Source: Ruminococcus sp. (lineage in GTDB: Bacteria; Bacillota; Clostridia; Oscillospirales; Ruminococcaceae). Taken from it: 64,000 nt of DNA. Each line of letters starts with the position of its first letter. Within the stretch, counting starts at the first letter, position 1. Below the pieces are notes generated by a model. It was not told the DNA's origin. It searched no databases and saw only the letters and a program-made list of their open reading frames with translations. Shown here one piece after another: positions 1 to 64,000 of this stretch. The stretch is taken from assembly GCA_017470905.1 (NCBI GenBank), contig JAFUXL010000010.1:1-64000 (forward strand), written 5' to 3'. The translations under genes were made by a program, and so were the position numbers.

Positions 1-147
1 GTCGTTGAGCGTACCCTTTCGTGGATTAATTTCTCTCGCAGACTGTCTAAGGATTATGAGATATCCTCTCGCTCTTCTGAATGTATGGTTATCATTTCTC
101 ATCTCCACTCGCTTCTTAAACGGCTATGAACACATGCTCTTAATTAT

Positions 148-163
148 TGTTCCACGTGGAACA
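148..163. promoter_or_regulatory. parS-type palindrome, perfect copy 1
   Basis: TGTTCCACGTGGAACA, a perfect 16-bp palindrome differing from the Bacillus parS consensus (TGTTTCACGTGAAACA) only at the symmetric positions 5 and 12. It lies downstream of the flavodiiron gene. The same 16-mer recurs eight more times before dnaA, so it is very unlikely to be chance. Bases 1-147 show no gene I can support. Confidence 0.85.
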
Positions 164-180
164 ATCCACTTTCTGTCAGC

Positions 181-209
181 ATTAATTATGCATTATGCAT
201 TATGCATTA
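181..209 (-). repeat. AT-rich stop-codon-linked repeat
   Basis: On the minus strand the TAA stop of the flavodiiron gene runs straight into TGCATAATGCATAATGCATAATTAAT. The same TAATGCATAAT arrangement follows the stop codons of the noc-like gene, the uridine kinase-like gene, the dehydratase-like gene at 59520 and the AEC transporter, with a shorter form after the epimerase at 41856. Confidence 0.6.
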
Positions 210-1361
210 GATAAGCTCTTGTGCCATAGCCTCTATCTGTGCGATATTTTCGGCTTTTACGGCGGATTTTATTGAAACGGTATTTTCAAGCCATGTGATA
301 TTTTTGGATTTTTCAAACATAGACTTCATTACCTTTGCGGCAGTTGCAGCCCATGAGCCGTTTTCGATAAGTCCTATTGTGCGGTTCTGATAATTCCTCT
401 CCGTGAGGTCGAGAATAAAATGCTTCATGAACGGGAAAATATCCGCATTGTAGGTCGTAGTCGCAAGGACGAGCTTTCCGTATCTGAAAGCGTCCTCAAC
501 GGACTCAGCCATGTCCTCTCTTGCAAGGTCTGCGACTGCAACCTTTGGGCAGCCCTTTTCCCGTAGCTTTTCGGCAAGGAGTTCTGCGGCTTTCCTGGTG
601 TTTCCGTATACGGAGGTATATGCTATGAATACTCCCTCGCTTTCAACGCCGTAGCCTGACCATGTGTTATAAAGTCCGAGATAATAGCCGAGATTATCAT
701 CAAGCACAGGGCCGTGCAGGGGGCAGATGATATTTATATCGAGGGCGGAGGCTTTTTTGAGGAGGGTCTGAACCTGTGCGCCGTACTTTCCGACAATGCC
801 GAAATAATAGCGTCTTGCCTCGCAAGCCCAGTCCTCATCGGTATCCAGTGTACCGAATTTTCCGAAAGCATCCGCACTGAAAAATACCTTGTCCGTGCTG
901 TCGTATGTCATCATAACTTCAGGCCAGTGAACCATAGCCGCAAATACAAAGGTGAGTTCATGCCTGCCGAGTGAAAGCTTTTCGCCGTCCTTTACGACAA
1001 GCTTTTTGTCTCCGAGGTCTAAATCCTCAAAGAAATTGCTCATCATTGTGAAAGTCTTTGCGTTTCCGACTACGGTCGTATCGGGGTATTCTTTCAGGAA
1101 ATTGAGAATATTTGCGGAATGGTCGGGTTCCATATGCTGTACTATGAGATAATCGGGCTTTCTTCCGCCGAGTACTTTCCTGAGATTATCGAGCCACGGA
1201 GCGGTAAAATTCCCGTCAACGGTATCGAAAACGGCGATTTTCTCGTCCATTATGACATACGAGTTATAAGCCATACCGTTGGGAACGTCGTACTGTCCCT
1301 CGAAAAGGTCGATTTCACGATCATTCACGCCGATATAGAAAATATCATTTGTAATATTCAT
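207..1361 (-). CDS. Flavodiiron protein (FprA family A-type flavoprotein)
   Basis: Reduces oxygen to water, or nitric oxide to nitrous oxide, with electrons from rubredoxin or NADH-linked partners; a cytosolic oxygen-defence enzyme of anaerobes. The 384 residues show a metallo-beta-lactamase domain (about 1-245) with the diiron ligand motif HMEPDH at 76-81, a later HW motif near 145 and an LHGP motif near 215, then a flavodoxin domain (about 246-384) with the FMN-loop-like YTSVYGNTRKAA. Length is usual for the family (about 390-400). An AGAGG Shine-Dalgarno precedes the ATG. It stands alone; whether oxygen or nitric oxide is the real substrate cannot be read from sequence. Confidence 0.93.
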   Translation of the reverse strand: MNITNDIFYIGVNDREIDLFEGQYDVPNGMAYNSYVIMDEKIAVFDTVDGNFTAPWLDNLRKVLGGRKPDYLIVQHMEPDHSANILNFLKEYPDTTVVGNAKTFTMMSNFFEDLDLGDKKLVVKDGEKLSLGRHELTFVFAAMVHWPEVMMTYDSTDKVFFSADAFGKFGTLDTDEDWACEARRYYFGIVGKYGAQVQTLLKKASALDINIICPLHGPVLDDNLGYYLGLYNTWSGYGVESEGVFIAYTSVYGNTRKAAELLAEKLREKGCPKVAVADLAREDMAESVEDAFRYGKLVLATTTYNADIFPFMKHFILDLTERNYQNRTIGLIENGSWAATAAKVMKSMFEKSKNITWLENTVSIKSAVKAENIAQIEAMAQELI

Positions 1362-1388
1362 TGGTATTACCTCTTTCTGTTATGTAAT

Positions 1389-1518
1389 TATAAATGAGCG
1401 TTTTAAAATAATACACAAAAATTTTTGTATTTTGTCTTTGTTCCCCCGCCGCAGGCGGTGGGGGAACAGTGCTTTTTTATTTATTATCATGAATAATTTT
1501 AAGTCTGCTCAATCATAG
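1389..1518 (+). repeat. MITE-like element, copy a
   Basis: About 130 bp bounded by inverted ends (TATAAATGAGCGTTTTAAAA at the left; the right end reads CTATGATTGAGCAGAC on the other strand). The middle holds a conserved TTTTGTCTTTGTTCCC followed by a GC hairpin GTTCCCCCGCC...GGTGGGGGAAC. Close relatives lie at 9421, 13413, 14419, 18990, 28004, 39048 and 59607, and an internally deleted one at 7591. It may double as a terminator, since TTTTTT follows the hairpin. Confidence 0.7.
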
Positions 1519-1639
1519 TAATACATTTATTATAACACATAAGGGATATTTTTAATAGTGGCAAATGCAACAAATTATGAAAATTTTTCTTGTACAGTTT
1601 TCCGACAGAAAATTAATTTTTTTATCAATAAATTTTCTC

Positions 1640-1668
1640 TTGACAAATCGGATTAAAAATGCTAAAAT
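1640..1668 (+). promoter_or_regulatory. Promoter of the MATE gene
   Basis: TTGACA at 1640-1645, a 17-bp spacer, TAAAAT at 1663-1668: a near-consensus housekeeping promoter. Transcription should start near 1675, leaving a leader of about 100 nt before the MATE start codon. Confidence 0.8.
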
Positions 1669-1686
1669 AATACAGTCGAGTTGCGA

Positions 1687-1722
1687 AAGCGTAAGTCCGG
1701 ATATATGGGCTTACGCTTTTTT
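1687..1722 (+). terminator. Leader terminator/attenuator before the MATE gene
   Basis: A 12-bp stem (AAGCGTAAGTCC at 1687-1698 against GGGCTTACGCTT at 1707-1718, one G-U pair) with an 8-nt loop and a run of six T. It sits only about 12 nt after the predicted transcription start and upstream of the gene it would silence, so it looks like an attenuator. No known riboswitch fold was recognised in the short leader. Confidence 0.65.
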
Positions 1723-1744
1723 CGATGTTTTGGCAGAAACTGAA

Positions 1745-1768
1745 CCTCCAAATTTATTCATCAGGAGG
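1745..1768 (+). promoter_or_regulatory. Possible hairpin hiding the MATE Shine-Dalgarno
   Basis: CCTCC at 1745-1749 is exactly complementary to the GGAGG Shine-Dalgarno at 1764-1768, five bases before the ATG. The 14-nt loop makes it a weak hairpin, so a role in translational control is only suggested. Confidence 0.35.
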
Positions 1769-1773
1769 AAACT

Positions 1774-3141
1774 ATGAAAGACTCAATCACTAAAATGGCA
1801 GAAACAAAGGTCAGCAAGCTTATGCTCTCTATGGGAATACCTATGATAATTTCAATGGTATTGCAGGCATTCTACAACATTGTTGACAGCGCATTCGTAT
1901 CGAATATGAAAGAGGACGGCGAGGCGGCTATAAATGCCCTTACCCTTGCTTTTCCCGTACAGATGTTAATGGTAGCCGTAAGTATCGGAACGGGGGTAGG
2001 AATGAATGCTCTGCTTGCAAAATCCCTCGGCAGCGGTGACGGCGAAAGAGCCGCAAAAGTCGCAGGCAATGCCGAATTTCTCGGAATGATAATATATATC
2101 ATCTGTCTTTTGTTCGGCATATTCGGAGCAGGCGCATATATAAACGGTCAGACAGGCAATTCCGAAATAGCCGCAATGGGTACGGATTATCTGAAAATAT
2201 GCTGTACAATGTCATTCGGAATAGTATTCTTCTCAATATTCGAGAAAATGCTTCAGGCATCGGGACTTTCGCTTTATTCGACTGTCGCACAGATACTCGG
2301 CGCAGTGATAAATATAATCTTAGACCCCGTAATGATATACGGACTTCTTGGTATGCCCGAAATGGGAGTAAAAGGTGCTGCATATGCTACGGTTATCGGT
2401 CAGATAGTATCATTCGCAGCGGCGTTATTGTTCCATGTGAAACATAATAAAGCCGTGAAGAACAGTCCTGAATATATAAAGCCATCCGCAGGAATAATAA
2501 AGGGCATATATTCAATCGGTTTCCCTGCAATCATCGCACAGGCTCTCATGTCGGTTATGACCTACGGACTGAATATAATCCTCGTGAGGGTTGACGAAAG
2601 CCTCGTCACGGCATACGGACTTTATTACAAGATACAGCAGTTTATTCTGTTTGCGGCATTCGGGCTTCGTGATGCCATAACCCCTATAGTATCATTCAGT
2701 CACGGAATGAAAAACAAGGAGCGTGTGAATGACGGCATAAAATACGGAATAAGATACACCCTTATAATAATGGCGGTCGGGCTGACTGTTTTAGAGATAT
2801 TTTCCGTACCGCTTGCGGATATATTCGGACTTTCCGCCGAAACGAAAAAGCTCTGTGTCAGTGCGATAAGAATTATATCAATAAGCTTTATATTCGCAGG
2901 GCTTAACATTGCGTATCAGGGGATATTTCAGGCACTTGACAGCGGTATTCAGTCGCTTGTAATATCGGTTATGAGACAGCTTGTATTTGTCCTGCCGCTT
3001 GCATATGTATTTTCGCTTTTCGTGAACCAGTCGCTTGACAATGCATGGCTTATCTGGCTGACATTCCCGATAGCGGAGGGGGTATCGGCATTTGCGGCAT
3101 TTATCTTCATGAAAAAAATCAGAACAATTCACAATTCATAA
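1774..3141 (+). CDS. MATE family efflux transporter
   Basis: A 455-residue integral membrane protein with about twelve hydrophobic segments and the start typical of the family (KVSKLMLSMGIPMIISMVLQ). MATE proteins export cationic drugs or metabolites in exchange for Na+ or H+. GGAGG lies five bases before the ATG. The gene has a strong promoter, a 5' hairpin with a T-run and a possible SD-blocking stem, so induction by a substrate is plausible. The last codons (TIHNS, stop) are formed by the AT-rich AATTCATAATTC repeat. A degraded parS copy lies inside the gene at 2429-2444. The substrate cannot be predicted. Confidence 0.93.
   Translation: MKDSITKMAETKVSKLMLSMGIPMIISMVLQAFYNIVDSAFVSNMKEDGEAAINALTLAFPVQMLMVAVSIGTGVGMNALLAKSLGSGDGERAAKVAGNAEFLGMIIYIICLLFGIFGAGAYINGQTGNSEIAAMGTDYLKICCTMSFGIVFFSIFEKMLQASGLSLYSTVAQILGAVINIILDPVMIYGLLGMPEMGVKGAAYATVIGQIVSFAAALLFHVKHNKAVKNSPEYIKPSAGIIKGIYSIGFPAIIAQALMSVMTYGLNIILVRVDESLVTAYGLYYKIQQFILFAAFGLRDAITPIVSFSHGMKNKERVNDGIKYGIRYTLIIMAVGLTVLEIFSVPLADIFGLSAETKKLCVSAIRIISISFIFAGLNIAYQGIFQALDSGIQSLVISVMRQLVFVLPLAYVFSLFVNQSLDNAWLIWLTFPIAEGVSAFAAFIFMKKIRTIHNS
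2429..2444. promoter_or_regulatory. Degraded parS-like site inside the MATE gene
   Basis: TGTTCCATGTGAAACA: the central CACGTG has become CATGTG. It encodes FHVKH within the MATE reading frame. Binding is doubtful because the central CG step is the most conserved part of parS. Confidence 0.4.
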
Positions 3142-3166
3142 TTCACAATTCATAATTCATAATTTT
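3126..3166 (+). repeat. AT-rich AATTCATAATTCA repeat
   Basis: Tandem AATTCATAATTCACAATTC units span the MATE stop codon and continue to a small hairpin (TCGCCTGCGGCGA, 3169-3181). Confidence 0.55.
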
Positions 3167-3183
3167 ATCGCCTGCGGCGATAA

Positions 3184-3279
3184 CAGGGGGGTTGGGGGGA
3201 ATGCCGCCGCTTGCGCCGGGAGAGAATGCAGCGCAGCGGAATGAACGAAAGCGCAAGGTTCAAACGGCGGCTCCCCCCA
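3184..3279. repeat. Nested covarying hairpin repeat, copy 1 (GC-arm type)
   Basis: Outer arms GCCGCCG (3203) and CGGCGGC (3265), further enclosed by G-rich and C-rich tracts (GGGGGGTTGGGGGG and CTCCCCCC); a short middle stem GCGC/GCGC; and the family core with AGCGCAGCG and TGAACGAAA. It lies between the convergent MATE and nucleotidyltransferase genes. Confidence 0.65.
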
Positions 3280-3286
3280 TATATAA

Positions 3287-3302
3287 TGTTCCACGTGGAA
3301 CA
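3287..3302. promoter_or_regulatory. parS-type palindrome, perfect copy 2
   Basis: TGTTCCACGTGGAACA; its last base directly touches the stop codon (3303-3305, minus strand) of the nucleotidyltransferase gene. Confidence 0.85.
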
Positions 3303-4076
3303 TTAAGCATTTTTCAACAGGCTGAGGAAAAGTTCATCAAGCTTTTCCCAGCTTTTTTGTTCCTCTCTTTCCATGCTGTCGAGTTTTTCTTTCAGGATTT
3401 CAAACTGTTTTTCGATGTATTCGTTTATAACATCTATTCTTTTTCCCGTGCCGAGTTCCGAGGTGCGCATCTTAATTTCGAGCAGCTTGTTCACGGGGTC
3501 GAATAAATTTTCATCGAGTTCGGCATTCATGAGTTCCGAGAAAAGCATGGGCGGCGGAGTACCCCTGTCCATTATCCAGCGGCAGGCGAGAATTGGTCTC
3601 AACACATAGAAATACTTTTTCAGCTTCACTTCATCGCCTTTTATATATTCCTTATAATTATGCCTTGCGGTGCTTAAATAATGGTTCATGCCCGTGCGTG
3701 AGAGAAAATAATCGTTTATAATCTCTCTTACCTTCTCCCAGTTTTCGGAAGTCCTGTAGACTATGGGGGAGTGGTTCCATTCAAATACAGTCGGGTTTGA
3801 ATTATGCAGAAGTCTCAACGCTTTCTGTATATCCCAGCCGTTTATATCGTATATGTCATTGAGTTCCCATTCGATAACGTCACGGGTCTTGCCGAGCTTC
3901 AGATAAAATTCGGGCTTGCGGATATATATGAACCTTACATCGAAATCGCTGTCGGGCGAGGCAAAGCCCCACGAACGGCTTCCCGACTCGACACAATGGA
4001 GAATTTTAATATCCCCCTTTTCTTCAATCTCTGTGAGTTTCTGCTGTATTCTGCTGATTATTTCCTTTTCGTCCAT
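3303..4076 (-). CDS. Predicted nucleotidyltransferase (YcgL/RlaP-like)
   Basis: A 257-residue protein with the polymerase-beta fold nucleotidyltransferase signature GSRSWGFASPDSDFDVRFIY near the N-terminus (GS...D-x-D metal site), followed by a helical C-terminal half. It matches the family of stand-alone predicted nucleotidyltransferases related to YcgL and RNA-ligase-associated RlaP; the substrate is unknown. An upstream ATG at 4160 exists, but AAAGGAGATG lies just before the ATG at 4076, so I chose that start. The gene is monocistronic and divergent from the dockerin gene. Its last codons contain a TTTTCAACA box (3311-3319). Confidence 0.8.
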   Translation of the reverse strand: MDEKEIISRIQQKLTEIEEKGDIKILHCVESGSRSWGFASPDSDFDVRFIYIRKPEFYLKLGKTRDVIEWELNDIYDINGWDIQKALRLLHNSNPTVFEWNHSPIVYRTSENWEKVREIINDYFLSRTGMNHYLSTARHNYKEYIKGDEVKLKKYFYVLRPILACRWIMDRGTPPPMLFSELMNAELDENLFDPVNKLLEIKMRTSELGTGKRIDVINEYIEKQFEILKEKLDSMEREEQKSWEKLDELFLSLLKNA

Positions 4077-4146
4077 AAAATCATCTCCTTTTGATGTTAT
4101 ATTATAACATATATTTTCGGTTTTGTCTATAATATCATAAAATATA

Positions 4147-4175
4147 TTGATTTTTATCATGCCTTATGATATAAT
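4147..4175 (+). promoter_or_regulatory. Promoter of the dockerin/LRR gene
   Basis: TTGATT at 4147-4152, a 17-bp spacer and TATAAT at 4170-4175, followed by an AT-rich start region 37 bases before the ATG at 4212. Confidence 0.7.
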
Positions 4176-4211
4176 AATTATAATAATTATGACGAAAGCG
4201 AGGTATTTATA

Positions 4212-5972
4212 ATGAAACGCTTTATATCAGCCCTGACGGCACTTTGTATCGTGACAGGCTCTTTCGCCGTGTATGCAGATAATTTCACGGCTGTATATGC
4301 CGAGGAGATTTCTTCGGGGATATGCGGAGAAAACCTCACATGGACACTCGATACGGACGGAACGCTCACAATCAACGGCACGGGCAGCATGACACAATAC
4401 AAACCGACAGAGGGAGAATATCCCGAATGGTATGAGCATAAGGACAAAATCACGAAAGTTATAATAAACGGTGCGGAGGATATTTCAGACCGTGCGTTTT
4501 ATACCTTTCCCGAACTGACGGATTTAATTATTTCCGACAGCGTTGAAAGAATAGGCGCAATGGCTTTTACGGGCTGCGAAAAGCTTGAAAGCATAACTGT
4601 CCCCGAAAGCGTAAATTCTGTCGGAACATGGGCATTTTACGGCACTAAATGGCTCTCGGACAGACAGGCGGAAAATCCCTATGTCGTAATAAATGATATT
4701 CTCATTGACGCAAGCACAAAGACAATTGATGCATACGGTATCCCACAGGTAAGAGAGATTGCGGATTTGGCATTTAAAGACACGGATATAACAAATGTGT
4801 ACATTCCCGAAACTGTTGAAAAAATCGGTAAGGGTGCTTTCATGGGCTGTACAAATCTCATAAATGTCTCCTTTGGTCACGGAGAAGATGAAAACGGCAA
4901 GCCGAAATATAATCTGAAAGAAATCGGACAGAGTGCATTTTTTAATTGTTCTTCCCTTGAAAGTATAACTCTCCCTCCGTTGGTTTCGAGGATTGAAAAA
5001 AATACATTCGCAGACAGCGGACTGAAAGAAATAATTCTCAATGAAAATATAAATTACATAGGCGAAAAGGCTTTCAGTATGTGCAGTGACCTTGAAAAAA
5101 TTATTATCGAAAATCCCGGCTGTGAGATTTTCGACTCCGATGATACGATATGCTCAATGGGAGTTATCACAGACGAGGCTGTAAATGTTTTCGGGGGAAA
5201 AATCTGCGGTCATACAGGCTCAACGGCTCAGGAATATGCGGAGAAATACAACTGCAAATTCAGGTCGCTTGATTATAAATATACGGCAGGCGATGCAAAT
5301 ATGGACGGTTCGGCTACTATTTCGGACTCCGTTGCAATATTGCAGTATCTCGCAAATCCGCAGAAATATGCTCTTTCCGAAGATGCAAAGGTAAATGCGG
5401 ACGTTTTCAATACAGGTGACGGCATAACGGGCAACGACGCTGTGTCCCTGCAGAAATTCGATGCAGGCAGTATATCAAAGCTCCCCGAAAGCTTTGACGA
5501 TACATATACAATATGGAACAGCGGAGATGTTTTTCAGTGGTTTCCGAAAGAAGTCAAAGAAGGCAGAGATTATGTTCCCAATGACAGAATAAAGCTGAAC
5601 TCCTTCCCCGAAAAAACCTTTGTATGGGAAAAATACCGCCAATACTATACAAACGGTTCGGAAGATATAATAATTGAATACGGAGGAAGTTTCGGAGATT
5701 TGTTCTTTGCGGATTTGAATGATGACGGATACCCCGAAATGTGCGTATCCCACACTATAGGAAGCGGAATGGTTCTTGATGCAATATTTGTTTATGACTT
5801 GCATAATGATAAGAATTACTCAATTTTAGGCGATGTTTTCGATGACCACTATAAATTCCAGATTGATAAGGAAACAGGTCAGCTTACCGTTTACAAGTGG
5901 TATGACAATAACCTTGGTTCTCATGAAATACTTATTCCGAAAATAATCAATGATGAGCTTGTCCTCGAATAA
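4212..5972 (+). CDS. Secreted leucine-rich-repeat protein with a type I dockerin
   Basis: A 586-residue exported protein. Residues 1-30 form a signal peptide (KR then a hydrophobic run, AYA-like cleavage). Residues about 75-320 are BspA-type leucine-rich repeats (units such as ERIGAMAFTGCEKLESITVP). Residues about 359-420 form a type I dockerin with two calcium loops (DANMDGSATISDS and the second around NADVFNTGDG), which would dock to a scaffoldin cohesin. The last 160 residues hold an FG-GAP-like stretch (FFADLNDDGYPEM). Dockerins are usually terminal; here it is internal. It is probably a cell-surface or cellulosome-associated adhesion or carbohydrate-interaction protein; no catalytic domain is seen. 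GAGG precedes the ATG. Confidence 0.88.
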   Translation: MKRFISALTALCIVTGSFAVYADNFTAVYAEEISSGICGENLTWTLDTDGTLTINGTGSMTQYKPTEGEYPEWYEHKDKITKVIINGAEDISDRAFYTFPELTDLIISDSVERIGAMAFTGCEKLESITVPESVNSVGTWAFYGTKWLSDRQAENPYVVINDILIDASTKTIDAYGIPQVREIADLAFKDTDITNVYIPETVEKIGKGAFMGCTNLINVSFGHGEDENGKPKYNLKEIGQSAFFNCSSLESITLPPLVSRIEKNTFADSGLKEIILNENINYIGEKAFSMCSDLEKIIIENPGCEIFDSDDTICSMGVITDEAVNVFGGKICGHTGSTAQEYAEKYNCKFRSLDYKYTAGDANMDGSATISDSVAILQYLANPQKYALSEDAKVNADVFNTGDGITGNDAVSLQKFDAGSISKLPESFDDTYTIWNSGDVFQWFPKEVKEGRDYVPNDRIKLNSFPEKTFVWEKYRQYYTNGSEDIIIEYGGSFGDLFFADLNDDGYPEMCVSHTIGSGMVLDAIFVYDLHNDKNYSILGDVFDDHYKFQIDKETGQLTVYKWYDNNLGSHEILIPKIINDELVLE

Positions 5973-5976
5973 TACA

Positions 5977-6008
5977 AAAAAGCGGCTGTTTTTTCAGCCG
6001 CTTTTGTT
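5977..6008. terminator. Bidirectional terminator
   Basis: AAAAGCGGCTG (5977-5987) pairs with CAGCCGCTTTT (5995-6005) with T-runs available on both strands; it separates two convergent genes. Confidence 0.88.
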
Positions 6009-6010
6009 AT

Positions 6011-7561
6011 TTACTTATTATCTTTGTTGTTGCCGTCTTTTTTATCGTCTTTCTCTTCGTCATCTTCCTTTTTTCTGTCAGTATCTTCGGATTGACCCTC
6101 CGCCGCAATCTTTCTCTTAAGGCTGTCGGATTTGAGAGCCTCAATGAATGCGATTGCGAAATAAACGGCAAAGCCGAGAGCCTCAAACATAACGAGGGGG
6201 GTTTTTGCGTTGCTGACGATACGTGAAACTCTGTCAACGGTTGTATCGGTTGCAGGAACGAGAATATTATATGCGTCCTTGAAAGTAACGTTTCTGTAGT
6301 AGTCGTCCGATGTTGCGTTTACGAGTGCCACAACGTCATTAATTTTAGTATAAACCGCATCGAGCTGCTGTTCAACCTTTTCTATATCGGCATCGCTGGA
6401 GGTTTTCTTGTCTTTGAGTGCGGTCTGTCTCTCCGTTAAGTAATTTATACGCTGTTTTACCTCGGCAAGCTGTGAGGTGAGGTCGATTTTCTGCTGGAGC
6501 ATTTTGTCATACTGTTCCGAGGCAACTGTAGAATGCATACTTGAGTCGTCATTTGCGTTTGTAAAGACGAAGATTTCGTCCTTCTGATATTTCTCGATTG
6601 AGTCGCTTATATTGCTTATCTGTTCTTCATACTGTGCTTTCTGTCTTGTGAGAGATTTTATTCTGTAGTCGTAATATGCAAGAGCCTCGTCCTTGTCCTT
6701 GGTTATATTGTTTACGGTTATTATCGAGGAAACCTTTTCGAGGTCTATATTCGAGATAGTGTTTATTACTTCGTACAGGTCATCGAAAGTATAGCCCGTG
6801 GTTGTGGAACGGAACCTTGAAGAGTCCTCCTGTGAAAGCTTGCGGACATATTTTTTGAGTGTCGTGAGGTTCGTGTCGAATACGTCAACAGCCTCCGAAT
6901 AATCATAATCCTGATATTCTATTGCAGTAACAGCCGAGCCGAGCGACTCGTTATATCCGTACTGCTGATAGAAATATCCCTCATAGAGTTCGAGTATCTT
7001 ATTGAACACATTAAGAGCCTCGCTGTTTGAAAGTGCCGTTTCGTTGTAGTCGAAATACACCTTGTACTGCGTGGGATAATATGTAACATCGAGCATAGCC
7101 TGAGCGGTTGCAAGGTTGGGGCTTGCCGAGTTATCGAGAATACTCTTGTATGTGGTAATTCTGTCGATTGCATTTTTCGGGATTATTCCCTCGATGGAAA
7201 TACCCTTTCTTATATATTCAAGCTGACCCATATCAAGGTCAAGTTCATCGATTGCGCTCTCTATGATAGAGGGATTTTTTATGGAATTTACGTCAAAATC
7301 TCTGCCGTCAGGGTCAAGACCCTTTTCTATTCCGTCATAGGAAAAGCTTATCAGGGCGGTGAGCCTTGCTTTGGTTATATGAGTGGTTATCGTTGCATAT
7401 CCGAATGCAAGGACAAAGATAACAACAGCGGATACTATCCACAAAATCAGGTATTTTTTCAGCTTTTTTAAAATGGTGGATATTGATATTATGACCTCGT
7501 CCTGTTCGTTCTGTTCACTTTTCAGCGTAATATTGAGATTACGCTCATCGTTTTTAGCCAT
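6011..7561 (-). CDS. Wzz-like polysaccharide chain-length/co-polymerase membrane protein
   Basis: A 516-residue protein with a cytosolic N-terminus (about 40 residues), a transmembrane segment near 38-58 (LILWIVSAVVIFVLAFGYAT), a long extracellular region rich in coiled coil (about 280-400, KQRINYLTERQTALKDKK), a second transmembrane segment near 460-480 and a highly charged lysine/aspartate tail. This is the layout of Wzz/PCP proteins that regulate chain length of exported polysaccharides, but no tyrosine-kinase partner or glycosyltransferase cluster is next to it, so the role is inferred from architecture. GGAGG lies before the ATG. Confidence 0.7.
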   Translation of the reverse strand: MAKNDERNLNITLKSEQNEQDEVIISISTILKKLKKYLILWIVSAVVIFVLAFGYATITTHITKARLTALISFSYDGIEKGLDPDGRDFDVNSIKNPSIIESAIDELDLDMGQLEYIRKGISIEGIIPKNAIDRITTYKSILDNSASPNLATAQAMLDVTYYPTQYKVYFDYNETALSNSEALNVFNKILELYEGYFYQQYGYNESLGSAVTAIEYQDYDYSEAVDVFDTNLTTLKKYVRKLSQEDSSRFRSTTTGYTFDDLYEVINTISNIDLEKVSSIITVNNITKDKDEALAYYDYRIKSLTRQKAQYEEQISNISDSIEKYQKDEIFVFTNANDDSSMHSTVASEQYDKMLQQKIDLTSQLAEVKQRINYLTERQTALKDKKTSSDADIEKVEQQLDAVYTKINDVVALVNATSDDYYRNVTFKDAYNILVPATDTTVDRVSRIVSNAKTPLVMFEALGFAVYFAIAFIEALKSDSLKRKIAAEGQSEDTDRKKEDDEEKDDKKDGNNKDNK

Positions 7562-7590
7562 TTCAACCTCCTGAATTAATTAAAAAATAC

Positions 7591-7626
7591 CACGAATGAG
7601 CATTTTAAATCTGCTCAGTCACAGCA
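7591..7626. repeat. Collapsed MITE-like element (ends only)
   Basis: ACGAATGAGCATTTTAAATC followed by TGCTCAGTCACAG: the two terminal inverted repeats of the 140-bp family joined with the interior missing. It lies in the leader of the chain-length gene. Confidence 0.5.
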
Positions 7627-7662
7627 AGATACTTTCGGAAAAAATCCGTCCGTCACTTAATA

Positions 7663-7691
7663 ATAATATCATTTTAAATATAAAAAGTCAA
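7663..7691 (-). promoter_or_regulatory. Promoter of the chain-length gene
   Basis: On the minus strand TTGACT (7686-7691), a 17-bp spacer and TATTAT (7663-7668), about 100 bases before the ATG at 7561. Confidence 0.65.
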
Positions 7692-7779
7692 TGATTTTGG
7701 GGATTTTATAATAATTTCCAGTATTTTAACAAATAAAGGGGATTTTTAAAGGCTAATTTTGTAAAATAAGGGCAAAGGC

Positions 7780-9258
7780 TTATTTTAAGCCAAATTCAAG
7801 GCTTTTGAGGCTGAATGTTCCGCTGCCCGAATATCTTATGTAAAGCGGATATACTCCCGTAACAGGAGAAAATTCAAAGTCGCATATTTCATTACTGCCC
7901 GAAAGACTGATATTTTTTTCGGCAAAGGGCAAGCCGTTTATTTCCTTTGAAAGGCTAAGTAATCCCACGGCATTTCCGTTCAGCTTAAGCTTTATCGTAT
8001 TTATTCCGCCGAAGCTGAAATACCTGTATCCTATGAGGGTATTGTCGCATATTTCGCCGATAAATCTTTTGTCTCCGCAGTTGGTTACATTCGGAAAGCT
8101 TTCGGTAAATATCCTGTTCGAGCCGTGGGGCATATGACCGTTGGTTATACAGCAGGCAATTACGGCAGGATATTCCCCCACAGCATCAAGCGGTCTGCCG
8201 TTAAGTCCGCATGAAGTAATCTCGGATTGTCTGATACTTCCGTCGGGTGATATATAAATCCTCTCCGCACAGGCCTGACGGCTGTAGTCTGATTTATGTG
8301 TCAGTCTGTGATAGAAAACATACCACTGACCCTCTATTTCGATTATGCTTCCGTGAGTAGTTCCCGTCATATTCATCCGGGTTTCCTCCGTAACTCCGTT
8401 TATGCCTATATCTCCGTTTGAAACGAGAGTTCCCCCGAATGTGAAATCCCTGTCGGGATAATCGCTCACGGCATAGCAAAGCTCATGGTTTTTCTGCGAT
8501 GAATATATAAAATAATACTTATCGCCGACCCTGCGCATGGAGCTTGCCTCGAAAAATTCATGGCCGCCGAAATCCGCATCATAAGGTATAATATGTTTCG
8601 GTTCTTCCCTTACGGTCAGCATATCGTCCTCCAAAACCGCCATACACGCACCGTTTACGTTGTCGGGAGTTGAAAGTATCTCCCCGGCGGTCTTGTTGTA
8701 GCGTTCCATTACGCTTTTTAATTTCTGCTCATCATTGCGCAGAATATCATTGCTTTCATTCTGGTACTGCGTGCCGTAGTACAGTCTTATAATGCCGCTG
8801 TCGTTGAATGCACAGGGGTCGAAACAGACATATTTTTTCATGGGCGTGCCGTCGGGATATTTTACATATCCGAGGTATTCGTATCTGCCTGCCGGGGTAT
8901 CGCAGACCGCTGCGCTTATATGCCCCCAGTATCCGCCGTAACCGAATTTTCCCGAAAGGCAGTAGTATAAATAATACCTGCCGTCATTTCCCCTCACGAC
9001 ATCGGGAGCGTACATATAGGGACGTTCCTCGGAATAGTCGGGGTCCTGCACAGCCCTGTATATTATGCCCTCGCTTCTCCAGTCGGAGAGGTCATCGGTC
9101 GGTGCGGAAAACACCTCGTAATCATTCATGCAGAATGTTTCTCCGCCCTCCTTGTCGTGTGAGCCGTAGAGATAAACTCTGTCACCGAAGATGTGAGGTT
9201 CACCGTCGGGAATATAGGCATCGAGAGGGAGAAAGGGGTTGAAAGCTTGTTTTTTCAT
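7780..9258 (-). CDS. Glycoside hydrolase family 43 protein with CBM6-like tail
   Basis: A 492-residue enzyme of the five-bladed-propeller GH43 family (arabinofuranosidases, xylosidases, arabinanases). Expected catalytic residues are visible: Asp18 in the YIPDGEPHIF motif (base), Asp148 in CFDPCAF (pKa modulator) and Glu237 in GHEFFEASS (acid). Residues about 385-492 resemble a CBM6 beta-sandwich. No signal peptide is present, so it probably acts inside the cell on imported arabino- or xylo-oligosaccharides. Substrate specificity is not decided by these motifs. A GGTGGAG Shine-Dalgarno and a good promoter precede it; no transporter is adjacent. Confidence 0.88.
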   Translation of the reverse strand: MKKQAFNPFLPLDAYIPDGEPHIFGDRVYLYGSHDKEGGETFCMNDYEVFSAPTDDLSDWRSEGIIYRAVQDPDYSEERPYMYAPDVVRGNDGRYYLYYCLSGKFGYGGYWGHISAAVCDTPAGRYEYLGYVKYPDGTPMKKYVCFDPCAFNDSGIIRLYYGTQYQNESNDILRNDEQKLKSVMERYNKTAGEILSTPDNVNGACMAVLEDDMLTVREEPKHIIPYDADFGGHEFFEASSMRRVGDKYYFIYSSQKNHELCYAVSDYPDRDFTFGGTLVSNGDIGINGVTEETRMNMTGTTHGSIIEIEGQWYVFYHRLTHKSDYSRQACAERIYISPDGSIRQSEITSCGLNGRPLDAVGEYPAVIACCITNGHMPHGSNRIFTESFPNVTNCGDKRFIGEICDNTLIGYRYFSFGGINTIKLKLNGNAVGLLSLSKEINGLPFAEKNISLSGSNEICDFEFSPVTGVYPLYIRYSGSGTFSLKSLEFGLK

Positions 9259-9287
9259 AAAACTCCACCTTTACAGATTTTTTCTGT

Positions 9288-9316
9288 ATTATAACATATT
9301 CCGTAGGATTTTTCAA
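9288..9316 (-). promoter_or_regulatory. Promoter of the GH43 gene
   Basis: Minus strand TTGAAA (9311-9316), 17-bp spacer, TATAAT (9288-9293), about 30 bases before the GH43 ATG. Confidence 0.75.
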
Positions 9317-9358
9317 GTCAATGATTGCTGAAAACCGATTAATAATTGCTTATTTAAT

Positions 9359-9374
9359 TGTTCCACGTGAAACA
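9359..9374. promoter_or_regulatory. parS site, Bacillus-type sequence
   Basis: TGTTCCACGTGAAACA, which fits the Bacillus subtilis parS consensus TGTTNCACGTGAAACA exactly. It begins a segment of about 63 bp (9359-9421) that is repeated, slightly diverged, at 9549-9611. Confidence 0.88.
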
Positions 9375-9420
9375 TTTCCGTTTCACGCAGTTTTTTCGGA
9401 AATAATCAATTCTTTCTGTA

Positions 9421-9540
9421 AAGGAGCATTTCAGAATAATGCACAAAAATTTTTATGTTTTGTCTTTGTTTCCCCCCGTCCCTAAAGGGATTTCCGTTGG
9501 TCACCTACGGCGAGGGGAAACATTGCTTTCTGTAATTGCG
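9421..9540 (+). repeat. MITE-like element, copy c, with a different core
   Basis: Left part (AGGAGCATTTCAGAATAATGCAC then TTTTGTCTTTGTTTCC) matches the family, but the central hairpin is replaced by a longer one (TTTCCCCCCGTCCC...ACGGCGAGGGGAAA). It lies exactly between two copies of the parS-containing duplication. The whole 9317-9617 stretch has no gene. Confidence 0.5.
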
Positions 9541-9548
9541 AATTTAAA

Positions 9549-9564
9549 TGTTCCACGTGGAACA
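9549..9564. promoter_or_regulatory. parS-type palindrome, perfect copy 3
   Basis: TGTTCCACGTGGAACA at the start of the second copy of the 63-bp duplication; both copies continue with a CTTTC/TTTCACGCA half-site. Confidence 0.85.
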
Positions 9565-9617
9565 TTTCTGTTTCACGCAATTTTTTCCGGAAATAATTAA
9601 TTTTCTTTGTAATACTG

Positions 9618-9646
9618 TTGACAAATACCGAAAACAATGGTAGAAT
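9618..9646 (+). promoter_or_regulatory. Promoter of the MORN-protein gene
   Basis: TTGACA (9618-9623), 17-bp spacer, TAGAAT (9641-9646). Transcription should start near 9653. Confidence 0.8.
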
Positions 9647-9733
9647 AAAATAGTAGCCTGACAGACTTTTTCAGTATCAGACATGAAAACATCAGCAAAA
9701 CCATTCACCGAAAAACGGAAAGGAATTTTGAAG

Positions 9734-10900
9734 ATGAGGTTCAAAAAAATTTTTTCGGCAGCCGTTGTTTGTTCTTTAACCCTGAATATGCTCGGCGGCA
9801 GTATTCTCACGGGTTCAGCCTATGAGAGTACAAAAACAGTCAGCAGCACAAATGCATCTTACCTGTCATACGCAACCGTTCCGACAACAGCTAATATCAA
9901 ATGCGAAAGCTGTCAGAGTATTCTCAAATACCGCAGTGCTTTGTACGATATTACGACACAGCTTGCCAATGACCCCAAAAATCAGGAACTTCTGAATAAG
10001 CGTTCCGACTATGAGAAAAAGATTAATTCGCTTTTGTCTCATGAATGCAGCGAAAAAACCGTATATGTCGAAAATTACCCCTACGTCCTGCATAATTTCT
10101 ACGGCACCTATACGGGCGACTGGAAGGGCGGTTCTCCCGACGGCAGCGGCAATTTTGTGGGATTTTCAGTCAAGGATACCTCGGCATTTGACAGCACAAA
10201 ACAGGTAACAAACAAAACCTACTGCAAATATACCCACAACGGAAACTGGCTTAACGGGCGCAGGGACGGCGTGGGACAGTATATCATGGAAAATATTTCA
10301 ACCGAAATCCCCAAGTCAACCGGCAAGGAGACAATAACCAAATACACATCAACGTCCTATAACGGCGAATTTAAAGACAATTACATGAGCGGAAAGGGCT
10401 ATGAAACACAGGTTCTTTCCAACGGAGACTATATCATCTTCGGCGAGGGTACTTATAAAGACAATTCTCTTCAGGGAACAATTGCCTTTGAAAAATACAA
10501 CTCCTCCGACAAGCTCATACAGTCAGGTACTGCAAAAGAGGACGAAAACGGCAAAAAGGTTATCGTCACAGAGAATAAGAGCCAGAGCAGCACACTCTTA
10601 AAGGGTGCGCTTATTGCAGGTGCTGTCATCGGCGGTGCTGCACTTATCGGCAGTATCTTCTCGGACGACAGCGACTCCTCCGACAGCTATTCAGCAAGCT
10701 CGGCAGATCGTGATGCAAGGGAATACTGGGATAATTATCACGCAGAACAGGCAGAAAAAAAGAGAAAGGAACAGGAAGAAATCGACGAGCAGAACAGAAA
10801 ACAGCAGCAGTACGAGGACGACCAGTATCATTATTATCAGAAAACCTACGGCGATGACGACCCCAGAACACAGAAGTGGAAAAAATGGAGCGGCAATTAA
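9734..10900 (+). CDS. Exported, membrane-anchored MORN-repeat protein
   Basis: A 388-residue protein of unknown function. It starts with a signal peptide (MRFKKIFSAAVVCSLTLNML, cleavage near SAYES). It then has MORN-like motifs (YTGDWKGGSPDGSGNF, HNGNWLNGRRDGVGQY, YNGEFKDNYMSGKGYE, FGEGTYKDNSLQG), a hydrophobic glycine/alanine segment (LIAGAVIGGAALIGSIF) and a charged glutamine/glutamate-rich tail. An in-frame ATG at 9683 lacks a Shine-Dalgarno, whereas AAAGGAA precedes the ATG at 9734, so I chose that. CESC and HEC cysteines are present before the repeats. MORN repeats are usually cytosolic; an exported copy is uncommon. Confidence 0.75.
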   Translation: MRFKKIFSAAVVCSLTLNMLGGSILTGSAYESTKTVSSTNASYLSYATVPTTANIKCESCQSILKYRSALYDITTQLANDPKNQELLNKRSDYEKKINSLLSHECSEKTVYVENYPYVLHNFYGTYTGDWKGGSPDGSGNFVGFSVKDTSAFDSTKQVTNKTYCKYTHNGNWLNGRRDGVGQYIMENISTEIPKSTGKETITKYTSTSYNGEFKDNYMSGKGYETQVLSNGDYIIFGEGTYKDNSLQGTIAFEKYNSSDKLIQSGTAKEDENGKKVIVTENKSQSSTLLKGALIAGAVIGGAALIGSIFSDDSDSSDSYSASSADRDAREYWDNYHAEQAEKKRKEQEEIDEQNRKQQQYEDDQYHYYQKTYGDDDPRTQKWKKWSGN

Positions 10901-10905
10901 AAAGC

Positions 10906-10936
10906 AAAAATCTCCCCGAAAAACGGGGAGATTTTT
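10906..10936. terminator. Bidirectional terminator
   Basis: AAAAATCTCCCCG (10906-10918) pairs with CGGGGAGATTTTT (10924-10936): a 13-bp stem with T-runs either way. It overlaps the stop codon of the minus-strand hydrolase gene. Confidence 0.9.
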
Positions 10937-12054
10937 TATTCTGTTCCACGTGGAACATTTTCTTTCTTATCGGGGAGGAGAGCCTCCCTTGAGCTTTTCG
11001 CTATCTTTTTGAATGCATCCTTTATGACTGCCTGCTGTTCGGCGGAAAGCCCTCTTATCGCCCTGAACATCGCAGAATATGCAGACCATTTATTTTTGGA
11101 TATTTCCTTTATGGTATCCTTTTCGGGGGCTTCGAGTACGCTGAAAAGAGTATCCGTGAATAATTTCCGTTCCTCATCGCTGAAATTATCTATCCAGCCC
11201 GAAAGAGCCTTATTTATGATATGCCCTGATTTTGAAAGCTCCTGCGTGAGAACAAATCTGTTGCGCATTATCTCCCAGTTGTATGAAATATGCTGTTTTA
11301 TTCCGACAGCGGAGCTTTTCACTATTCTGTGTTCCATGCTGTTATTGAGCAGCATTCCAACGACAGATGTTTCGGGAACATAGCTTTTTATTCGGGGGAG
11401 CATATTGATATACTGCCATGACTGCGTTATCTCCTCACGGAAACCGGGGGCATCGTATGAATAAATTTCCGCAATCTGATTTTTTATATCCCTGTCGCAG
11501 AAAACAGAGGCATATATCGCAAAATTTCCGCCCTTTGAATGACCGCCCGTCCTTATTATGTGGGGGCTGTTTTTGAAATTGTCGTTAAGATAACTGACCG
11601 CCTGAAGCTGACCCGATGTCTGCTGCATATAGCTTATATTGAAATCCTCTTTCCAGCCTATGACGGTATCGTCCGTACCGCTGTAGGAGATAAACACCGT
11701 GCCGTCCTCAAGAATGCATGAAACAGCACGAAACTGCACTTCCTTTTCGGTGTCGATATTCTCAATATATCCCGTAAGGCGGATATTCCCGAAACGCTGC
11801 GACTGTGCCATTTTTTCAAAGAGAATATTATCCTCGTCAAAGCTTATAATCCTGCTTTTTTCGTCAACTGCGGAGGGGCTGTATCCTGCAAAAGCGTCTT
11901 TAAGGGATATTTCCTTTCCGAAATCGGAGGGTACTATGCCGTTGAGAGGTACATATACAAACTGCGAGAGTATAAGCCCGTCAGCCTCGTTGAAAGGGTC
12001 GGCAGAAAACGGAATATCCCCCCTCCAGTCGAGATAGTCGAGTATATTTGCCAT
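10936..12054 (-). CDS. Mbeg1-like alpha/beta-hydrolase (DUF2974)
   Basis: A 372-residue protein starting MANILDYLDWRGDIPFS, typical of the Mbeg1-like family, with the nucleophile elbow GGHSKGGNFA near 168 and a preceding SYSGTDDT loop, as in class 3 lipases. Probably an intracellular esterase or lipase; no substrate is established for the family. AAGGAG precedes the ATG. The final residues NVPRGTE are encoded by a parS palindrome (10942-10957), which therefore lies within the coding sequence. Confidence 0.82.
   Translation of the reverse strand: MANILDYLDWRGDIPFSADPFNEADGLILSQFVYVPLNGIVPSDFGKEISLKDAFAGYSPSAVDEKSRIISFDEDNILFEKMAQSQRFGNIRLTGYIENIDTEKEVQFRAVSCILEDGTVFISYSGTDDTVIGWKEDFNISYMQQTSGQLQAVSYLNDNFKNSPHIIRTGGHSKGGNFAIYASVFCDRDIKNQIAEIYSYDAPGFREEITQSWQYINMLPRIKSYVPETSVVGMLLNNSMEHRIVKSSAVGIKQHISYNWEIMRNRFVLTQELSKSGHIINKALSGWIDNFSDEERKLFTDTLFSVLEAPEKDTIKEISKNKWSAYSAMFRAIRGLSAEQQAVIKDAFKKIAKSSREALLPDKKENVPRGTE
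10942..10957. promoter_or_regulatory. parS-type palindrome, perfect copy 4
   Basis: TGTTCCACGTGGAACA inside the last codons of the Mbeg1-like gene, just after the terminator stem. Confidence 0.85.
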
Positions 12055-12074
12055 GCTTTCTCCTTACTGTATTA

Positions 12075-13388
12075 TTATTTCTCCGTACAAAATTCTACCT
12101 TTTCGCCTGCGAGTATCATATTGGTGGTTCTTACAGCGCACATCTTTCCGCACATGGAACAGGTGTGGCGGTCGGCAGGGGGAGTACTCTCGAAATATTC
12201 TCTTGCCTTTTCGCCGTCAACGGCTATCCTGAACATCTCGTCCCAGTCAACAACATGACGTGCGGCAGCCATTTCGTTGTCCCTGTCTCTTGCGTGGGGG
12301 TATCCATTTGCAATATCTGCTGCATGGGCGGCGATTTTGCTTGCGATAATTCCGTCCTTTACATCATTTATATCGGGAAGTCTGAGGTGTTCCGCAGGAG
12401 TTACATAGCAGAGGAAATCCGCTCCGCTTGATGCGGCTATCGCTCCGCCTATCGCAGAGGTTATATGGTCATATCCGGGGAATATATCCGTAACTATGGG
12501 GCCGAGAACATAGAAAGGCGCATTGTGGCACAGTCTCTTCTGGAGCTTCATATTTGCGGCAATTTCGTTCATAGCCATATGCCCCGGGCCCTCTACCATT
12601 ACCTGTACATTCTTTTCCCACGCACGAAGGGTTAAATTTCCGAGTTCGATTAATTCCGAAATCTGTCCTGCATCTGTCGAGTCGTCTATGCAGCCTGGGC
12701 GGAGTGCATCGCCGAGACTTATCGTCACATCGTATTCGTGGAGAATGTCGAGAACCTCGTCATAATGCTCGAAGAAGGGATTTTCGTTGCCCGTCATCAT
12801 CATCCAGGCGAAAAGCAGTGAACCGCCACGGGAAACTATATTCATTTTACGACCCTCACGCATGAAAGCCTCAACAGCCCTCCTGTTTATTCCTGCGTGA
12901 ATGGTCATGAAGTCAACGCCCTCCTCCGCATGAGCCTTTACGACTTTAAGAAAATCCTCCGCAGATATTTCGAGGAGGTCTTTTTCGAGGTAGCCTATCG
13001 CATCGTACATGGGGACAGTGCCAATCATGGCAGGGGATTTTTCAATAAGCTGTCTGCGGAAAGTATTTGTCTTGCCGTAGTTGCTCAGGTCCATTATAGC
13101 CTCCGCACCGAATTTATGAGCCATATCGACCTTCTGCATTTCTATTTCGTAGTCCTTTGCATCGCCTGAAATGCCGAGGTTTACATTTATCTTTGTGCGC
13201 ATTTTTGTACCGATACCCTCAGGGGATATGCTCTTGTGATTTACATTGCAGGGTATGCAGACTTCGCCCTTTGCAACGAGTTCACGGAGTTCTTCGGGGG
13301 TGATGTATTCTTTCTGCGCAACAATTTCCATTTCGGGGGTAATGATACCCATTTTTGCGGCTTCCATCTGTGTGTAATATTTTTTCAT
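12075..13388 (-). CDS. thiC: Phosphomethylpyrimidine synthase
   Basis: Radical-SAM enzyme that rearranges aminoimidazole ribotide to hydroxymethylpyrimidine phosphate, the pyrimidine half of thiamin. The 437 residues include conserved stretches [20 protein letters not shown] and the C-terminal iron-sulfur motif CSMCGKMC. Seen spacing is CX2CX3C, one residue shorter than the CX2CX4C I recall for the proteobacterial enzyme. It is the short form without the long N-terminal extension. AAAGGAG precedes the ATG. It lies downstream of thiD but is separated from it by a MITE-like element, and no riboswitch of its own is visible. Confidence 0.96.
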
Positions 13389-13412
13389 AAAAATTCTCCT
13401 TTAATTTAAATA

Positions 13413-13554
13413 CTATAAATGAGCATTTTTAAATAATACAAAAAAATTTTTATATTTTGTCTTTGTTCCCTCCGCCTGCGGCGGAGGGAACATTGCTTTT
13501 TATCATACTTTTTTGTATATTATCATGAACAATTTTAAATTTGCTCAATCATAG
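13413..13554 (+). repeat. MITE-like element, copy d (best preserved)
   Basis: 142 bp with terminal inverted repeats: CTATAAATGAGCATTTTTAA at the left and, read on the other strand, CTATGATTGAGCAAATTTAA at the right. The interior has TTTTGTCTTTGTTCCC and a perfect 12-bp stem GTTCCCTCCGCC/GGCGGAGGGAAC. TTAAATA flanks both ends and could be a target duplication, though the area is AT-rich. Confidence 0.75.
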
Positions 13555-13568
13555 TTAAATAATCCAAA

Positions 13569-14366
13569 TCATTCTGCAAATCGGCTCTTAATATCAAACA
13601 TATGGTTCATAGGTCCGCTGCCCTTTCCGAGATTGAGCATGGAGCTTAAACAGCCCGATATATAATCCTTTGCACGTTCAACGGATTGGGGAATATCATA
13701 ACCCTTTGCAAGATTTGACGCTATCGCACTCGAAAGCGTACAGCCTGTGCCGTGGGTATTGGGGTTATCTATTCTCTTTCCTCTGAACCATATGATTTTT
13801 TCTCCGTCAAAAAGACAGTCGTTCGCATCGTTCAGATTATGACCGCCCTTTACAAGCACGGCGCAGCCGAATGATGAATATATCATCCTTGCGGATTTTT
13901 CCATATCATCGGGGGTATTTATCCTGTTCCCTGTGAGTGCTTCCGTTTCGGGTATATTGGGCGTTATAATATCCGCAAGCGGCAAAAGATTTTTTTTCAG
14001 ACATTCAACTGCGTCCTTTCTGAGAAGTGCCGAGCCGCTTGTCGCAACCATAACGGGGTCTATGACGATATTTTTTGCCTTATAGAATTTCAATTTTTCG
14101 GCAATGACTTCAATAAGCCCGTTGGAGGAAACCATGCCCGTCTTTACCGCATCGGGGAAAATATCATTAAAGATACAGTCCAGTTGTGATGCTAGAAATT
14201 CGGGGCTTGCCTCCGTTATATCATTTACGCTGAGGGTATTCTGTGCAGTGAGAGCGGTAACGGCACTCATGGCATAAACGCCGTGAGCGGTCATGGTTTT
14301 TATATCTGCCTGAATACCTGCGCCGCCGCCTGAGTCGCTTCCTGCAATTGTCAGTGCAGTATGCAT
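13569..14366 (-). CDS. thiD: Hydroxymethylpyrimidine/phosphomethylpyrimidine kinase
   Basis: Ribokinase-fold kinase that phosphorylates hydroxymethylpyrimidine and its monophosphate. The 265-residue protein shows TIAGSDSGGGAGIQADIKT at the N-terminus, TPNIPE, LVKGGHN and the anion-hole motif NTHGTGCTLSSA with catalytic Asp/Cys region near the C-terminus. Two ATGs lie six bases apart; GGGGG lies seven bases before the second (14366), which I chose. Upstream, a MITE-like element and a parS site separate it from thiE, so whether it is cotranscribed with thiS-thiE is open. Confidence 0.95.
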   Translation of the reverse strand: MHTALTIAGSDSGGGAGIQADIKTMTAHGVYAMSAVTALTAQNTLSVNDITEASPEFLASQLDCIFNDIFPDAVKTGMVSSNGLIEVIAEKLKFYKAKNIVIDPVMVATSGSALLRKDAVECLKKNLLPLADIITPNIPETEALTGNRINTPDDMEKSARMIYSSFGCAVLVKGGHNLNDANDCLFDGEKIIWFRGKRIDNPNTHGTGCTLSSAIASNLAKGYDIPQSVERAKDYISGCLSSMLNLGKGSGPMNHMFDIKSRFAE

Positions 14367-14382
14367 AATCATTCCCCCTTTT

Positions 14383-14422
14383 TTAATTCATAATTCATAA
14401 TGCATAATTCATAATTAATATT
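14383..14422. repeat. AT-rich TAATTCATAATGCATAATTC repeat
   Basis: Tandem TTCATAAT/TGCATAAT units between thiD and the MITE-like copy e. Confidence 0.5.
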
Positions 14423-14510
14423 TTAGAATAATGCACGGAAATTTTTTTTGTCTCTGTTTTCCTCCGCCTGCGGCGGAGGGGAATATGAATTTACTCAACT
14501 GTAATTTATA
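14419..14510 (+). repeat. MITE-like element, copy e (shortened)
   Basis: TTTTAGAATAATGCACGGAA, a TTTTGTCTCTGTTTTCC version of the conserved stretch, the hairpin TTTTCCTCCGCC/GGCGGAGGGGAA, then a truncated right end TTTACTCAACTGTAA. Confidence 0.55.
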
Positions 14511-14520
14511 ATTAGCAAAA

Positions 14521-14536
14521 TGTTCCACGTGGAACA
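14521..14536. promoter_or_regulatory. parS-type palindrome, perfect copy 5
   Basis: TGTTCCACGTGGAACA, three bases beyond the thiE stop codon. Confidence 0.85.
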
Positions 14537-14539
14537 ATT

Positions 14540-15169
14540 TTATTTAAATGTTTCACGGCAAAGATTTTTAAGCTCTGCTGTCTGTTTCTCAATATCATCA
14601 GCCGAAAATGCCGCCGAGACAAGCGCAGCACCCACAGCACCTATACCCTTTAGCTGTGTTATATTATCCCTGTTTATTCCGCCGATAGCCACAACGGGGA
14701 TTTTTACACTTTCGGCGATTTCCACGAATTGCTGCGCAGTTATTCGTATTGCATCTGTTTTTGTGGGGGAGGGGAATACAGCACCCGTGCCGAGATAGTC
14801 AGCACCCTCCGCCTGTGCCTTTTTTGCCTGTTCAACAGTCTTTGCGGTTGCACCTATTATGAAATTATCTCCTGCAATTTTTCTGATTTCGGCAACGGGA
14901 GTATCCTCAATCCCGACATGAACACCGTCCGCACCCGATTTCAGAGCCGCATTATAATTATCATTTATGATAAGCAGAGCGTTATACCTCCTGCAAATCT
15001 CTTTTACCTTCAAAGCCTCTGCGACTAAATCCTCATCGCTGATATTTTTTTCACGGAGCTGAATAATTTCCGCACCGCCACTTAATGCCGACTCAATACA
15101 CGAATAAAAATCGGGCATGATTTTTCTGTCGGTTATGGGATATATCAGAAGCCGGTTTTTATCAATCAT
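14540..15169 (-). CDS. thiE: Thiamin phosphate synthase
   Basis: TIM-barrel enzyme joining hydroxymethylpyrimidine pyrophosphate and thiazole phosphate to thiamin phosphate. The 209 residues keep the catalytic signatures: IIQLREKN, LLIINDNYNAAL, ADGVHVGIED, GADYLGTGAVFPSPTK and VVAIGGINRDN. Its ATG overlaps the tenI stop (ATGA), indicating translational coupling; it is the last gene of the thiS-thiE operon. Of the two ThiE-like proteins, this is the one with intact active-site motifs. Confidence 0.96.
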   Translation of the reverse strand: MIDKNRLLIYPITDRKIMPDFYSCIESALSGGAEIIQLREKNISDEDLVAEALKVKEICRRYNALLIINDNYNAALKSGADGVHVGIEDTPVAEIRKIAGDNFIIGATAKTVEQAKKAQAEGADYLGTGAVFPSPTKTDAIRITAQQFVEIAESVKIPVVAIGGINRDNITQLKGIGAVGAALVSAAFSADDIEKQTAELKNLCRETFK

Positions 15170-15768
15170 TTCGTGTCCTTTCCGAGCGAATACATATACC
15201 GTAGTATGTCGTCACATTTCATAAAGCTGCTCATGAGGCATACACCCTCCGCACCTGCATTTATTACGCTGTTTATATTTTCGGGAGATATTCCGCCTAT
15301 GGCAAAGACGGGTATATCAACGCTTTCGCAGACGGATTTGAGGAACATTGTTCCACGTGGAACAATGCCCTTTTTGCAGTCTGTTTCATATATATGCCCT
15401 GCCGTGATGTAATCCGCACCGAGGGACAGAGCCTCCCCTGCATCTTCGACTGAATGGCATGAAGAGCCGATTTTTTTAAATCCCGACAGGATATTTTTAT
15501 CGGTCGTGCGGAGAATACCGAGCGGAAGATGAATATACTCCGCACCGAGCTTCAGAGCCGTATTCACAAAGCTGTGAAGAATACATTTTACATCATATCT
15601 GCCGCATATATCCATAACCCTTTCCGCAAGGAGAGAATATTCATATTCGGGCAAATCCTTCTCCCTTAAAATCACCGCATCGGGCTGACATTCTGCGATT
15701 TTTTCGATACGGTCGAAAAAATCCCCGTCACATAATTTTCTGTTCGTAACGCATATTATCTTAAACAT
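15166..15768 (-). CDS. tenI: TenI-type thiazole tautomerase
   Basis: ThiE-fold protein of 200 residues. The ThiE motif IIND is LHSF here and VHVG is IHLP, so pyrophosphate transfer is unlikely; instead GHIYETDCKKG matches TenI, which aromatises the thiazole made by ThiG. An internal parS palindrome (15349-15364) encodes IVPRGTM in the loop right after that motif. The ATG at 15768 overlaps the thiH stop; an ATG four codons upstream (15780) is also possible, and neither has a clear Shine-Dalgarno, suggesting coupling to thiH. Position between thiH and thiE supports the role. Confidence 0.85.
   Translation of the reverse strand: MFKIICVTNRKLCDGDFFDRIEKIAECQPDAVILREKDLPEYEYSLLAERVMDICGRYDVKCILHSFVNTALKLGAEYIHLPLGILRTTDKNILSGFKKIGSSCHSVEDAGEALSLGADYITAGHIYETDCKKGIVPRGTMFLKSVCESVDIPVFAIGGISPENINSVINAGAEGVCLMSSFMKCDDILRYMYSLGKDTK
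15349..15364. promoter_or_regulatory. parS-type palindrome, perfect copy 6, inside tenI
   Basis: TGTTCCACGTGGAACA lying fully inside the tenI reading frame, which stays open. Confidence 0.85.
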
Positions 15769-17026
15769 ACAGATAATCATTCAGCACAGGCTGCAAGCCC
15801 TCCCGTGCCATATCCTTATACATTTTGTCGAGACTTCTGCCGTCGTTAATCTCAAATTGTTCATCGCCGCCCGAATGGTCATTTCTGCCCGTGTACTTGC
15901 TTTCGTGGTCGCCGATACCCGTCGAAACGCCTGCGGAAATTTTAGTGGCGGCAATCTTTACTATACCGTTCCTGAAATCCTCGCTTTCACGGGAGGATAC
16001 CGTAATTCCTGCAAAGGGGAGGAATATTCTGTATGCGCACAGTATCTGGCAAAGCTGTCTTTCGCCCACGTCACGGGGATTTATTTTTCCGTTGTTGATT
16101 ATCGGTCTTAATCTCGGACATGAGAGAGATACCTCCGCATGAGGGTATTTTCTCTGCAAATAATAGACATGGAGCGCACTTGCAAGCGCATCCTTTCTGA
16201 AATCAGAAAGCCCTAAAAGTGCGGAACAGGCTATGCCCCTCATACCGCCCATAAGCGCACGCTCCTGAGCGTCAAATCTGTATGGGAATACCCTTTTATG
16301 ACCGAGGAGGTGGAGAGCTTCGTATTTTTCAATATCATAGGTTTCCTGAAATACCGTCACATAATCAACGCCGCATTCGTGAAGATATGCATAGTCCTCA
16401 ACGTTCACGGGGTAAATTTCAACACCCACCATGCGGAAATACCGCCTTGCCATTTTGCAGGCTTCGCCGATGTATTCAATATCGCTTTTTGACTTGCTTT
16501 CGCCCGTGAGTATCAAAATCTCCTCCATGCCGCTTTCGGAGATTATCTTCATCTCATGCTCAATCTGTCCGGGGGTCAATTTCATTCTGTTTATGTCATT
16601 ATAGCAGTTGAAGCCGCAGTAAACGCAGTAATTTTCGCAGTAATTCGCAATATAGAGCGGTGTGAAAAGATACACCGTATTTCCAAAATGCTTTCTGGTT
16701 TCAATTCTTGCACGTTCAGCCATTTTTTCAAGAAAAGGCTCTGCCGCAGGAGATAACAGGGCTTTCAAATCCTCGATATTAAGATTATCCCTCCTCAATG
16801 CACGGAGAACCTGTTCGGCGGTGTATTTTTCGGGCTGATAATCATTCATTTCGGAGAGGACTTTTTCCCTTATATCGGAATTTATAATCTGCTGACCCTG
16901 CATATATTCCATGCAGTCCGAGCGTGAGGAGGGGTCTGTTTCAAGCTTATGCTTGCGGTTCAAGGCACTTTCCGAGAGCTTGTCCGAGTCTATAAAATAT
17001 TCGTTTTCCATATCCACCTCAGTCAT
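15761..17026 (-). CDS. thiH: Tyrosine lyase, radical SAM
   Basis: Splits tyrosine to p-cresol and dehydroglycine for thiazole synthesis; the anaerobe's alternative to glycine oxidase ThiO. The 421 residues hold the radical-SAM cluster motif CENYCVYC (CX3CX2C) near 132, LTGESKSKS, and the ThiH-typical [10 protein letters not shown] and C-terminal region. An ATG start at 17026 overlaps the thiG end by eight bases, so the genes are coupled. Confidence 0.95.
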
Positions 17027-17789
17027 GCAGAAAGCCCGTGAGAGTATCCGAGGGAGATGCGCCCCTTACGAGTACACGTCCGAGACCCGATAAATATGCC
17101 TGTCGTCCTGCCTCGACAGCTTTCCTGAATGCACTTGCCATAAGCGGCAAATCTCCTGCCGTTGCAAGAGCCGTATTCGACATAACAGCCGCCGCACCCA
17201 TTTCCATAGCCTCGCAAGCCTGAGAGGGTCTGCCTATTCCGGCATCTACAATAACCGGGAGGTCTGTTTCGTCTATTAAAATCTGAATGAAATCCCTTGT
17301 CGCAAGCCCCTTATTCGAGCCGATAGGGGAGGCAAGAGGCATAACGCAGGCTGCACCTGCATTCACCAAATCTCTTGCGATATTCAAATCGGGGTACATA
17401 TACGGCATTACGATAAATCCCTCATTTGCAAGTATCTCCGCAGCCTTTACAGTCTCCTGGTTGTCGGGGAGTAGATATTTTGTATCACGCATAATTTCTA
17501 TCTTTACGAAATCGCCGCAGCCGAGTTCTCTTGCAAGACGTGCAATCCTGACAGCCTCCTCCGCATTTCTTGCGCCAGATGTATTAGGCAGCAGAGTAAC
17601 CCCCTTCGGGATAAAGTCGAGGATATTTTCATTCTCTTTTGTATTTGCACGTCTTACGGCACAGGTAATTATCTCTGCGCCTGCATGGTTTACGGCGGCT
17701 TCTATGAGTGAGAGGGAATATTTCCCCGAACCGAGGATAAATCTTGAATTAAATTCATGACCGCCGATTAAAAGCTTGTCGTTTTCCAT
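17019..17789 (-). CDS. thiG: Thiazole synthase
   Basis: Condenses deoxyxylulose phosphate, dehydroglycine and ThiS-thiocarboxylate into the thiazole ring. The 256-residue TIM barrel starts [19 protein letters not shown] and contains the Schiff-base lysine region [17 protein letters not shown] and [10 protein letters not shown]. Length is normal. GGAAAGGAA precedes the ATG. It works with ThiS, ThiF and ThiH from the same operon. Confidence 0.96.
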
Positions 17790-17806
17790 ATAAAATTCCT
17801 TTCCTT

Positions 17807-18436
17807 TCAGGCATCAAAAGAGCCTGAAATAATTCTTAATATCATATTCGCCTGATGAGCCGCACAGACCGCAACCCTTGCCGAAACCAGACCCATGCCA
17901 TCCGAAATATCGCTCTTGCCGTCACCGCAGATATAGAATTTATCCGATAGCCGCCTTGTAGTTATATCATTTGACGAATACAGTCCTGCCATTCCGTTGC
18001 CCGATATTAAATACTTATCGGGAAAATTTTCAAGCACGGCATTTACAAGCATGGCTTTCTGTTCGGCTTTGTCGAAAGCCTCGCAGATTATTTCATACGG
18101 CGCAAGGATATTTATATTATCCTCCGTGAGCTTCACGCACTGCGATGTTATTTCGGTACAGACCGATATTTTTTTAAGCGTTTCCGAAAGGGCATCTGTC
18201 TTGTACTGTCCGATTTGGGATATAAAATACTGCTGTCTGTTGAGGTTGGATATATCCACCCTGTCAAAATCTATGAGGTGAATATGCCCCACCCCTGCCC
18301 TTGCAAGGCTCAGGGCGATATTTGACCCCAGACCGCCAAGTCCGCATATGACGACAGATGCGGCGGCGAATTTTCTTTGAATTTCCTTTCCGTGTCGTTG
18401 TTCGAGTGCGGAATACAGCTCCTGCCGGGAGAGCAT
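17807..18436 (-). CDS. thiF: ThiS adenylyltransferase
   Basis: E1-like enzyme that activates the C-terminal GlyGly of ThiS. The 209-residue short clostridial form has the nucleotide loop [32 protein letters not shown] and a central [10 protein letters not shown] see no CxxC zinc pairs as in the longer E. coli type. The ATG at 18436 follows the thiS stop at once (TGATATG); an in-frame start 27 bases upstream would overlap thiS. Confidence 0.92.
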
Positions 18437-18437
18437 A

Positions 18438-18632
18438 TCAGCCGCCCCCCACAAATCTGACAATCTCTACAATATCGCCGTCATTTAAGACAACATCGGA
18501 ATATTTTGTCTTAGGCAGGATATTTTCATTGAGTTCAACCGCCACGGATTTGGGGTCATATCCCATAATACCGAGTATTTCCGTCATATTTTTTCCGTCA
18601 TAATCGGTCTGACATCCGTTTATTTTTACCAT
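18438..18632 (-). CDS. thiS: Sulfur carrier protein
   Basis: A 64-residue ubiquitin-like protein ending FVGGG; the terminal GlyGly is converted to a thiocarboxylate by ThiF and hands sulfur to ThiG. First gene of the operon thiS-thiF-thiG-thiH-tenI-thiE. GGAGG lies directly after the T-run of the riboswitch terminator and seven bases before the ATG. Confidence 0.94.
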   Translation of the reverse strand: MVKINGCQTDYDGKNMTEILGIMGYDPKSVAVELNENILPKTKYSDVVLNDGDIVEIVRFVGGG

Positions 18633-18643
18633 AATACACCTCC

Positions 18644-18776
18644 GAAAAAAAGGGAGCCGCCACGCAGACAGCTCCCGATAAGGCAGTTATTTCCCTACGT
18701 TGGCATTATCCAAATCAGGTTGCGGGTCGGAAACTCAATTGTTTCCCTCTCAGCCTGCACACAAGCTCCCCATTTA
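18644..18776 (-). ncRNA. TPP riboswitch with terminator, controlling thiS-thiE
   Basis: On the minus strand, from 18771: GGGG, a P3 stem AGCTTG/CAGGCT, the invariant CTGAGA, an extra P3a hairpin (GGGAAAC/GTTTCC), ACCC, then ACCTGATTTGGATAATGCCA and ACGTAGGGA, the sequence signature of THI-box aptamers. The expression platform is a terminator: GGGAGC (18676-18671) pairs with GCTCCC (18657-18652) followed by seven T (18651-18645). When thiamin pyrophosphate is plentiful, transcription should stop before thiS. Confidence 0.97.
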
Positions 18777-18783
18777 CAATAGA

Positions 18784-18812
18784 ATTATATCACTTTCCGA
18801 CAAATTTGTCAA
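18784..18812 (-). promoter_or_regulatory. Promoter of the thiamin operon
   Basis: Minus strand TTGACA (18807-18812), 17-bp spacer, TATAAT (18784-18789). The start should be near 18777, at the beginning of the riboswitch. Confidence 0.88.
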
Positions 18813-18852
18813 GCACTTCCGAAAATTAATTCATAATTCATAATTAATGAAG

Positions 18853-18868
18853 TGTTCCACGTGGAACA
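18853..18868. promoter_or_regulatory. parS-type palindrome, perfect copy 7
   Basis: TGTTCCACGTGGAACA flanked on both sides by the AT-rich TGCATAATTCATAATT repeat. Confidence 0.85.
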
Positions 18869-18989
18869 AATTTAATGCATAATTCATAATTAAAAGTAAA
18901 CTGACATTTCTGATGAAGAATGCCGCATTATCATTGATTTGTATGATAACGGCTTTCCAAGAAATTATCTGCAATTGAACGAATGTGGA

Positions 18990-19108
18990 ATTTTTCATGA
19001 TAATATACAAAAAGCATGATAAAAAACAATGTCCCCCCACCGCAGGCAGGGGAACAAAGACAAAATATAAAAATTTTGTGCTTTATTTTAAAATGTTATT
19101 CACAGGTA
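18990..19108 (-). repeat. MITE-like element, copy f
   Basis: Opposite orientation: GTCCCCCCACCGCAGGCAGGG hairpin followed by GAACAAAGACAAAATATAAAA, the reverse complement of the conserved TTTTGTCTTTGTTCCC stretch. Confidence 0.55.
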
Positions 19109-19117
19109 AAATTCATT

Positions 19118-19133
19118 TGTTCCACATGAAACA
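19118..19133. promoter_or_regulatory. Degraded parS-like site
   Basis: TGTTCCACATGAAACA, with CACGTG changed to CACATG. A further half-site TCATGTGAAACA follows at 19145-19156. Confidence 0.4.
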
Positions 19134-19160
19134 TTTTAAAAAAGTCATGTGAAACATAAT

Positions 19161-19176
19161 TGTTCCACGTGGAACA
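19161..19176. promoter_or_regulatory. parS-type palindrome, perfect copy 8
   Basis: TGTTCCACGTGGAACA 24 bases beyond the end of the noc-like gene. Confidence 0.85.
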
Positions 19177-19199
19177 TTCTACTAATTATGAATTATGCA

Positions 19200-20015
19200 T
19201 TATATTTTGTGCTGGTTTATCGGTATTCTGACCCTGTACTCTATGTATTCATCGCTCTGTATTTTCTTCGAGTCCGCCGAAATGCCTGCCGCCTGCATGG
19301 TTTCAACGGCTCTGTTTATGGTGTTGACGAACATTTTCACATTCTGAAAAACCTTGGAGCGTTTTTTATAGCTTGATTTTTGCTTCTGATTGCCGAGGTA
19401 TTCCTCGATGAGATTTTCGGTTTTCTCGACATTGAGGTTGTCTTTGACGATTTTTTCGAGGATATTGAGCCTGTCGGCAGGGCTTGCAAGCTTAAGCAAT
19501 GCCCTTGCGTGGCGTTCAGTGAGATTGAATTTCATGATTAATTCTCTTTCGTCGGGAGTAAGGCGGAGAAGTCGGAGCTTGTTTGCGATAGTACTCTGAG
19601 CCTTTCCGAGCTTTGCGGCAGCCTCCTCCTGCGTCATTCCGTAGTAGGTGATAAGCTTTTCGATGGCTACAGCCTCATCAAAAAACGAAAGGTTCTGTCT
19701 CTGGATATTTTCAACGATGGCGAGAATTGCGGAATTTCTGTCGTTAATTTCATGAATTATGCACGGCACGGACGAAAATCCGCATAATACGGCGGCTCTG
19801 AGCCTGCGTTCGCCTGCGATGAGTTCATATTTGTCGCCGTTTCTGCGGACGGTAAGGGGCTGCAAAATGCCGTTCTGTGCGATAGAGTCGGCAAGAGAGG
19901 CAATCTCCTCCTCATTGAAATCCCTCCTCGGCTGGTTGGGGTTGGGGATTATCTGTTCAATTTCAATTTCGACAACACGAAGCTTTTCCTTGGTAAAGTT
20001 TAAAAATCCTGACAT
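19200..20015 (-). CDS. noc: ParB-family CTPase of the Noc (nucleoid occlusion) type
   Basis: A 271-residue DNA-binding CTP clamp. It has the N-terminal CTP-binding motifs GERRLR (69-73 region) and ENIQRQNL (102-109), a helix-turn-helix (EEAAAKLGKAQSTIANKL) and a C-terminal dimer domain. Two facts favour Noc over ParB/Spo0J: it sits directly downstream of rsmG with no parA (soj) beside it, and the four published specificity positions read Gln140, Lys146, Arg151, Arg168, close to Noc (Q,K,K,R) and unlike ParB (R,T,A,G). Noc binds a different palindrome and blocks division over the nucleoid. An obvious membrane-targeting helix is not evident in the short N-terminus (MSGFLNFTKEKL). Confidence 0.8.
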   Translation of the reverse strand: MSGFLNFTKEKLRVVEIEIEQIIPNPNQPRRDFNEEEIASLADSIAQNGILQPLTVRRNGDKYELIAGERRLRAAVLCGFSSVPCIIHEINDRNSAILAIVENIQRQNLSFFDEAVAIEKLITYYGMTQEEAAAKLGKAQSTIANKLRLLRLTPDERELIMKFNLTERHARALLKLASPADRLNILEKIVKDNLNVEKTENLIEEYLGNQKQKSSYKKRSKVFQNVKMFVNTINRAVETMQAAGISADSKKIQSDEYIEYRVRIPINQHKI

Positions 20016-20149
20016 ATTATTTTCCTCACAAAAATATTACTGGAGCGTTATGCTCTGTAATATAATTGTATCACCTGCGGGAAATATTTGCTACATAAAA
20101 AAATCGACATATTGTGCGAAAATTTCAAGATATACAACAGGATTAAAAA

Positions 20150-20884
20150 TTATCCGAGCGGTTTCTTTTTTATCTGACCGCTGCTGCGAGGGTATCTTGT
20201 CGGCGTATGCGATATTTTTATTACGTGTACTAATTTTCTTGCATCACCGCCGAGCTTGTATTCGTAAATTTTGGAAATCGCCCCTCCGAGGGTTCTTATC
20301 GCAAGTCTGCCGGAATTTATATCCTCCGAAGGACCCTTCATGGCTATGAAATTTCCCGCATATTTAACAAATGGCATACAAAGCTCCGACAGAAGCGACA
20401 TATTCGCAACGGCTCTTGCACATACGAAATCAAAATTTTCCCTGTATTTTACGCAGCCGAAATCGCCCTTGTATTTTAAATCCTTTGCAATATCCTCGGC
20501 TCTGCCGTGGATAAATTCCGCATCTATGCACAGAATTTCGCATAGTTTTTGCAGAAATACAATTCTCTTGTTAAGGCTGTCGAGGAGGGTTATCTTTATA
20601 TCAGGGCGCATGATTTTAAGCGGCACAGACGGAAATCCCGCACCAGTTCCGACATCAATCAGCGTTGAATTTTGCGGAATATCTATATATTTCAGTATGA
20701 TACAGCTGTCAATAAAATGCTTTGACAAAATTTCATCCGGCTCTGTTATGGCGGTAAGATTTACATTTTCGTTGTATTTCACGAGGAAACCGGCATATTT
20801 GTCAAACAAACCGTATTGTTTTTCCGTGAGTTCAAAGCCGTATTTTTCAAACTCTCCACGAGCATATTCAAAACCCGAAAGCAT
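20150..20884 (-). CDS. rsmG: 16S rRNA (guanine527-N7)-methyltransferase
   Basis: SAM-dependent methylase of G527 in 16S rRNA. The 244 residues show NLTAITEPDEILSKHFIDS, the SAM-binding loop LIDVGTGAGFPSVPLKI and CARAVANMSLL. Three possible starts lie within ten bases (GTG 20893, ATG 20890, ATG 20884); AAGGGG lies eight bases before the last, which I chose. It follows mnmG with a TGATG overlap region, so both are cotranscribed, as in most Firmicutes. Confidence 0.95.
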   Translation of the reverse strand: MLSGFEYARGEFEKYGFELTEKQYGLFDKYAGFLVKYNENVNLTAITEPDEILSKHFIDSCIILKYIDIPQNSTLIDVGTGAGFPSVPLKIMRPDIKITLLDSLNKRIVFLQKLCEILCIDAEFIHGRAEDIAKDLKYKGDFGCVKYRENFDFVCARAVANMSLLSELCMPFVKYAGNFIAMKGPSEDINSGRLAIRTLGGAISKIYEYKLGGDARKLVHVIKISHTPTRYPRSSGQIKKKPLG

Positions 20885-20889
20885 TAACA

Positions 20890-22764
20890 TCACCCCTTAT
20901 TTTTCTGAAGCCAAACGACAAGCATGGATATATCCGCAGGCGAAACGCCCGAAATTCTCGATGCCTGTCCGAGAGATATTGGGCGGACTTTGTTGAGCTT
21001 TTCAGCCGCCTCAAGCCTTAAACCGTGTACCTCGCTATAGTCCGTATTCTGCGGAAGTCCGGTATTTTCAAGGCTGCGCATACGTTCAATCTGTTCAAGC
21101 TGCTTTTCGATGTATCCCTTGTATTTTATCTGCAAATCAACCTGTTCGGCGGTATCGAAAGGCAGTTCCGGACGGTTTTCGTCAAAGGGTGCGAGGTCAA
21201 AATAATTTATCTGCGGTCTGCGTATCAAATCGGCAAGCTTACAGCCTGTCGAAAGGGGAGCAGTACCCTTTGACACGAGGAAATCATTCAGCTTATCCGA
21301 GGGGGATATATTTAAATGATTTACTCTTCCTATTTCCGACTTTGTGTCGGCGATTTTTTTATTTAACCTGTCAAATCTCTCCTTAGAAATCAAGCCGAGC
21401 TTATAGCCTATGGGCGTAAGTCTATCGTCGGCATTGTCCTGTCTTAGAATTAATCTGTATTCGCTGCGTGAAGTCATCATTCTGTACGGGTCGGAACAGC
21501 CCTTAGTGACCAAATCGTCAACGAGCGTGCCGATATATGAACCTGACCTTTCGAGGATAAGCGGTTCTTTGCCCTGTATTTTCAGTGCGGCATTTATGCC
21601 TGCAACAAGTCCCTGTGCGGCAGCCTCCTCATAGCCCGAGCTTCCGTTGAACTGACCTGCGCCGTAAAGACCGCTGATTTTTTTAAATTCAAGTGTCGGA
21701 TAAAGCTGCAAGGGGTCGCAGCAGTCGTATTCAATCGCATATGCCGGGCGCATAATCTCCACATTTTCAAGCCCCTTTATTGTTCTCAGAAATGCAAGCT
21801 GAACGTCCTCCGGCAGTGATGACGACATACCCTGCAAATAGTATTCTTCCGTTGTAAGACCCATAGGCTCAACGAAAAGCTGGTGACGGGGCTTATCCGA
21901 AAACCTGACAATTTTGTCCTCGATTGACGGACAGTATCTCGGCCCCACTCCCTCGATTTTTCCCGAATAAAGCGGCGAGCGGTGAAGATTTTTCAGTATC
22001 ACTTCATGAGTATTACTATTTGTATAAGTCATGTAACAGCTGACTTTATTCGTTAAATCATTATCATAATTGTCAAAAGAGAACGGAACAATATTCTCAT
22101 CGCCGTCCTGACGCTGCATGGCATCGAAATCAATACTGCGTTTATTTACACGGCACGGAGTACCCGTCTTGAAACGTCTTAATTCAACACCGTGCCTGAC
22201 AAGAGAGGACGAAAGCTGTATACTCGGCAAAGCCGCATCAGGGCCGCTTTCATAAGAACATTCGCCGATGTGTATTTTGCCCCTTAAATACGTACCCGTG
22301 GCGATTATTACGGCTTTTACGTCATATTCCGCACCGAGGGAGGTAATTATTTTTGTAATTTTCCCGTCCTCAACGGCAATATCCGCAGCCATAGCCTGTT
22401 TTATGCAGAGATTTTCCTGTTTTTCGCAGACATTTTTCATATAGTCATGGTACATAACACGGTCAGCCTGAACACGCAGACTGTGGACGGCGGGACCCTT
22501 GCCACGGTTGAGCATACGGCTCTGAATGAAGCATTTATCCGCCCCCTTGCCCATTTCGCCGCCCAGCGCATCTATTTCCCTTACGAGATGTCCCTTAGCA
22601 GTACCGCCAATCGAGGGATTGCAGGGCATATTTGCAATCTGGTCGAGGGAAATCGTAAACATAACGGTTTTACAGCCCAGTCTTGCGGCGGCGAGGGCAG
22701 CCTCCACCCCTGCATGACCGCCGCCGACTACGGCAACATCAAATTCACCCATTTTATAAGACAT
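20890..22764 (-). CDS. mnmG: tRNA uridine-34 5-carboxymethylaminomethyl modification enzyme, FAD subunit
   Basis: Partner of MnmE in making cmnm5U34 in tRNA. The 624 residues start [19 protein letters not shown] with the FAD-binding [26 protein letters not shown], a central GRYxP-type PRYCPSIE and the C-terminal helical tRNA/MnmE-binding domain ending in [10 protein letters not shown]. An open frame continues 34 codons upstream through a parS site, but AAAGGAG stands before the ATG at 22764. Follows mnmE in one operon. Confidence 0.96.
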
Positions 22765-22803
22765 ATTTACACTCCTTTTGGTTTCACGGATGGTTTCACA
22801 GAA

Positions 22804-22819
22804 TGTTCCACGTGGAACA
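22804..22819. promoter_or_regulatory. parS-type palindrome, perfect copy 9
   Basis: TGTTCCACGTGGAACA between mnmE and mnmG; it touches the mnmE stop codon (22820-22822) directly. This is the copy nearest to dnaA (about 5.8 kb). Confidence 0.85.
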
Positions 22820-24175
22820 TTATTTACCCACACAGAAACGTGAAAATACCTCGTCCACCACCGCATCGGTTACTTTTTCTCCCGTGAGTTCAAGCAAATA
22901 CTGCTCCGCCTCATCAATAACTACAGTGACAGCGTCCAGAAATTCGCCGTTTTTGAGCATATTAACGGCATTATGCGTACATTCGAGGGCTTTTTCGATA
23001 CATCTTTTCTGTCTTTCGTTAGCGGCAGGAACGGAGGAAAATATATCACTGTTCAGCCTGAACAAATTCTGCACGGCATTGTTGAGTTCGTTTATATTAT
23101 TTTCCTTTGCCGATATATATACTATTGGTATATTATTTCCCTTGATTTTCTCTGTATCGAATAACTGTTCTGCATCAGACTTGTTAATCACGGCGACTGC
23201 CTTCTTATTTTTAATTTTATCAATCAAATTCAAATCGTCCGCAGTACACGGACAACTGCCGTCAAAGACCGCAATAATCAATTCCGATGAATTTATCATT
23301 TTCTCGGCGATGCCAATGCCAATCCCCTCGATAACATCATCTGTTTCATGTATTCCTGCGGTATCCGAAAGGCGGAGTACTATATCGCCTATCCTTACGG
23401 ACTCCTCCACAACATCACGGGTGGTTCCCGAAATATCGGTGACAATGCTCCTTTCACAGCCTGCAAGACAGTTGAAAAGTGTAGACTTTCCGACATTCGG
23501 TTTTCCCACAATTACTGTTGAAACACCCTCACGCAGAATGCGCCCTGCATCGTAGTTTTCAACAAGCGAAAAGAGGCTGTTTCTGACAGTTTTCAGTTCC
23601 TCCGCCAGTTTATCGGGTTCTACTTCGGGAATATCCTCTTCGGGGTAATCAGCCCATGCGGCGAGGTCGCCGAGGATTTTCATGAGACTTTCCGAACATT
23701 GTCGAGCCTTTTTAAAAGCCGCCCCCTCACGGAGTTCCCCGGCTATTTTAAGCTCCAAATCGCTCTTTGCGGAGATTATGTCCATGACCGCCTCCGCCTG
23801 AGTCAAATCAAGCTTTCCGTTCATGAAAGCACGCTTTGTAAATTCGCCTGCCTCTGCATTTTCCGCACCGTTTTTAAGGGCGGTACGGAGAATTTCTCTT
23901 GAAACAAGCAGTCCTCCGTGGCATGAAATTTCAACAACATCCTCCCCCGTGTAGCTGTGGGGGGCTTTGAAAACGGTCAGAATACAGTCATCGAGCCGCC
24001 GACCGTCATCGTGGGCGATACCGTAACAGCAGGTATAGCCCTCCATATCGGATAATTTTTTCCCGAAAGGCTTGAAAATCCGCTCTGCAACGCCTGTTGC
24101 ATTATCCCCCGAAATTCTTATCATGGCAATTCCGCCGACAGCGTTCGGGGTAGAGATTGCGGCTATAGTATGCAA
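22820..24175 (-). CDS. mnmE: tRNA modification GTPase
   Basis: GTPase that works with MnmG on U34. The 451 residues have the N-terminal folate-binding domain ([21 protein letters not shown]), a G domain with P-loop [26 protein letters not shown] and NKSD, and the C-terminal FCVGK whose cysteine is conserved. The start codon is TTG (TTGCATACTATA), eight bases after GGAGGG. A terminator-like hairpin lies just upstream, between jag and mnmE. Confidence 0.97.
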
Positions 24176-24187
24176 AAAAATCCCTCC

Positions 24188-24217
24188 TAAAAAAACAACG
24201 GCATTGAAGCCGCTGTT
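24188..24217 (-). terminator. Terminator between jag and mnmE
   Basis: On the minus strand AACAGCGGC pairs with GCCGTTGTT (one G-U) around a six-base loop, followed by seven T. It may end the rpmH-jag transcript or act as a partial terminator. Confidence 0.7.
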
Positions 24218-24263
24218 TCCTGATATTTTAATTCAACATTCTGTTGAAAACGGTGTTGAAAAC

Positions 24264-25523
24264 TCAAAGCTCAATCTTACCGTAAAGACCGCCCTCCATG
24301 CTGTCCTCCGGCTTTGGCTTTTTATAGTCCTTTTCAAAGCTGGTTGAAAGGTCAATAGGCTTGCACTCTATCGGTTCATTGCTGTGCCTGCCCGGTCTCT
24401 TGTCATTTCTTCTGTTATTTCGGTCATTTCTGGGATTTCTGCGCCTGCCGCCCTGCTTGGGGTTATTTGAAGAGATAATTATCTTCCTGTAAGGCTCTTC
24501 TCCGACAGAGCGTGAAGAAACGCCTTCTATTTCGGAAATTGCGGAATGAATGACACGTCTTTCGTAGGGGTTCATAGGTTCGAGCGGCTGTGACCTTCCT
24601 GTTTTAAGCACAGATTTAGCGACCTTTACGGCAAGCTGTTCAAGGGTATCTTTCCTCTTGCTCCTGTATCCGAGACAGTCTATCGTTATGCGGAAATAAT
24701 CCTTGTCGCCCTTGTTTGCGATAATCGAGCAGAGATACTGGAGGGAGTCGAGAGTTTCGCCTCTTCTTCCGATAACAGTGCCGTTGTTATTGCTCTCAAT
24801 GTTCACGACTGCGCCCGTTTCGTTCTGATAAACGGTAAATTCAGGCTCTATATCCATGGCTCTGAGGACGCTGGTTATGTAATCAACAGCGATTTTAACC
24901 TTAGGCTCTATGAGACTTTCGTCCTCAATGAGCGTGAAATTATCGAGTGAAAATTCCTCGTCATCGTCTCTTGCGGATAATTTTTCGGGCTTTTCAGCCG
25001 ATTTTGCGGATACCCTTGACGCTGCTTTTTCGGGCGATTTTTCGGGCTTTTCAGTAACTTTTGCGGCTGTATCTCCGATTTCTCCGGCAGGCTCCGAAAT
25101 TTCCTTCGCCTTGTTTTCAACAATTTCCTCAACAGGCTGTTGAATGTTTTCCTCAATGGCAGTCACGGGCGGAATATCTTCCTTTGCGACAGTCTCCTGC
25201 GGTTTTTCGGCAGGCTTTTCCTCCGTTTTTTCAACAGGCTTTTCAACAGTTTCAACTTTGGTTTCAACAGTTTCAACTTTTTTCTCTGCGGCAGCTTTTT
25301 TGGGCGGTTCGGACTTCGGGGCAGTTTTTACGGGAGCTTTGGGAGCAGTCTGCGCAGGCTCATAGGTAGCCTTTACCTTTGCGCTGGACTTTCCTATGCC
25401 AAGAAATCCCTTTTTTCCCTCATCGAGGACTTCAAATTTTATCTGGTTAATATTTTTTCCAAATTTGGCAGCCGCAAGGCTCTTAGCCTCCTCGACCGTT
25501 TTTGCTGTAAAAACTTCTGTCAT
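24264..25523 (-). CDS. jag: Jag/KhpB (EloR) RNA-binding protein
   Basis: A 419-residue RNA-binding protein linked to cell elongation and usually cotranscribed with yidC. It has a Jag-N domain (1-55, ending KKGFLGIGKSSAKV), a long linker rich in Lys, Glu, Pro and Ala (about 60-195), a KH domain (about 210-285, VNIESNNNGTVIGRRGETLD) and an R3H domain (about 300-355, NPYERRVIHSAISE). An unusual basic tail (RRRNPRNDRNNRRNDKRPGR) follows. The linker is much longer than in Bacillus subtilis. GGAGG precedes the ATG and belongs to a hairpin repeat. Confidence 0.93.
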   Translation of the reverse strand: MTEVFTAKTVEEAKSLAAAKFGKNINQIKFEVLDEGKKGFLGIGKSSAKVKATYEPAQTAPKAPVKTAPKSEPPKKAAAEKKVETVETKVETVEKPVEKTEEKPAEKPQETVAKEDIPPVTAIEENIQQPVEEIVENKAKEISEPAGEIGDTAAKVTEKPEKSPEKAASRVSAKSAEKPEKLSARDDDEEFSLDNFTLIEDESLIEPKVKIAVDYITSVLRAMDIEPEFTVYQNETGAVVNIESNNNGTVIGRRGETLDSLQYLCSIIANKGDKDYFRITIDCLGYRSKRKDTLEQLAVKVAKSVLKTGRSQPLEPMNPYERRVIHSAISEIEGVSSRSVGEEPYRKIIISSNNPKQGGRRRNPRNDRNNRRNDKRPGRHSNEPIECKPIDLSTSFEKDYKKPKPEDSMEGGLYGKIEL

Positions 25524-25536
25524 ATTTATACCTCCT

Positions 25537-25625
25537 ATTTAAAACATTCAGGTTTGCGCCTCTGTAACCTTGCATCTTCATTCACTTCGCTGCGCTGCGT
25601 TCACTCCCGATGCAAGGGAGCAAAC
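25537..25625 (-). repeat. Nested covarying hairpin repeat, copy 2
   Basis: Minus strand: outer arms GTTTGC/GCAAAC, middle stem GCATC/GATGC, family core GTGAACGCAGCGCAGCG, tail GTTTTAAATAGGAGG, whose GGAGG is the jag Shine-Dalgarno. Confidence 0.7.
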
Positions 25626-25632
25626 TTTCTGT

Positions 25633-25727
25633 TATTTAAAATCGTCAAATTTTCGCCCTTATAATCTTGCCTGCTCACTCACTGCGTTACACTTAGTTCG
25701 TTCATACGGCAAGGGCGAAAATTTTCC
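25633..25727 (-). repeat. Nested covarying hairpin repeat, copy 3
   Basis: Second, adjacent copy directly after yidC. Outer arms AAAATTTTCGCCCTT and AAGGGCGAAAATTT, short inner GCC/GGC, core diverged (GAACTAAGTGTAACGCAGTG), tail GACGATTTTAAATAACAG without a Shine-Dalgarno. Copies 2 and 3 lie in tandem in the same orientation. Confidence 0.65.
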
Positions 25728-25729
25728 TG

Positions 25730-26842
25730 TTAATCACTATCATTTTCATCGTATTCGTCGCCGTATTTTTCAGCCATACGCTTTCTTGCCTCAGCAATGC
25801 GGTCACGGTTTTGCTTGTTCGACTCGGAGCGTGAAACCTTTTCTCCGTCATTTCCGCCTGTCTGCTGCTGCATCTCAGCCTGTTCCATAAGTCTCTGCAT
25901 GAAAGTTTTCTTTTCGGGGTGTTTTTCGGCATATTCTTTCATTTTCTGCTTTTCTTTCTCATTTATTACGGCAGTTCTTTCGGGGGTGAAGTATTGGTTA
26001 AGACCGAATGTAATCAGGAACGAGAAAAGAGACGACCATATCCAATAAAATCCGATACCGGCAGGGAGCGTGAAAGCAAGCCAAATCGACCATATGGGCA
26101 TAAGGTACATCATAGCGGACATACAGCCCATATTCTGCATATTGGGGTTGACCTTTTTCTGGTGCATCTGACTGTAAACGGAAGAGAGAAGCTGTGCAAG
26201 ACCTGCCGCAAAGGGGATAATGAACAATATTATTGACTCTCTGTTCCATGTATCGGGGTGAAATTCGGGGGTTTTACCGAGATTTGCGCCGAAAAGCGTA
26301 AATTTGCTGCTGAATTCCGAAACCACGTCCCTGAAATTCTCCGCAATATTCGTAAATGCATCGGGGTTCTTATCAAGCTGCTCCATAGTAAGCAGCTCGC
26401 ACCTTAAATTCTTCACATTGAAAGGCTTGTCCGCAAGACCCGATGCCACATCGACAGCGGCGGATATAACGGATTTGCTTATACGCAGTATATGGGTTAT
26501 CGGCTTGTAAACAACGTCAATAACGCCGAAAAGCAGTATCATCTGGATAAGAGCGGGCAGGCACGAAGCCATAGGGTTCACGCCCTCCTCCTGATACAGC
26601 TTCTGCTGTTCCTGCTGAAGCCTTTCGGGGTTGGTCGAATAGCTTTTTTTAAGCTTTTCGAGTTTTGGATTTAAAAGCTGCATTCTCGCAGCACTTTTCT
26701 GAGTTTTGTAATTCACGGGGAAGAGCAGGAGCTTTGTAACCACCGTGAAAACGATGATAGAAACGGCATAATTGCCGAACAAACTGTAGATAATGCTCAT
26801 AAGGTATCCGAAAGGGATACCGATAATATCATAAAGACCCAA
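25730..26842 (-). CDS. yidC: Membrane protein insertase YidC/Oxa1
   Basis: Inserts and folds inner-membrane proteins, alone or with SecYEG. The 370-residue protein has five hydrophobic segments (first at about 20-45, SIIVFTVVTKLLLFPVNYKT), the cytosolic hairpin KKSYSTNPERLQQEQQKLYQEEGVNP shortened here to its first part, and GMSAMMYLMPIWSIW-type later segments, then a basic/acidic tail. Unlike SpoIIIJ of Bacillus it shows no lipoprotein cysteine at the N-terminus. Follows yidD in the rpmH-rnpA-yidD-yidC-jag run. Confidence 0.95.
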   Translation of the reverse strand: MGLYDIIGIPFGYLMSIIYSLFGNYAVSIIVFTVVTKLLLFPVNYKTQKSAARMQLLNPKLEKLKKSYSTNPERLQQEQQKLYQEEGVNPMASCLPALIQMILLFGVIDVVYKPITHILRISKSVISAAVDVASGLADKPFNVKNLRCELLTMEQLDKNPDAFTNIAENFRDVVSEFSSKFTLFGANLGKTPEFHPDTWNRESIILFIIPFAAGLAQLLSSVYSQMHQKKVNPNMQNMGCMSAMMYLMPIWSIWLAFTLPAGIGFYWIWSSLFSFLITFGLNQYFTPERTAVINEKEKQKMKEYAEKHPEKKTFMQRLMEQAEMQQQTGGNDGEKVSRSESNKQNRDRIAEARKRMAEKYGDEYDENDSD

Positions 26843-26858
26843 TTAAAATACCTCACTA

Positions 26859-27152
26859 TCAGGATAAGTCGTCATTATCAGGCGTATACTCAGGCGGCTG
26901 CGGACAATCTGCGCCGAATTTCCTGACCCTGAATGTAAATTTTTCGGGAACATAGTCGATACCGCCCATAGACCACGGATTACAGCGCAGTATCCGCCAT
27001 ACGGCGAGGGCAAGACCTCTTGCTGCGCCGAACCTTTCGACGGCTCTGAGCGCATAACAGCTGCAGGTCGGGTAATACTTACACCTGGGGGGAGTAAGGG
27101 GCGATATAAATTTCCTGTAAAATTTTATCAGGGCGATAAAGATAAATCTCAT
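26859..27152 (-). CDS. yidD: Membrane protein insertion efficiency factor YidD
   Basis: Small protein (97 residues) assisting YidC. It begins [20 protein letters not shown] and carries the family cysteines and motif [19 protein letters not shown] plus [21 protein letters not shown] overlapping the rnpA stop (27161) is an alternative start; the ATG at 27152 matches the usual family N-terminus. No good Shine-Dalgarno is visible, suggesting coupling to rnpA. Confidence 0.93.
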
Positions 27153-27157
27153 AGAGG

Positions 27158-27511
27158 TCACTTCTGCATTTTCTTGATATTTTTAACTATATCGGGAACG
27201 CCGTGCTTCTGCATATACAGACAATACTCGTCCGATTTTATCTCGCACAGAGCGGCTCTTGCCACGATTACAACATCAATTCCAATCGGCAAATCCTTTT
27301 CATAAAGCCTGTAGGCAAGCCTTATAAGCCTCTTTGCCCTGTTTCTGCAAACAGCGTTTCCGATTTTTTTTCCTGCGGCAATGCCGAGGCGGTTAAAGGG
27401 TCTGCTGTTTGGCCTGACATATATGACCGAATATTTTGACGGGATATAGCGGCCGTTTCTGTACAGACCGAGAAAATCCCTGTTATCCTTAATAATCTGA
27501 GTATAAAGCAT
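27158..27511 (-). CDS. rnpA: Ribonuclease P protein component
   Basis: Protein subunit that helps the RNase P RNA cut tRNA leaders. The 117 residues contain the RNR signature [18 protein letters not shown]. Lies downstream of rpmH, separated by a strong hairpin with T-run, so expression would be lower than rpmH. No convincing Shine-Dalgarno precedes the ATG. Confidence 0.95.
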
Positions 27512-27602
27512 AATAATACCAATTACAAATCATGCACATAAGAAAAAATGTGCGGTGTGTTTAAGCCGTCTGTCCCTGTATTCAGGAGAAATCAGGCGAT
27601 TC

Positions 27603-27641
27603 TTAATAAAAAAGACCACAAAAAACAAATTTTGTGGTCAG
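27603..27641 (-). terminator. Terminator/attenuator after rpmH
   Basis: Minus strand: GACCACAAAA (27639-27630) pairs with TTTTGTGGTC (27623-27614), followed by TTTTTT. It sits six bases after the rpmH stop and before rnpA. Confidence 0.88.
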
Positions 27642-27646
27642 CTTCG

Positions 27647-27781
27647 TCAGTGAGTTAATCTTGCTCTGCCCTTAGATCTTCTACGAGCTAAAACCTTTCT
27701 GCCGTTTCTTGTAGCCATTCTCTTCATGAAGCCATGCTCCTTTTTTCTGTGGAGCTTTTTGGGCTGATATGTTCTTTTCAT
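27647..27781 (-). CDS. rpmH: Ribosomal protein bL34
   Basis: 44 residues, [20 protein letters not shown] and onward, the standard bL34 sequence. GAGGAGG precedes the ATG at 27781; an open frame extends upstream but lacks a start signal. Strong promoter at 27878-27906. Confidence 0.98.
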
Positions 27782-27877
27782 ATTCAGAGTCCTCCTCTCG
27801 GTCAGTATTGATACAGGGATATAAAATCCCGATTCTGTAAAACCATGTGACAAACATCATCACAACTACACTATAAG

Positions 27878-27906
27878 ATTATAATTCAAAAAAATCGGAA
27901 TGTCAA
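27878..27906 (-). promoter_or_regulatory. Promoter of rpmH
   Basis: Minus strand TTGACA (27901-27906), 17-bp spacer, TATAAT (27878-27883): full consensus. Confidence 0.9.
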
Positions 27907-28003
27907 GCTTTTTTCGGAAAAATTTTTTAATTCGTGATATTTTTATTTATTTTAACATAAAACCGTATGCTTTTTCTTTCCGGCATGATTGGGCAAATCT
28001 GAA

Positions 28004-28125
28004 ATTTTTCGTAATAATACACAAAAAACATAATAAAAACCATGTTTCCCCTCAGTCTGCGGCGAGGAGGAACCAAGACAAAATATAAAAATTTTTTTGT
28101 ATTATTAAAATGCTGATTATGCTTT
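28004..28125 (-). repeat. MITE-like element, copy g
   Basis: AATAATACACAAAAAACATAA, then a degenerate hairpin (GTTTCCCCTCAGTCTGCGGCG...AGGAGGAAC), AAGACAAAATATAAAAATTTT and a right end TTAAAATGCTGATTATGC. Reverse orientation, in the rpmH-dnaA gap. Confidence 0.55.
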
Positions 28126-28320
28126 CTGTTTTTTCAACCTCTGCGATGTTGAAATGTTGAAAGAATTGTTGAAAACCCGTAAAGGGACTGTCCGACCTGG
28201 TTTCCCGCCCCATGTTTTTTGCCTGTATTCAGCCGTTTATCCGACCCTATACAAAAACCGTCGGGATTTCAACAAATTGTTAGTTAAGATGTTGAAAATA
28301 TCATTTTTTAAAAGCGGCAA
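28126..28320. other. Left part of the replication origin (box cluster upstream of dnaA)
   Basis: Five TGTTGAA/TTCAACA motifs: three TGTTGAA in a row near 28148-28175, TTTCAACA near 28268 and ATGTTGAAAAT near 28290. The arrangement of boxes both before and after dnaA resembles the bipartite origin of Bacillus subtilis. No gene is seen in 27854-28647. Confidence 0.65.
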
Positions 28321-28450
28321 CTCCCATACCGCCGCCAGCGGCACAGGGATAAGCAAAAAATATCCTCCTCCGTCCGCCGCAGGCTGACGGAACACACAAA
28401 AAATAACTTGCCTGCTTTCGTTTTTCGGATAATTTTTTTGAAAATACTAT

Positions 28451-28479
28451 TGCATTTTCGGCGCAAATATGTTATAATA
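28451..28479 (+). promoter_or_regulatory. Promoter of dnaA
   Basis: TTGCAT (28451-28456), 17-bp spacer, TATAAT (28474-28479). It leaves a leader of about 160 nt before the dnaA ATG. Confidence 0.78.
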
Positions 28480-28647
28480 TAACTGCATTATTAATAAGAG
28501 AGCAGTGCTGATAAAAAATTTTTTTAACATCTTACGGCTCTGTCCGCATCAGGCAGTTTTCTGAACGGTTTTCATGCGTTGTCTTCCGTGCTTACTGCAA
28601 TACAACGACAGCACAGCTTTCTTCATAAATTTTAACGGAGGTATAAC

Positions 28648-30018
28648 ATGAACTCATTTGAGGAAGTCTTTGAAAACGTAAAGAAATACTGCCTTGAAAA
28701 CAACAAAATCCCCGAAATAGGGCTTAAAACATGGATAGACCCGCTGACCCCCGTCAGCTTCGACGGCTCTGATGCAGTATTCAGCGTACAGACCGATTTC
28801 CAGAAAAATATCGTAATGACCACTTACGAGACGATTCTCAGCGAGGCTTTCTACAACGTCCTCGGGCTAAAGGTGAACATAACCATAAATGTCGAGTCCG
28901 AAGAACCGCTGCCGCCCCCCACACCTACATATGCGGAGCTTGACCAGAAGAACGAGGAGCTTGAGCAGTCCTATAAATTCGCAAATTACGACTATACATT
29001 CGATACGTTCATCGAAGGTCCGTCAAACAGCTTTGCCCTTGCGTGCAGCAAATCCGTTGCGAAAAACTGCGGAGAAAGAGAAGTCCCCGGATATAACCCC
29101 CTCTTCATATACGGCCCGTCGGGAATGGGAAAAACCCACCTCATAACGGCAATCGCAAACGAGGTAAGGAAAAACCAGCCCGATTTCAACGTCGTCTACG
29201 TCACGAGCGAAACCTTCGGAAATGACCTCATCGCCGCAATAAAAACCAACCTCATATCCGATTTTCAGGAAAAATACCGCAACGCCGACATTCTCCTCGT
29301 AGACGACATTCAGTTCTTTGCAGGAAAGGAACGAATGCAGGAGGAATTTTTCCACACCTTCTACAAGCTGCATCAGGAGGGAAAACAGGTGGTCATAACC
29401 TCCGACAAGCCGCCGAAGGAGCTGATTACCCTCGAAGCAAGGCTGAGGACACGCTTTGAGGGCGGTCTTATAGCCGATATATCAGCCCCCGACTACGAGA
29501 CAAGACTTGCAATCATAAACCGCAAATCCGAGCTTCTCGACCTGCGTATGCCGCCTGAGGTGTCCGAATTTATGGCAAACCGCCTGAAATCCAATATCAG
29601 ACAGCTTGAGGGAGCTGTGATGCGGCTGAAAGCAATAACGCACTTTGCAGGCAACCCCATAAGCATATCAATGGCACAGAGCGTAATAAGAGATGTCCTG
29701 ACCGATGAACAGCCCATTCCGATAACGGTTGAGAAAATAATCTCCGAGGTTTCGACCGTATACGGCGTATCTCCCGAGGACATACGCTCGAATAAACGCT
29801 CCCAGCAGGTATCTATCGCCCGAAAGGTCGCAATATATGTCGTAAGGGAGATAACCCAGATGCCGCTTGCGTCAATCGGCACGGAGTTCGGCGGAAGAGA
29901 CCATTCGACCATTGTCTACTCGGTCAACAGCGTCACGGAAGCCATCAACAAAGACCAGAATCTGAATACTCTTGTGAGTGATATAATCAAGAATATCAAG
30001 GACAAAAGCAAGCCCTGA
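28648..30018 (+). CDS. dnaA: Chromosomal replication initiator protein DnaA
   Basis: AAA+ initiator that binds DnaA boxes and melts the origin. The 456 residues have domain I (1-85), a linker with PPPTPTYAELDQ, the ATPase with Walker A GPSGMGKTH and Walker B ILLVDDIQF, and the C-terminal helix-turn-helix with GGRDHSTIVYSV. Where E. coli has DHTT in the base-reading helix, this protein has DHST. ACGGAGG precedes the ATG. Box-rich DNA lies on both sides. Confidence 0.98.
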   Translation: MNSFEEVFENVKKYCLENNKIPEIGLKTWIDPLTPVSFDGSDAVFSVQTDFQKNIVMTTYETILSEAFYNVLGLKVNITINVESEEPLPPPTPTYAELDQKNEELEQSYKFANYDYTFDTFIEGPSNSFALACSKSVAKNCGEREVPGYNPLFIYGPSGMGKTHLITAIANEVRKNQPDFNVVYVTSETFGNDLIAAIKTNLISDFQEKYRNADILLVDDIQFFAGKERMQEEFFHTFYKLHQEGKQVVITSDKPPKELITLEARLRTRFEGGLIADISAPDYETRLAIINRKSELLDLRMPPEVSEFMANRLKSNIRQLEGAVMRLKAITHFAGNPISISMAQSVIRDVLTDEQPIPITVEKIISEVSTVYGVSPEDIRSNKRSQQVSIARKVAIYVVREITQMPLASIGTEFGGRDHSTIVYSVNSVTEAINKDQNLNTLVSDIIKNIKDKSKP

Positions 30019-30426
30019 CTTTCAACAATCTTTCAACAGCCAAAAATTGTTGAAAGTGTTTAACTAACAGCTTTCAACAATTTTTTCAACAGTGTGTTGA
30101 AAAAATTGTTGAAAACTTTTCGGACTATTTTAAGCCTTTTGGAGGCTTTCTCAACAGGTTTTCAACAGGTTTTCAACAGGTTTCAACAATTCGCTTTCAA
30201 CACTTTCAACTTGTTGAAAGTTAAATAAATTAAACAGTCGAGTTTTCAACCAAGTTTTCAACAATTTTTTCACATTTTCTCAACAGTTTCAACAGGCTAA
30301 AATCTTTAATCAAAGTTTTCCACATTTTTCCACAATTTCTCAACAGTCCATTGTTGAAAACTTTTGGCTATATATAGCCTTAAACGGGCTAAACTAACTT
30401 TTCAACAGCCCCTACTACTACTACTA
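30019..30426. other. oriC: DnaA-box array and DnaA-trio unwinding site
   Basis: Between dnaA and dnaN I count about 19 TCAACA cores in both orientations (many within TTTTCAACA) and two TTTTCCACA motifs near 30317-30335, but no TTATCCACA. The array ends with TTTTCAACA at 30399-30407, a GCCCC cluster and five CTA repeats at 30412-30426, then AT-rich DNA. This order (box, GC cluster, CTA trio, AT-rich) is the basal unwinding system described in Bacillus subtilis. Initiation most likely occurs here. The rest, to 30550, is AT-rich without a gene. Confidence 0.88.
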
Positions 30427-30550
30427 CATATATTATCTTATCTTATTCTTTGAAAAAGCTCAAAAAATTTTTCCAGGAAAAGAATTTTTTTCATGAAGAA
30501 AAAATCATAAAAAAATCTTCATGAAAGATAAATTTCATACGGAGGTAAAA

Positions 30551-31651
30551 ATGAATTTTGTATGCAACAGGATAGCTCTCAGCGATGCTATCACAAATGT
30601 GTCAAAGGCAGTATCTGCAAAATCAACGATACCTGCCCTTGAAGGAATAAAAGTAAGTGTTTTTCACGAAAGAGTCGAGCTTACGGCATATAACCTCGAA
30701 CTAGGAATAAAAACATCAATAAGCGCAGATACGGACGGCGAGGGGGAATTTGTCGTAAATGCAAGGCTTTTCAGCGAATTTACAAGAAGAATGTCAGGCG
30801 ATGCGATAAGCTGCCGTGCAGAAGAAAATGTACTCAGGCTTTCATGTACATCGACCGAATGCAGCTTTCCGACGGTATCTGCCGGAGAATTTCCCGACCT
30901 GCCGGTTGTGGACACGGAAAAAAGCTTTTCCGTAAAGCAGAAAACACTCAAATCCATGATAAACATGACAAGCTATGCCGCATCGGTAAAGGACAGCAAG
31001 CCTATACTCACAGGAGAGCTTTTTGACATATCCGGCAATACCTTCAATCTCGTTGCAATAGACGGCTTCCGCCTTGCGATAAGGAGCGAAAGAACGGAAT
31101 ATGCCGACAGCCTTAAATTCGTAGTGCCTAAAAAGGCTCTCCAGGAAATATCCTCTCTCATAAAGGACGATGCGGACAGGGACTGTATCGTATGCACCAA
31201 CGACAAGCACATAATATTCGAGATAAACGACGTGATAGTCATCTCACGTCTGCTCGAAGGTCAGTTCCACAACTACAGACTCAGCATACCCACAAGCCAC
31301 AAGACCGAAGTCCTGATAAACAAGAAGGATTTCATAACCAGTCTCGACCGATGTTCGCTCATAGTTGACGAGAAGAATAAAGCACCCGTCCGCTTCGAGG
31401 CAGACGGCGGAATAGTAAAAATAAGCTGCAAGACGGGAATAGGAAAGATAAACGACATAATAAACGCCGATATTTCGGGCGATGCCATAACCATAGGCTT
31501 CAACAACAGACTCCTGCTCGATGCTCTTAGGGCTGCGGAGGGCGACAAGGTAAGACTTCGCTTCAGCGGAGCAAACAAGGTAATAGAAATACTCCCCCCC
31601 GAGGGCGAAAGCTATATATTCCTCGTTATGCCCATACAGCTGAGAAACTGA
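30551..31651 (+). CDS. dnaN: DNA polymerase III sliding clamp (beta)
   Basis: Ring-shaped processivity clamp. The 366 residues begin MNFVCNRIALSDAITNVSKA and end LVMPIQLRN, as usual for beta clamps of three repeated domains. CGGAGG lies before the ATG at 30551; an in-frame ATG at 30521 is in the AT-rich origin flank and lacks one. Confidence 0.97.
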   Translation: MNFVCNRIALSDAITNVSKAVSAKSTIPALEGIKVSVFHERVELTAYNLELGIKTSISADTDGEGEFVVNARLFSEFTRRMSGDAISCRAEENVLRLSCTSTECSFPTVSAGEFPDLPVVDTEKSFSVKQKTLKSMINMTSYAASVKDSKPILTGELFDISGNTFNLVAIDGFRLAIRSERTEYADSLKFVVPKKALQEISSLIKDDADRDCIVCTNDKHIIFEINDVIVISRLLEGQFHNYRLSIPTSHKTEVLINKKDFITSLDRCSLIVDEKNKAPVRFEADGGIVKISCKTGIGKINDIINADISGDAITIGFNNRLLLDALRAAEGDKVRLRFSGANKVIEILPPEGESYIFLVMPIQLRN

Positions 31652-31716
31652 CAAAATGCCCTTATTCTCTGTAAAATGTGGAGGATTATAAAATCTTTGC
31701 GGCGGAAAGGAAAGCT

Positions 31717-31923
31717 ATGTCTGAAATTAAAATAAAAACCGAATTTATAAAACTCGATGCGCTCCTGAAATTTGCGGGGCTTGCCGATACGGGCGGAGAA
31801 GCAAAGCTCCTCGTGCAGAACGGACAGGTACTCGTAAACGGGGAAATATGCACGATGAGGGGAAAGAAAATCCGTGCCGGCGACCGTGTTTCCGTGAACG
31901 GAGAAGAGGTAACCGTCATTTGA
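31717..31923 (+). CDS. yaaA: S4-domain RNA-binding protein YaaA
   Basis: A 68-residue S4 RNA-binding protein found between dnaN and recF in many Firmicutes; linked to ribosome assembly in some, but its role here is not known. The S4 motif runs [20 protein letters not shown]...[19 protein letters not shown]. The ATG at 31717 follows GGAAAGGAAA; an upstream GTG at 31678 is less likely. Its stop overlaps the recF start. Confidence 0.88.
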
Positions 31924-33038
31924 TAATAACTCATGCAGAAACGGACGGCTTTAAAAATCTGAAAGAAATATCCTTTGACCCCGACCCGAAGTATAATATA
32001 ATCACGGGCAGGAACGCACAGGGAAAGACAAATCTCCTTGAGGTCATGTGGATAATGTCGGGCTGCAAAAGCTTCAGAGGCTCAAAGGAAAAAGATTATA
32101 TAAGCCTTGAAAAAAACCGTATGTCCGCAGGGATAAAAATTCTCGACAGCGTTAGGGAGCAGACCATAAAACTGGAGATGACAAGGGACAGGAACGCACC
32201 CAAGACAATCCTTCTCAACGGTGTCAGGCAAAAAGGCACAAAGGCTCTTTTCAATACGTTCAAATGCATTGCCTTTATCCCCGACGATACCGAGATTATC
32301 AAAGGCTCTCCCGAAAGACGCAGAAGCTTTGTGGACATGGCGGCATCACAGCTTGAGCCGAGGTTCATATCCCATATAAACCGCAGCAATTCCGTCATGA
32401 ACCAGAGAAACTCCCTCCTGAAACAGATAATGAACGGCGCAGACCGCAGCATACTCGAAATATGGGACAGACAGGCATCGCATGAGGGCGCAGTAATATC
32501 CTATATGCGAAATTCCTACGTCGAAAAAACCAGCGAAATATGCGGAAAGCTCTACCGCATGATTTCCGGCGGCAGTGAAACCATGCAGCTTGAATACAAG
32601 TCAAATGTTTTCGGCAAAGAAGATTTCCTCACCCCCTGCGGAGATGCCGCATACGAACAGTACTACAGAAAACTGCGTGAGTCCGCAGAATACGACATAC
32701 GCACAGGCTCTACGCATTCGGGCGTGAACCGTGATGAGATAATCATAAAAATCAACGGACTGAGCGCAAAGGACTATGCCTCACAGGGTCAGATAAAATC
32801 CGCCGCCCTCGTCATGAAGCTTGCACAGGCGGAGATATTCATGCAGAGGTCGGACGATGCCCCCGTGATTTTCCTCGATGACGTAATGGGAGAGCTTGAC
32901 GAGAACAGACAGAGATTTGTATTCGACATAATCAAAAATATGCAGGTGTTCGTCACAACCCCGAACGCAGGCTCGCTGCTGCCCGAAATAAAGGGCAGAA
33001 TAATGCACATAAGCGATGGGAGGATAACAGATGCATGA
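31920..33038 (+). CDS. recF: DNA repair and replication protein RecF
   Basis: SMC-like ATPase loading RecA at gaps. The 372 residues have Walker [16 protein letters not shown], the signature region near [13 protein letters not shown] and Walker [14 protein letters not shown] set the start at TTG 31920, overlapping the yaaA stop (TTGA), because translation from there gives the usual N-terminus up to the P-loop; AGAGG lies ten bases upstream. Confidence 0.93.
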
Positions 33039-33300
33039 TGCAGTGTATCTCCACATAGGGAATAATTTCTCCGTCCGAACCGACAGCATAGTCGGAATAT
33101 TCGACATGGACAACACAACTGTTGAAAAATGCACCAAAACACTCCTCGAAAAAGCCGAAAAGGACGGCATATGCGTCTATGCAACCGAAGAACTCCCCAA
33201 AAGCTTCATAGTAACCGTCAGAAACGGCGAAACCAGAGTATATATATCGCAGCTTGCGGCATATACGCTGAAAAAGCGTCTCGCTGCGGGGGGATTTTAA
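33031..33300 (+). CDS. remB: DUF370 protein, RemB (YaaB) type
   Basis: 89 residues, of the RemA/RemB family; RemA activates biofilm and osmoprotection genes in Bacillus subtilis. It begins with the family pattern YLHIGNNFSVRTDSIVGIFDMD. It overlaps the recF end by eight bases and lies between recF and gyrB, as yaaB does in Bacillus. Confidence 0.88.
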   Translation: MHDAVYLHIGNNFSVRTDSIVGIFDMDNTTVEKCTKTLLEKAEKDGICVYATEELPKSFIVTVRNGETRVYISQLAAYTLKKRLAAGGF

Positions 33301-33307
33301 ATAAACT

Positions 33308-33366
33308 GGGTTTTCAACAGTTTTCCCAACATTTCAACACTTTCCGCATATGTATGTTGAAAACCC
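33308..33366. repeat. Inverted pair of TTTTCAACA boxes before gyrB
   Basis: GGGTTTTCAACA (33308-33319) is repeated exactly in reverse complement at 33355-33366, with a further TTTCAACA between. The 33301-33487 gap has no other gene. Confidence 0.6.
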
Positions 33367-33469
33367 CACCCGGATAACGGCGGTTTTCCGCAGATTTTGC
33401 CGCATACGGGCGATATGCGGAAATACCGTGCATAAACTGACTTCCGTGCCGTGAAACAGCGGCAATTGA

Positions 33470-35413
<1,944 letters not shown>

Positions 35414-35418
35414 ACCGC

Positions 35419-35970
35419 ATGAAAGAAAATTATAGACTCGAAAAAGAATATAAAATATCCGTTGATATATTCCGTGAGGGATACAGGGAGTATCAGAAAA
35501 AATACGTATACCCGAAAAGTTATGTATTCATGGGGCTTTTCGCACTGCTTGCGGCGGATTTCATCTATGCAGCCGTAAGAGAACCGGATAATCTGATGTC
35601 ATACCTGCTTGTGGTGGTATGCCTCGGATTTGCCGTCAGGGAGTGGTATAACCCCCGAAAAATCCGCCGCAGTCTCGTTGAAACCTATGCCGGAGCAGGT
35701 CAGCCCGTCTACAAAATCTCGGTGGGTGACGGATTTGCGGATATATCGACGGTATCCGAACCGGCTGAAAACAACGGGGAAAATGCGGACGAAGAATACG
35801 CACTGCCCGAGCCTACGAGAATACCCTCTGACGGGCAGATGAATATTCTTGAATACGAACAGTTTTTCCTGCTCGTGTACGGAAAGTCGGTATTTTATAT
35901 AATCCCCTCACAGGATTTCACGGAGGACGAAAAAAAGATAATCAGATGCCTGAAAAACCGGGAAATCTGA
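35419..35970 (+). CDS. YcxB-like membrane protein
   Basis: A 183-residue protein with two adjacent transmembrane segments (about 36-53 and 61-78) and a cytosolic C-terminal region ending EYEQFFLLVYGKSVFYIIPSQDF, the pattern of the YcxB family, whose function is unknown. It is inserted between gyrB and gyrA, five bases after gyrB and twenty before gyrA, so it is probably in the same transcript. Confidence 0.7.
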   Translation: MKENYRLEKEYKISVDIFREGYREYQKKYVYPKSYVFMGLFALLAADFIYAAVREPDNLMSYLLVVVCLGFAVREWYNPRKIRRSLVETYAGAGQPVYKISVGDGFADISTVSEPAENNGENADEEYALPEPTRIPSDGQMNILEYEQFFLLVYGKSVFYIIPSQDFTEDEKKIIRCLKNREI

Positions 35971-35989
35971 GATACGGAGGTAAAAAATC

Positions 35990-38614
35990 TTGCTTTACAA
36001 CGATAATTCAAAGGTGATAAATTCCGAGATTGTTGACGAAATGGAAAATTCTATGCTCCAGTATGCGATGTCGGTAATCGTGGCGAGGGCACTGCCCGAT
36101 GTAAGGGACGGTCTTAAACCCGTACACAGGAGAATACTCTATACCCTCCACGAAAACGGACTTACCCCCGAAAAGGCGTACAGAAAATGCGCCGATACGG
36201 TCGGAGCGGTACTCGGACGCTATCATCCCCACGGCGATGCGGCGGTATATGATGCGCTTGTGCGTCTTGCGCAGGATTTTTCCATGCGCTATCCGCTCGT
36301 TGACGGTCACGGAAACTTCGGCTCGATAGACGGTGACGGCGCAGCCGCATACCGTTATACCGAGGCTAAAATGGCAAAGCTCACCCTTGATATGCTCACG
36401 GACATAAACAAGGAGACAGTGGATTTTGCACCCAACTACGATGACAGACTTAAAGAACCGATAGTTCTTCCCTCACGCTTTCCGAACCTGCTTGTAAACG
36501 GCTCTACGGGAATTGCAGTCGGCATGGCTACGAATATTCCGCCCCACAATATGGGCGAGGTAACGGACGCTCTCCGCCTTATGATTGACGACCCCGACTG
36601 TACGCTTGAACAGCTCATGGAATATATAAAGGGTCCCGACTTCCCGACAGGCGGAATAGTTATGGGAAAATCGGGCATACGTGCAGCCTACGGCACGGGC
36701 AGGGGAAAAATAACCCTCCGCAGCCGCACGCATTTCGAGGAGATACAGGGCAGAAACTGTATCATAGTGGACGAAATTCCCTACATGATTAAGAAAACCC
36801 TTATCCTGAAAAATATCAACCAGCTCTGCAAGGACAAGCGCATAGAGGGAATATACGACCTGCGTGACGAGTCTGACAAGGACGGAATGAGAATAGTCAT
36901 CGAACTGAAAAAGGATGCCGTTCCGCAGATAGTGCTTAACAAGCTTTTCGCCATGACGAAATTGCAGGACACCGTAGGAATAATAATGCTTGCCCTCGTC
37001 AACGGCGAGCCTAAAATTCTCACGCTCAAGGAAATGCTCCGCAATTACCTTGATTTTCAGGTTGAGGTAATACAGAGACGCACACGCTTTGAACTGAGAA
37101 AAGCCCTCGAAAGGGCGCATATATTGCAGGGCTTTGTGCTTGCGGCGGATTATATTGACGAAGTTATTCACATATTCCGTTCAAACAAGACAACCCCCGA
37201 TGCAAAGAGAGAGCTTATGGAGCGTTTCAGTGACATTGATTTGTCGGCACTTCTTGACAGGGCGCAGTATGACCTGAACGGACTGCACCTTGAAAAGCAG
37301 CTTGGACTTTCCGAGGAGCAGGCAGAGGCGATTGCACAGATGAAATTCGGGTCACTGACAGGTCTTGAAAGACAGAAGATAACGGACGAGCTTTACGGAC
37401 TGCTCACGAAAATCTCGGATTACGAGGATATACTCGCCGATGTGAACCGTGTATACCGGATAATCATGGACGACCTTGACGTGATAAGAAAGAAATTCAG
37501 CGACAGCAGAAGAACGGACATCGAGTCGATAAGCGGCGAGGTGGACATAGAGGATTTAATCCCGAAGGAGGACTGCGTTGTAACGTTCACAAACAACGGC
37601 TATATCAAGCGTATGCCGCTTTCGGAATACAAGACCCAGCACCGTGGCGGACGTGGCATAACGGGCATGAAACAGCGTGAAGAGGATTTCGTTGAGGAGA
37701 TGTTCGTCTGCGGTTCGCACGACAATATTCTCTTCATCTCTAACAAGGGCATAATGTACAAGCTCAAATGCTACGAAGTCCCTGACGGCTCAAAGGCATC
37801 GAGGGGATTTAATCTCATAAATCTGCTCCCCCTGACCGAGAACGAGAAAATAGCCGCCATGATAAAGACCACGGATTTCAGCGAAGAAAAATATATAACC
37901 ATGGTCACGAAAAACGGCAAGATAAAGCGTTCAAATCTCTCACTCTACAAAAACGTCCGCAAGAAGGGTCTTATCGCCATAGGACTTGACGAGGGCGACG
38001 AAATAGCCGGAGTGCGTATGACGGACGGCCATGCAAAAATATTCGTAGCCACAAGAAACGGCATGGCAATATGCATCGAGGAGGACAAGGGACGTTCAAT
38101 GTCACGCTCCGCACACGGCGTAAAGGTAATAAAGCTGCGTGAGGACGACTATGTTGTCGGAATAGCAAGGGTGCGTGAGGGAGCATCGCTCCTGACCGTC
38201 ACGGAAAACGGCTACGGCAAGAGAACCGCACTCGAAAATTACCGCATACAGAACAGGGGCGGCTACGGTCTTGCGAATTACAAAACCGATGAAATACGAG
38301 GTCATGTCTGCGGAATAAAAATAGTCGATGAAGATGACGATATAATCCTGATTTCAAGCGAGGGAGTAATCATCAGAATACTTGCAAGTGACATCAGAAT
38401 GGCAGGCAGAACCGCAAAGGGCGTGCGTGTTATGCGTGTGGGCGAGGGAGCTAAGGTTGTAGCCTTTACCCGTACAGAGCATGACGAGAACGCACAGACA
38501 GAAAAGGTCGAACAGCTCACGGACGAGCAGGCTAAAATTCAGGACGAACAGGCGGCACTCGAAGAACAGAATGAAATAATCATCGAAGCCGAACCCGATG
38601 ACGAAGAAGAATAA
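35990..38614 (+). CDS. gyrA: DNA gyrase subunit A
   Basis: DNA-cutting and rejoining subunit. The 874 residues hold the catalytic tyrosine Tyr123 in [11 protein letters not shown], the quinolone-determining region [13 protein letters not shown] (Ala84 where E. coli has Ser83), and six C-terminal beta-pinwheel repeats including the GyrA box QRGGRG-type [12 protein letters not shown] long acidic tail follows. The start is TTG at 35990, nine bases after GGAGG. Confidence 0.97.
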
Positions 38615-39050
38615 CAGGCAGGAGGAGAGCCGCCTTGAATACGGCGAAACTCCTCTTACTGCGGCGGTTATATTTTTTCTGAGCCTTTTCTGTCAGTGGG
38701 GAAACTGGTTCGTATACGAAAAACTGGACTATCACTGGGGATTTACCCTTGTAACGCCGGTAATTCTCTGCGCTGCATATCATTTCGTTCAGCTTGATGC
38801 AGGAAACGGGAATTTTTCGAGGAAATTCTTCTTCATATTCTCCGTGCTTGCCCCCCTTGCTTTCGGAATACTGCTGACAGTCCTGATGTTTCTTACCAAT
38901 CCGGACATAAGCAATTTCAATCCCGATGCAGACTACGAGGGGAGCGTACAGGAAATCATATCAACCTATGCAGGAAGATTTGTGATTACCTCGCTGTATC
39001 TGCTGATATTCGCAGCTATCGACAGGATATTCATTTGGAAAAGACATTGA
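38598..39050 (+). CDS. Small membrane protein of unknown function
   Basis: 150 residues with four predicted transmembrane segments (about 22-38, 48-66, 78-98, 125-143). I do not recognise the family. The ATG lies inside the gyrA end (17-base overlap), with only a weak Shine-Dalgarno, so it is probably translated by coupling to gyrA. Confidence 0.65.
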   Translation: MTKKNNRQEESRLEYGETPLTAAVIFFLSLFCQWGNWFVYEKLDYHWGFTLVTPVILCAAYHFVQLDAGNGNFSRKFFFIFSVLAPLAFGILLTVLMFLTNPDISNFNPDADYEGSVQEIISTYAGRFVITSLYLLIFAAIDRIFIWKRH

Positions 39051-39168
39051 TAAAATGATTATCACAATGATATACAGGAAAATATAATAAAAACACTGTT
39101 CCCCCTGCCTGCGGCGGGGGGAACAAAAAAATATAAAAATTTTTGTGCATTATTTTAAAATGCCAATT
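39048..39168 (-). repeat. MITE-like element, copy h
   Basis: Reverse orientation: ATAATAAAAACACTGTTCCC, a stem GTTCCCCCTGCC/GGCGGGGGGAAC, AAATATAAAAATTTTTGTGC and TTATTTTAAAATGCC. Lies between the gyrA block and the broken antitoxin. Confidence 0.6.
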
Positions 39169-39199
39169 TATTGCCGGCATACAAACGGGGGTTGATTTC

Positions 39200-39450
39200 A
39201 TGGTACAGGTAAATATGTTTGAGGCAAAAACAGAACTTTCAGAGCTTGTGAAAATGCTTGAAACACATGAGGAGGACGTTATCTATATCGCAAGAAACGG
39301 TGTGGAAGTCGCACAGATAACGTTTATCCCCGAAGCGATACTTCAAAGCGTATAGGCATAGCAAAGGATAAATGGAAAATTTCGGCGGGCTTTGACAGAG
39401 CTTTTGAAAGCCTTGACGATGAAACAGCGGATTTACGTTACTCTTGCTAA
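39200..39450 (+). pseudogene. Orphan Phd/YefM-type antitoxin, frameshifted
   Basis: The ATG at 39200 opens a 51-residue frame (MVQVNMFEAKTELSELVKML...NGVEVAQITFIP) typical of Phd/YefM antitoxin DNA-binding domains, stopping at 39355. The missing toxin-binding tail continues in another frame (RIGIAKDKWKISAGFDRAFE...) to a stop at 39448-39450, so a frameshift near 39330-39350 has split it. No PIN- or RelE-type toxin is adjacent. GGGGG precedes the ATG. The short product could still bind DNA. Confidence 0.72.
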
Positions 39451-39507
39451 AAACCACGAAAATTCTGTTTTCAACAGCGTTTTCATATGCCGTGGAGGAG
39501 ATGAAAA

Positions 39508-40305
39508 ATGAAAAAAACAGCCATTGTTTCCGCCCTTGCATTTTCCGCATATGCCGTGTATGAAAACAATTCTTTCCGCATACGCAGGGAGAAAATCGGC
39601 GGCGGAATAAAAATAATGCACATCTCCGACATACACAAGAGGAGGTTCGGGAAAAACCACTGCAAAATCTCACGCATTGCGGAGAGGGAGCGTCCCGACC
39701 TGATATTCCTCACGGGGGATACAGTTTCACGCACGCAGAAGGACTTCACCCCCGAAAAAATCCTGATTGAAAATCTCTGCAAAACAGCTCCCGTATATGC
39801 CGTACTCGGAAACCATGAGGGCGACCTCAGCGAATACAGTCTCGGAAGATTTACGGATATATTGGAAAATTCGGGCGCAGTCCTCCTGCGCAACGAAACA
39901 CGGAGCATAAATATAAACAGCAGAATAATCAATATCTGCGGTCTTGAGCTTCCGCAGACGGTCTATAAGAAAAACGGCAGCTATAAAAATCTTGATATTC
40001 CCGGTATTGAAGATATATATTCGCTCCTCGGCAGATGTCCGCAGGGCGAAACTCTGCTCCTTGCGCACAATCCTCTTTTCGGGGAATTATATTCCGTATG
40101 GGGCGCAGATTATACATTCTGCGGACACGTACACGGCGGAATAATAAATATCCTCGGCAGGGGAGTGCTTTCACCCGAAAGAAAGCTTTTTCCGAAGTAT
40201 TCAAAGGGAATATACGAGATAAACGGGAGAAAACTGCTTGTATCCGCAGGAATGGGAAAATTCAGGCTTTTCAACCCCTCCGAAATTGTAATCTATGAAA
40301 TATAG
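39508..40305 (+). CDS. Metallophosphoesterase (YkuE-like)
   Basis: A 265-residue calcineurin-like phosphoesterase with an N-terminal hydrophobic segment that may anchor it to the membrane. Metal-binding motifs are complete: ISDIHKRRFG, FLTGDTV, LGNHEG, LAHNPLF and CGHVHGG. Substrate unknown; relatives include UDP-diacylglucosamine pyrophosphatase-like and YkuE proteins. GGAGG before the ATG. Its end overlaps the convergent ytaF-like gene by 13 bases. Confidence 0.9.
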   Translation: MKKTAIVSALAFSAYAVYENNSFRIRREKIGGGIKIMHISDIHKRRFGKNHCKISRIAERERPDLIFLTGDTVSRTQKDFTPEKILIENLCKTAPVYAVLGNHEGDLSEYSLGRFTDILENSGAVLLRNETRSININSRIINICGLELPQTVYKKNGSYKNLDIPGIEDIYSLLGRCPQGETLLLAHNPLFGELYSVWGADYTFCGHVHGGIINILGRGVLSPERKLFPKYSKGIYEINGRKLLVSAGMGKFRLFNPSEIVIYEI

Positions 40306-40913
40306 CTCCATACGGCAAAAATTATAAGCATAACTCCTCCCAGCCATGAAAGGTCATGTTCAAGGGAGGAGATTTTTTTGCCTGCAAGCGTGCCGAGGGC
40401 GACAGCCGCACAGCCTGCAATGAAAGTAAACAGCGCAGATATGACGGGATTTATCCCCGAACTTCCGCAGCCCATGCCCGTAGCCGCCGAGTCGAGCGAG
40501 CCTGAAAGCGCAAGTGCGGCGGCTTCATGCGGCGATAAAATTTTAGAATGGTCGGTATCGGCAGCGGTGTCGTCGAGATAGAGCTTTATGACAAAATTAA
40601 GCCCTCCCATTTTCACCGAAACTTTCTTTTCGTCATTAAGGCGGCTCACAGCGTTTCTGACGAGACTTTTGACCATGGTCAGTATACCTATAGCCACCAT
40701 GATTACCGTGCCTGTAAGACGGCAAAAACCTACCGAAACGAAAGATCCTGCAAATGATGAAAAATAAATCGAAATCCCGAACACGGCGGCGCATATGAAA
40801 TTTATGACAAATGCCGACAAAAGAGGTATCTTTATTCCGCCGCTGCGGTATGCGGCGGCAAAGAGAAATGTATCAAAGCTTATAATAACAGCAGGTATTA
40901 TTTCATTTGCCAA
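40293..40913 (-). CDS. ytaF: Sporulation membrane protein YtaF-like (MntP fold)
   Basis: A 206-residue polytopic protein with six hydrophobic segments, the pattern FDTFLFAAAYRSGGIKIP and the second-half repeat ALSGSLDSAATGMGCG, as in YtaF and the manganese exporter MntP. YtaF is a sporulation-associated protein of unclear activity. Presence suggests a spore-forming ancestry but does not prove it. Confidence 0.8.
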   Translation of the reverse strand: MANEIIPAVIISFDTFLFAAAYRSGGIKIPLLSAFVINFICAAVFGISIYFSSFAGSFVSVGFCRLTGTVIMVAIGILTMVKSLVRNAVSRLNDEKKVSVKMGGLNFVIKLYLDDTAADTDHSKILSPHEAAALALSGSLDSAATGMGCGSSGINPVISALFTFIAGCAAVALGTLAGKKISSLEHDLSWLGGVMLIIFAVWSYIS

Positions 40914-41014
40914 AATATCACCTCCGCTGTATGATATGAAAAAGCGGCATTTTTCGTTAATAAACCACGCATGAGGGGAGATGACGGATTTGCTTTCGCT
41001 TTCTGAAAAAATTG

Positions 41015-41043
41015 TTGACTTTTTCTGCGGCAGGTGATATAAT
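41015..41043 (+). promoter_or_regulatory. Promoter of the epimerase-like gene
   Basis: TTGACT (41015-41020), 17-bp spacer, TATAAT (41038-41043), 33 bases before the TTG start. Confidence 0.82.
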
Positions 41044-41076
41044 TATCTCAGAATATCCCGTAAAGGAGGAGAGCCT

Positions 41077-41856
41077 TTGACCGCAGGAGTATCAACAGCC
41101 TGTCTTTATCCCATGCCCGTTGAGGAAAGTCTCTATCAGCTTGCCGTGAACGGTGTTTCGTGCGTTGAAGTATTCATAAACACACATTCCGAGCTTAAAA
41201 AGGAATTTGCCTGCAATATTGCGGATATTCTCGGACGATTTGACATGAAATGCGTCTCCGTACACCCTTTTACCTGCGAAATAGAGCCGCTTATGTTCTT
41301 TTCCGAATACGAGAGAAGAATTGACGATATGCTTGAATATTACAGACTTTATTTCAGCTTTATGAACATTGTCGGTGCAGATATATTCGTCTTTCACGGC
41401 GCAAAGGGCAATATCACGAAAGAGCTTTACTGTGAGAGATATTCAAGGCTTTACAGTCTCGGACGTGAATACGGCATACAGGTAGCCGTCGAGAACGTTT
41501 CACGCTGCAGGAGCAGCTCCTCCTCGTTCATAAGGGATATTTCAAGAATGCTGGGAGATGAATTTGCTTTTGTCCTTGATACAAAGCAGGCTCTGCGTTC
41601 GGGTGAAAGTCCGTTTTCGTTCGTAGATGCGGCAGGGAAAAGCCTTAAACATATCCACATAAGCGACTCGGGCGAAATGGGCGACTGTCTGCCGATAGGA
41701 AAGGGGAGCTTTCGTTTCGGGCAGTTTTTCGACAAGGTAAGTGCTGCAAATTCAGATGCGAATGTAATTCTTGAACTTTACAGAAACGGCTTCAGGGGCA
41801 TAAGCGACCTGATTTCGGGATATAATATACTTGCCAACATGACAAAACGGAAATAA
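41077..41856 (+). CDS. Sugar phosphate isomerase/epimerase-like TIM barrel
   Basis: 259 residues of the xylose-isomerase-like TIM-barrel family (AP endonuclease family 2). Metal-ligand candidates are FVFHGA-type IFVFHGAKGN, VAVENVSR, FVLDTKQA and IHISDSG. The start is TTG at 41077, after AAAGGAGG. The true substrate is unknown. Directly followed by nrdR with a 40-base gap containing the TGCATTAAGAATTATGAATT repeat. Confidence 0.78.
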   Translation: MTAGVSTACLYPMPVEESLYQLAVNGVSCVEVFINTHSELKKEFACNIADILGRFDMKCVSVHPFTCEIEPLMFFSEYERRIDDMLEYYRLYFSFMNIVGADIFVFHGAKGNITKELYCERYSRLYSLGREYGIQVAVENVSRCRSSSSSFIRDISRMLGDEFAFVLDTKQALRSGESPFSFVDAAGKSLKHIHISDSGEMGDCLPIGKGSFRFGQFFDKVSAANSDANVILELYRNGFRGISDLISGYNILANMTKRK

Positions 41857-41896
41857 TGCATTAAGAATTATGAATTAACCAAGGGGGGGTTGTGAT

Positions 41897-42370
41897 ATGA
41901 AGTGTCCGTTCTGCGGTTTTGAGGACTCAAAGGTAGTTGACTCACGTCCGAAGGACAACAAGGTAAGACGCAGGAGAGAATGTATAAAATGCGGCGCAAG
42001 GTTCACGACTTTTGAAACTGTCGAAAAACCTCTGCTCATGGTCGAGAAAAAAGGCGGCACATATGAGCCTTTCAACCGAAACAAGCTTATACAGGGCATT
42101 TTTTCCGCAATAAAGAAAAGACCCGTCACCATTGATGAGGTTTCGGGCATAGCGGATTATGTGGAAAATTATTTCGCAAACCGTCTTGTGACTGTCGCAA
42201 AATCAAAGGAGATAGGCGAACTGGTACTCAACAGGCTCAGAGACACAGACCCCATAGCATACATAAGATTTGCATCGGTATACGAGGATTTCACAGATAT
42301 AGAAAGCTTTGTTTCGATAATAAGCGAGCTTGAACGCAAAACGGCGGCAGGAGGAAATGAAGATGAATAA
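41897..42370 (+). CDS. nrdR: Ribonucleotide reductase regulator NrdR
   Basis: Repressor of ribonucleotide reductase genes that senses ATP/dATP. The 157 residues have the zinc ribbon CPFCG...CIKCGARF and an ATP-cone (VEKKGGTYEPFNRNKLIQGI). A GGGGGGG tract precedes the ATG. Cotranscribed with the downstream membrane gene, whose start overlaps its stop. Confidence 0.96.
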   Translation: MKCPFCGFEDSKVVDSRPKDNKVRRRRECIKCGARFTTFETVEKPLLMVEKKGGTYEPFNRNKLIQGIFSAIKKRPVTIDEVSGIADYVENYFANRLVTVAKSKEIGELVLNRLRDTDPIAYIRFASVYEDFTDIESFVSIISELERKTAAGGNEDE

Positions 42371-42752
42371 AATAGCAGAGACATTCGATAACTTTCTTGC
42401 ACCCTTTGACGATGAAGAAATAAAACTCGGCTTCGGGGAGGATTTTCAAAAAAATAAAATAATCGCCATGATTGCGTATATCTGCCCGATTTTGTTTTTC
42501 CTGCCGATAATCTCCAACAAGTATTCGCCGTTCTGCAAATTCCATGCCAACCAGTCGCTTTTATGGCTGATAGTCTGCATAGTGCTGAACGTCATAGGCG
42601 GAATACTGGGCATAATACCGCTTATCGGGAAAATAGTGCAGTTTATTGTGAGCCTTGCGGTATGTGCGGCGGCGATACTCCTTGCATACGGCGCATATAC
42701 GGGCAAAGCCGTAAAGCTTCCCGTTGTGGGCGATATGCTTAAGGTATTCTAA
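42363..42752 (+). CDS. DUF4870-like small membrane protein
   Basis: 129 residues, three transmembrane segments, and the pattern FCKFHANQSLLWLIV typical of the DUF4870/Tic20-like family; function unknown. Several ATGs are close together; GGAGG lies eight bases before the one at 42363. Confidence 0.7.
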   Translation: MNKIAETFDNFLAPFDDEEIKLGFGEDFQKNKIIAMIAYICPILFFLPIISNKYSPFCKFHANQSLLWLIVCIVLNVIGGILGIIPLIGKIVQFIVSLAVCAAAILLAYGAYTGKAVKLPVVGDMLKVF

Positions 42753-43177
42753 CTAACGGGCATTATTATGCTTTCGCCGTCCTCGCTGTATACGAGTGAG
42801 GCGGCGGCATTTCCGTCACAGACGATAAGCTCCGCATACATTCTCATGCTGTCGGGACTGAAATTTCTGACATCGTATGTATAGATTACCGCATTTTTCC
42901 CTGCATTTTCACGCAGGGGAAGTCTCTGTCTGTCCTGAATGCGTACATATTCGGCATATTCCTCCGAGAATACGGCAGGTATCAGAATATCCGCACGGGC
43001 GATTTCCCTGACCTCCCAGCCGTGCGATGCGAAATAGGCTGTCCTTTGATATTCCTCCGCTGCCGGGATAATCAGGGGTTCTTTCGCTGTTTCTTCGTGC
43101 CTGAAATGCAGTATTATCGCAAAAGAGGCGCATACAACGGCTGTAAGGGCGACTGCGGCTGTGATTTTTCTGTTCAT
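42749..43177 (-). CDS. DUF4830-domain protein
   Basis: 142 residues: one N-terminal membrane or signal segment (AVALTAVVCASFAIILHF) and a DUF4830-like domain (YFASHGWEV...IPAVFSEEYAEY...YTYDVRNF). Function unknown, probably on the outer face of the membrane. Convergent with the DUF4870-like gene, overlapping by four bases. Confidence 0.7.
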   Translation of the reverse strand: MNRKITAAVALTAVVCASFAIILHFRHEETAKEPLIIPAAEEYQRTAYFASHGWEVREIARADILIPAVFSEEYAEYVRIQDRQRLPLRENAGKNAVIYTYDVRNFSPDSMRMYAELIVCDGNAAASLVYSEDGESIIMPVS

Positions 43178-43344
43178 GAAAGCACTTCCGTTTCTGAATT
43201 ATTCTATCTTGTAAATTATAATTTGCAGGAATTTAAATTATTCGCAATTCATAATTGTTTTATTATACATTTTCCAATAAAGCGCAATATGCTGTCGCAT
43301 ATCATAACAATTATGAATTATGCATTATGAATTATGCATTACAG

Positions 43345-43476
43345 GGCGGCTCCCCCCATTCAGGATAAACAGGGGGGTTTGGGGGGAAAAGCCGCCCCTT
43401 GACATGAGAATGAACGGAACGGAGCGCAGTGAATGAAATGTCAAGGTTCAAAGGGCGGCTCCCCCTATTCAGGACA
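43345..43476 (+). repeat. Nested covarying hairpin repeat, copy 4 (GC-arm type)
   Basis: Outer arms GCCGCCCCTT (43391) and AAAGGGCGGC (43450), middle stem GACAT (43401-43405)/ATGTC (43438-43442), core GAATGAACGGAACGGAGCGC. A partial GGGCGGCTCCCCCC arm precedes it at 43345. The Shine-Dalgarno of the next gene follows. AT-rich repeats fill 43230-43342. Confidence 0.7.
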
Positions 43477-43490
43477 GGAGGTTTATGCTT

Positions 43491-44264
43491 ATGATAAGGC
43501 TTGACAGGTTTATTTCCGAAAGAACCGAATATACAAGAAGTGCCATAAAGGAAATGGCTAAAAAAGGAAAAATTTCCGTTGACGGCATTGCCGAAAAATC
43601 TCCCGACAGAAAAATCGACCCCGAAAATGTGGCGGTTAAGGTTGACGGCAGGCTCATATCTTCGCAGAGATACAGATATATCCTCCTCAACAAGCCGGCA
43701 GGATATGTATGCTCGACCGACGACAGGGACGGCGAAACAGTCATGAAGCTTATCCCGGACGAATGGCGCACGAAAAATATGTTCCCGGCAGGACGGCTCG
43801 ACAAGGACACCCTCGGCGCACTCCTCATAACCGATGACGGAACACTTGCACACAGGATACTCTCCCCGGCAAGTCATGTGCCGAAAATATATATTGTGAA
43901 ACTTGACAGACCTTTCCAAAGTAAATATATTGACATATTCAAAAACGGACTCGAATTTCCCTCCGGAGAGGTGTGTATGCCTGCAAGGCTACAGCCTGTC
44001 GAAAACTGCGAAAAACTGGCATTTGTGGAGCTTTGCGAGGGAAAATATCATCAGGTTAAGAGAATGTTTGAAACTGTTGAAAACTCTGTTGAAAAGTTGG
44101 CAAGGGTTTGTGTCGGAGGACTGATTTTGCCCGAAAAACTGGCAATCGGGCAGTGTATGGAATTATTGCACAAAGATGTTGAAAACTTATTTTTGCCTCC
44201 CGATTTTGACCTCGTTTGCCGTAATTTTTCAGGCTTTTTTTCGGCAATTCCAATAAACAAGTAA
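43491..44264 (+). CDS. Pseudouridine synthase, RsuA/RluB family
   Basis: Converts a specific uridine of rRNA to pseudouridine. The 257 residues have an N-terminal S4 domain (MIRLDRFISERTEYTRSAIK), the catalytic motif GRLDKDTLGALLIT and a KYHQVKRMF C-terminal motif. GGAGG lies nine bases before ATG 43491 and only three before the ATG at 43485, so I chose the former. Whether it acts on 16S or 23S rRNA is not decided. Three TGTTGAAAA boxes lie in the 3' half of the gene. Confidence 0.9.
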   Translation: MIRLDRFISERTEYTRSAIKEMAKKGKISVDGIAEKSPDRKIDPENVAVKVDGRLISSQRYRYILLNKPAGYVCSTDDRDGETVMKLIPDEWRTKNMFPAGRLDKDTLGALLITDDGTLAHRILSPASHVPKIYIVKLDRPFQSKYIDIFKNGLEFPSGEVCMPARLQPVENCEKLAFVELCEGKYHQVKRMFETVENSVEKLARVCVGGLILPEKLAIGQCMELLHKDVENLFLPPDFDLVCRNFSGFFSAIPINK

Positions 44265-44288
44265 TTAAAAGTTTGGCAATTTAGAGTA

Positions 44289-44317
44289 TTGAAAAATTTT
44301 TCAAAGTTTGGTATTAT
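44289..44317 (+). promoter_or_regulatory. Promoter of the sugar-ABC ATPase gene
   Basis: TTGAAA (44289-44294), 17-bp spacer, TATTAT (44312-44317), about 60 bases before the ATG. Confidence 0.68.
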
Positions 44318-44378
44318 ATTATTATAGCTGATAGTGTGTTTTCATCAGCAAGAAATTTGAACTGGAGGACTGGATTAA

Positions 44379-45518
44379 ATGGCAGGCTTAACACTTAAAA
44401 ACATTTACAAAAAATATCCGGGCGGCTTTACTGCCGTTACAGATGTTAATTTAGAGATAAGAGACAAGGAGTTCATCGTACTGGTAGGACCTTCGGGCTG
44501 CGGCAAATCAACTACTCTCCGTATGATTGCCGGTCTTGAGGAAATCTCGGAGGGCGAGCTTTACATCGGCGACCGCCTTGTAAACGACATCGCTCCCAAG
44601 GACAGAGATATTGCAATGGTTTTCCAGAACTACGCTCTCTATCCACATATGACAGTTTTTGACAACATGGCTTTCGGACTCAAGCTCCGTAAGGTTCCCA
44701 AGGACGAAATCGAAAGAAAAGTTACCGAGGCAGCTAAAATCCTCGACCTCTCACACCTCCTCGACAGAAAGCCCAAGGCTATGTCGGGCGGTCAGAGACA
44801 GCGTGTTGCCCTCGGACGCTGCATAGTCCGTTCGCCCAAGGTATTCCTCCTTGACGAGCCTCTTTCAAACCTCGATGCCAAGCTCCGTGCGCAGATGAGA
44901 ACCGAAATTTCAAAAATCCACAAGAAACTCGGTACAACCTTCATTTACGTAACCCATGACCAGACAGAGGCTATGACGATGGGCGACCGTATCGTTTGTA
45001 TGAAGGACGGTTTCATCCAGCAGGTTGACACTCCCCAGAACCTCTACGAAAGACCCGTAAACAAGTTCGTTGCAGGCTTCCTCGGCTCTCCCCAGATGAA
45101 CTTCATCGATGCCGTTCTTAGAGAAGAATACGGTCAGTATATCGTTGAATTCGGTTCGGAGGACTCAAGGTCACAGAGAGGCGTGAAGTACCAGATAATC
45201 GTTCCCGAATCCAAGTCCACCCCCGAACTCGGAAATTATGTAAACAAGGAAATTATCCTCGGCGTTCGTCCCGAAGATATTCATGATGAGCCTGTACATC
45301 TTGCAAACGCAACAACCGGTGTCGTTGATGCTTACGTTGAGCTTACCGAAATGATGGGTGCAGAAACATACCTCTACCTCATCTGCGAAGGAAATTCAAT
45401 GACGGCAAGAGTTAATCCAAGGTCTACCGCAAGACCCGGAGATGATATAAAGGTTGCTATCGACCCCAACAAGATACACATTTTCGACAAGGAAACAGAA
45501 AAGACTATTGTAAACTGA
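44379..45518 (+). CDS. msmK: Sugar ABC transporter ATPase, MsmK/UgpC/MalK type
   Basis: A 379-residue ABC ATPase of the CUT1 group with Walker [11 protein letters not shown]-loop [11 protein letters not shown], signature [13 protein letters not shown], Walker [13 protein letters not shown] and a C-terminal TOBE domain (PQMNFIDA onward). No permease or binding protein is adjacent, so it probably serves several sugar importers, as MsmK does in streptococci. Codons are strongly biased to frequent ones compared with neighbours, implying high expression. Own promoter and terminator. Confidence 0.93.
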
Positions 45519-45593
45519 TAAACCAAGAAATATTCACTTTTCATATTTATCCTTTCTTTCTATCGCTGTGTGCGAGAGTATACAGCGGACGAG

Positions 45594-45625
45594 AAGCCGC
45601 AGTTATGTTGCGGCTTTTTGTTTTT
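45594..45625 (+). terminator. Terminator of msmK
   Basis: AAGCCGCA (45594-45601) pairs with TGCGGCTT (45609-45616), followed by TTTTTGTTTTT. Confidence 0.88.
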
Positions 45626-45688
45626 AATCCATAATCATAATTTAATGCATAATTAACAATTATAATGCATAATTCATAATTATCAAGA

Positions 45689-45786
45689 GGAAATTTTCGC
45701 CCTTGCATTGGGAATGAACGAAGCTTTGCGGAGTGAACGAAATGGCAAGCCTAAAAGGCGAAAATTGACGATTTTGAATAGGGGTT
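45689..45786 (+). repeat. Nested covarying hairpin repeat, copy 5
   Basis: Outer arms AAATTTTCGCCCTT and AAAAGGCGAAAATT, inner CTTGC-ATT/AATGGCAAG with one bulge, core GAATGAACGAAGC...GAGTGAACGAA, tail TTGACGATTTTGAATAGGGG, which serves as the Shine-Dalgarno of the peptidase gene. Preceded by TAATGCATAATTCATAATT repeats (45627-45682). Confidence 0.7.
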
Positions 45787-45791
45787 TTTTA

Positions 45792-47075
45792 ATGGAATTA
45801 AGGCAGTATTTTGAAGAAAATAAAAATGAAATGATTGATTTCCTGCGAGAGCTTGTCGCCGTAAGGAGCGTACAGAATGAGCCGCAGGAGGGCTTTCCTT
45901 TCGGGAAAAAGCCGGCAAAGGCATTGAAGATAATGCTTGACAGGTGCAGCCGTGAGGGCTTTGCCGCCGAGAATGTTGAAAACTATGTCGGCACGGCAGT
46001 TTTCAACAATGCGGAGTTGAAACTGGGGATACTCTGTCATCTCGATGTAGTCCCGGAGGGTGACGGCTGGACGGGCGACCCCTTTGTGCTGCGCTATGAA
46101 CCCGATACCGACAGGCTTATCGGACGCGGAACAACAGATGACAAGGGTCCGGCAGTTGCGGCATTCTATGCGCTCAAAGCGATAAAAGACCTGAATATCC
46201 CCCTTAAACACGGAGTACAGCTTATATTCGGCACGAACGAGGAGAACGGCTCCGCCGACCTTGCATACTACAGGAAAAGTCATAAATTACCGCCCTGTGT
46301 TTTCACTCCCGACGGCGAATATCCCGTTATAAATGCGGAAAAGGGTATGCTGAGGGTATATTTCACGGCGGATTTTAATGATGATATAATAGACGGCATA
46401 AAGGCAGGAACGGTAATAAATGCCGTGCCGAACAGATGTACAACATTCTGCGGATTTGAGGCATTTTTTTATGAGGGAAAATCCGCTCATGCATCAACTC
46501 CCGAAAAGGGCGAAAATGCGATAACCAGATTTCTCGCCGAATACAGCAGAGAATTTAAAAATCCGCTGCTGTGCGGACTGGCGGAATTATTCCCTCACGG
46601 AGAGTTTAACGGAAAATCCTGCGGACTGGGCTTTTCCGATGAAATATCGGGGGAGATGACCTGCGTACTGTCCATGCTCAACACCGAGAACGGGAAATTA
46701 AACGGCGGCATAGACATAAGATTTCCGCTCGACAGGACTAAGGACGAAATAATTAAAATATTAAAAGAAAAACTTGAAAATGCAGGCTTTCAGATATGCT
46801 CATACGAGGGCGCAGAGCCTCATATAACGGACGAAAAAAGCCCCTTTGTACAATCACTCCTGAATGTATATGAGCGTGTCACGGGCGAAAAAGGACACTG
46901 TATAGCGATAGGCGGCGGAACTTATGTGCATGACATAGAGGGCGGAGTTGCTTTCGGTGCGGAATTTCCAAATCAGGACGGGAATATGCACGCTGCGGAC
47001 GAGTTTATCACCCTTGAAAATCTACTCAAAAATGCCGAGATAATGGCAGAAGCGATAATTGACATATGCGGATAA
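45792..47075 (+). CDS. M20 family dipeptidase, PepV-like
   Basis: A 427-residue zinc peptidase. Metal and catalytic motifs: LGILCHLDVVPEGDGW, GRGTTDDKGP, GTNEENGSAD and a late AFGAEFPNQDGNMHAADE. PepV cleaves beta-alanyl and other dipeptides; lengths there are near 470, so this form is shorter. An open frame extends 28 codons upstream, but only through the hairpin repeat; GGGG stands before the ATG at 45792. Contains an inverted pair of TTTTCAACA boxes (45974, 46000). Confidence 0.88.
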   Translation: MELRQYFEENKNEMIDFLRELVAVRSVQNEPQEGFPFGKKPAKALKIMLDRCSREGFAAENVENYVGTAVFNNAELKLGILCHLDVVPEGDGWTGDPFVLRYEPDTDRLIGRGTTDDKGPAVAAFYALKAIKDLNIPLKHGVQLIFGTNEENGSADLAYYRKSHKLPPCVFTPDGEYPVINAEKGMLRVYFTADFNDDIIDGIKAGTVINAVPNRCTTFCGFEAFFYEGKSAHASTPEKGENAITRFLAEYSREFKNPLLCGLAELFPHGEFNGKSCGLGFSDEISGEMTCVLSMLNTENGKLNGGIDIRFPLDRTKDEIIKILKEKLENAGFQICSYEGAEPHITDEKSPFVQSLLNVYERVTGEKGHCIAIGGGTYVHDIEGGVAFGAEFPNQDGNMHAADEFITLENLLKNAEIMAEAIIDICG

Positions 47076-47078
47076 AAA

Positions 47079-47111
47079 AATCTCCTCATGCGTATCCATG
47101 AGGAGATTTCG
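47079..47111. terminator. Bidirectional terminator
   Basis: AAATCTCCTCATG and CATGAGGAGATTT form a 13-bp stem; the T-run is long on the minus strand (seven T) and short on the plus strand. Confidence 0.85.
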
Positions 47112-47113
47112 GA

Positions 47114-47563
47114 TTAATAATCAGTTGAATTGGTTTCGGGTTCGCCGTCCATGCCGTCAATGATGTTGTCGCCTGCGTTCTGTGCGCCGTCGATAAGCTC
47201 ATCGCCTGCATTCTGTGCGCCGTTGATGATGTCCTTGCCGGCATCGCCTACTCCGTCAATTACGTCTTTTCCTGCATCGCCAACGCTGTCGATAACGTCC
47301 CTGCCTGCATCGCCGACACCGTCTGCGGCATCTTTTATGTGGTCTGAAACAGAGGGGTTGTTATCGGTGATACTCATATTGTTTTCTCTCCTGTTGATGT
47401 CGTCCTCTGTTATTCTCTTGTCGTGGTCGTAATCCCTTGTTGAGATGTCGGTTGTCGAGACGAAGCTTTCGCCGTTGTAGCCGTCATTGTAGCTGTTTGC
47501 GCCGCAGCTTGTGAATGCAGAGCAAACGGAAAGGAGAAGAGCTGTTATTAAAGCCTTTTTCAT
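47114..47563 (-). CDS. Lipoprotein with 11-residue repeats
   Basis: 149 residues. The start at 47563 gives a lipoprotein signal (MKKALITALLLSVCSAFTSC), and AAGGACGG precedes it; a longer open frame upstream lacks a start signal. The C-terminal half holds five 11-residue repeats of the form GVGDAGKDVID / GAQNAGDNIID, likely an amphipathic helix. I do not recognise the family. The protein is probably anchored on the outer face of the membrane. Confidence 0.72.
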   Translation of the reverse strand: MKKALITALLLSVCSAFTSCGANSYNDGYNGESFVSTTDISTRDYDHDKRITEDDINRRENNMSITDNNPSVSDHIKDAADGVGDAGRDVIDSVGDAGKDVIDGVGDAGKDIINGAQNAGDELIDGAQNAGDNIIDGMDGEPETNSTDY

Positions 47564-47673
47564 AAAATACCGTCCTTTTCTGTGATTTATTGCGGTTCTC
47601 CGCAATATACGGTTATTATTTACAGTATTTTTCCGTTTATCCGAAAAAGAGACAGTTTTTATTAAAAATCGGG

Positions 47674-47704
47674 TTTTCAACAGTTTTCAACAGAGTTTTC
47701 AACA
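47674..47704 (+). other. Cluster of three TTTTCAACA boxes
   Basis: TTTTCAACA at 47674, 47684 and 47696, same orientation, spaced 10 and 12 bases, in the gap between the lipoprotein and CPBP genes and about 17 kb from oriC. Identical to the boxes that fill oriC. Confidence 0.6.
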
Positions 47705-47729
47705 GTCGGTGGAAAACCGTGTTTAAAAC

Positions 47730-48383
47730 TTATTGCAGCGTGAAAACCAGCAAATCCCAGTACATATGCAGCAGCACGACAGGGAGGATACTGCGTGTTT
47801 TTGTGAAAATGAAGCCGAATGTGAAGCTCAGAACCATTATGCTGAAAAATCCGCCCGACATCATATTCGCTGCGAAAACGCCGTTTTTTATCCATATCGG
47901 GAAATGAACGGCAAGGAAAAGGAGTGCATTCAAAACCAGTGCCGGGATTTTTCCGTTTTCCGTATACGTACCGTTCAGCAGCCAGCCACGGAAAACAGTC
48001 TCCTCCGTAATGCCGACAAAGAGAACTATTATTATATCAGCTGCTCCGAACTCCTCGCTCACAGCAATTCTGCCCTTTAATCTGAAAGAGGACATCAGTA
48101 TTATAAGCGTGAAAAAGATGAACACAGGCAGGATTTTAAGCCACCGTATTTTTATGTTAAAAAATTCCTCACGCTTTACATACATGAATTTGTTGTATTT
48201 CCCGATTAAAATCCACGCAGGCACGAACCATACGGAAAATTTAATCAATTCTCTGAGAAATTCCCCTAAGGCGGGGGAAAATTCGGAAAAGGGGTCGAAC
48301 AGCAGCATTCTCGCCGCCCATACTCCGTAAAAAATTATAACATATGCGATAAGGGTAAGTGTCAGTTTTTTATCCTTAATCAT
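47730..48383 (-). CDS. CPBP family intramembrane metalloprotease
   Basis: 217 residues with six to seven hydrophobic segments and the three family motifs: EETVFRG (EExxxR), FLAVHFP and LLHMYWD (second and third metal sites). Such proteases process prenylated or small exported peptides, including bacteriocin-like ones; no such peptide is adjacent. The ATG at 48383 follows AGGTG; it is eight bases after the DUF2461 gene. Confidence 0.87.
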   Translation of the reverse strand: MIKDKKLTLTLIAYVIIFYGVWAARMLLFDPFSEFSPALGEFLRELIKFSVWFVPAWILIGKYNKFMYVKREEFFNIKIRWLKILPVFIFFTLIILMSSFRLKGRIAVSEEFGAADIIIVLFVGITEETVFRGWLLNGTYTENGKIPALVLNALLFLAVHFPIWIKNGVFAANMMSGGFFSIMVLSFTFGFIFTKTRSILPVVLLHMYWDLLVFTLQ

Positions 48384-48390
48384 GGCGCAC

Positions 48391-49101
48391 CTACCACATA
48401 AATTCAACATCGGGGGCTTTCACGGTATGTTCCGTGACAGTCTCCTGTTTTTTGATTTCAAGAGTCTCGACTATACTGTGGAAATATTCGTTTAGAGGGG
48501 ACAGTATTTTAAATACCCTGATAATATCATCAGGGAGGTTTAAATTCCCCGATACCTGCTCACGGGGTACTTTTACGCTTGCGGAAATACCCTTTTTCTT
48601 AAAAAATTCCTCCGCCTGCGGAACGGTACAGGGCTTTGACCTTTTGTATTCATCGCCGCCGACTGCAATGCCCTCACTTTTTATTTTTTCAGTCATACCG
48701 AGAAAATAATCGGGATTTTCGGTCAGGTTGTTCCTGAAATATTCCATTACCCTTGCTTCGGGCTTCGGGAGGGCAAAGCCATATTCCACGCCCTCGGGGG
48801 AAATTTCAAAGAAAAGAGAGGGTGTTCTGTTCCAGTAAAGAGCGTCATAGCGTATATATATCCACAGAGTATCCCTGTAGTGTAGATAGGGCGGAAAACT
48901 TGCGTCCCTGTAAATTTTTCCCGCCTTGCAAATCATTCCCGTATCCTCAAAGGGCTTGAATATTTCCGTGCTTAAATCCTTAAGCGGGTGATATATCTTT
49001 TCCGTATAGATTTTTTTATGATTTTCAAACCATTCCTTGTTGTTGTTTTCTCTTATTCCGCAGAGAAATTCAAAGCCTTCGTCAGAAAATCCTGTAAACA
49101 T
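48391..49101 (-). CDS. DUF2461 domain protein
   Basis: 236 residues spanning a full DUF2461 domain (FSDEGFEFLCGIRENNNKEWFENHK...IYRDASFPPY...YGFALPKPEARVMEYFR). Function unknown. GGAGGATGCT stands before the ATG and belongs to a hairpin repeat; cotranscribed with the CPBP protease. Confidence 0.85.
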   Translation of the reverse strand: MFTGFSDEGFEFLCGIRENNNKEWFENHKKIYTEKIYHPLKDLSTEIFKPFEDTGMICKAGKIYRDASFPPYLHYRDTLWIYIRYDALYWNRTPSLFFEISPEGVEYGFALPKPEARVMEYFRNNLTENPDYFLGMTEKIKSEGIAVGGDEYKRSKPCTVPQAEEFFKKKGISASVKVPREQVSGNLNLPDDIIRVFKILSPLNEYFHSIVETLEIKKQETVTEHTVKAPDVEFMW

Positions 49102-49108
49102 AGCATCC

Positions 49109-49222
49109 TCCTATTTGAAATCAATTTAAAATCGTCAATCTGCGCCTTTGTGTCCTTGTCATTTCGTTCACTGCGCTGCGCTTCGTTCACTCCCATGACA
49201 ATGGCGAAAATTTCCTCTTATA
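49109..49222 (-). repeat. Nested covarying hairpin repeat, copy 6
   Basis: Minus strand: TTTTCGCCATT, middle stem GTCAT/ATGAC, core GGGAGTGAACGAAGCGCAGC and GCAGTGAACGAA, then GGCGCAGATTGACGATTTTA and AAATAGGAGG, the Shine-Dalgarno of the DUF2461 gene. AATTATGAATTATGAATT repeats follow at 49219-49246. Confidence 0.7.
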
Positions 49223-49247
49223 ATTATGAATTATGAATTATGAATTA

Positions 49248-49281
49248 TTAAAAAAGCTCCCTGCTGCCAGGAGACAGCAGG
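49248..49281 (-). terminator. Terminator of yfhO
   Basis: Minus strand CCCTGCTG (49281-49274) pairs with CAGCAGGG (49265-49258), then AGCTTTTTT. Confidence 0.85.
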
Positions 49282-49290
49282 GTCGGTTTA

Positions 49291-52200
49291 TTATTTTTTC
49301 TTTTTATTCTTTTTCGGCTTTGTATCCTGGTTATTTTCGTCATTGTTGTCATCTGCCGCAATTTCGTCCCTATCGTCGGATTTTTCGGATACATCGTCTT
49401 TTTCGTCCGGTTTTTCATCATTCTTTTCGTCAGATTTTTCGGGCGGACTGTTATCTGTGCCGTGGGATTTGAGTATCCGGACTTTTTTGCCATTGTCGGC
49501 AGGCTCGTCCGTGGGGGGCAGACCCTGTTTCATGCGCTCACGCATTTTTCTTTCAGCCGCCCAGACCTTGTTGTTTTTCTTGTCATAGATATAGAAGAGA
49601 ACAAGAACCGCTATGCCGATAATGAGCGTTACAATTCCCATGTGGAAGCCGGGGGGCGAATATGTCATTGAAATGGTATGCTCACCGGGGGTAAGCTTCA
49701 GACCTATCATTGCATTAAGGATAACGACAACGCCCGTATCTCCGGGTACATTGTTCTTTGCAAGCTTAGAGCCGTCATCTTTAACTGTATCCTCAAAGAG
49801 ATTGTCAACGGTTTTTCCGTCAACCTTAATTGTCCAGCCCGTTTCATAGGGGATTGAGGTATACAGTATCTGACCCTCCTGAGCGGTAACAGTACCCTCG
49901 ATGTGGTCGTCCGTGAATTTATCCATATTGATATTCATGGGCGATGCCTTTAGCTTCTGAATATCCTCGTGGAAAGCATCGTAGTCAAGCTGATAGAACT
50001 GGAAGTCCTTAATCATGATATATTCGTTGTTGCCCGTCTTGTCAATCTGTCTGATAGTAAGTCTTACTTCAATATCCGTGCCGGGTTCATACGAGCCGAT
50101 ATTTACTATCGAATATTCGTAGCCGTCGAAATATCCGCCGTAGCCCTTGTGATTTATGAAATTTCCGTCCTCGTCCTTTTCGCTCGAAATCCAGAGGTTT
50201 GCGCCTTTCTGATTGTCGGATTTGAGGAACATATAGATACATCTGTCGTTTTTTGCCGTAAGATGAAGATTTACGGTCGGGTCGCCTGCATTTGCGTTTG
50301 CATTGTAGCAGTGCTGACCGTTGTAGTCCGACTCCCAGCATTCTTTCATTTCGACCTCGGGGTCGGGAAGTCTTACGAAATAAGCCTTCGGGTTAAGCTC
50401 TCCCGAATAATCGGGGGTACTGCCCGTCATGCTGCTCATGAAATTGTTCATGCTGTTGAACGGGTTATCGTTTCCGAGGAAGCTGAGTTTCAGAATATCA
50501 TCATCAGCCATGAAAGCAATCGGGAGCGCATCGGGATTTTCATATACATCGAGGTTTGCTTCGTTTGCGTCCTTGTCGATGTATTTTGTAGAAAATACCT
50601 TGTTGTAATACGGACTCAAAAGCGACTTGTTGCTTGCGATATTCTTGTCGGGGTCGCAGAGGACGTATTTTATGCCGAGGAGAGAGTCCGCAACGGGGGT
50701 ATTTCCGTCATATCTTGTCTCATAGCTTTTTGTTGAATAGCCGAGGGTTTCGATAAAGCGGAGTATTCTCGTATTCATGACGGAGCTTGAATGTGAAAGA
50801 CCTTTCAGACCCCAAGCCTGATTGTCGTTTACGTTTCGGAAGAAGGTTTTCTCCGTCCTGTAAAGACTGCTGTCGTAGTCCTCAAGCTCCTGCGTGACAT
50901 TGGGGGCATACTTCACGACCTCATAGGTCTTGCGTTCGGAATAATATACCTCCTTGTGGATTTTCCAGAAAGTATCATAGGTATTGTAGCCTGCCTCGAA
51001 GAATACAACTGCGGCGAGTACTGCGGATATGACATTTCTTGATTTTACTTTTTTGGCATTTGAATAGAAATAGAGTATAACCAGATATACCGCCGCAAGG
51101 ACAAGACCGAAAGCAAGAGTACCCAGCCAGAGACGCTTCCAAGCCTCTCCGTTGTAGGTTTCGTCCGTGGTGTAGGGGAATTTTGCGACATACTGATATT
51201 TTGTCTCGTTGTATTCAAAGGACGGCATTTTCGCTTCAAAGAGGAATACAAGAACCGCAATTCCTGCGAATACCGCACCGAGACTTTTCGCATCGAGCTT
51301 ATATGCCGTGAATTTGGAGAACACATCGGCAGCCATAGCCACGAGTATGAAAGATACAAGGAAAGAATATCTGTAGGGCAGCCAGTTTGGGTCCTGTCCG
51401 CCGTGCCACATCATATTTATCGGCTTGATATACATACTGATGAACATGACGAGCAGAAGTGCGGCATAGCCGATTTTCTTTTTAAGCTTTATTTCCTTGT
51501 TCATGAAGTAGAGCGGAGCAAGGCAGGCGGAGAGAACACCGCAGTATATTTCGGGTCTGCCGTACATTTTTGTACCCGTATCCACGTTTACTGAATAGTA
51601 CTGGTCGGGGAGCAGACAGGGTACAAGCTCTATGGGGTTGAACATCGTCTTGAAGGTATAGTCGGGCTTCGAGAAATTGAACTTACCGAGGGCAAGCGCA
51701 TTGTAAACGGGCATAATCATGATATAGCTGCACAGCAGAACCGTAATTGTAGCTATAATCATAATGCCGATTGTCGATGCATATTCGGTGACGTTCCTGA
51801 ATTTTCTGCTTGTTCCTGCAAAGAGATAGTATACAAAATACAGTGCAACGAAAATCGCAACCATGAAGCCGATGTAGAAGTTGGCAACGAACATTATCGA
51901 AAGGGGAATTATATAATTTATTTTTCTTCCGTCATCTACGAGGTATTCAACGCCGAGGATTATAAGCGGCAGGAATACAGGGCCGTCAACCCACATGGGG
52001 TCTATGAGCTGTATTACGGAATAAGCCATGAGAGCGTACATTGTCGAGAATATAACCGACTGCAAGGGGGGGACATTCTTTGATTTCTGTGCATATACGC
52101 AGAAAGCCGTACCTGCCGCACCGAGCTTGCAGAGTTGCATTATCATAAGGCTTTCGAGAATGAAGGAGCGTGGCAGCAGGACTACAATGAATGTAAAGGG

Positions 52201-52518
52201 GCTTGCGAGGTAGTAGCCGATTACGCCCTGAAAACCGCCCGAAAGGTTTCTCGACCAGCTGTAGAGGGCTGTTCTTCCCTCCCAGAAGCATCTGCGGAGA
52301 TTTTCAAAGTAATATACATACTGACCGTTGAGGTCAAGGGTGAGAACCGAACGAGTGCCGAACGGATAGACCCTGAAAAATGCGTAGGCAACAAGTCCCA
52401 GAAGTGCAGGGATTAAAAATGCGGCGATGTAGTACAGGGGTCTGTACTTTACATATGCCCTTATAGGCTCAACGCTTATCACAGCACGGGATTTTGCGCC
52501 TGCTTTTGACTTAGACAA
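49291..52518 (-). CDS. yfhO: YfhO family membrane protein
   Basis: A 1075-residue polytopic protein with about thirteen membrane segments. The N-terminal half has the GT-C-like pattern of YfhO (LDLNGQYVYYFENLRRCFW, VDGPVFLPLIILGVEYLV), followed by an extracellular region (about 540-960), a last transmembrane helix and a long acidic/lysine tail. YfhO proteins glycosylate lipoteichoic acids. The start is TTG at 52518 behind AAAGGAGG. Length is somewhat above the Bacillus protein owing to the tail. Own promoter and terminator. Confidence 0.88.
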   Translation of the reverse strand: MSKSKAGAKSRAVISVEPIRAYVKYRPLYYIAAFLIPALLGLVAYAFFRVYPFGTRSVLTLDLNGQYVYYFENLRRCFWEGRTALYSWSRNLSGGFQGVIGYYLASPFTFIVVLLPRSFILESLMIMQLCKLGAAGTAFCVYAQKSKNVPPLQSVIFSTMYALMAYSVIQLIDPMWVDGPVFLPLIILGVEYLVDDGRKINYIIPLSIMFVANFYIGFMVAIFVALYFVYYLFAGTSRKFRNVTEYASTIGIMIIATITVLLCSYIMIMPVYNALALGKFNFSKPDYTFKTMFNPIELVPCLLPDQYYSVNVDTGTKMYGRPEIYCGVLSACLAPLYFMNKEIKLKKKIGYAALLLVMFISMYIKPINMMWHGGQDPNWLPYRYSFLVSFILVAMAADVFSKFTAYKLDAKSLGAVFAGIAVLVFLFEAKMPSFEYNETKYQYVAKFPYTTDETYNGEAWKRLWLGTLAFGLVLAAVYLVILYFYSNAKKVKSRNVISAVLAAVVFFEAGYNTYDTFWKIHKEVYYSERKTYEVVKYAPNVTQELEDYDSSLYRTEKTFFRNVNDNQAWGLKGLSHSSSVMNTRILRFIETLGYSTKSYETRYDGNTPVADSLLGIKYVLCDPDKNIASNKSLLSPYYNKVFSTKYIDKDANEANLDVYENPDALPIAFMADDDILKLSFLGNDNPFNSMNNFMSSMTGSTPDYSGELNPKAYFVRLPDPEVEMKECWESDYNGQHCYNANANAGDPTVNLHLTAKNDRCIYMFLKSDNQKGANLWISSEKDEDGNFINHKGYGGYFDGYEYSIVNIGSYEPGTDIEVRLTIRQIDKTGNNEYIMIKDFQFYQLDYDAFHEDIQKLKASPMNINMDKFTDDHIEGTVTAQEGQILYTSIPYETGWTIKVDGKTVDNLFEDTVKDDGSKLAKNNVPGDTGVVVILNAMIGLKLTPGEHTISMTYSPPGFHMGIVTLIIGIAVLVLFYIYDKKNNKVWAAERKMRERMKQGLPPTDEPADNGKKVRILKSHGTDNSPPEKSDEKNDEKPDEKDDVSEKSDDRDEIAADDNNDENNQDTKPKKNKKKK

Positions 52519-52579
52519 TTTTTTTCCTCCTTTTTTTGTATCAGGTGTGACAGATACCCGATATAAATCACTGATTTCT

Positions 52580-52608
52580 ATTATACTATACTTTTACGGC
52601 TTTTTCAA
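52580..52608 (-). promoter_or_regulatory. Promoter of yfhO
   Basis: Minus strand TTGAAA (52603-52608), 17-bp spacer, TATAAT (52580-52585). Confidence 0.78.
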
Positions 52609-52758
52609 GGGGGTAAATCAAAAAATTTTTACACATATACAAGACCGGAATACCGCATTATTTTGTTTATTTTTTCAGCATGACGGCATAGAAGGACAAA
52701 TTTTCCGCACTGTATGATATATCCTTGATATGGCAATTGTGAAATTTTAAAAAAACAG

Positions 52759-52787
52759 GTGACAAAAACAAAAACTTGTGTTATAAT
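52759..52787 (+). promoter_or_regulatory. Promoter of the flippase gene
   Basis: GTGACA (52759-52764), 17-bp spacer, TATAAT (52782-52787), 31 bases before the ATG. Confidence 0.72.
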
Positions 52788-52817
52788 ATAGTCAAGAAAA
52801 ATTTCGGAGATGAAAAA

Positions 52818-54245
52818 ATGAACAAATACAAAAAGCTTGCGTTCAATACAATAGTTTTTGCCATAGGTACATTCGGCTCTAAAATCCTCGTAATACTGCT
52901 TACGAACCTGTATACCAAGAATATATCCTCCGACGGCATGAGCGACAAGGATTTGCTCGACACAATGGTATTGTTTCTTCAGCCCGTCTTTACCTTTGCG
53001 CTTCAGGAATATCTCATACGCTTCGGTCTTGATAAAAATTATGACAAAAGGGAAGTGTTCACCACATCATTCTGCATGACATTCATCGGAATGGCTGCAT
53101 CTGCGGCATTAATTCCACTGCTGGGAATGATACCCTTTTTTAATTTCATAAACGGCTATACCCTCGTTCTGATTGTATATTTAAGCACATCTTCACTGCG
53201 TATGCTCTGCGCACAGTTTGTAAGGTCGAGGGATATGGTAAAATTATTTTCCCTTGACGGAATACTCGCCACGCTCACGCTTTTCATATTCAACATAGTA
53301 TTCATATCGCATATGCACCTCGGAGTAAGGGGAAGTATGTACGCTGTCATACTCTCGGATTTCTGCTCGTCGGTATTCCTTTTCGCAGTCGGCGGACTGC
53401 AAAAATTCCTCGGAAGAAAATATCTCAGCGGAAAACTTGCGAAAATTATGCTGAAATTCTCCCTCCCCCTTATCCCCACGATAGTAATGTGGACGATAAC
53501 GGGACTTTCGGACAGATTATTCATACGCTATATGACAAGCGAAAGGGTACAGCTCGGAGCAGGTGCCGCCGGGCTTTATGCCGTTGCAAACAAGATACCA
53601 AACCTCATATCAATGGTATCGACTATATTCTTTCAGGCGTGGAATATGTCGGCGATTACGGAGAATGACTCGGAGGACAGGAGCATATTCTATGAAAAGG
53701 TATATTCCGCATACGAGGCAATGCTCTTTATGGCATCTGCGGGGCTTATACTCTTTGCAAGGCCCATAAGCTCGATAATAGCCAATTCAAGCACCTACAG
53801 CGAATACGGTACGGTATATATCTATACGCCCGTACTGATAATAGCCGTGCTTTTCACCTGCTTAAATCAGTTTCTGGGGAGCATATACACGGCGACAAAG
53901 CACACGAAAAATTCATTCTGGACTGCGCTTATAGCCTGCTGTGTAAATCTTTTCATGAATTATATGCTTATCCCCGAATGGGGCATACAGGGAGCATCTG
54001 TAGCTACGTTTTTAAGCTACTACATATGCTTCTGGGTCAGAATGGTTGATGCAAGGTATTATGTGCCGTTCCGCTTTGATAAATTCAAATCGCTCCTGAA
54101 TACAGTTCTTCTCCTCGAAATGAGCCGCCTTATGATATTTGAATGTGATGATTATATGCTGCGCATGGGAATAATCACGGCGGCGGTATGCGCCATTAAT
54201 TTCCGTTCGCTGCTCTCAACAGTACAGAAACTAATCAAGAGATGA
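52818..54245 (+). CDS. Oligosaccharide flippase (Wzx/MurJ-like, MOP superfamily)
   Basis: A 475-residue membrane protein with twelve to fourteen hydrophobic segments, starting NKYKKLAFNTIVFAIGTFGSKI, typical of lipid-linked oligosaccharide flippases for surface polysaccharides. GGAGATG precedes the ATG at 52818; an in-frame ATG at 52776 overlaps the promoter. Its neighbour YfhO also acts on surface polymers, but no glycosyltransferase cluster is present, so the substrate is unknown. Confidence 0.88.
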   Translation: MNKYKKLAFNTIVFAIGTFGSKILVILLTNLYTKNISSDGMSDKDLLDTMVLFLQPVFTFALQEYLIRFGLDKNYDKREVFTTSFCMTFIGMAASAALIPLLGMIPFFNFINGYTLVLIVYLSTSSLRMLCAQFVRSRDMVKLFSLDGILATLTLFIFNIVFISHMHLGVRGSMYAVILSDFCSSVFLFAVGGLQKFLGRKYLSGKLAKIMLKFSLPLIPTIVMWTITGLSDRLFIRYMTSERVQLGAGAAGLYAVANKIPNLISMVSTIFFQAWNMSAITENDSEDRSIFYEKVYSAYEAMLFMASAGLILFARPISSIIANSSTYSEYGTVYIYTPVLIIAVLFTCLNQFLGSIYTATKHTKNSFWTALIACCVNLFMNYMLIPEWGIQGASVATFLSYYICFWVRMVDARYYVPFRFDKFKSLLNTVLLLEMSRLMIFECDDYMLRMGIITAAVCAINFRSLLSTVQKLIKR

Positions 54246-54253
54246 ATACAGGA

Positions 54254-54353
54254 GGAAAATTTTCGCCCTTGTGCTGAAAGTGAACGAAGCGCAGCGCAGT
54301 GAACGAAAGCACAAGGTTTCAAAGGCGAAAATTTGACGACTTTAAATAGGAGG
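54254..54353 (+). repeat. Nested covarying hairpin repeat, copy 7 (best preserved)
   Basis: Outer arms AAAATTTTCGCCCTT (54256-54270) and AAGGCGAAAATTT (54322-54334), middle stem GTGCT (54271-54275)/AGCAC (54308-54312), core GTGAACGAAGCGCAGCGCAG then TGAACGAA, tail TTGACGACTTTAAATAGGAGG. The GGAGG is the Shine-Dalgarno for the kinase gene at 54360. Confidence 0.78.
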
Positions 54354-54359
54354 TAGTTT

Positions 54360-55280
54360 ATGAACATAGAGATAAACAGAATAAATGACGAAATACAGGA
54401 GAGTGCTTCCAAATTTGTAAAGCTTATCAACGAAGCGTATTTGTATCAGCTTGAAAGAATAGTCGATAAAATAGCCGCAGAAAAAAACGAAAAGCCCGTC
54501 ATACTCCTTTCGGGTCCTTCCGGTTCGGGAAAGACCACAACAGCTTTCATGATTGAAAAGCTTTTGAACGAAAAGGGCAGTCCCACGCATACTCTCTCAA
54601 TGGATAATTATTTCTGTCCGCTGACAGATGAGGAGAAAAAACTCGCCGCACTCGGAAAAATGGATTTGGAGTCGCCCGACCGTATTGACAAACAGCTGCT
54701 CAACGAACAGATAGAGGCTGTTGAAAAATGCATACCCGTTGAAATCCCGAAGTACAATTTCGCAAATTCCAGCCGTGAAAAATCCGAAATAACCCTCACG
54801 AGAAAAGAGGGCGAAATGGTTATATTCGAGGGCATACATTCGCTCAATCCCGATGTAATAACCGTACCCGACAGCCGCATATGCAAGCTTTATGTCAGCG
54901 TAAGGACGAGAATAACCTGCGGTGATATTATGCTCCACCCCTCCAAGATAAGACTTCTGCGCCGCATGATAAGAGACAGCCTCTTTCGAAAGCGTTCGCT
55001 GAGGGAGACAATGAATATGTTTGCAAGCGTGGAAAGCGGCGAAAACAAGTACATAATGCCCTATAAGCACCGTTCGGATTACGATATAGATACATTCATG
55101 GCTTATGAGCTGAACGTCTACAGGGATTTGCTTATGTGGCAGCTTGAAGAAATGTCGGATATTCCCGAGCTTGCGGACGTTATGAAAGTGCTTGAACAGA
55201 CTGCTCCCATGAAAAGCTCATCAGTGCCGTCCGACTCACTCATATGCGAATTTATCGGCAAAGGACAATTCAAGTATTAA
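54360..55280 (+). CDS. Uridine kinase-like P-loop kinase
   Basis: 306 residues of the phosphoribulokinase/uridine kinase family with P-loop GPSGSGKTTT near 48, SMDNYF, FEGIHSLNP and an arginine-rich lid (LRRMIRDSLFRKRS). Relatives include uridine kinase and the kinase half of TgtA5/threonyl-tRNA-synthetase-like fusions; this one lacks the extra N-terminal TGS domain. It phosphorylates a nucleoside or sugar, not determined. GGAGG from a hairpin repeat lies before the ATG; TAATGCATAAT repeats start at its stop codon. Confidence 0.82.
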   Translation: MNIEINRINDEIQESASKFVKLINEAYLYQLERIVDKIAAEKNEKPVILLSGPSGSGKTTTAFMIEKLLNEKGSPTHTLSMDNYFCPLTDEEKKLAALGKMDLESPDRIDKQLLNEQIEAVEKCIPVEIPKYNFANSSREKSEITLTRKEGEMVIFEGIHSLNPDVITVPDSRICKLYVSVRTRITCGDIMLHPSKIRLLRRMIRDSLFRKRSLRETMNMFASVESGENKYIMPYKHRSDYDIDTFMAYELNVYRDLLMWQLEEMSDIPELADVMKVLEQTAPMKSSSVPSDSLICEFIGKGQFKY

Positions 55281-55354
55281 TGCATAATTTATAATTCATA
55301 ATTCATAATTGTGTTTGCCTGCGGCAATCCAATTTAAATAAAAGAGGTTTAGCT

Positions 55355-58279
55355 ATGGAAAATTATTCTCTCGGTATTGATATTGGCTCTACTACGGTAA
55401 AGACCGTCGTAACCGATGTAAACAGCAATATAGTGTATTCAAAATATCAGCGTCATCTCTCAAAGGTGAGAGAAACCGTAAAAGACCAGCTTAAAATAAT
55501 TCAGGCTGATTACCCGAACGAGAGATTTACTGTATGCATTACAGGCTCGGCCGGGCTTGGTCTTGCAAATTCGGCACAGATACCCTTTGTGCAGGAGGTT
55601 CATGCGGCATTCCTCGCCGTGAAGAAAAAATATCCCGATGCAGATGCCGTCATAGAACTCGGCGGAGAGGACGCTAAAATTATTTTCCTCACGGGCGGTG
55701 TCGAGCAGCGCATGAACGGCTCCTGTGCGGGCGGTACGGGTGCATTTATCGACCAGATGGCAACGCTCCTCGGAATATCGGCGGACGAACTCGACAAGCT
55801 CTCCCTGCGTGCAAACAAGGTATATCCCATAGCATCAAGGTGCGGAGTTTTCGCAAAATCCGACATTCAGCCGCTTTTAAATCAGGGCGCAGGACGTGAG
55901 GACATAGCCGCAAGCATATTTCAGGCGGTGGTTGACCAGACTGTTTCGGGACTTGCACAGGGAAGAACTATCGAGGGCAAGGTATTATTTCTCGGAGGCC
56001 CTCTGTTTTTTCTGAAAGGTCTTAAAAAAGCCTTTGTGAATACTCTAGGACTTGACGGCGAACATGCATTGTTTCCGGACGAAGCCCCCGTATTCGTGGC
56101 TTACGGCTGTTCGCTGTATGCTGCAAATTCGGAGGATACGCTCACTGTCGGACAGATTATTTCCAGGATAGACGGCGCAAAAATTTCCGACAGCATTGTC
56201 ACAGGTGAGCCGCTTTTCAAATCACAGGCGGAATATGATGAATTTATCGCAAGGCACAGGAAATTTGACCTCGGATATGCGGATATACGCAAATACAAGG
56301 GCGATGCCTACCTCGGCATAGATGCAGGCTCGACTACCACAAAGCTTGTCCTCATAACCGATGACGGAAGAATATTGTATCATCATTATTCTTCAAATCA
56401 GGGTCAGCCCCTCGACAAGATAGCCGAACAGCTGAAAATAATATATGAAAATCTAACACCCGATATACAGATAAAGGGTTCGGCGGTTACGGGCTACGGA
56501 GAGGATTTAATCAAATCGGGACTTATGATTGACTGCGGAATTGTCGAAACCGTGGCGCATTTCAAGGCGGCGGCATATTTCTGTCCCGATGTCGATTTCA
56601 TAATAGACATAGGCGGACAGGATATAAAATGCTTTAAGATAAAAAACGGGACAATCGACAGCATAATGCTCAATGAAGCCTGCTCTTCGGGCTGCGGCTC
56701 GTTCATACAGACGTTCGCAATGGCACTCGGCTATGATATTGCCGAATTTTCCCAGCTCGGACTTTTTGCCCGTCACCCCGTTGACCTCGGCTCACGCTGT
56801 ACGGTATTCATGAACAGCTCCGTAAAACAGGCGCAGAAGGACGGCGCAACCGTCGAGGATATTTCCGCAGGTCTTTCGTCATCTATCATAAAGAATGCGA
56901 TATACAAGGTAATCCGTGCCAATTCCCCCGATGAACTCGGAAAAAATATAGTCGTTCAGGGCGGTACGTTCCTGAATGATGCCGTTCTGCGTTCGTTCGA
57001 GAAAGAAATGGGAAGAAATGTCATACGTCCTGCAATTTCGGGGCTTATGGGAGCATTCGGCTGTGCGCTGTATGCAAAGGAACGCTCGGAAGGCTCTTCA
57101 ACGCTCATATCTGCGCAGGAACTTGAAAATTTCACGTATACCTCACGCTCGGCACAGTGCGGAGGCTGTACCGCAAACTGTCAGCTTAATATCATAAGCT
57201 TCGGCAGGGGCAGACGCTTCATTTCGGGAAACAGGTGCGAAAAGGGCGGCGGACAGGCCAGAAGAAACAACATTCCCAATCTCTATGAATACAAGTACAG
57301 CAGCATTGTATCGCTCGGCAAGTCAAACCAGCCGAAAAGACCCCGTGCGAGGGTCGGACTTCCGCTTGCACTCAGCTTTTATGAGCAGATGCCATTCTGG
57401 AATACGCTCTTCTGTGAACTCGGCTTCGAGACGGTATTCTCGGACGAAAGCTCCCGTCAGATGTATTATCTCGGACAGCACACAATTCCGTCCGATACGG
57501 TATGCTATCCGGCAAAGCTGACACACGGGCATATAGAAAATCTTCTCGACAAGGGGGTTGATTTCATATTCTATCCGTGCATGAGCTATAATATCGATGA
57601 GGGTCAGAGCGACAACCATTTCAACTGTCCCGTTGTGGCATATTACCCCGAACTGCTCCTTGCGAACAATCCGAGACTTAATGATAAAAACTTCATTCAC
57701 CCCTATCTCGATTTGAACAACAAGAAAAATGTTATAAGGGTGCTGTCCGGTTCGCTGAAAAAATACAATATAAAGGGAAAAATCCCCGATGCCGTACATC
57801 TTGCCTACCGTGCAGCAAAGGCTTACCGCCGTGATGCTGCAGTGAAAGCCGCAGAAATTATCCGTCAGGCAAGAGCCGAAAACCGAAAAATTATCGTCCT
57901 CGCAGGCAGACCCTATCACATAGACAAGGAGATAAACCACGGCATACAGAAGCTTATTACAAGTCTCGGAATGGCAGTGGTCACGGAGGACAGCGTTGCA
58001 ATGCTTGCAGGAACTCCCGATTTGAAGGTGCTGAACCAGTGGACATATCATGCAAGGCTCTACAGGGCGGCGAATTTTGTCGCCTCACAGCCCGATATGC
58101 AGCTTGTGCAGCTTGTGTCATTCGGCTGCGGAATAGATGCCGTAACGTCCGATGAAGTGAGGTCTGTACTCGAAAGCAGGGGAAAGCTCTATACACAGCT
58201 TAAAATTGATGAAATAAACAATCTCGGTGCGGCAAGGATAAGGCTCAGAAGCCTTGCGGCGGCAGCCGAACAGAAATAA
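55355..58279 (+). CDS. 2-hydroxyacyl-CoA dehydratase activase-like protein (BcrAD/BadFG, two ATPase domains)
   Basis: A 974-residue protein with two ASKHA ATPase domains: the first from GIDIGSTTVKTVV (about 5-255), the second from GIDAGSTTTKLV (about 322-575) with the cluster region NEACSSGCGSFIQTF. Then follow CGGCTANC, a further cysteine-bearing linker, and a DUF2229-type domain (about 640-965). Activases use ATP to inject an electron into 2-hydroxyacyl-CoA dehydratases. Elsewhere a single protein of about 1400 residues combines this with the module encoded next door. Eleven bases separate it from that gene. The cellular substrate of this long form is unknown. Confidence 0.85.
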   Translation: MENYSLGIDIGSTTVKTVVTDVNSNIVYSKYQRHLSKVRETVKDQLKIIQADYPNERFTVCITGSAGLGLANSAQIPFVQEVHAAFLAVKKKYPDADAVIELGGEDAKIIFLTGGVEQRMNGSCAGGTGAFIDQMATLLGISADELDKLSLRANKVYPIASRCGVFAKSDIQPLLNQGAGREDIAASIFQAVVDQTVSGLAQGRTIEGKVLFLGGPLFFLKGLKKAFVNTLGLDGEHALFPDEAPVFVAYGCSLYAANSEDTLTVGQIISRIDGAKISDSIVTGEPLFKSQAEYDEFIARHRKFDLGYADIRKYKGDAYLGIDAGSTTTKLVLITDDGRILYHHYSSNQGQPLDKIAEQLKIIYENLTPDIQIKGSAVTGYGEDLIKSGLMIDCGIVETVAHFKAAAYFCPDVDFIIDIGGQDIKCFKIKNGTIDSIMLNEACSSGCGSFIQTFAMALGYDIAEFSQLGLFARHPVDLGSRCTVFMNSSVKQAQKDGATVEDISAGLSSSIIKNAIYKVIRANSPDELGKNIVVQGGTFLNDAVLRSFEKEMGRNVIRPAISGLMGAFGCALYAKERSEGSSTLISAQELENFTYTSRSAQCGGCTANCQLNIISFGRGRRFISGNRCEKGGGQARRNNIPNLYEYKYSSIVSLGKSNQPKRPRARVGLPLALSFYEQMPFWNTLFCELGFETVFSDESSRQMYYLGQHTIPSDTVCYPAKLTHGHIENLLDKGVDFIFYPCMSYNIDEGQSDNHFNCPVVAYYPELLLANNPRLNDKNFIHPYLDLNNKKNVIRVLSGSLKKYNIKGKIPDAVHLAYRAAKAYRRDAAVKAAEIIRQARAENRKIIVLAGRPYHIDKEINHGIQKLITSLGMAVVTEDSVAMLAGTPDLKVLNQWTYHARLYRAANFVASQPDMQLVQLVSFGCGIDAVTSDEVRSVLESRGKLYTQLKIDEINNLGAARIRLRSLAAAAEQK

Positions 58280-58290
58280 GGTGATTATAC

Positions 58291-59520
58291 ATGGCAGATT
58301 ACGTTAAATTCACGGAAGATATGAAGAAAACCCACACGATACTCGTCCCCGATATGCTCCCCGTGCATTTCAGGCTTATTATAGCTATCTTCACGGCGGA
58401 GGGCTATAAAATGCATTTATTGCAGAATGACAGCAGAAGGGTTGTTGACGAGGGACTTAAAAACGTCCATAACGATGCCTGTTATCCTGCACTCCTCGTC
58501 ATAGGTCAGTTTATGGACGCTCTTAACAGCGGAAAATTCGACCCCGACAAGACTGCTCTTCTCATAACCCAGACGGGCGGCGGCTGCCGTGCCTCGAATT
58601 ATATATATCTCCTGAGAAAAGCCGTTGCAAGGAATTATCCGCAGATACCCGTTGTATCACTCAATTTCAGCGGACTTGAAAAGGACAGCGCATTCAGGAT
58701 AACTCCCCTTATGTTCGTGAAAATGCTCTACGCTGTCGTTTACGGCGATTTGCTCATGAGCTGCTACAACAAATGCAGGGCATACGAGATAAAAAAGGGC
58801 GAGTCGAAAAAAATACTGAATAAATGGCAGAACAGAATTTGCAATATGTTCCGCAAGAAAAGCAATATGTACCTGCGGCTCGAAAAAATCTCAAAGGATA
58901 TTCTCGACGATTTCGCAAAAATCCCCCTCACGGACGAGAAAAAAATCAGGGTGGGCATTGTAGGGGAGATATATGTAAAATATTCCCCCCTTGCGAACAA
59001 CCACCTTGAGGATTTCCTCATATCCGAGGGCTGTGAGCCTGTCGTTCCTGCGCTGCTTGAATTTGTCATGTACTGTGCGGCAGGAAATTTCAACGATGCG
59101 GATTTATACGACAACCACACGAAAAGCTCGTTCCTCAATCTTGCAGGCTACAGGCTGATATATTCCATTCAGAAGAGAATGCGGAGGATAATGGAAAAAC
59201 AGGGCAGCTTTGAGCCTTTCCACGATTTTGAACATCTGCGCAGTCTTGCGGACAAGTATATCAATCAGGGCGTTGTCATGGGAGAGGGCTGGCTGATACC
59301 TGCGGAAATGGCTGCACTTGCAAAGTCGGGAGTTGACAATATAATCTGTACCCAGCCGTTCGGCTGTCTGCCCAATCATATAGTGGCAAAGGGTATGTCG
59401 AGGGCAATAAAGCAGGATAATCCGGATGCGAACATAGTTGCGATAGATTACGACCCCGGCGCAACAAGAGTAAATCAGGAGAACCGCATAAAGCTAATGC
59501 TCGCAAACGCAAGGAAATAA
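58291..59520 (+). CDS. 2-hydroxyacyl-CoA dehydratase-like module (DUF2229-associated)
   Basis: 409 residues corresponding to the C-terminal module of long activase-dehydratase proteins: NDACYPALLVIGQFMDAL, LLITQTGGGCRASNY, VVSLNFSGLEKDSAF and TQPFGCLPNHIV with cysteines that could hold an iron-sulfur cluster. AAGGTG precedes the ATG and only eleven bases separate it from the activase gene, so the two are cotranscribed and probably form one complex. Followed directly by TAATGCATAATC at its stop codon. Confidence 0.8.
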   Translation: MADYVKFTEDMKKTHTILVPDMLPVHFRLIIAIFTAEGYKMHLLQNDSRRVVDEGLKNVHNDACYPALLVIGQFMDALNSGKFDPDKTALLITQTGGGCRASNYIYLLRKAVARNYPQIPVVSLNFSGLEKDSAFRITPLMFVKMLYAVVYGDLLMSCYNKCRAYEIKKGESKKILNKWQNRICNMFRKKSNMYLRLEKISKDILDDFAKIPLTDEKKIRVGIVGEIYVKYSPLANNHLEDFLISEGCEPVVPALLEFVMYCAAGNFNDADLYDNHTKSSFLNLAGYRLIYSIQKRMRRIMEKQGSFEPFHDFEHLRSLADKYINQGVVMGEGWLIPAEMAALAKSGVDNIICTQPFGCLPNHIVAKGMSRAIKQDNPDANIVAIDYDPGATRVNQENRIKLMLANARK

Positions 59521-59606
59521 TGCATAATCAATGCATAATTCATAATTAGTAATGCTTTCAGCATTACAAAAATGCCGCAGACAACAATATATTATGAATT
59601 ATGATT
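59521..59606 (+). repeat. AT-rich TAATGCATAATTCATAATT repeats
   Basis: Several units of TGCATAATTCATAATT and ATTATGAATTATGATTATG between the dehydratase-like gene and a MITE-like element. No gene lies in 59521-59851; the interval is filled by repeats. Confidence 0.55.
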
Positions 59607-59692
59607 ATGATTAAGCATTGTGAAATGATGTAAAAAATTTTTTATATTTTGTCTTTATTTCCTCCGCCGCAGGCGAAGGAAATATGAGCTGT
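59607..59692 (+). repeat. MITE-like element, copy i (truncated)
   Basis: AAATGATGTAAAAAATTTTT, TATTTTGTCTTTATTTCC and the hairpin TTTCCTCCGCC/GGCGAAGGAAA. Confidence 0.55.
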
Positions 59693-59733
59693 TTTTATTG
59701 CCGCAGGCAATATAATTATGAATTATGAATTTA

Positions 59734-59835
59734 AAGGGGGGTTTGGGGGGAATAAGCCGCCCCTTGCGCCGGTAGAGAACGGAGCGCAGCGCAGTGAACG
59801 AAGGCGCAAGCTTCAAGGGGCGGCTCCCCCCATTT
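59734..59835 (+). repeat. Nested covarying hairpin repeat, copy 8 (GC-arm type)
   Basis: G-tracts, outer arms GCCGCCCCTT (59756) and AAGGGGCGGC (59815), middle stem GCGCC (59766-59770)/GGCGC (59803-59807), core GAACGGAGCGCAGCGCAGTG then AACGAA, final CTCCCCCC matching the leading GGGGGG. Lies just before psd. Confidence 0.75.
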
Positions 59836-59851
59836 GAAATGAGGTGTTGTT

Positions 59852-60712
59852 TTGATTAAGGACAGGAGTGGCAGGATTGTTGTCACCAATCAGAAACAGA
59901 ATAAGCTTCTCAGGAGGCTCTACGGAACGCCAAAGGGCAGAAAAATTCTTAAACTGCTCACACGTCCCGTTGTCTCAAGGGCTGTCGGGGGATTTATGGA
60001 CTCAAGACTTTCCGTGCCTATGATAAAAAGATTTATAAAATCTTCGGGGATAGATATATCGGAATACAATATGACAAAATTCAGGTCGTACAACGATTTT
60101 TTCACCAGAACCATAAAGCCTGCCGTGCGCCCGATAGATTACAATGCAAAGCACCTGATAAGCCCGTGCGATGCAAAGCTTTCGGTCTATAAAATCAACA
60201 GGGACAGCGTATTCAGGATAAAAGACTCGTACTACAGAATTTCAGACCTCCTGAAGAATGAATTTCTTGCACGCAGATTTAATGACGGCTGGTGCATGAT
60301 ATTCCGCCTCGAAGTGGACGATTATCACCGCTACTGCTATATCGACGGCGGCGAAAAGACGGGAAATTATTTCATCGGCGGAGAGCTGCACACCGTAAAC
60401 CCCATAGCCCTTAAAAGATATAATATATACAAGCGCAACAGCCGTGAATATACTGTCATGCATACGGAGAATTTCGGCGATGTGGTACAGGTCGAGGTCG
60501 GGGCGATGATGGTGGGAAGAATATGCAATCACCACAGGGAATACCGTTTCAACCGTGGTGAAGAAAAAGGTATGTTCCAGTTCGGCGGCTCTACGATAGT
60601 AATGCTTTTCGAGGAGGACAGCGTAATCCCCGATGATGATATACTTTCAAATACCCTTTCGGGATATGAGACAATCGTGAAATACGGCGAAAAAATAGGC
60701 ATAAGAGGCTGA
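59852..60712 (+). CDS. psd: Phosphatidylserine decarboxylase proenzyme
   Basis: Makes phosphatidylethanolamine at the membrane after self-cleavage to a pyruvoyl enzyme. The 286 residues show FFTRTIKPAVRPID, SPCDAKLSVYKI, the DYHRYCYIDGG histidine motif, GELHTVNPIAL and the cleavage site FGGSTIVML (Ser becomes the pyruvoyl group). The start is TTG at 59852 after GAGGTG. No phosphatidylserine synthase is adjacent. Confidence 0.93.
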   Translation: MIKDRSGRIVVTNQKQNKLLRRLYGTPKGRKILKLLTRPVVSRAVGGFMDSRLSVPMIKRFIKSSGIDISEYNMTKFRSYNDFFTRTIKPAVRPIDYNAKHLISPCDAKLSVYKINRDSVFRIKDSYYRISDLLKNEFLARRFNDGWCMIFRLEVDDYHRYCYIDGGEKTGNYFIGGELHTVNPIALKRYNIYKRNSREYTVMHTENFGDVVQVEVGAMMVGRICNHHREYRFNRGEEKGMFQFGGSTIVMLFEEDSVIPDDDILSNTLSGYETIVKYGEKIGIRG

Positions 60713-60713
60713 T

Positions 60714-61961
60714 ATGGCAGGATTTTCCGAACTGATAAAGAATTATGAGAAAACACGGGACTATATAAGGGATTTCTTCATCTTTGGCTTTAAGGTGAGG
60801 AACGAATACAACCGTAAAAGCTCCCGTACATATGATGACGAGAAAAGGCGGATTGAAAGCTGGCTCGGCGAATACATGACCTTTGAGCGTTCGGTCAAGG
60901 GTCAGCATACGGCTATAACCGCAGACAGCGGACATATAAGCGAAAATCCGCTGTATCAGACGTTCTGTTCGAGAAGCTTTACCGACAACGATATAAAGCT
61001 GCATTTCATGATAGCCGATATTCTGTACAAATCGGGATATATGACATTAAGGCAGATAGTTGACGGCATAAACGAGAGATTTGAGGAAATTTTCGATGAA
61101 CAGACCGTCCGCAACAAGCTGAGGGAATATTCCGCAGAGGGTATAATAATATGCCGCAAAAAGGGCAAGACCGCATATTTCGGGCTTTCCTGCGATACCG
61201 TGCGGAGCTTTCTCGATGAATATAAGGGGCTTGAAGATGCCGTAAAATTCTTTTCTGAGAATGACGAATTCAGCGTCATAGGCAACAGCATACTTAAATT
61301 TGCAGACATTAAAAACGATATATTCCTCATGAAGCATTATTTCATAGTGCATACCCTTGAAGATATACTCCTTTATGATATAATAAACGCAATCAGGGAG
61401 AAGAGGTATATAACGCTCAATTCCTTCGGCACTGGCGGCAGGGAGCAGAAAATAGTCCCCATGCAGATATTTGTCTCCGTGCGCACGGGCAGGAGATATA
61501 TAACGGGTTTCAGCCGTGAGCATGAGAATTTCGGCTCGTACCGCCTTGATTTCATAAAGAACATAACACCGGGCGGTGTGTGTTCCGATTATGACGGTAT
61601 TAAAAAGATATTCGATGAAAACAGTAAATTCTGCTACGGTGTGTCTTTCGTAAAATCGAGGGAATTTCAGGAAAATATCCCCATGAGGATAGTTTTCCGC
61701 ATTGAGGAGAATGAGGACTATATCCTTGAACGTCTCGAACGTGAAAAGAGATGCGGAGAAATTGACAGATGCGGCGATAATCTTTATTTCCTGACACTGC
61801 GGATATTCGACCCGAATGAGGCTATGCACTGGGTGAAGAGCTTTTTCGGACGGATAGTTTCGGTTGAGGGAACGAGCGATGAGGTGAAAAACAGGTTTTA
61901 CCGTGACGTACAGGATATGTATGCACTTTACGGAGGCTATGAAGATGACGGTGTTCAGTGA
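60714..61961 (+). CDS. WYL-domain regulator 1 with winged helix
   Basis: 415 residues. A DNA-binding winged helix lies at about 95-160 (YMTLRQIVDGINERFEEIFDEQTVRNKLREY), and a WYL domain at about 215-320 (RYITLNSFGTGGREQKIVPM, RRYITGFSREHENFGSYRLD). WYL proteins respond to nucleic-acid ligands in DNA-damage or defence control. The ATG overlaps the psd stop region by one base, so psd and the WYL genes are cotranscribed. Confidence 0.8.
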   Translation: MAGFSELIKNYEKTRDYIRDFFIFGFKVRNEYNRKSSRTYDDEKRRIESWLGEYMTFERSVKGQHTAITADSGHISENPLYQTFCSRSFTDNDIKLHFMIADILYKSGYMTLRQIVDGINERFEEIFDEQTVRNKLREYSAEGIIICRKKGKTAYFGLSCDTVRSFLDEYKGLEDAVKFFSENDEFSVIGNSILKFADIKNDIFLMKHYFIVHTLEDILLYDIINAIREKRYITLNSFGTGGREQKIVPMQIFVSVRTGRRYITGFSREHENFGSYRLDFIKNITPGGVCSDYDGIKKIFDENSKFCYGVSFVKSREFQENIPMRIVFRIEENEDYILERLEREKRCGEIDRCGDNLYFLTLRIFDPNEAMHWVKSFFGRIVSVEGTSDEVKNRFYRDVQDMYALYGGYEDDGVQ

Positions 61962-62931
61962 GATTTACGGCGCATATTTCCGGATAGCCGCAAGAGTGCT
62001 GGAAAGAAATATCACCGATGAAAGGGAGATAAAGAGCATAATCTCCCGTGAGGGCTTTCGTGACTCAATTCTTTTTCTTCCGCAGAAATTAATTCCGCAG
62101 GCGGATTTTTCCGACTGGAGACTGTTAATGCGCACGGAGGACGGAAAATTAAAGCGTGTCACAAAAAATCCCCCTGTCAGAATACTCACGCTTTTGCAGA
62201 AAAGCTGGCTGAGGGCAAAGCTTTCCGACCCGAGGATAAGACTTTTCCTCGGCGATGATGAAATATCACGGCTGAACGAAAGGCTTTCGGGAGTTATGCC
62301 GCTTTACGTGAGGGAAAATTTCCGTTTTACGGATATGTACGGTGACGGCGATGATTTCGGCAGTGAAAGCTACAGGGAGAATTTCGGGAAAATACTCTCC
62401 GCAGTCAAAAATCATGAGATATTGAATATATGCTTCAAATCGAGAAAGGGCAGTGAGATAACAGGCGGATTTCTCCCCCTTAAAATCGAATATTCACGCA
62501 AGAACAACAAATTCCGTGTATACTGCTTTGCTGTCAGGGACGGGGGCATTTCTCACAGCGGAACAATAAATATCGGCAGAATTGAGGATATAAAAAATAC
62601 GGGGATAATATATGACGGAAAAACCGATATGAAAAAATATTTTATGAGCCGCAGGTGCAGTGAACCCGTTACCGTCCGTGTAACTCCGCAGAGAAACGGT
62701 GTCGCAAGATTTCTAACGGAGTTTTCGTCATATGAAAAGCATACCGCCCCCGACCCCGAAACAGGCGGCTGTATTGTCAGGATACACTATGACAGATATG
62801 ACGAAACGGAGCTTCTCATTCAGCTTCTCGGCTTCGGTTCAGTAGTAGAGATAATCTCTCCGCCCCGTTTCAGACAGCTTGCGGCGGAAAGAGTAAAAAA
62901 GCAGTACGACCTGATATTCGGCAATTCATAA
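61945..62931 (+). CDS. WYL-domain regulator 2
   Basis: 328 residues. The WYL domain lies at about 155-235 (EILNICFKSRKGSEITGGFL, NKFRVYCFAVRDGG); no clear DNA-binding motif is seen at the N-terminus. It overlaps the preceding WYL gene by 17 bases; GGAGG lies eight bases before the ATG at 61945. The two probably act as a heterodimer, by analogy with PafB-PafC pairs. The last codons (NS, stop) are part of the AATTCATAATTCATAATT repeat. Confidence 0.76.
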   Translation: MTVFSEIYGAYFRIAARVLERNITDEREIKSIISREGFRDSILFLPQKLIPQADFSDWRLLMRTEDGKLKRVTKNPPVRILTLLQKSWLRAKLSDPRIRLFLGDDEISRLNERLSGVMPLYVRENFRFTDMYGDGDDFGSESYRENFGKILSAVKNHEILNICFKSRKGSEITGGFLPLKIEYSRKNNKFRVYCFAVRDGGISHSGTINIGRIEDIKNTGIIYDGKTDMKKYFMSRRCSEPVTVRVTPQRNGVARFLTEFSSYEKHTAPDPETGGCIVRIHYDRYDETELLIQLLGFGSVVEIISPPRFRQLAAERVKKQYDLIFGNS

Positions 62932-63007
62932 TTCATAATTAATCGGCTTCGCCGATTTCAGACATTCATAATCATTAAACAATTTTCTTATATTTAAATA
63001 TTATATC

Positions 63008-63961
63008 ATGCTTAATAATCTTATTTTCAGCTTAAATGCAACAATCCCGATATTCATTATGATGATTTTCGGCTGGGTATGCCGCAGAACTGAGCTTCTC
63101 GATGACCATACCACGGAAAAATTAAATAAATTTACATTCAGAACCACTCTCCCTGCCCTGCTCTTCACAGATTTGTCAAAAGCCGATTTCTATTCCGTCT
63201 GGGATACAAAATTCGTGCTGTTCTGCATGGGTGCAACGCTTATGAGCATACTGACGGCTGCTTTGTATTCACTCCTGCATAAGGACAAATCAGAAAGGGG
63301 AGAGATAATTCAGGCAGCCTACAGGAGCAGTGCGGCAGTCCTCGGCATAGCATTTGTCAATAATATCTACGGAAAATCGACAATGGCGGCTCTTATGATT
63401 GTGGGAACAGTCCCGCTGTATAACATAGCCGCCGTGACGGTCTTGTCGCTGACCTCTCCCGAAAGGGATGCTCATGCAGGCAGAAAGCAGCTTTTTCTTC
63501 CGACTGTCAGGGGCATAGTGACAAATCCCATAATAATCGGCATAGCAGCCGGAATGATATGGTCTGTGCTGAAAATTCCGCAGCCTGTGATACTCGATAA
63601 ATCCGTTTCGTATCTTGCGAATATGGCAACACCTCTTTCGCTTATCGCACTGGGAGCATCGTTCAGGATAAGCGATACAAGGGGAAAGCTGCCTTTGACT
63701 CTCGGGATAGCGTTCATAAAGCTGGTTCTTTTCTGTCTTATGTTTCTGCCCCTTGCCGTGCATATCGGTTTCAGGGAGGAAAAGCTCACGGCAATCCTCG
63801 TTATGCTTGGGAGTGCAACAACGGGGAGCTGTTTTGTAATGGCTAAAAATCTCGGACACAAGGGAACAGTCACGGCATTTTCCGTAATGCTCACAACGCT
63901 TTTAAGCTCATTCACGCTTACGGCATGGCTCTTTGTCCTGAAAACACTAAAGCTTATTTAA
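63008..63961 (+). CDS. AEC (auxin efflux carrier) family transporter
   Basis: 317 residues with ten hydrophobic segments in two halves, a typical AEC pattern (FIMMIFGWVCRRTELLDDHTTEKLNKFTFRTTLPALL, shortened here to its features: GW, NKF and LPALLF). AEC members in bacteria move malate or other organic acids. There is no clear Shine-Dalgarno before the ATG (AT-rich sequence only). Its TAA stop is followed by TGCATAATTTATAATG. Substrate unknown. Confidence 0.85.
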   Translation: MLNNLIFSLNATIPIFIMMIFGWVCRRTELLDDHTTEKLNKFTFRTTLPALLFTDLSKADFYSVWDTKFVLFCMGATLMSILTAALYSLLHKDKSERGEIIQAAYRSSAAVLGIAFVNNIYGKSTMAALMIVGTVPLYNIAAVTVLSLTSPERDAHAGRKQLFLPTVRGIVTNPIIIGIAAGMIWSVLKIPQPVILDKSVSYLANMATPLSLIALGASFRISDTRGKLPLTLGIAFIKLVLFCLMFLPLAVHIGFREEKLTAILVMLGSATTGSCFVMAKNLGHKGTVTAFSVMLTTLLSSFTLTAWLFVLKTLKLI

Positions 63962-64000
63962 TGCATAATTTATAATGAATAATTCATAATTATCATGTGC

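Follow-up and report, generated by a model that had tools for sequence, protein, structure and literature searches.

A hairpin repeat of about 100 bases is present in many copies in a rumen Ruminococcus and two close relatives, and it is probably a lineage-specific, BOX/REP-like, non-autonomous element that inserts in sense orientation just 5′ of Shine–Dalgarno (SD) sequences. The family was confirmed as real and more extensive than reported in a preliminary description of the window (the whole 64,000-nucleotide stretch of Ruminococcus sp. DNA analysed here), which was made from the sequence alone. The repeat is apparently mobile, in line with the mobile 5′ leader element suggested in that description: copies differ among close relatives, and three arrays lie in a phage contig.

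The repeat family and its copies in the window

A covariance model (R1), built from an alignment of 61 of 68 distinct units taken from stretches around core matches, identified the seven window copies for which bit scores are given in Table 1. A profile scan resolved the reverse-strand array at 25533–25727 into two units and thereby added one further copy, so that the eight copies listed previously were recovered as eight copies in seven arrays. The common core on which they had been aligned recurred in the window, with two exact 20-nt matches, four with at most three mismatches and none in 100 shuffled sequences, but it was loose: three of the seven R1 copies matched it only with four or five mismatches, and the eighth unit had no match even at five. 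Across the genome, 58 core matches with at most three mismatches were found, compared with none for the reversed pattern. The genome carries at least 150 R1 copies; all 150 scored candidates passed an E value of 0.01, and this count is a minimum, being the best 150 of 1193 first-look candidates in an assembly that is 74% complete. Arrays probably break the assembly, which makes the copy numbers too low. The profile scan covered 667,740 bases, picked because they hold copies, and gave 247 matches in 160 arrays (94 single, 50 double, 11 triple and 5 quadruple). Contig ends in or beside arrays were seen in the own genome (G000) at C19:72100, C25:1, C28:20, C28:140451 and C11:13797.

Table 1. Repeat copies and associated features in the window
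Feature	Position	Strand	Remarks
Type B copy (GGGGG.../...CCCCC arms)	3194..3293	+	R1 76.1 bits; without gene start within 60 nt downstream
Type A copy nearest jag, last unit of two-unit array	25531..25632	−	R1 90.3 bits; Jag_N and R3H domains downstream
First unit of tandem array at jag; variant CTTGCC/GGCAAG head	25629..25727 (start approximate)	−	Profile array 25533–25727
Type B copy ahead of S4/pseudouridine synthase gene (43485)	43382..43481	+	R1 80.9 bits; RGIG7051 site unfilled
Type A copy ahead of M20 peptidase gene (ATG 45792)	45686..45785	+	R1 95.9 bits; RGIG7051 copy with different stems
Type A copy ahead of DUF2461 gene (48391–49101)	49118..49218	−	R1 99.1 bits
Type A copy under study, ahead of uridine-kinase-like gene (ATG 54360)	54252..54353	+	R1 109.9 bits; RGIG7051 site unfilled
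SD purine tract AGGAGG right after element tail TTTAAAT	54345..54351 (ends approximate)	+	Read as native; unfilled RGIG7051 site has GGAGGTA
Type B copy ahead of phosphatidylserine decarboxylase gene (TTG 59852)	59747..59846	+	R1 92.4 bits; RGIG7051 copy with different stems
Second repeat	1389, 9417, 13414, 14420, 59606	+	
Second repeat	19033, 28069, 39111	−	
Third repeat, examples	3126, 14378, 45643, 55272, 63953		

On the sense strand, the 5′ part of the element consists of a purine-rich left end, an outer arm, the inner stem CTTGNNNN, GRGAGTGAACG and a tiny apical stem; the 3′ part consists of GTGAACGAA, NNNNCAAG, a 3′ bulge, the outer arm and the tail GACGATTTTAAAT. The inner stem is thus CTTGNNNN/NNNNCAAG, and the internal loop is symmetric (UGAACG/UGAACG). 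The outer stem has two arm types, approximately AAATTTTCGCC/GGCGAAAATT in type A and GGGGG...GCCGCC/GGCGGC...CCCCC in type B. Among 93 type A left ends, AAGAGG occurred 42 times, CAGAGG nine times and AGGAGG eight times. The outer arms are inverted repeats, whereas by eye the left AAGAGG and right GACGATTTTAAAT, whose ends are approximate, are not. Units of about 96 nt are joined head to tail in the arrays. Variant copies in the relative RGIG7051 had a longer AAAAAATC-TTT-GATTTTT stem at the apex (e.g., C2:24452–24549, C26:965–1065 and C49:9714–9816). Two other readings, judged by eye, were rejected or weakened: a leader peptide from the core GTG, some copies stopping at GTTTAA and others reaching AAATAA, and a rho-independent terminator.

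Distribution among genomes and in a phage contig

Dense carriers besides the own genome were two species represented by rumen MAGs, RGIG7051 and UBA4383. The search of related genomes with a covariance model, which the preliminary description had proposed, found R1 in four of 125 genus genomes under strict filters with the best 32 candidates scored per genome: the own genome, G025, G103 and, weakly, G017 with a single weak match. G025 is RGIG7051 (same matches at the same coordinates), and G103 was taken as UBA4383 from common match coordinates. An earlier search of relatives had found the family in three of 60. The exact degenerate core pattern occurred in 62 stretches of the genome_contigs collection, 43 from RGIG7051 and 19 from UBA4383, in a scan that may leave out records of the window's own genome. 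Of 60 genus genomes, four had the type B arm pattern, G035 among them with one copy. Sister hairpins in G017 (L039:1045–1236, a tandem pair) and G035 (C165:3085–3171) combined type B arms with other inner stems and loops (GAGAGCGA...GAGCGAA). The viral contig (IMG/VR IMGVR_UViG_3300021431_000623; L129) carried arrays at 3295–3487, 3827–3923 and 4959–5055, which lay between phage genes and in the genes' orientation; genes for capsid, portal and terminase are found in the same stretch.

Placement ahead of genes

The arrays lie mainly at gene starts. At 108 of 136 arrays, a same-strand ORF of 60 aa or more began no further than about 25 nt downstream, compared with six of 136 in the reverse control (opposite strand, other end), after 24 of the 160 arrays at sequence ends had been set aside. 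With ORFs of at least 100 aa, the same test on 136 arrays gave 101 versus two, and a wider 60-nt test, with 20 of 160 arrays set aside, gave 119 versus 21 of 140. The copies were therefore not mainly away from gene starts, an outcome that the preliminary description, together with a lack of transcription, had named as adverse to its reading. In the window, six of the seven arrays (seven of the eight copies) stood directly ahead of a start codon on their own strand, as had been stated for seven copies, the array at 3194 being the exception (Table 1). Start codons were mostly 9–14 nt past the profile end. The tail was recognised in 127 of 140 arrays, and after it an SD-like motif followed within 11 nt in 94; in 13 the tail was followed immediately by ATG, with no SD on that side, and 20 showed neither.

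Such a pattern might also arise after insertion, if the repeat inserted loosely between genes and copies were lost unless they lay in sense orientation and abutted an SD, where the tail would space the hairpin harmlessly from the ribosome-binding site. The fixed junction could then be a filter, and the 28 of 136 arrays without a gene start of this kind indicate that other positions exist. However, the narrow junction, together with the near-empty reverse control, is less easily explained by a filter alone, and we consider selection after insertion a rather unlikely account of the placement.

Filled and unfilled sites and the origin of the SD

Three 20-kb own-genome segments and window positions 43001–60800 were compared with syntenic stretches of RGIG7051 (loci L168 and L169 not counted). 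Arrays without an ORF or an ortholog, or with a poor N-terminus, were set aside (4 of 22 in the own genome and 2 of 11 in RGIG7051). Only 4 of 18 own-genome arrays and 4 of 9 RGIG7051 arrays were common to both genomes at orthologous sites. Among the 14 unshared own-genome sites, five had by eye a relic tail or a variant hairpin in RGIG7051 (L165:2, L166:18579, L167:964, L167:6794 and L167:15044), two were weak rows (L167:16191 with a doubtful ORF and L166:2899 with a 43% identical ortholog) and seven, including 54254, were clean cases. Gain and loss of copies both occur, and loss is as visible as gain. In the unfilled RGIG7051 orthologs of L165:2, L166:18579 and L021, a GACGATTTTAAAT-like tail was all that remained ahead of the SD, as might be left by deletion of the hairpin.

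The preliminary description held that the element delivers the SD through its conserved tail. Many tails do read GACGATTTTAAATAAGGAGG or AGGAGG, and the SDs differed between filled and unfilled sites at L165:1942, L166:432 and L170:5845, with almost no match at L167:6794. Nevertheless, when the 17 nt preceding the start codon were compared in 16 unshared pairs, agreement was at 10.1 positions, compared with 7.9 in permuted pairs, and none of 2000 permutations was as high. Because this stretch is alike at orthologous sites with and without the repeat, the SD is generally native and mostly preceded the element. Like SDs were found at L005 (AAGGAGGTGTTTCA), L172:5860 (AAGAAAGGA) and L018 (GGAGGATTTTTTATG), and unusual ones such as AGAAAGGA and AGGGGG were kept in both filled and unfilled sites. 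Delivery of an SD carried by the element is thus largely refuted and appears very improbable. With regard to a target-site duplication of constant length, such as a MITE of a DDE transposon would show, the two flanks of the element resembled each other at certain sites (54254) but differed elsewhere (L165:10818, AAGAGG vs. AGAAAGG), and the left flank also resembled the SD of the unfilled site in some cases (L014 compared with UBA4383 locus L098; 54254).

Similarity between copies at orthologous sites was close to that of random cross-species copies (0.718 vs. 0.675, 19 pairs), and their variable stems scored nominally lower than those of random copies (0.316 vs. 0.450) in these 19 non-independent pairs. 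Shared sites therefore appear to have been refilled, converted or fast-evolving. The set of 45 pairs with a copy in both genomes and 26 without is biased; its loci were picked for carrying copies. Neighbouring units within arrays were more than 90% identical in 43% of 75 pairs, compared with 2% of random pairs, and these frequent close matches suggest that local duplication also builds arrays.

Stem covariation and folding

The covarying stems previously noted were upheld in the MAFFT alignment of 61 own-genome copies, in which 90.3% of 1159 stem cells paired, compared with 77.9% when the 3′ letters were shuffled and 20.4%–41.6% when partners were slid. In the same alignment, cells with both letters changed numbered 137, versus 43.9 in shuffles. 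Among 121 further copies from other loci, 98.2% of cells paired, in an alignment made by fitting to the model and hence biased in its favour. The leader at 54252–54365 was predicted to fold at −32 kcal/mol (z −4.0), and the predicted fold energies of 95 leaders were far below those of shuffled sequences (median z −4.1).

The variable stem consists of discrete matched alleles, with 56 combinations in 229 copies and rare single-step intermediates. Of the nine commonest combinations, eight were present in each of the three species, and eight were found with type A as well as type B arms. Wobble pairs were counted by strand in 229 of the 247 profile matches. The variable stem showed no wobble excess (13 G–T vs. 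17 A–C among 908 cells), and neither the eight inner pairs (18 vs. 26) nor the six outer pairs (36 vs. 23) had a clear strand preference. Only the apical pairs showed a strand-specific wobble preference, with G–T favoured on the sense strand (53 vs. 2 and 9 vs. 2) and one G–T in 210 of 228 copies. This strand specificity indicates that the sense strand folds at the apex, either as RNA or as single-stranded DNA.

The inner stem was nearly independent of arm type (mutual information 0.262; permuted 0.203, SD 0.025, largest 0.312). It was tied to the exact outer-arm letters (2.61 vs. 2.17 permuted, largest 2.32) and to the apical pair (1.00 vs. 0.65 permuted, largest 0.78). These associations count against unrestricted exchange of modules as the only origin of the stem alleles, which may in part have been exchanged in this way.

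The compensatory changes had been read as evidence for a selected RNA or single-stranded DNA structure. The strong covariation and the apical preference agree with that reading, but matched stem alleles without wobble excess weaken it, and the covariation is no clean proof of selection on RNA; stem covariation among mobile copies alone does not prove RNA function. Predicted SD exposure was also unchanged: it was 0.511 with the element and 0.503 with a dinucleotide-shuffled element, and was higher in 51 of 95 leaders (p = 0.40). An element tuned to open the SD was rejected or weakened accordingly, and the same result offers no obvious benefit of exact position that would favour selection after loose insertion.

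A cis-regulatory RNA, that is, a functional leader acting in mRNA stability, translation or protein binding, selected on its RNA structure and spreading by usefulness, could account for the covariation, the low fold energies, the apical preference and the sister types in G017, which have other loops on the same plan. It accords less well with the small share of arrays common to a close relative (4 of 18), with the diversity of the downstream genes, phage genes included, and with the lack of a wobble excess in the variable stem and of a predicted effect on SD exposure. We regard a regulatory leader RNA as a rather unlikely account of the family.

A possible mode of insertion

Under the preferred reading of a non-autonomous repeat inserting just 5′ of SDs, the family would have expanded within one small group of rumen Ruminococcus. 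Insertion would be strand-specific and would recognise an SD-like purine tract, with the hairpin as the feature recognised by the mover. Insertions might be tolerated because they would leave the SD and start codon intact, and each copy, with its SD-like left end, could serve as a new target and so promote array formation. A more specific proposal, which we put forward tentatively, is an SD-homing element: an enzyme might act on the folded sense strand (RNA or single-stranded DNA) and place the roughly 96-nt hairpin immediately 5′ of an SD purine tract. The element could then spread via gene leaders and in phages with the ribosome-binding site left intact, and its SD-like left end could seed tandem arrays. 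If insertion were truly aimed at SDs, this would be a choice of target not found in the literature searched, and it would explain how numerous leaders, as well as structural operons of phages, can receive the repeat without being destroyed. The one-, two- and multi-hairpin leaders within one genome also represent a natural test set for the effects of 5′ hairpins on mRNA.

A profile search with PF01797 (Y1 transposase) found no mover among the carriers. There were no hits in RGIG7051 or UBA4383, MAGs that may miss the gene, and the own genome had only a fragment (profile positions 69–121) within a decayed element; the family was present in G017, G030 and G034. A Y1/REP mover in the carriers was therefore rejected or weakened, the family being absent from two of three and a fragment in the third. 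The decayed IS605-like remnant (L141:1444–2777, from own-genome contig C28) comprised a short piece of Y1 transposase followed by ORFs that were TnpB-like by eye.

Other features of the window

Nine TGTTCCACGTG[GA]AACA palindromes were seen in the window (148, 3287, 9359, 9549, 10942, 14521, 15349, 19161 and 22804), which we take to resemble parS. They are near a ParB gene (19200–20015, reverse strand) and dnaA/dnaN (28648 and 30521), and are likely an origin-proximal centromere cluster. A second repeat consists of an AT-rich block with TTTTGTCTTTGTTCCC and then a GC hairpin around CCGCCTGCGGCGG; a third, of AATTCATAATTCATAATTATGCAT units, occupies many intergenic spacers and sometimes stands directly left of the hairpin element (Table 1). 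The sole Rfam match in the window was a TPP riboswitch (RF00059, 59.7 bits) at 18675–18782 on the reverse strand, upstream of thiamine genes including ThiG at 17019–17789.

Comparison with known systems

The statement that no described family matches the repeat still stands. Rfam gave no match to the element (positions 54200–54420 returned four matches far below gathering scores), and the literature searched, in which subscription journals were thinly covered, contained no description of the hairpin family or of an SD-targeted small repeat.

REP/RAYT and IS200/IS605-type elements have a hairpin, asymmetric ends and an orientation fixed to a short target. The Ruminococcus repeat shares with them a foldable hairpin and an orientation fixed to a short target, and differs in that the Y1 transposase family is missing or fragmentary in its carriers as described above. 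IS200/IS605 provides an analogy only; judging by the apical G–T preference, the folded strand would lie on the SD side, opposite to that of an element using a CCTCC target.

We know of no sequence relation between the Ruminococcus repeat and BOX, RUP and SPRITE of Streptococcus pneumoniae. According to the accessible part of a study of these repeats, they are small, structured, interspersed and modular, are almost restricted to one small group, are expressed in leaders and are thought to be parasitic (PMC3049150). BOX and RUP are reported to have terminal inverted repeats and target duplications, and their copies number about 100 or more (PMC3049150). Compared by anatomy only, the Ruminococcus repeat is likewise small, structured, interspersed, modular and restricted in range, whereas its sense-only, SD-abutting placement is not described for these three families in that part of the study (PMC3049150).

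A review on the Correia elements of Neisseria describes more than 120 RNA-structured copies, mainly immediately upstream of genes (PMC10969869). They resemble the Ruminococcus repeat in having many structured copies ahead of genes and differ in their terminal inverted repeats and promoters; the terms ‘Shine-Dalgarno’ and ‘ribosome binding’ do not occur in that review (PMC10969869).

The TAACTGA direct repeats of marine Beggiatoaceae are described as mostly replacing SDs, one being present in about 10% of repeat-bearing intergenic regions (PMC4679880). As heptanucleotide direct repeats, they differ from the Ruminococcus repeat in lacking a hairpin of its type, and they resemble it in placement, standing in forward orientation just upstream of start codons (PMC4679880).
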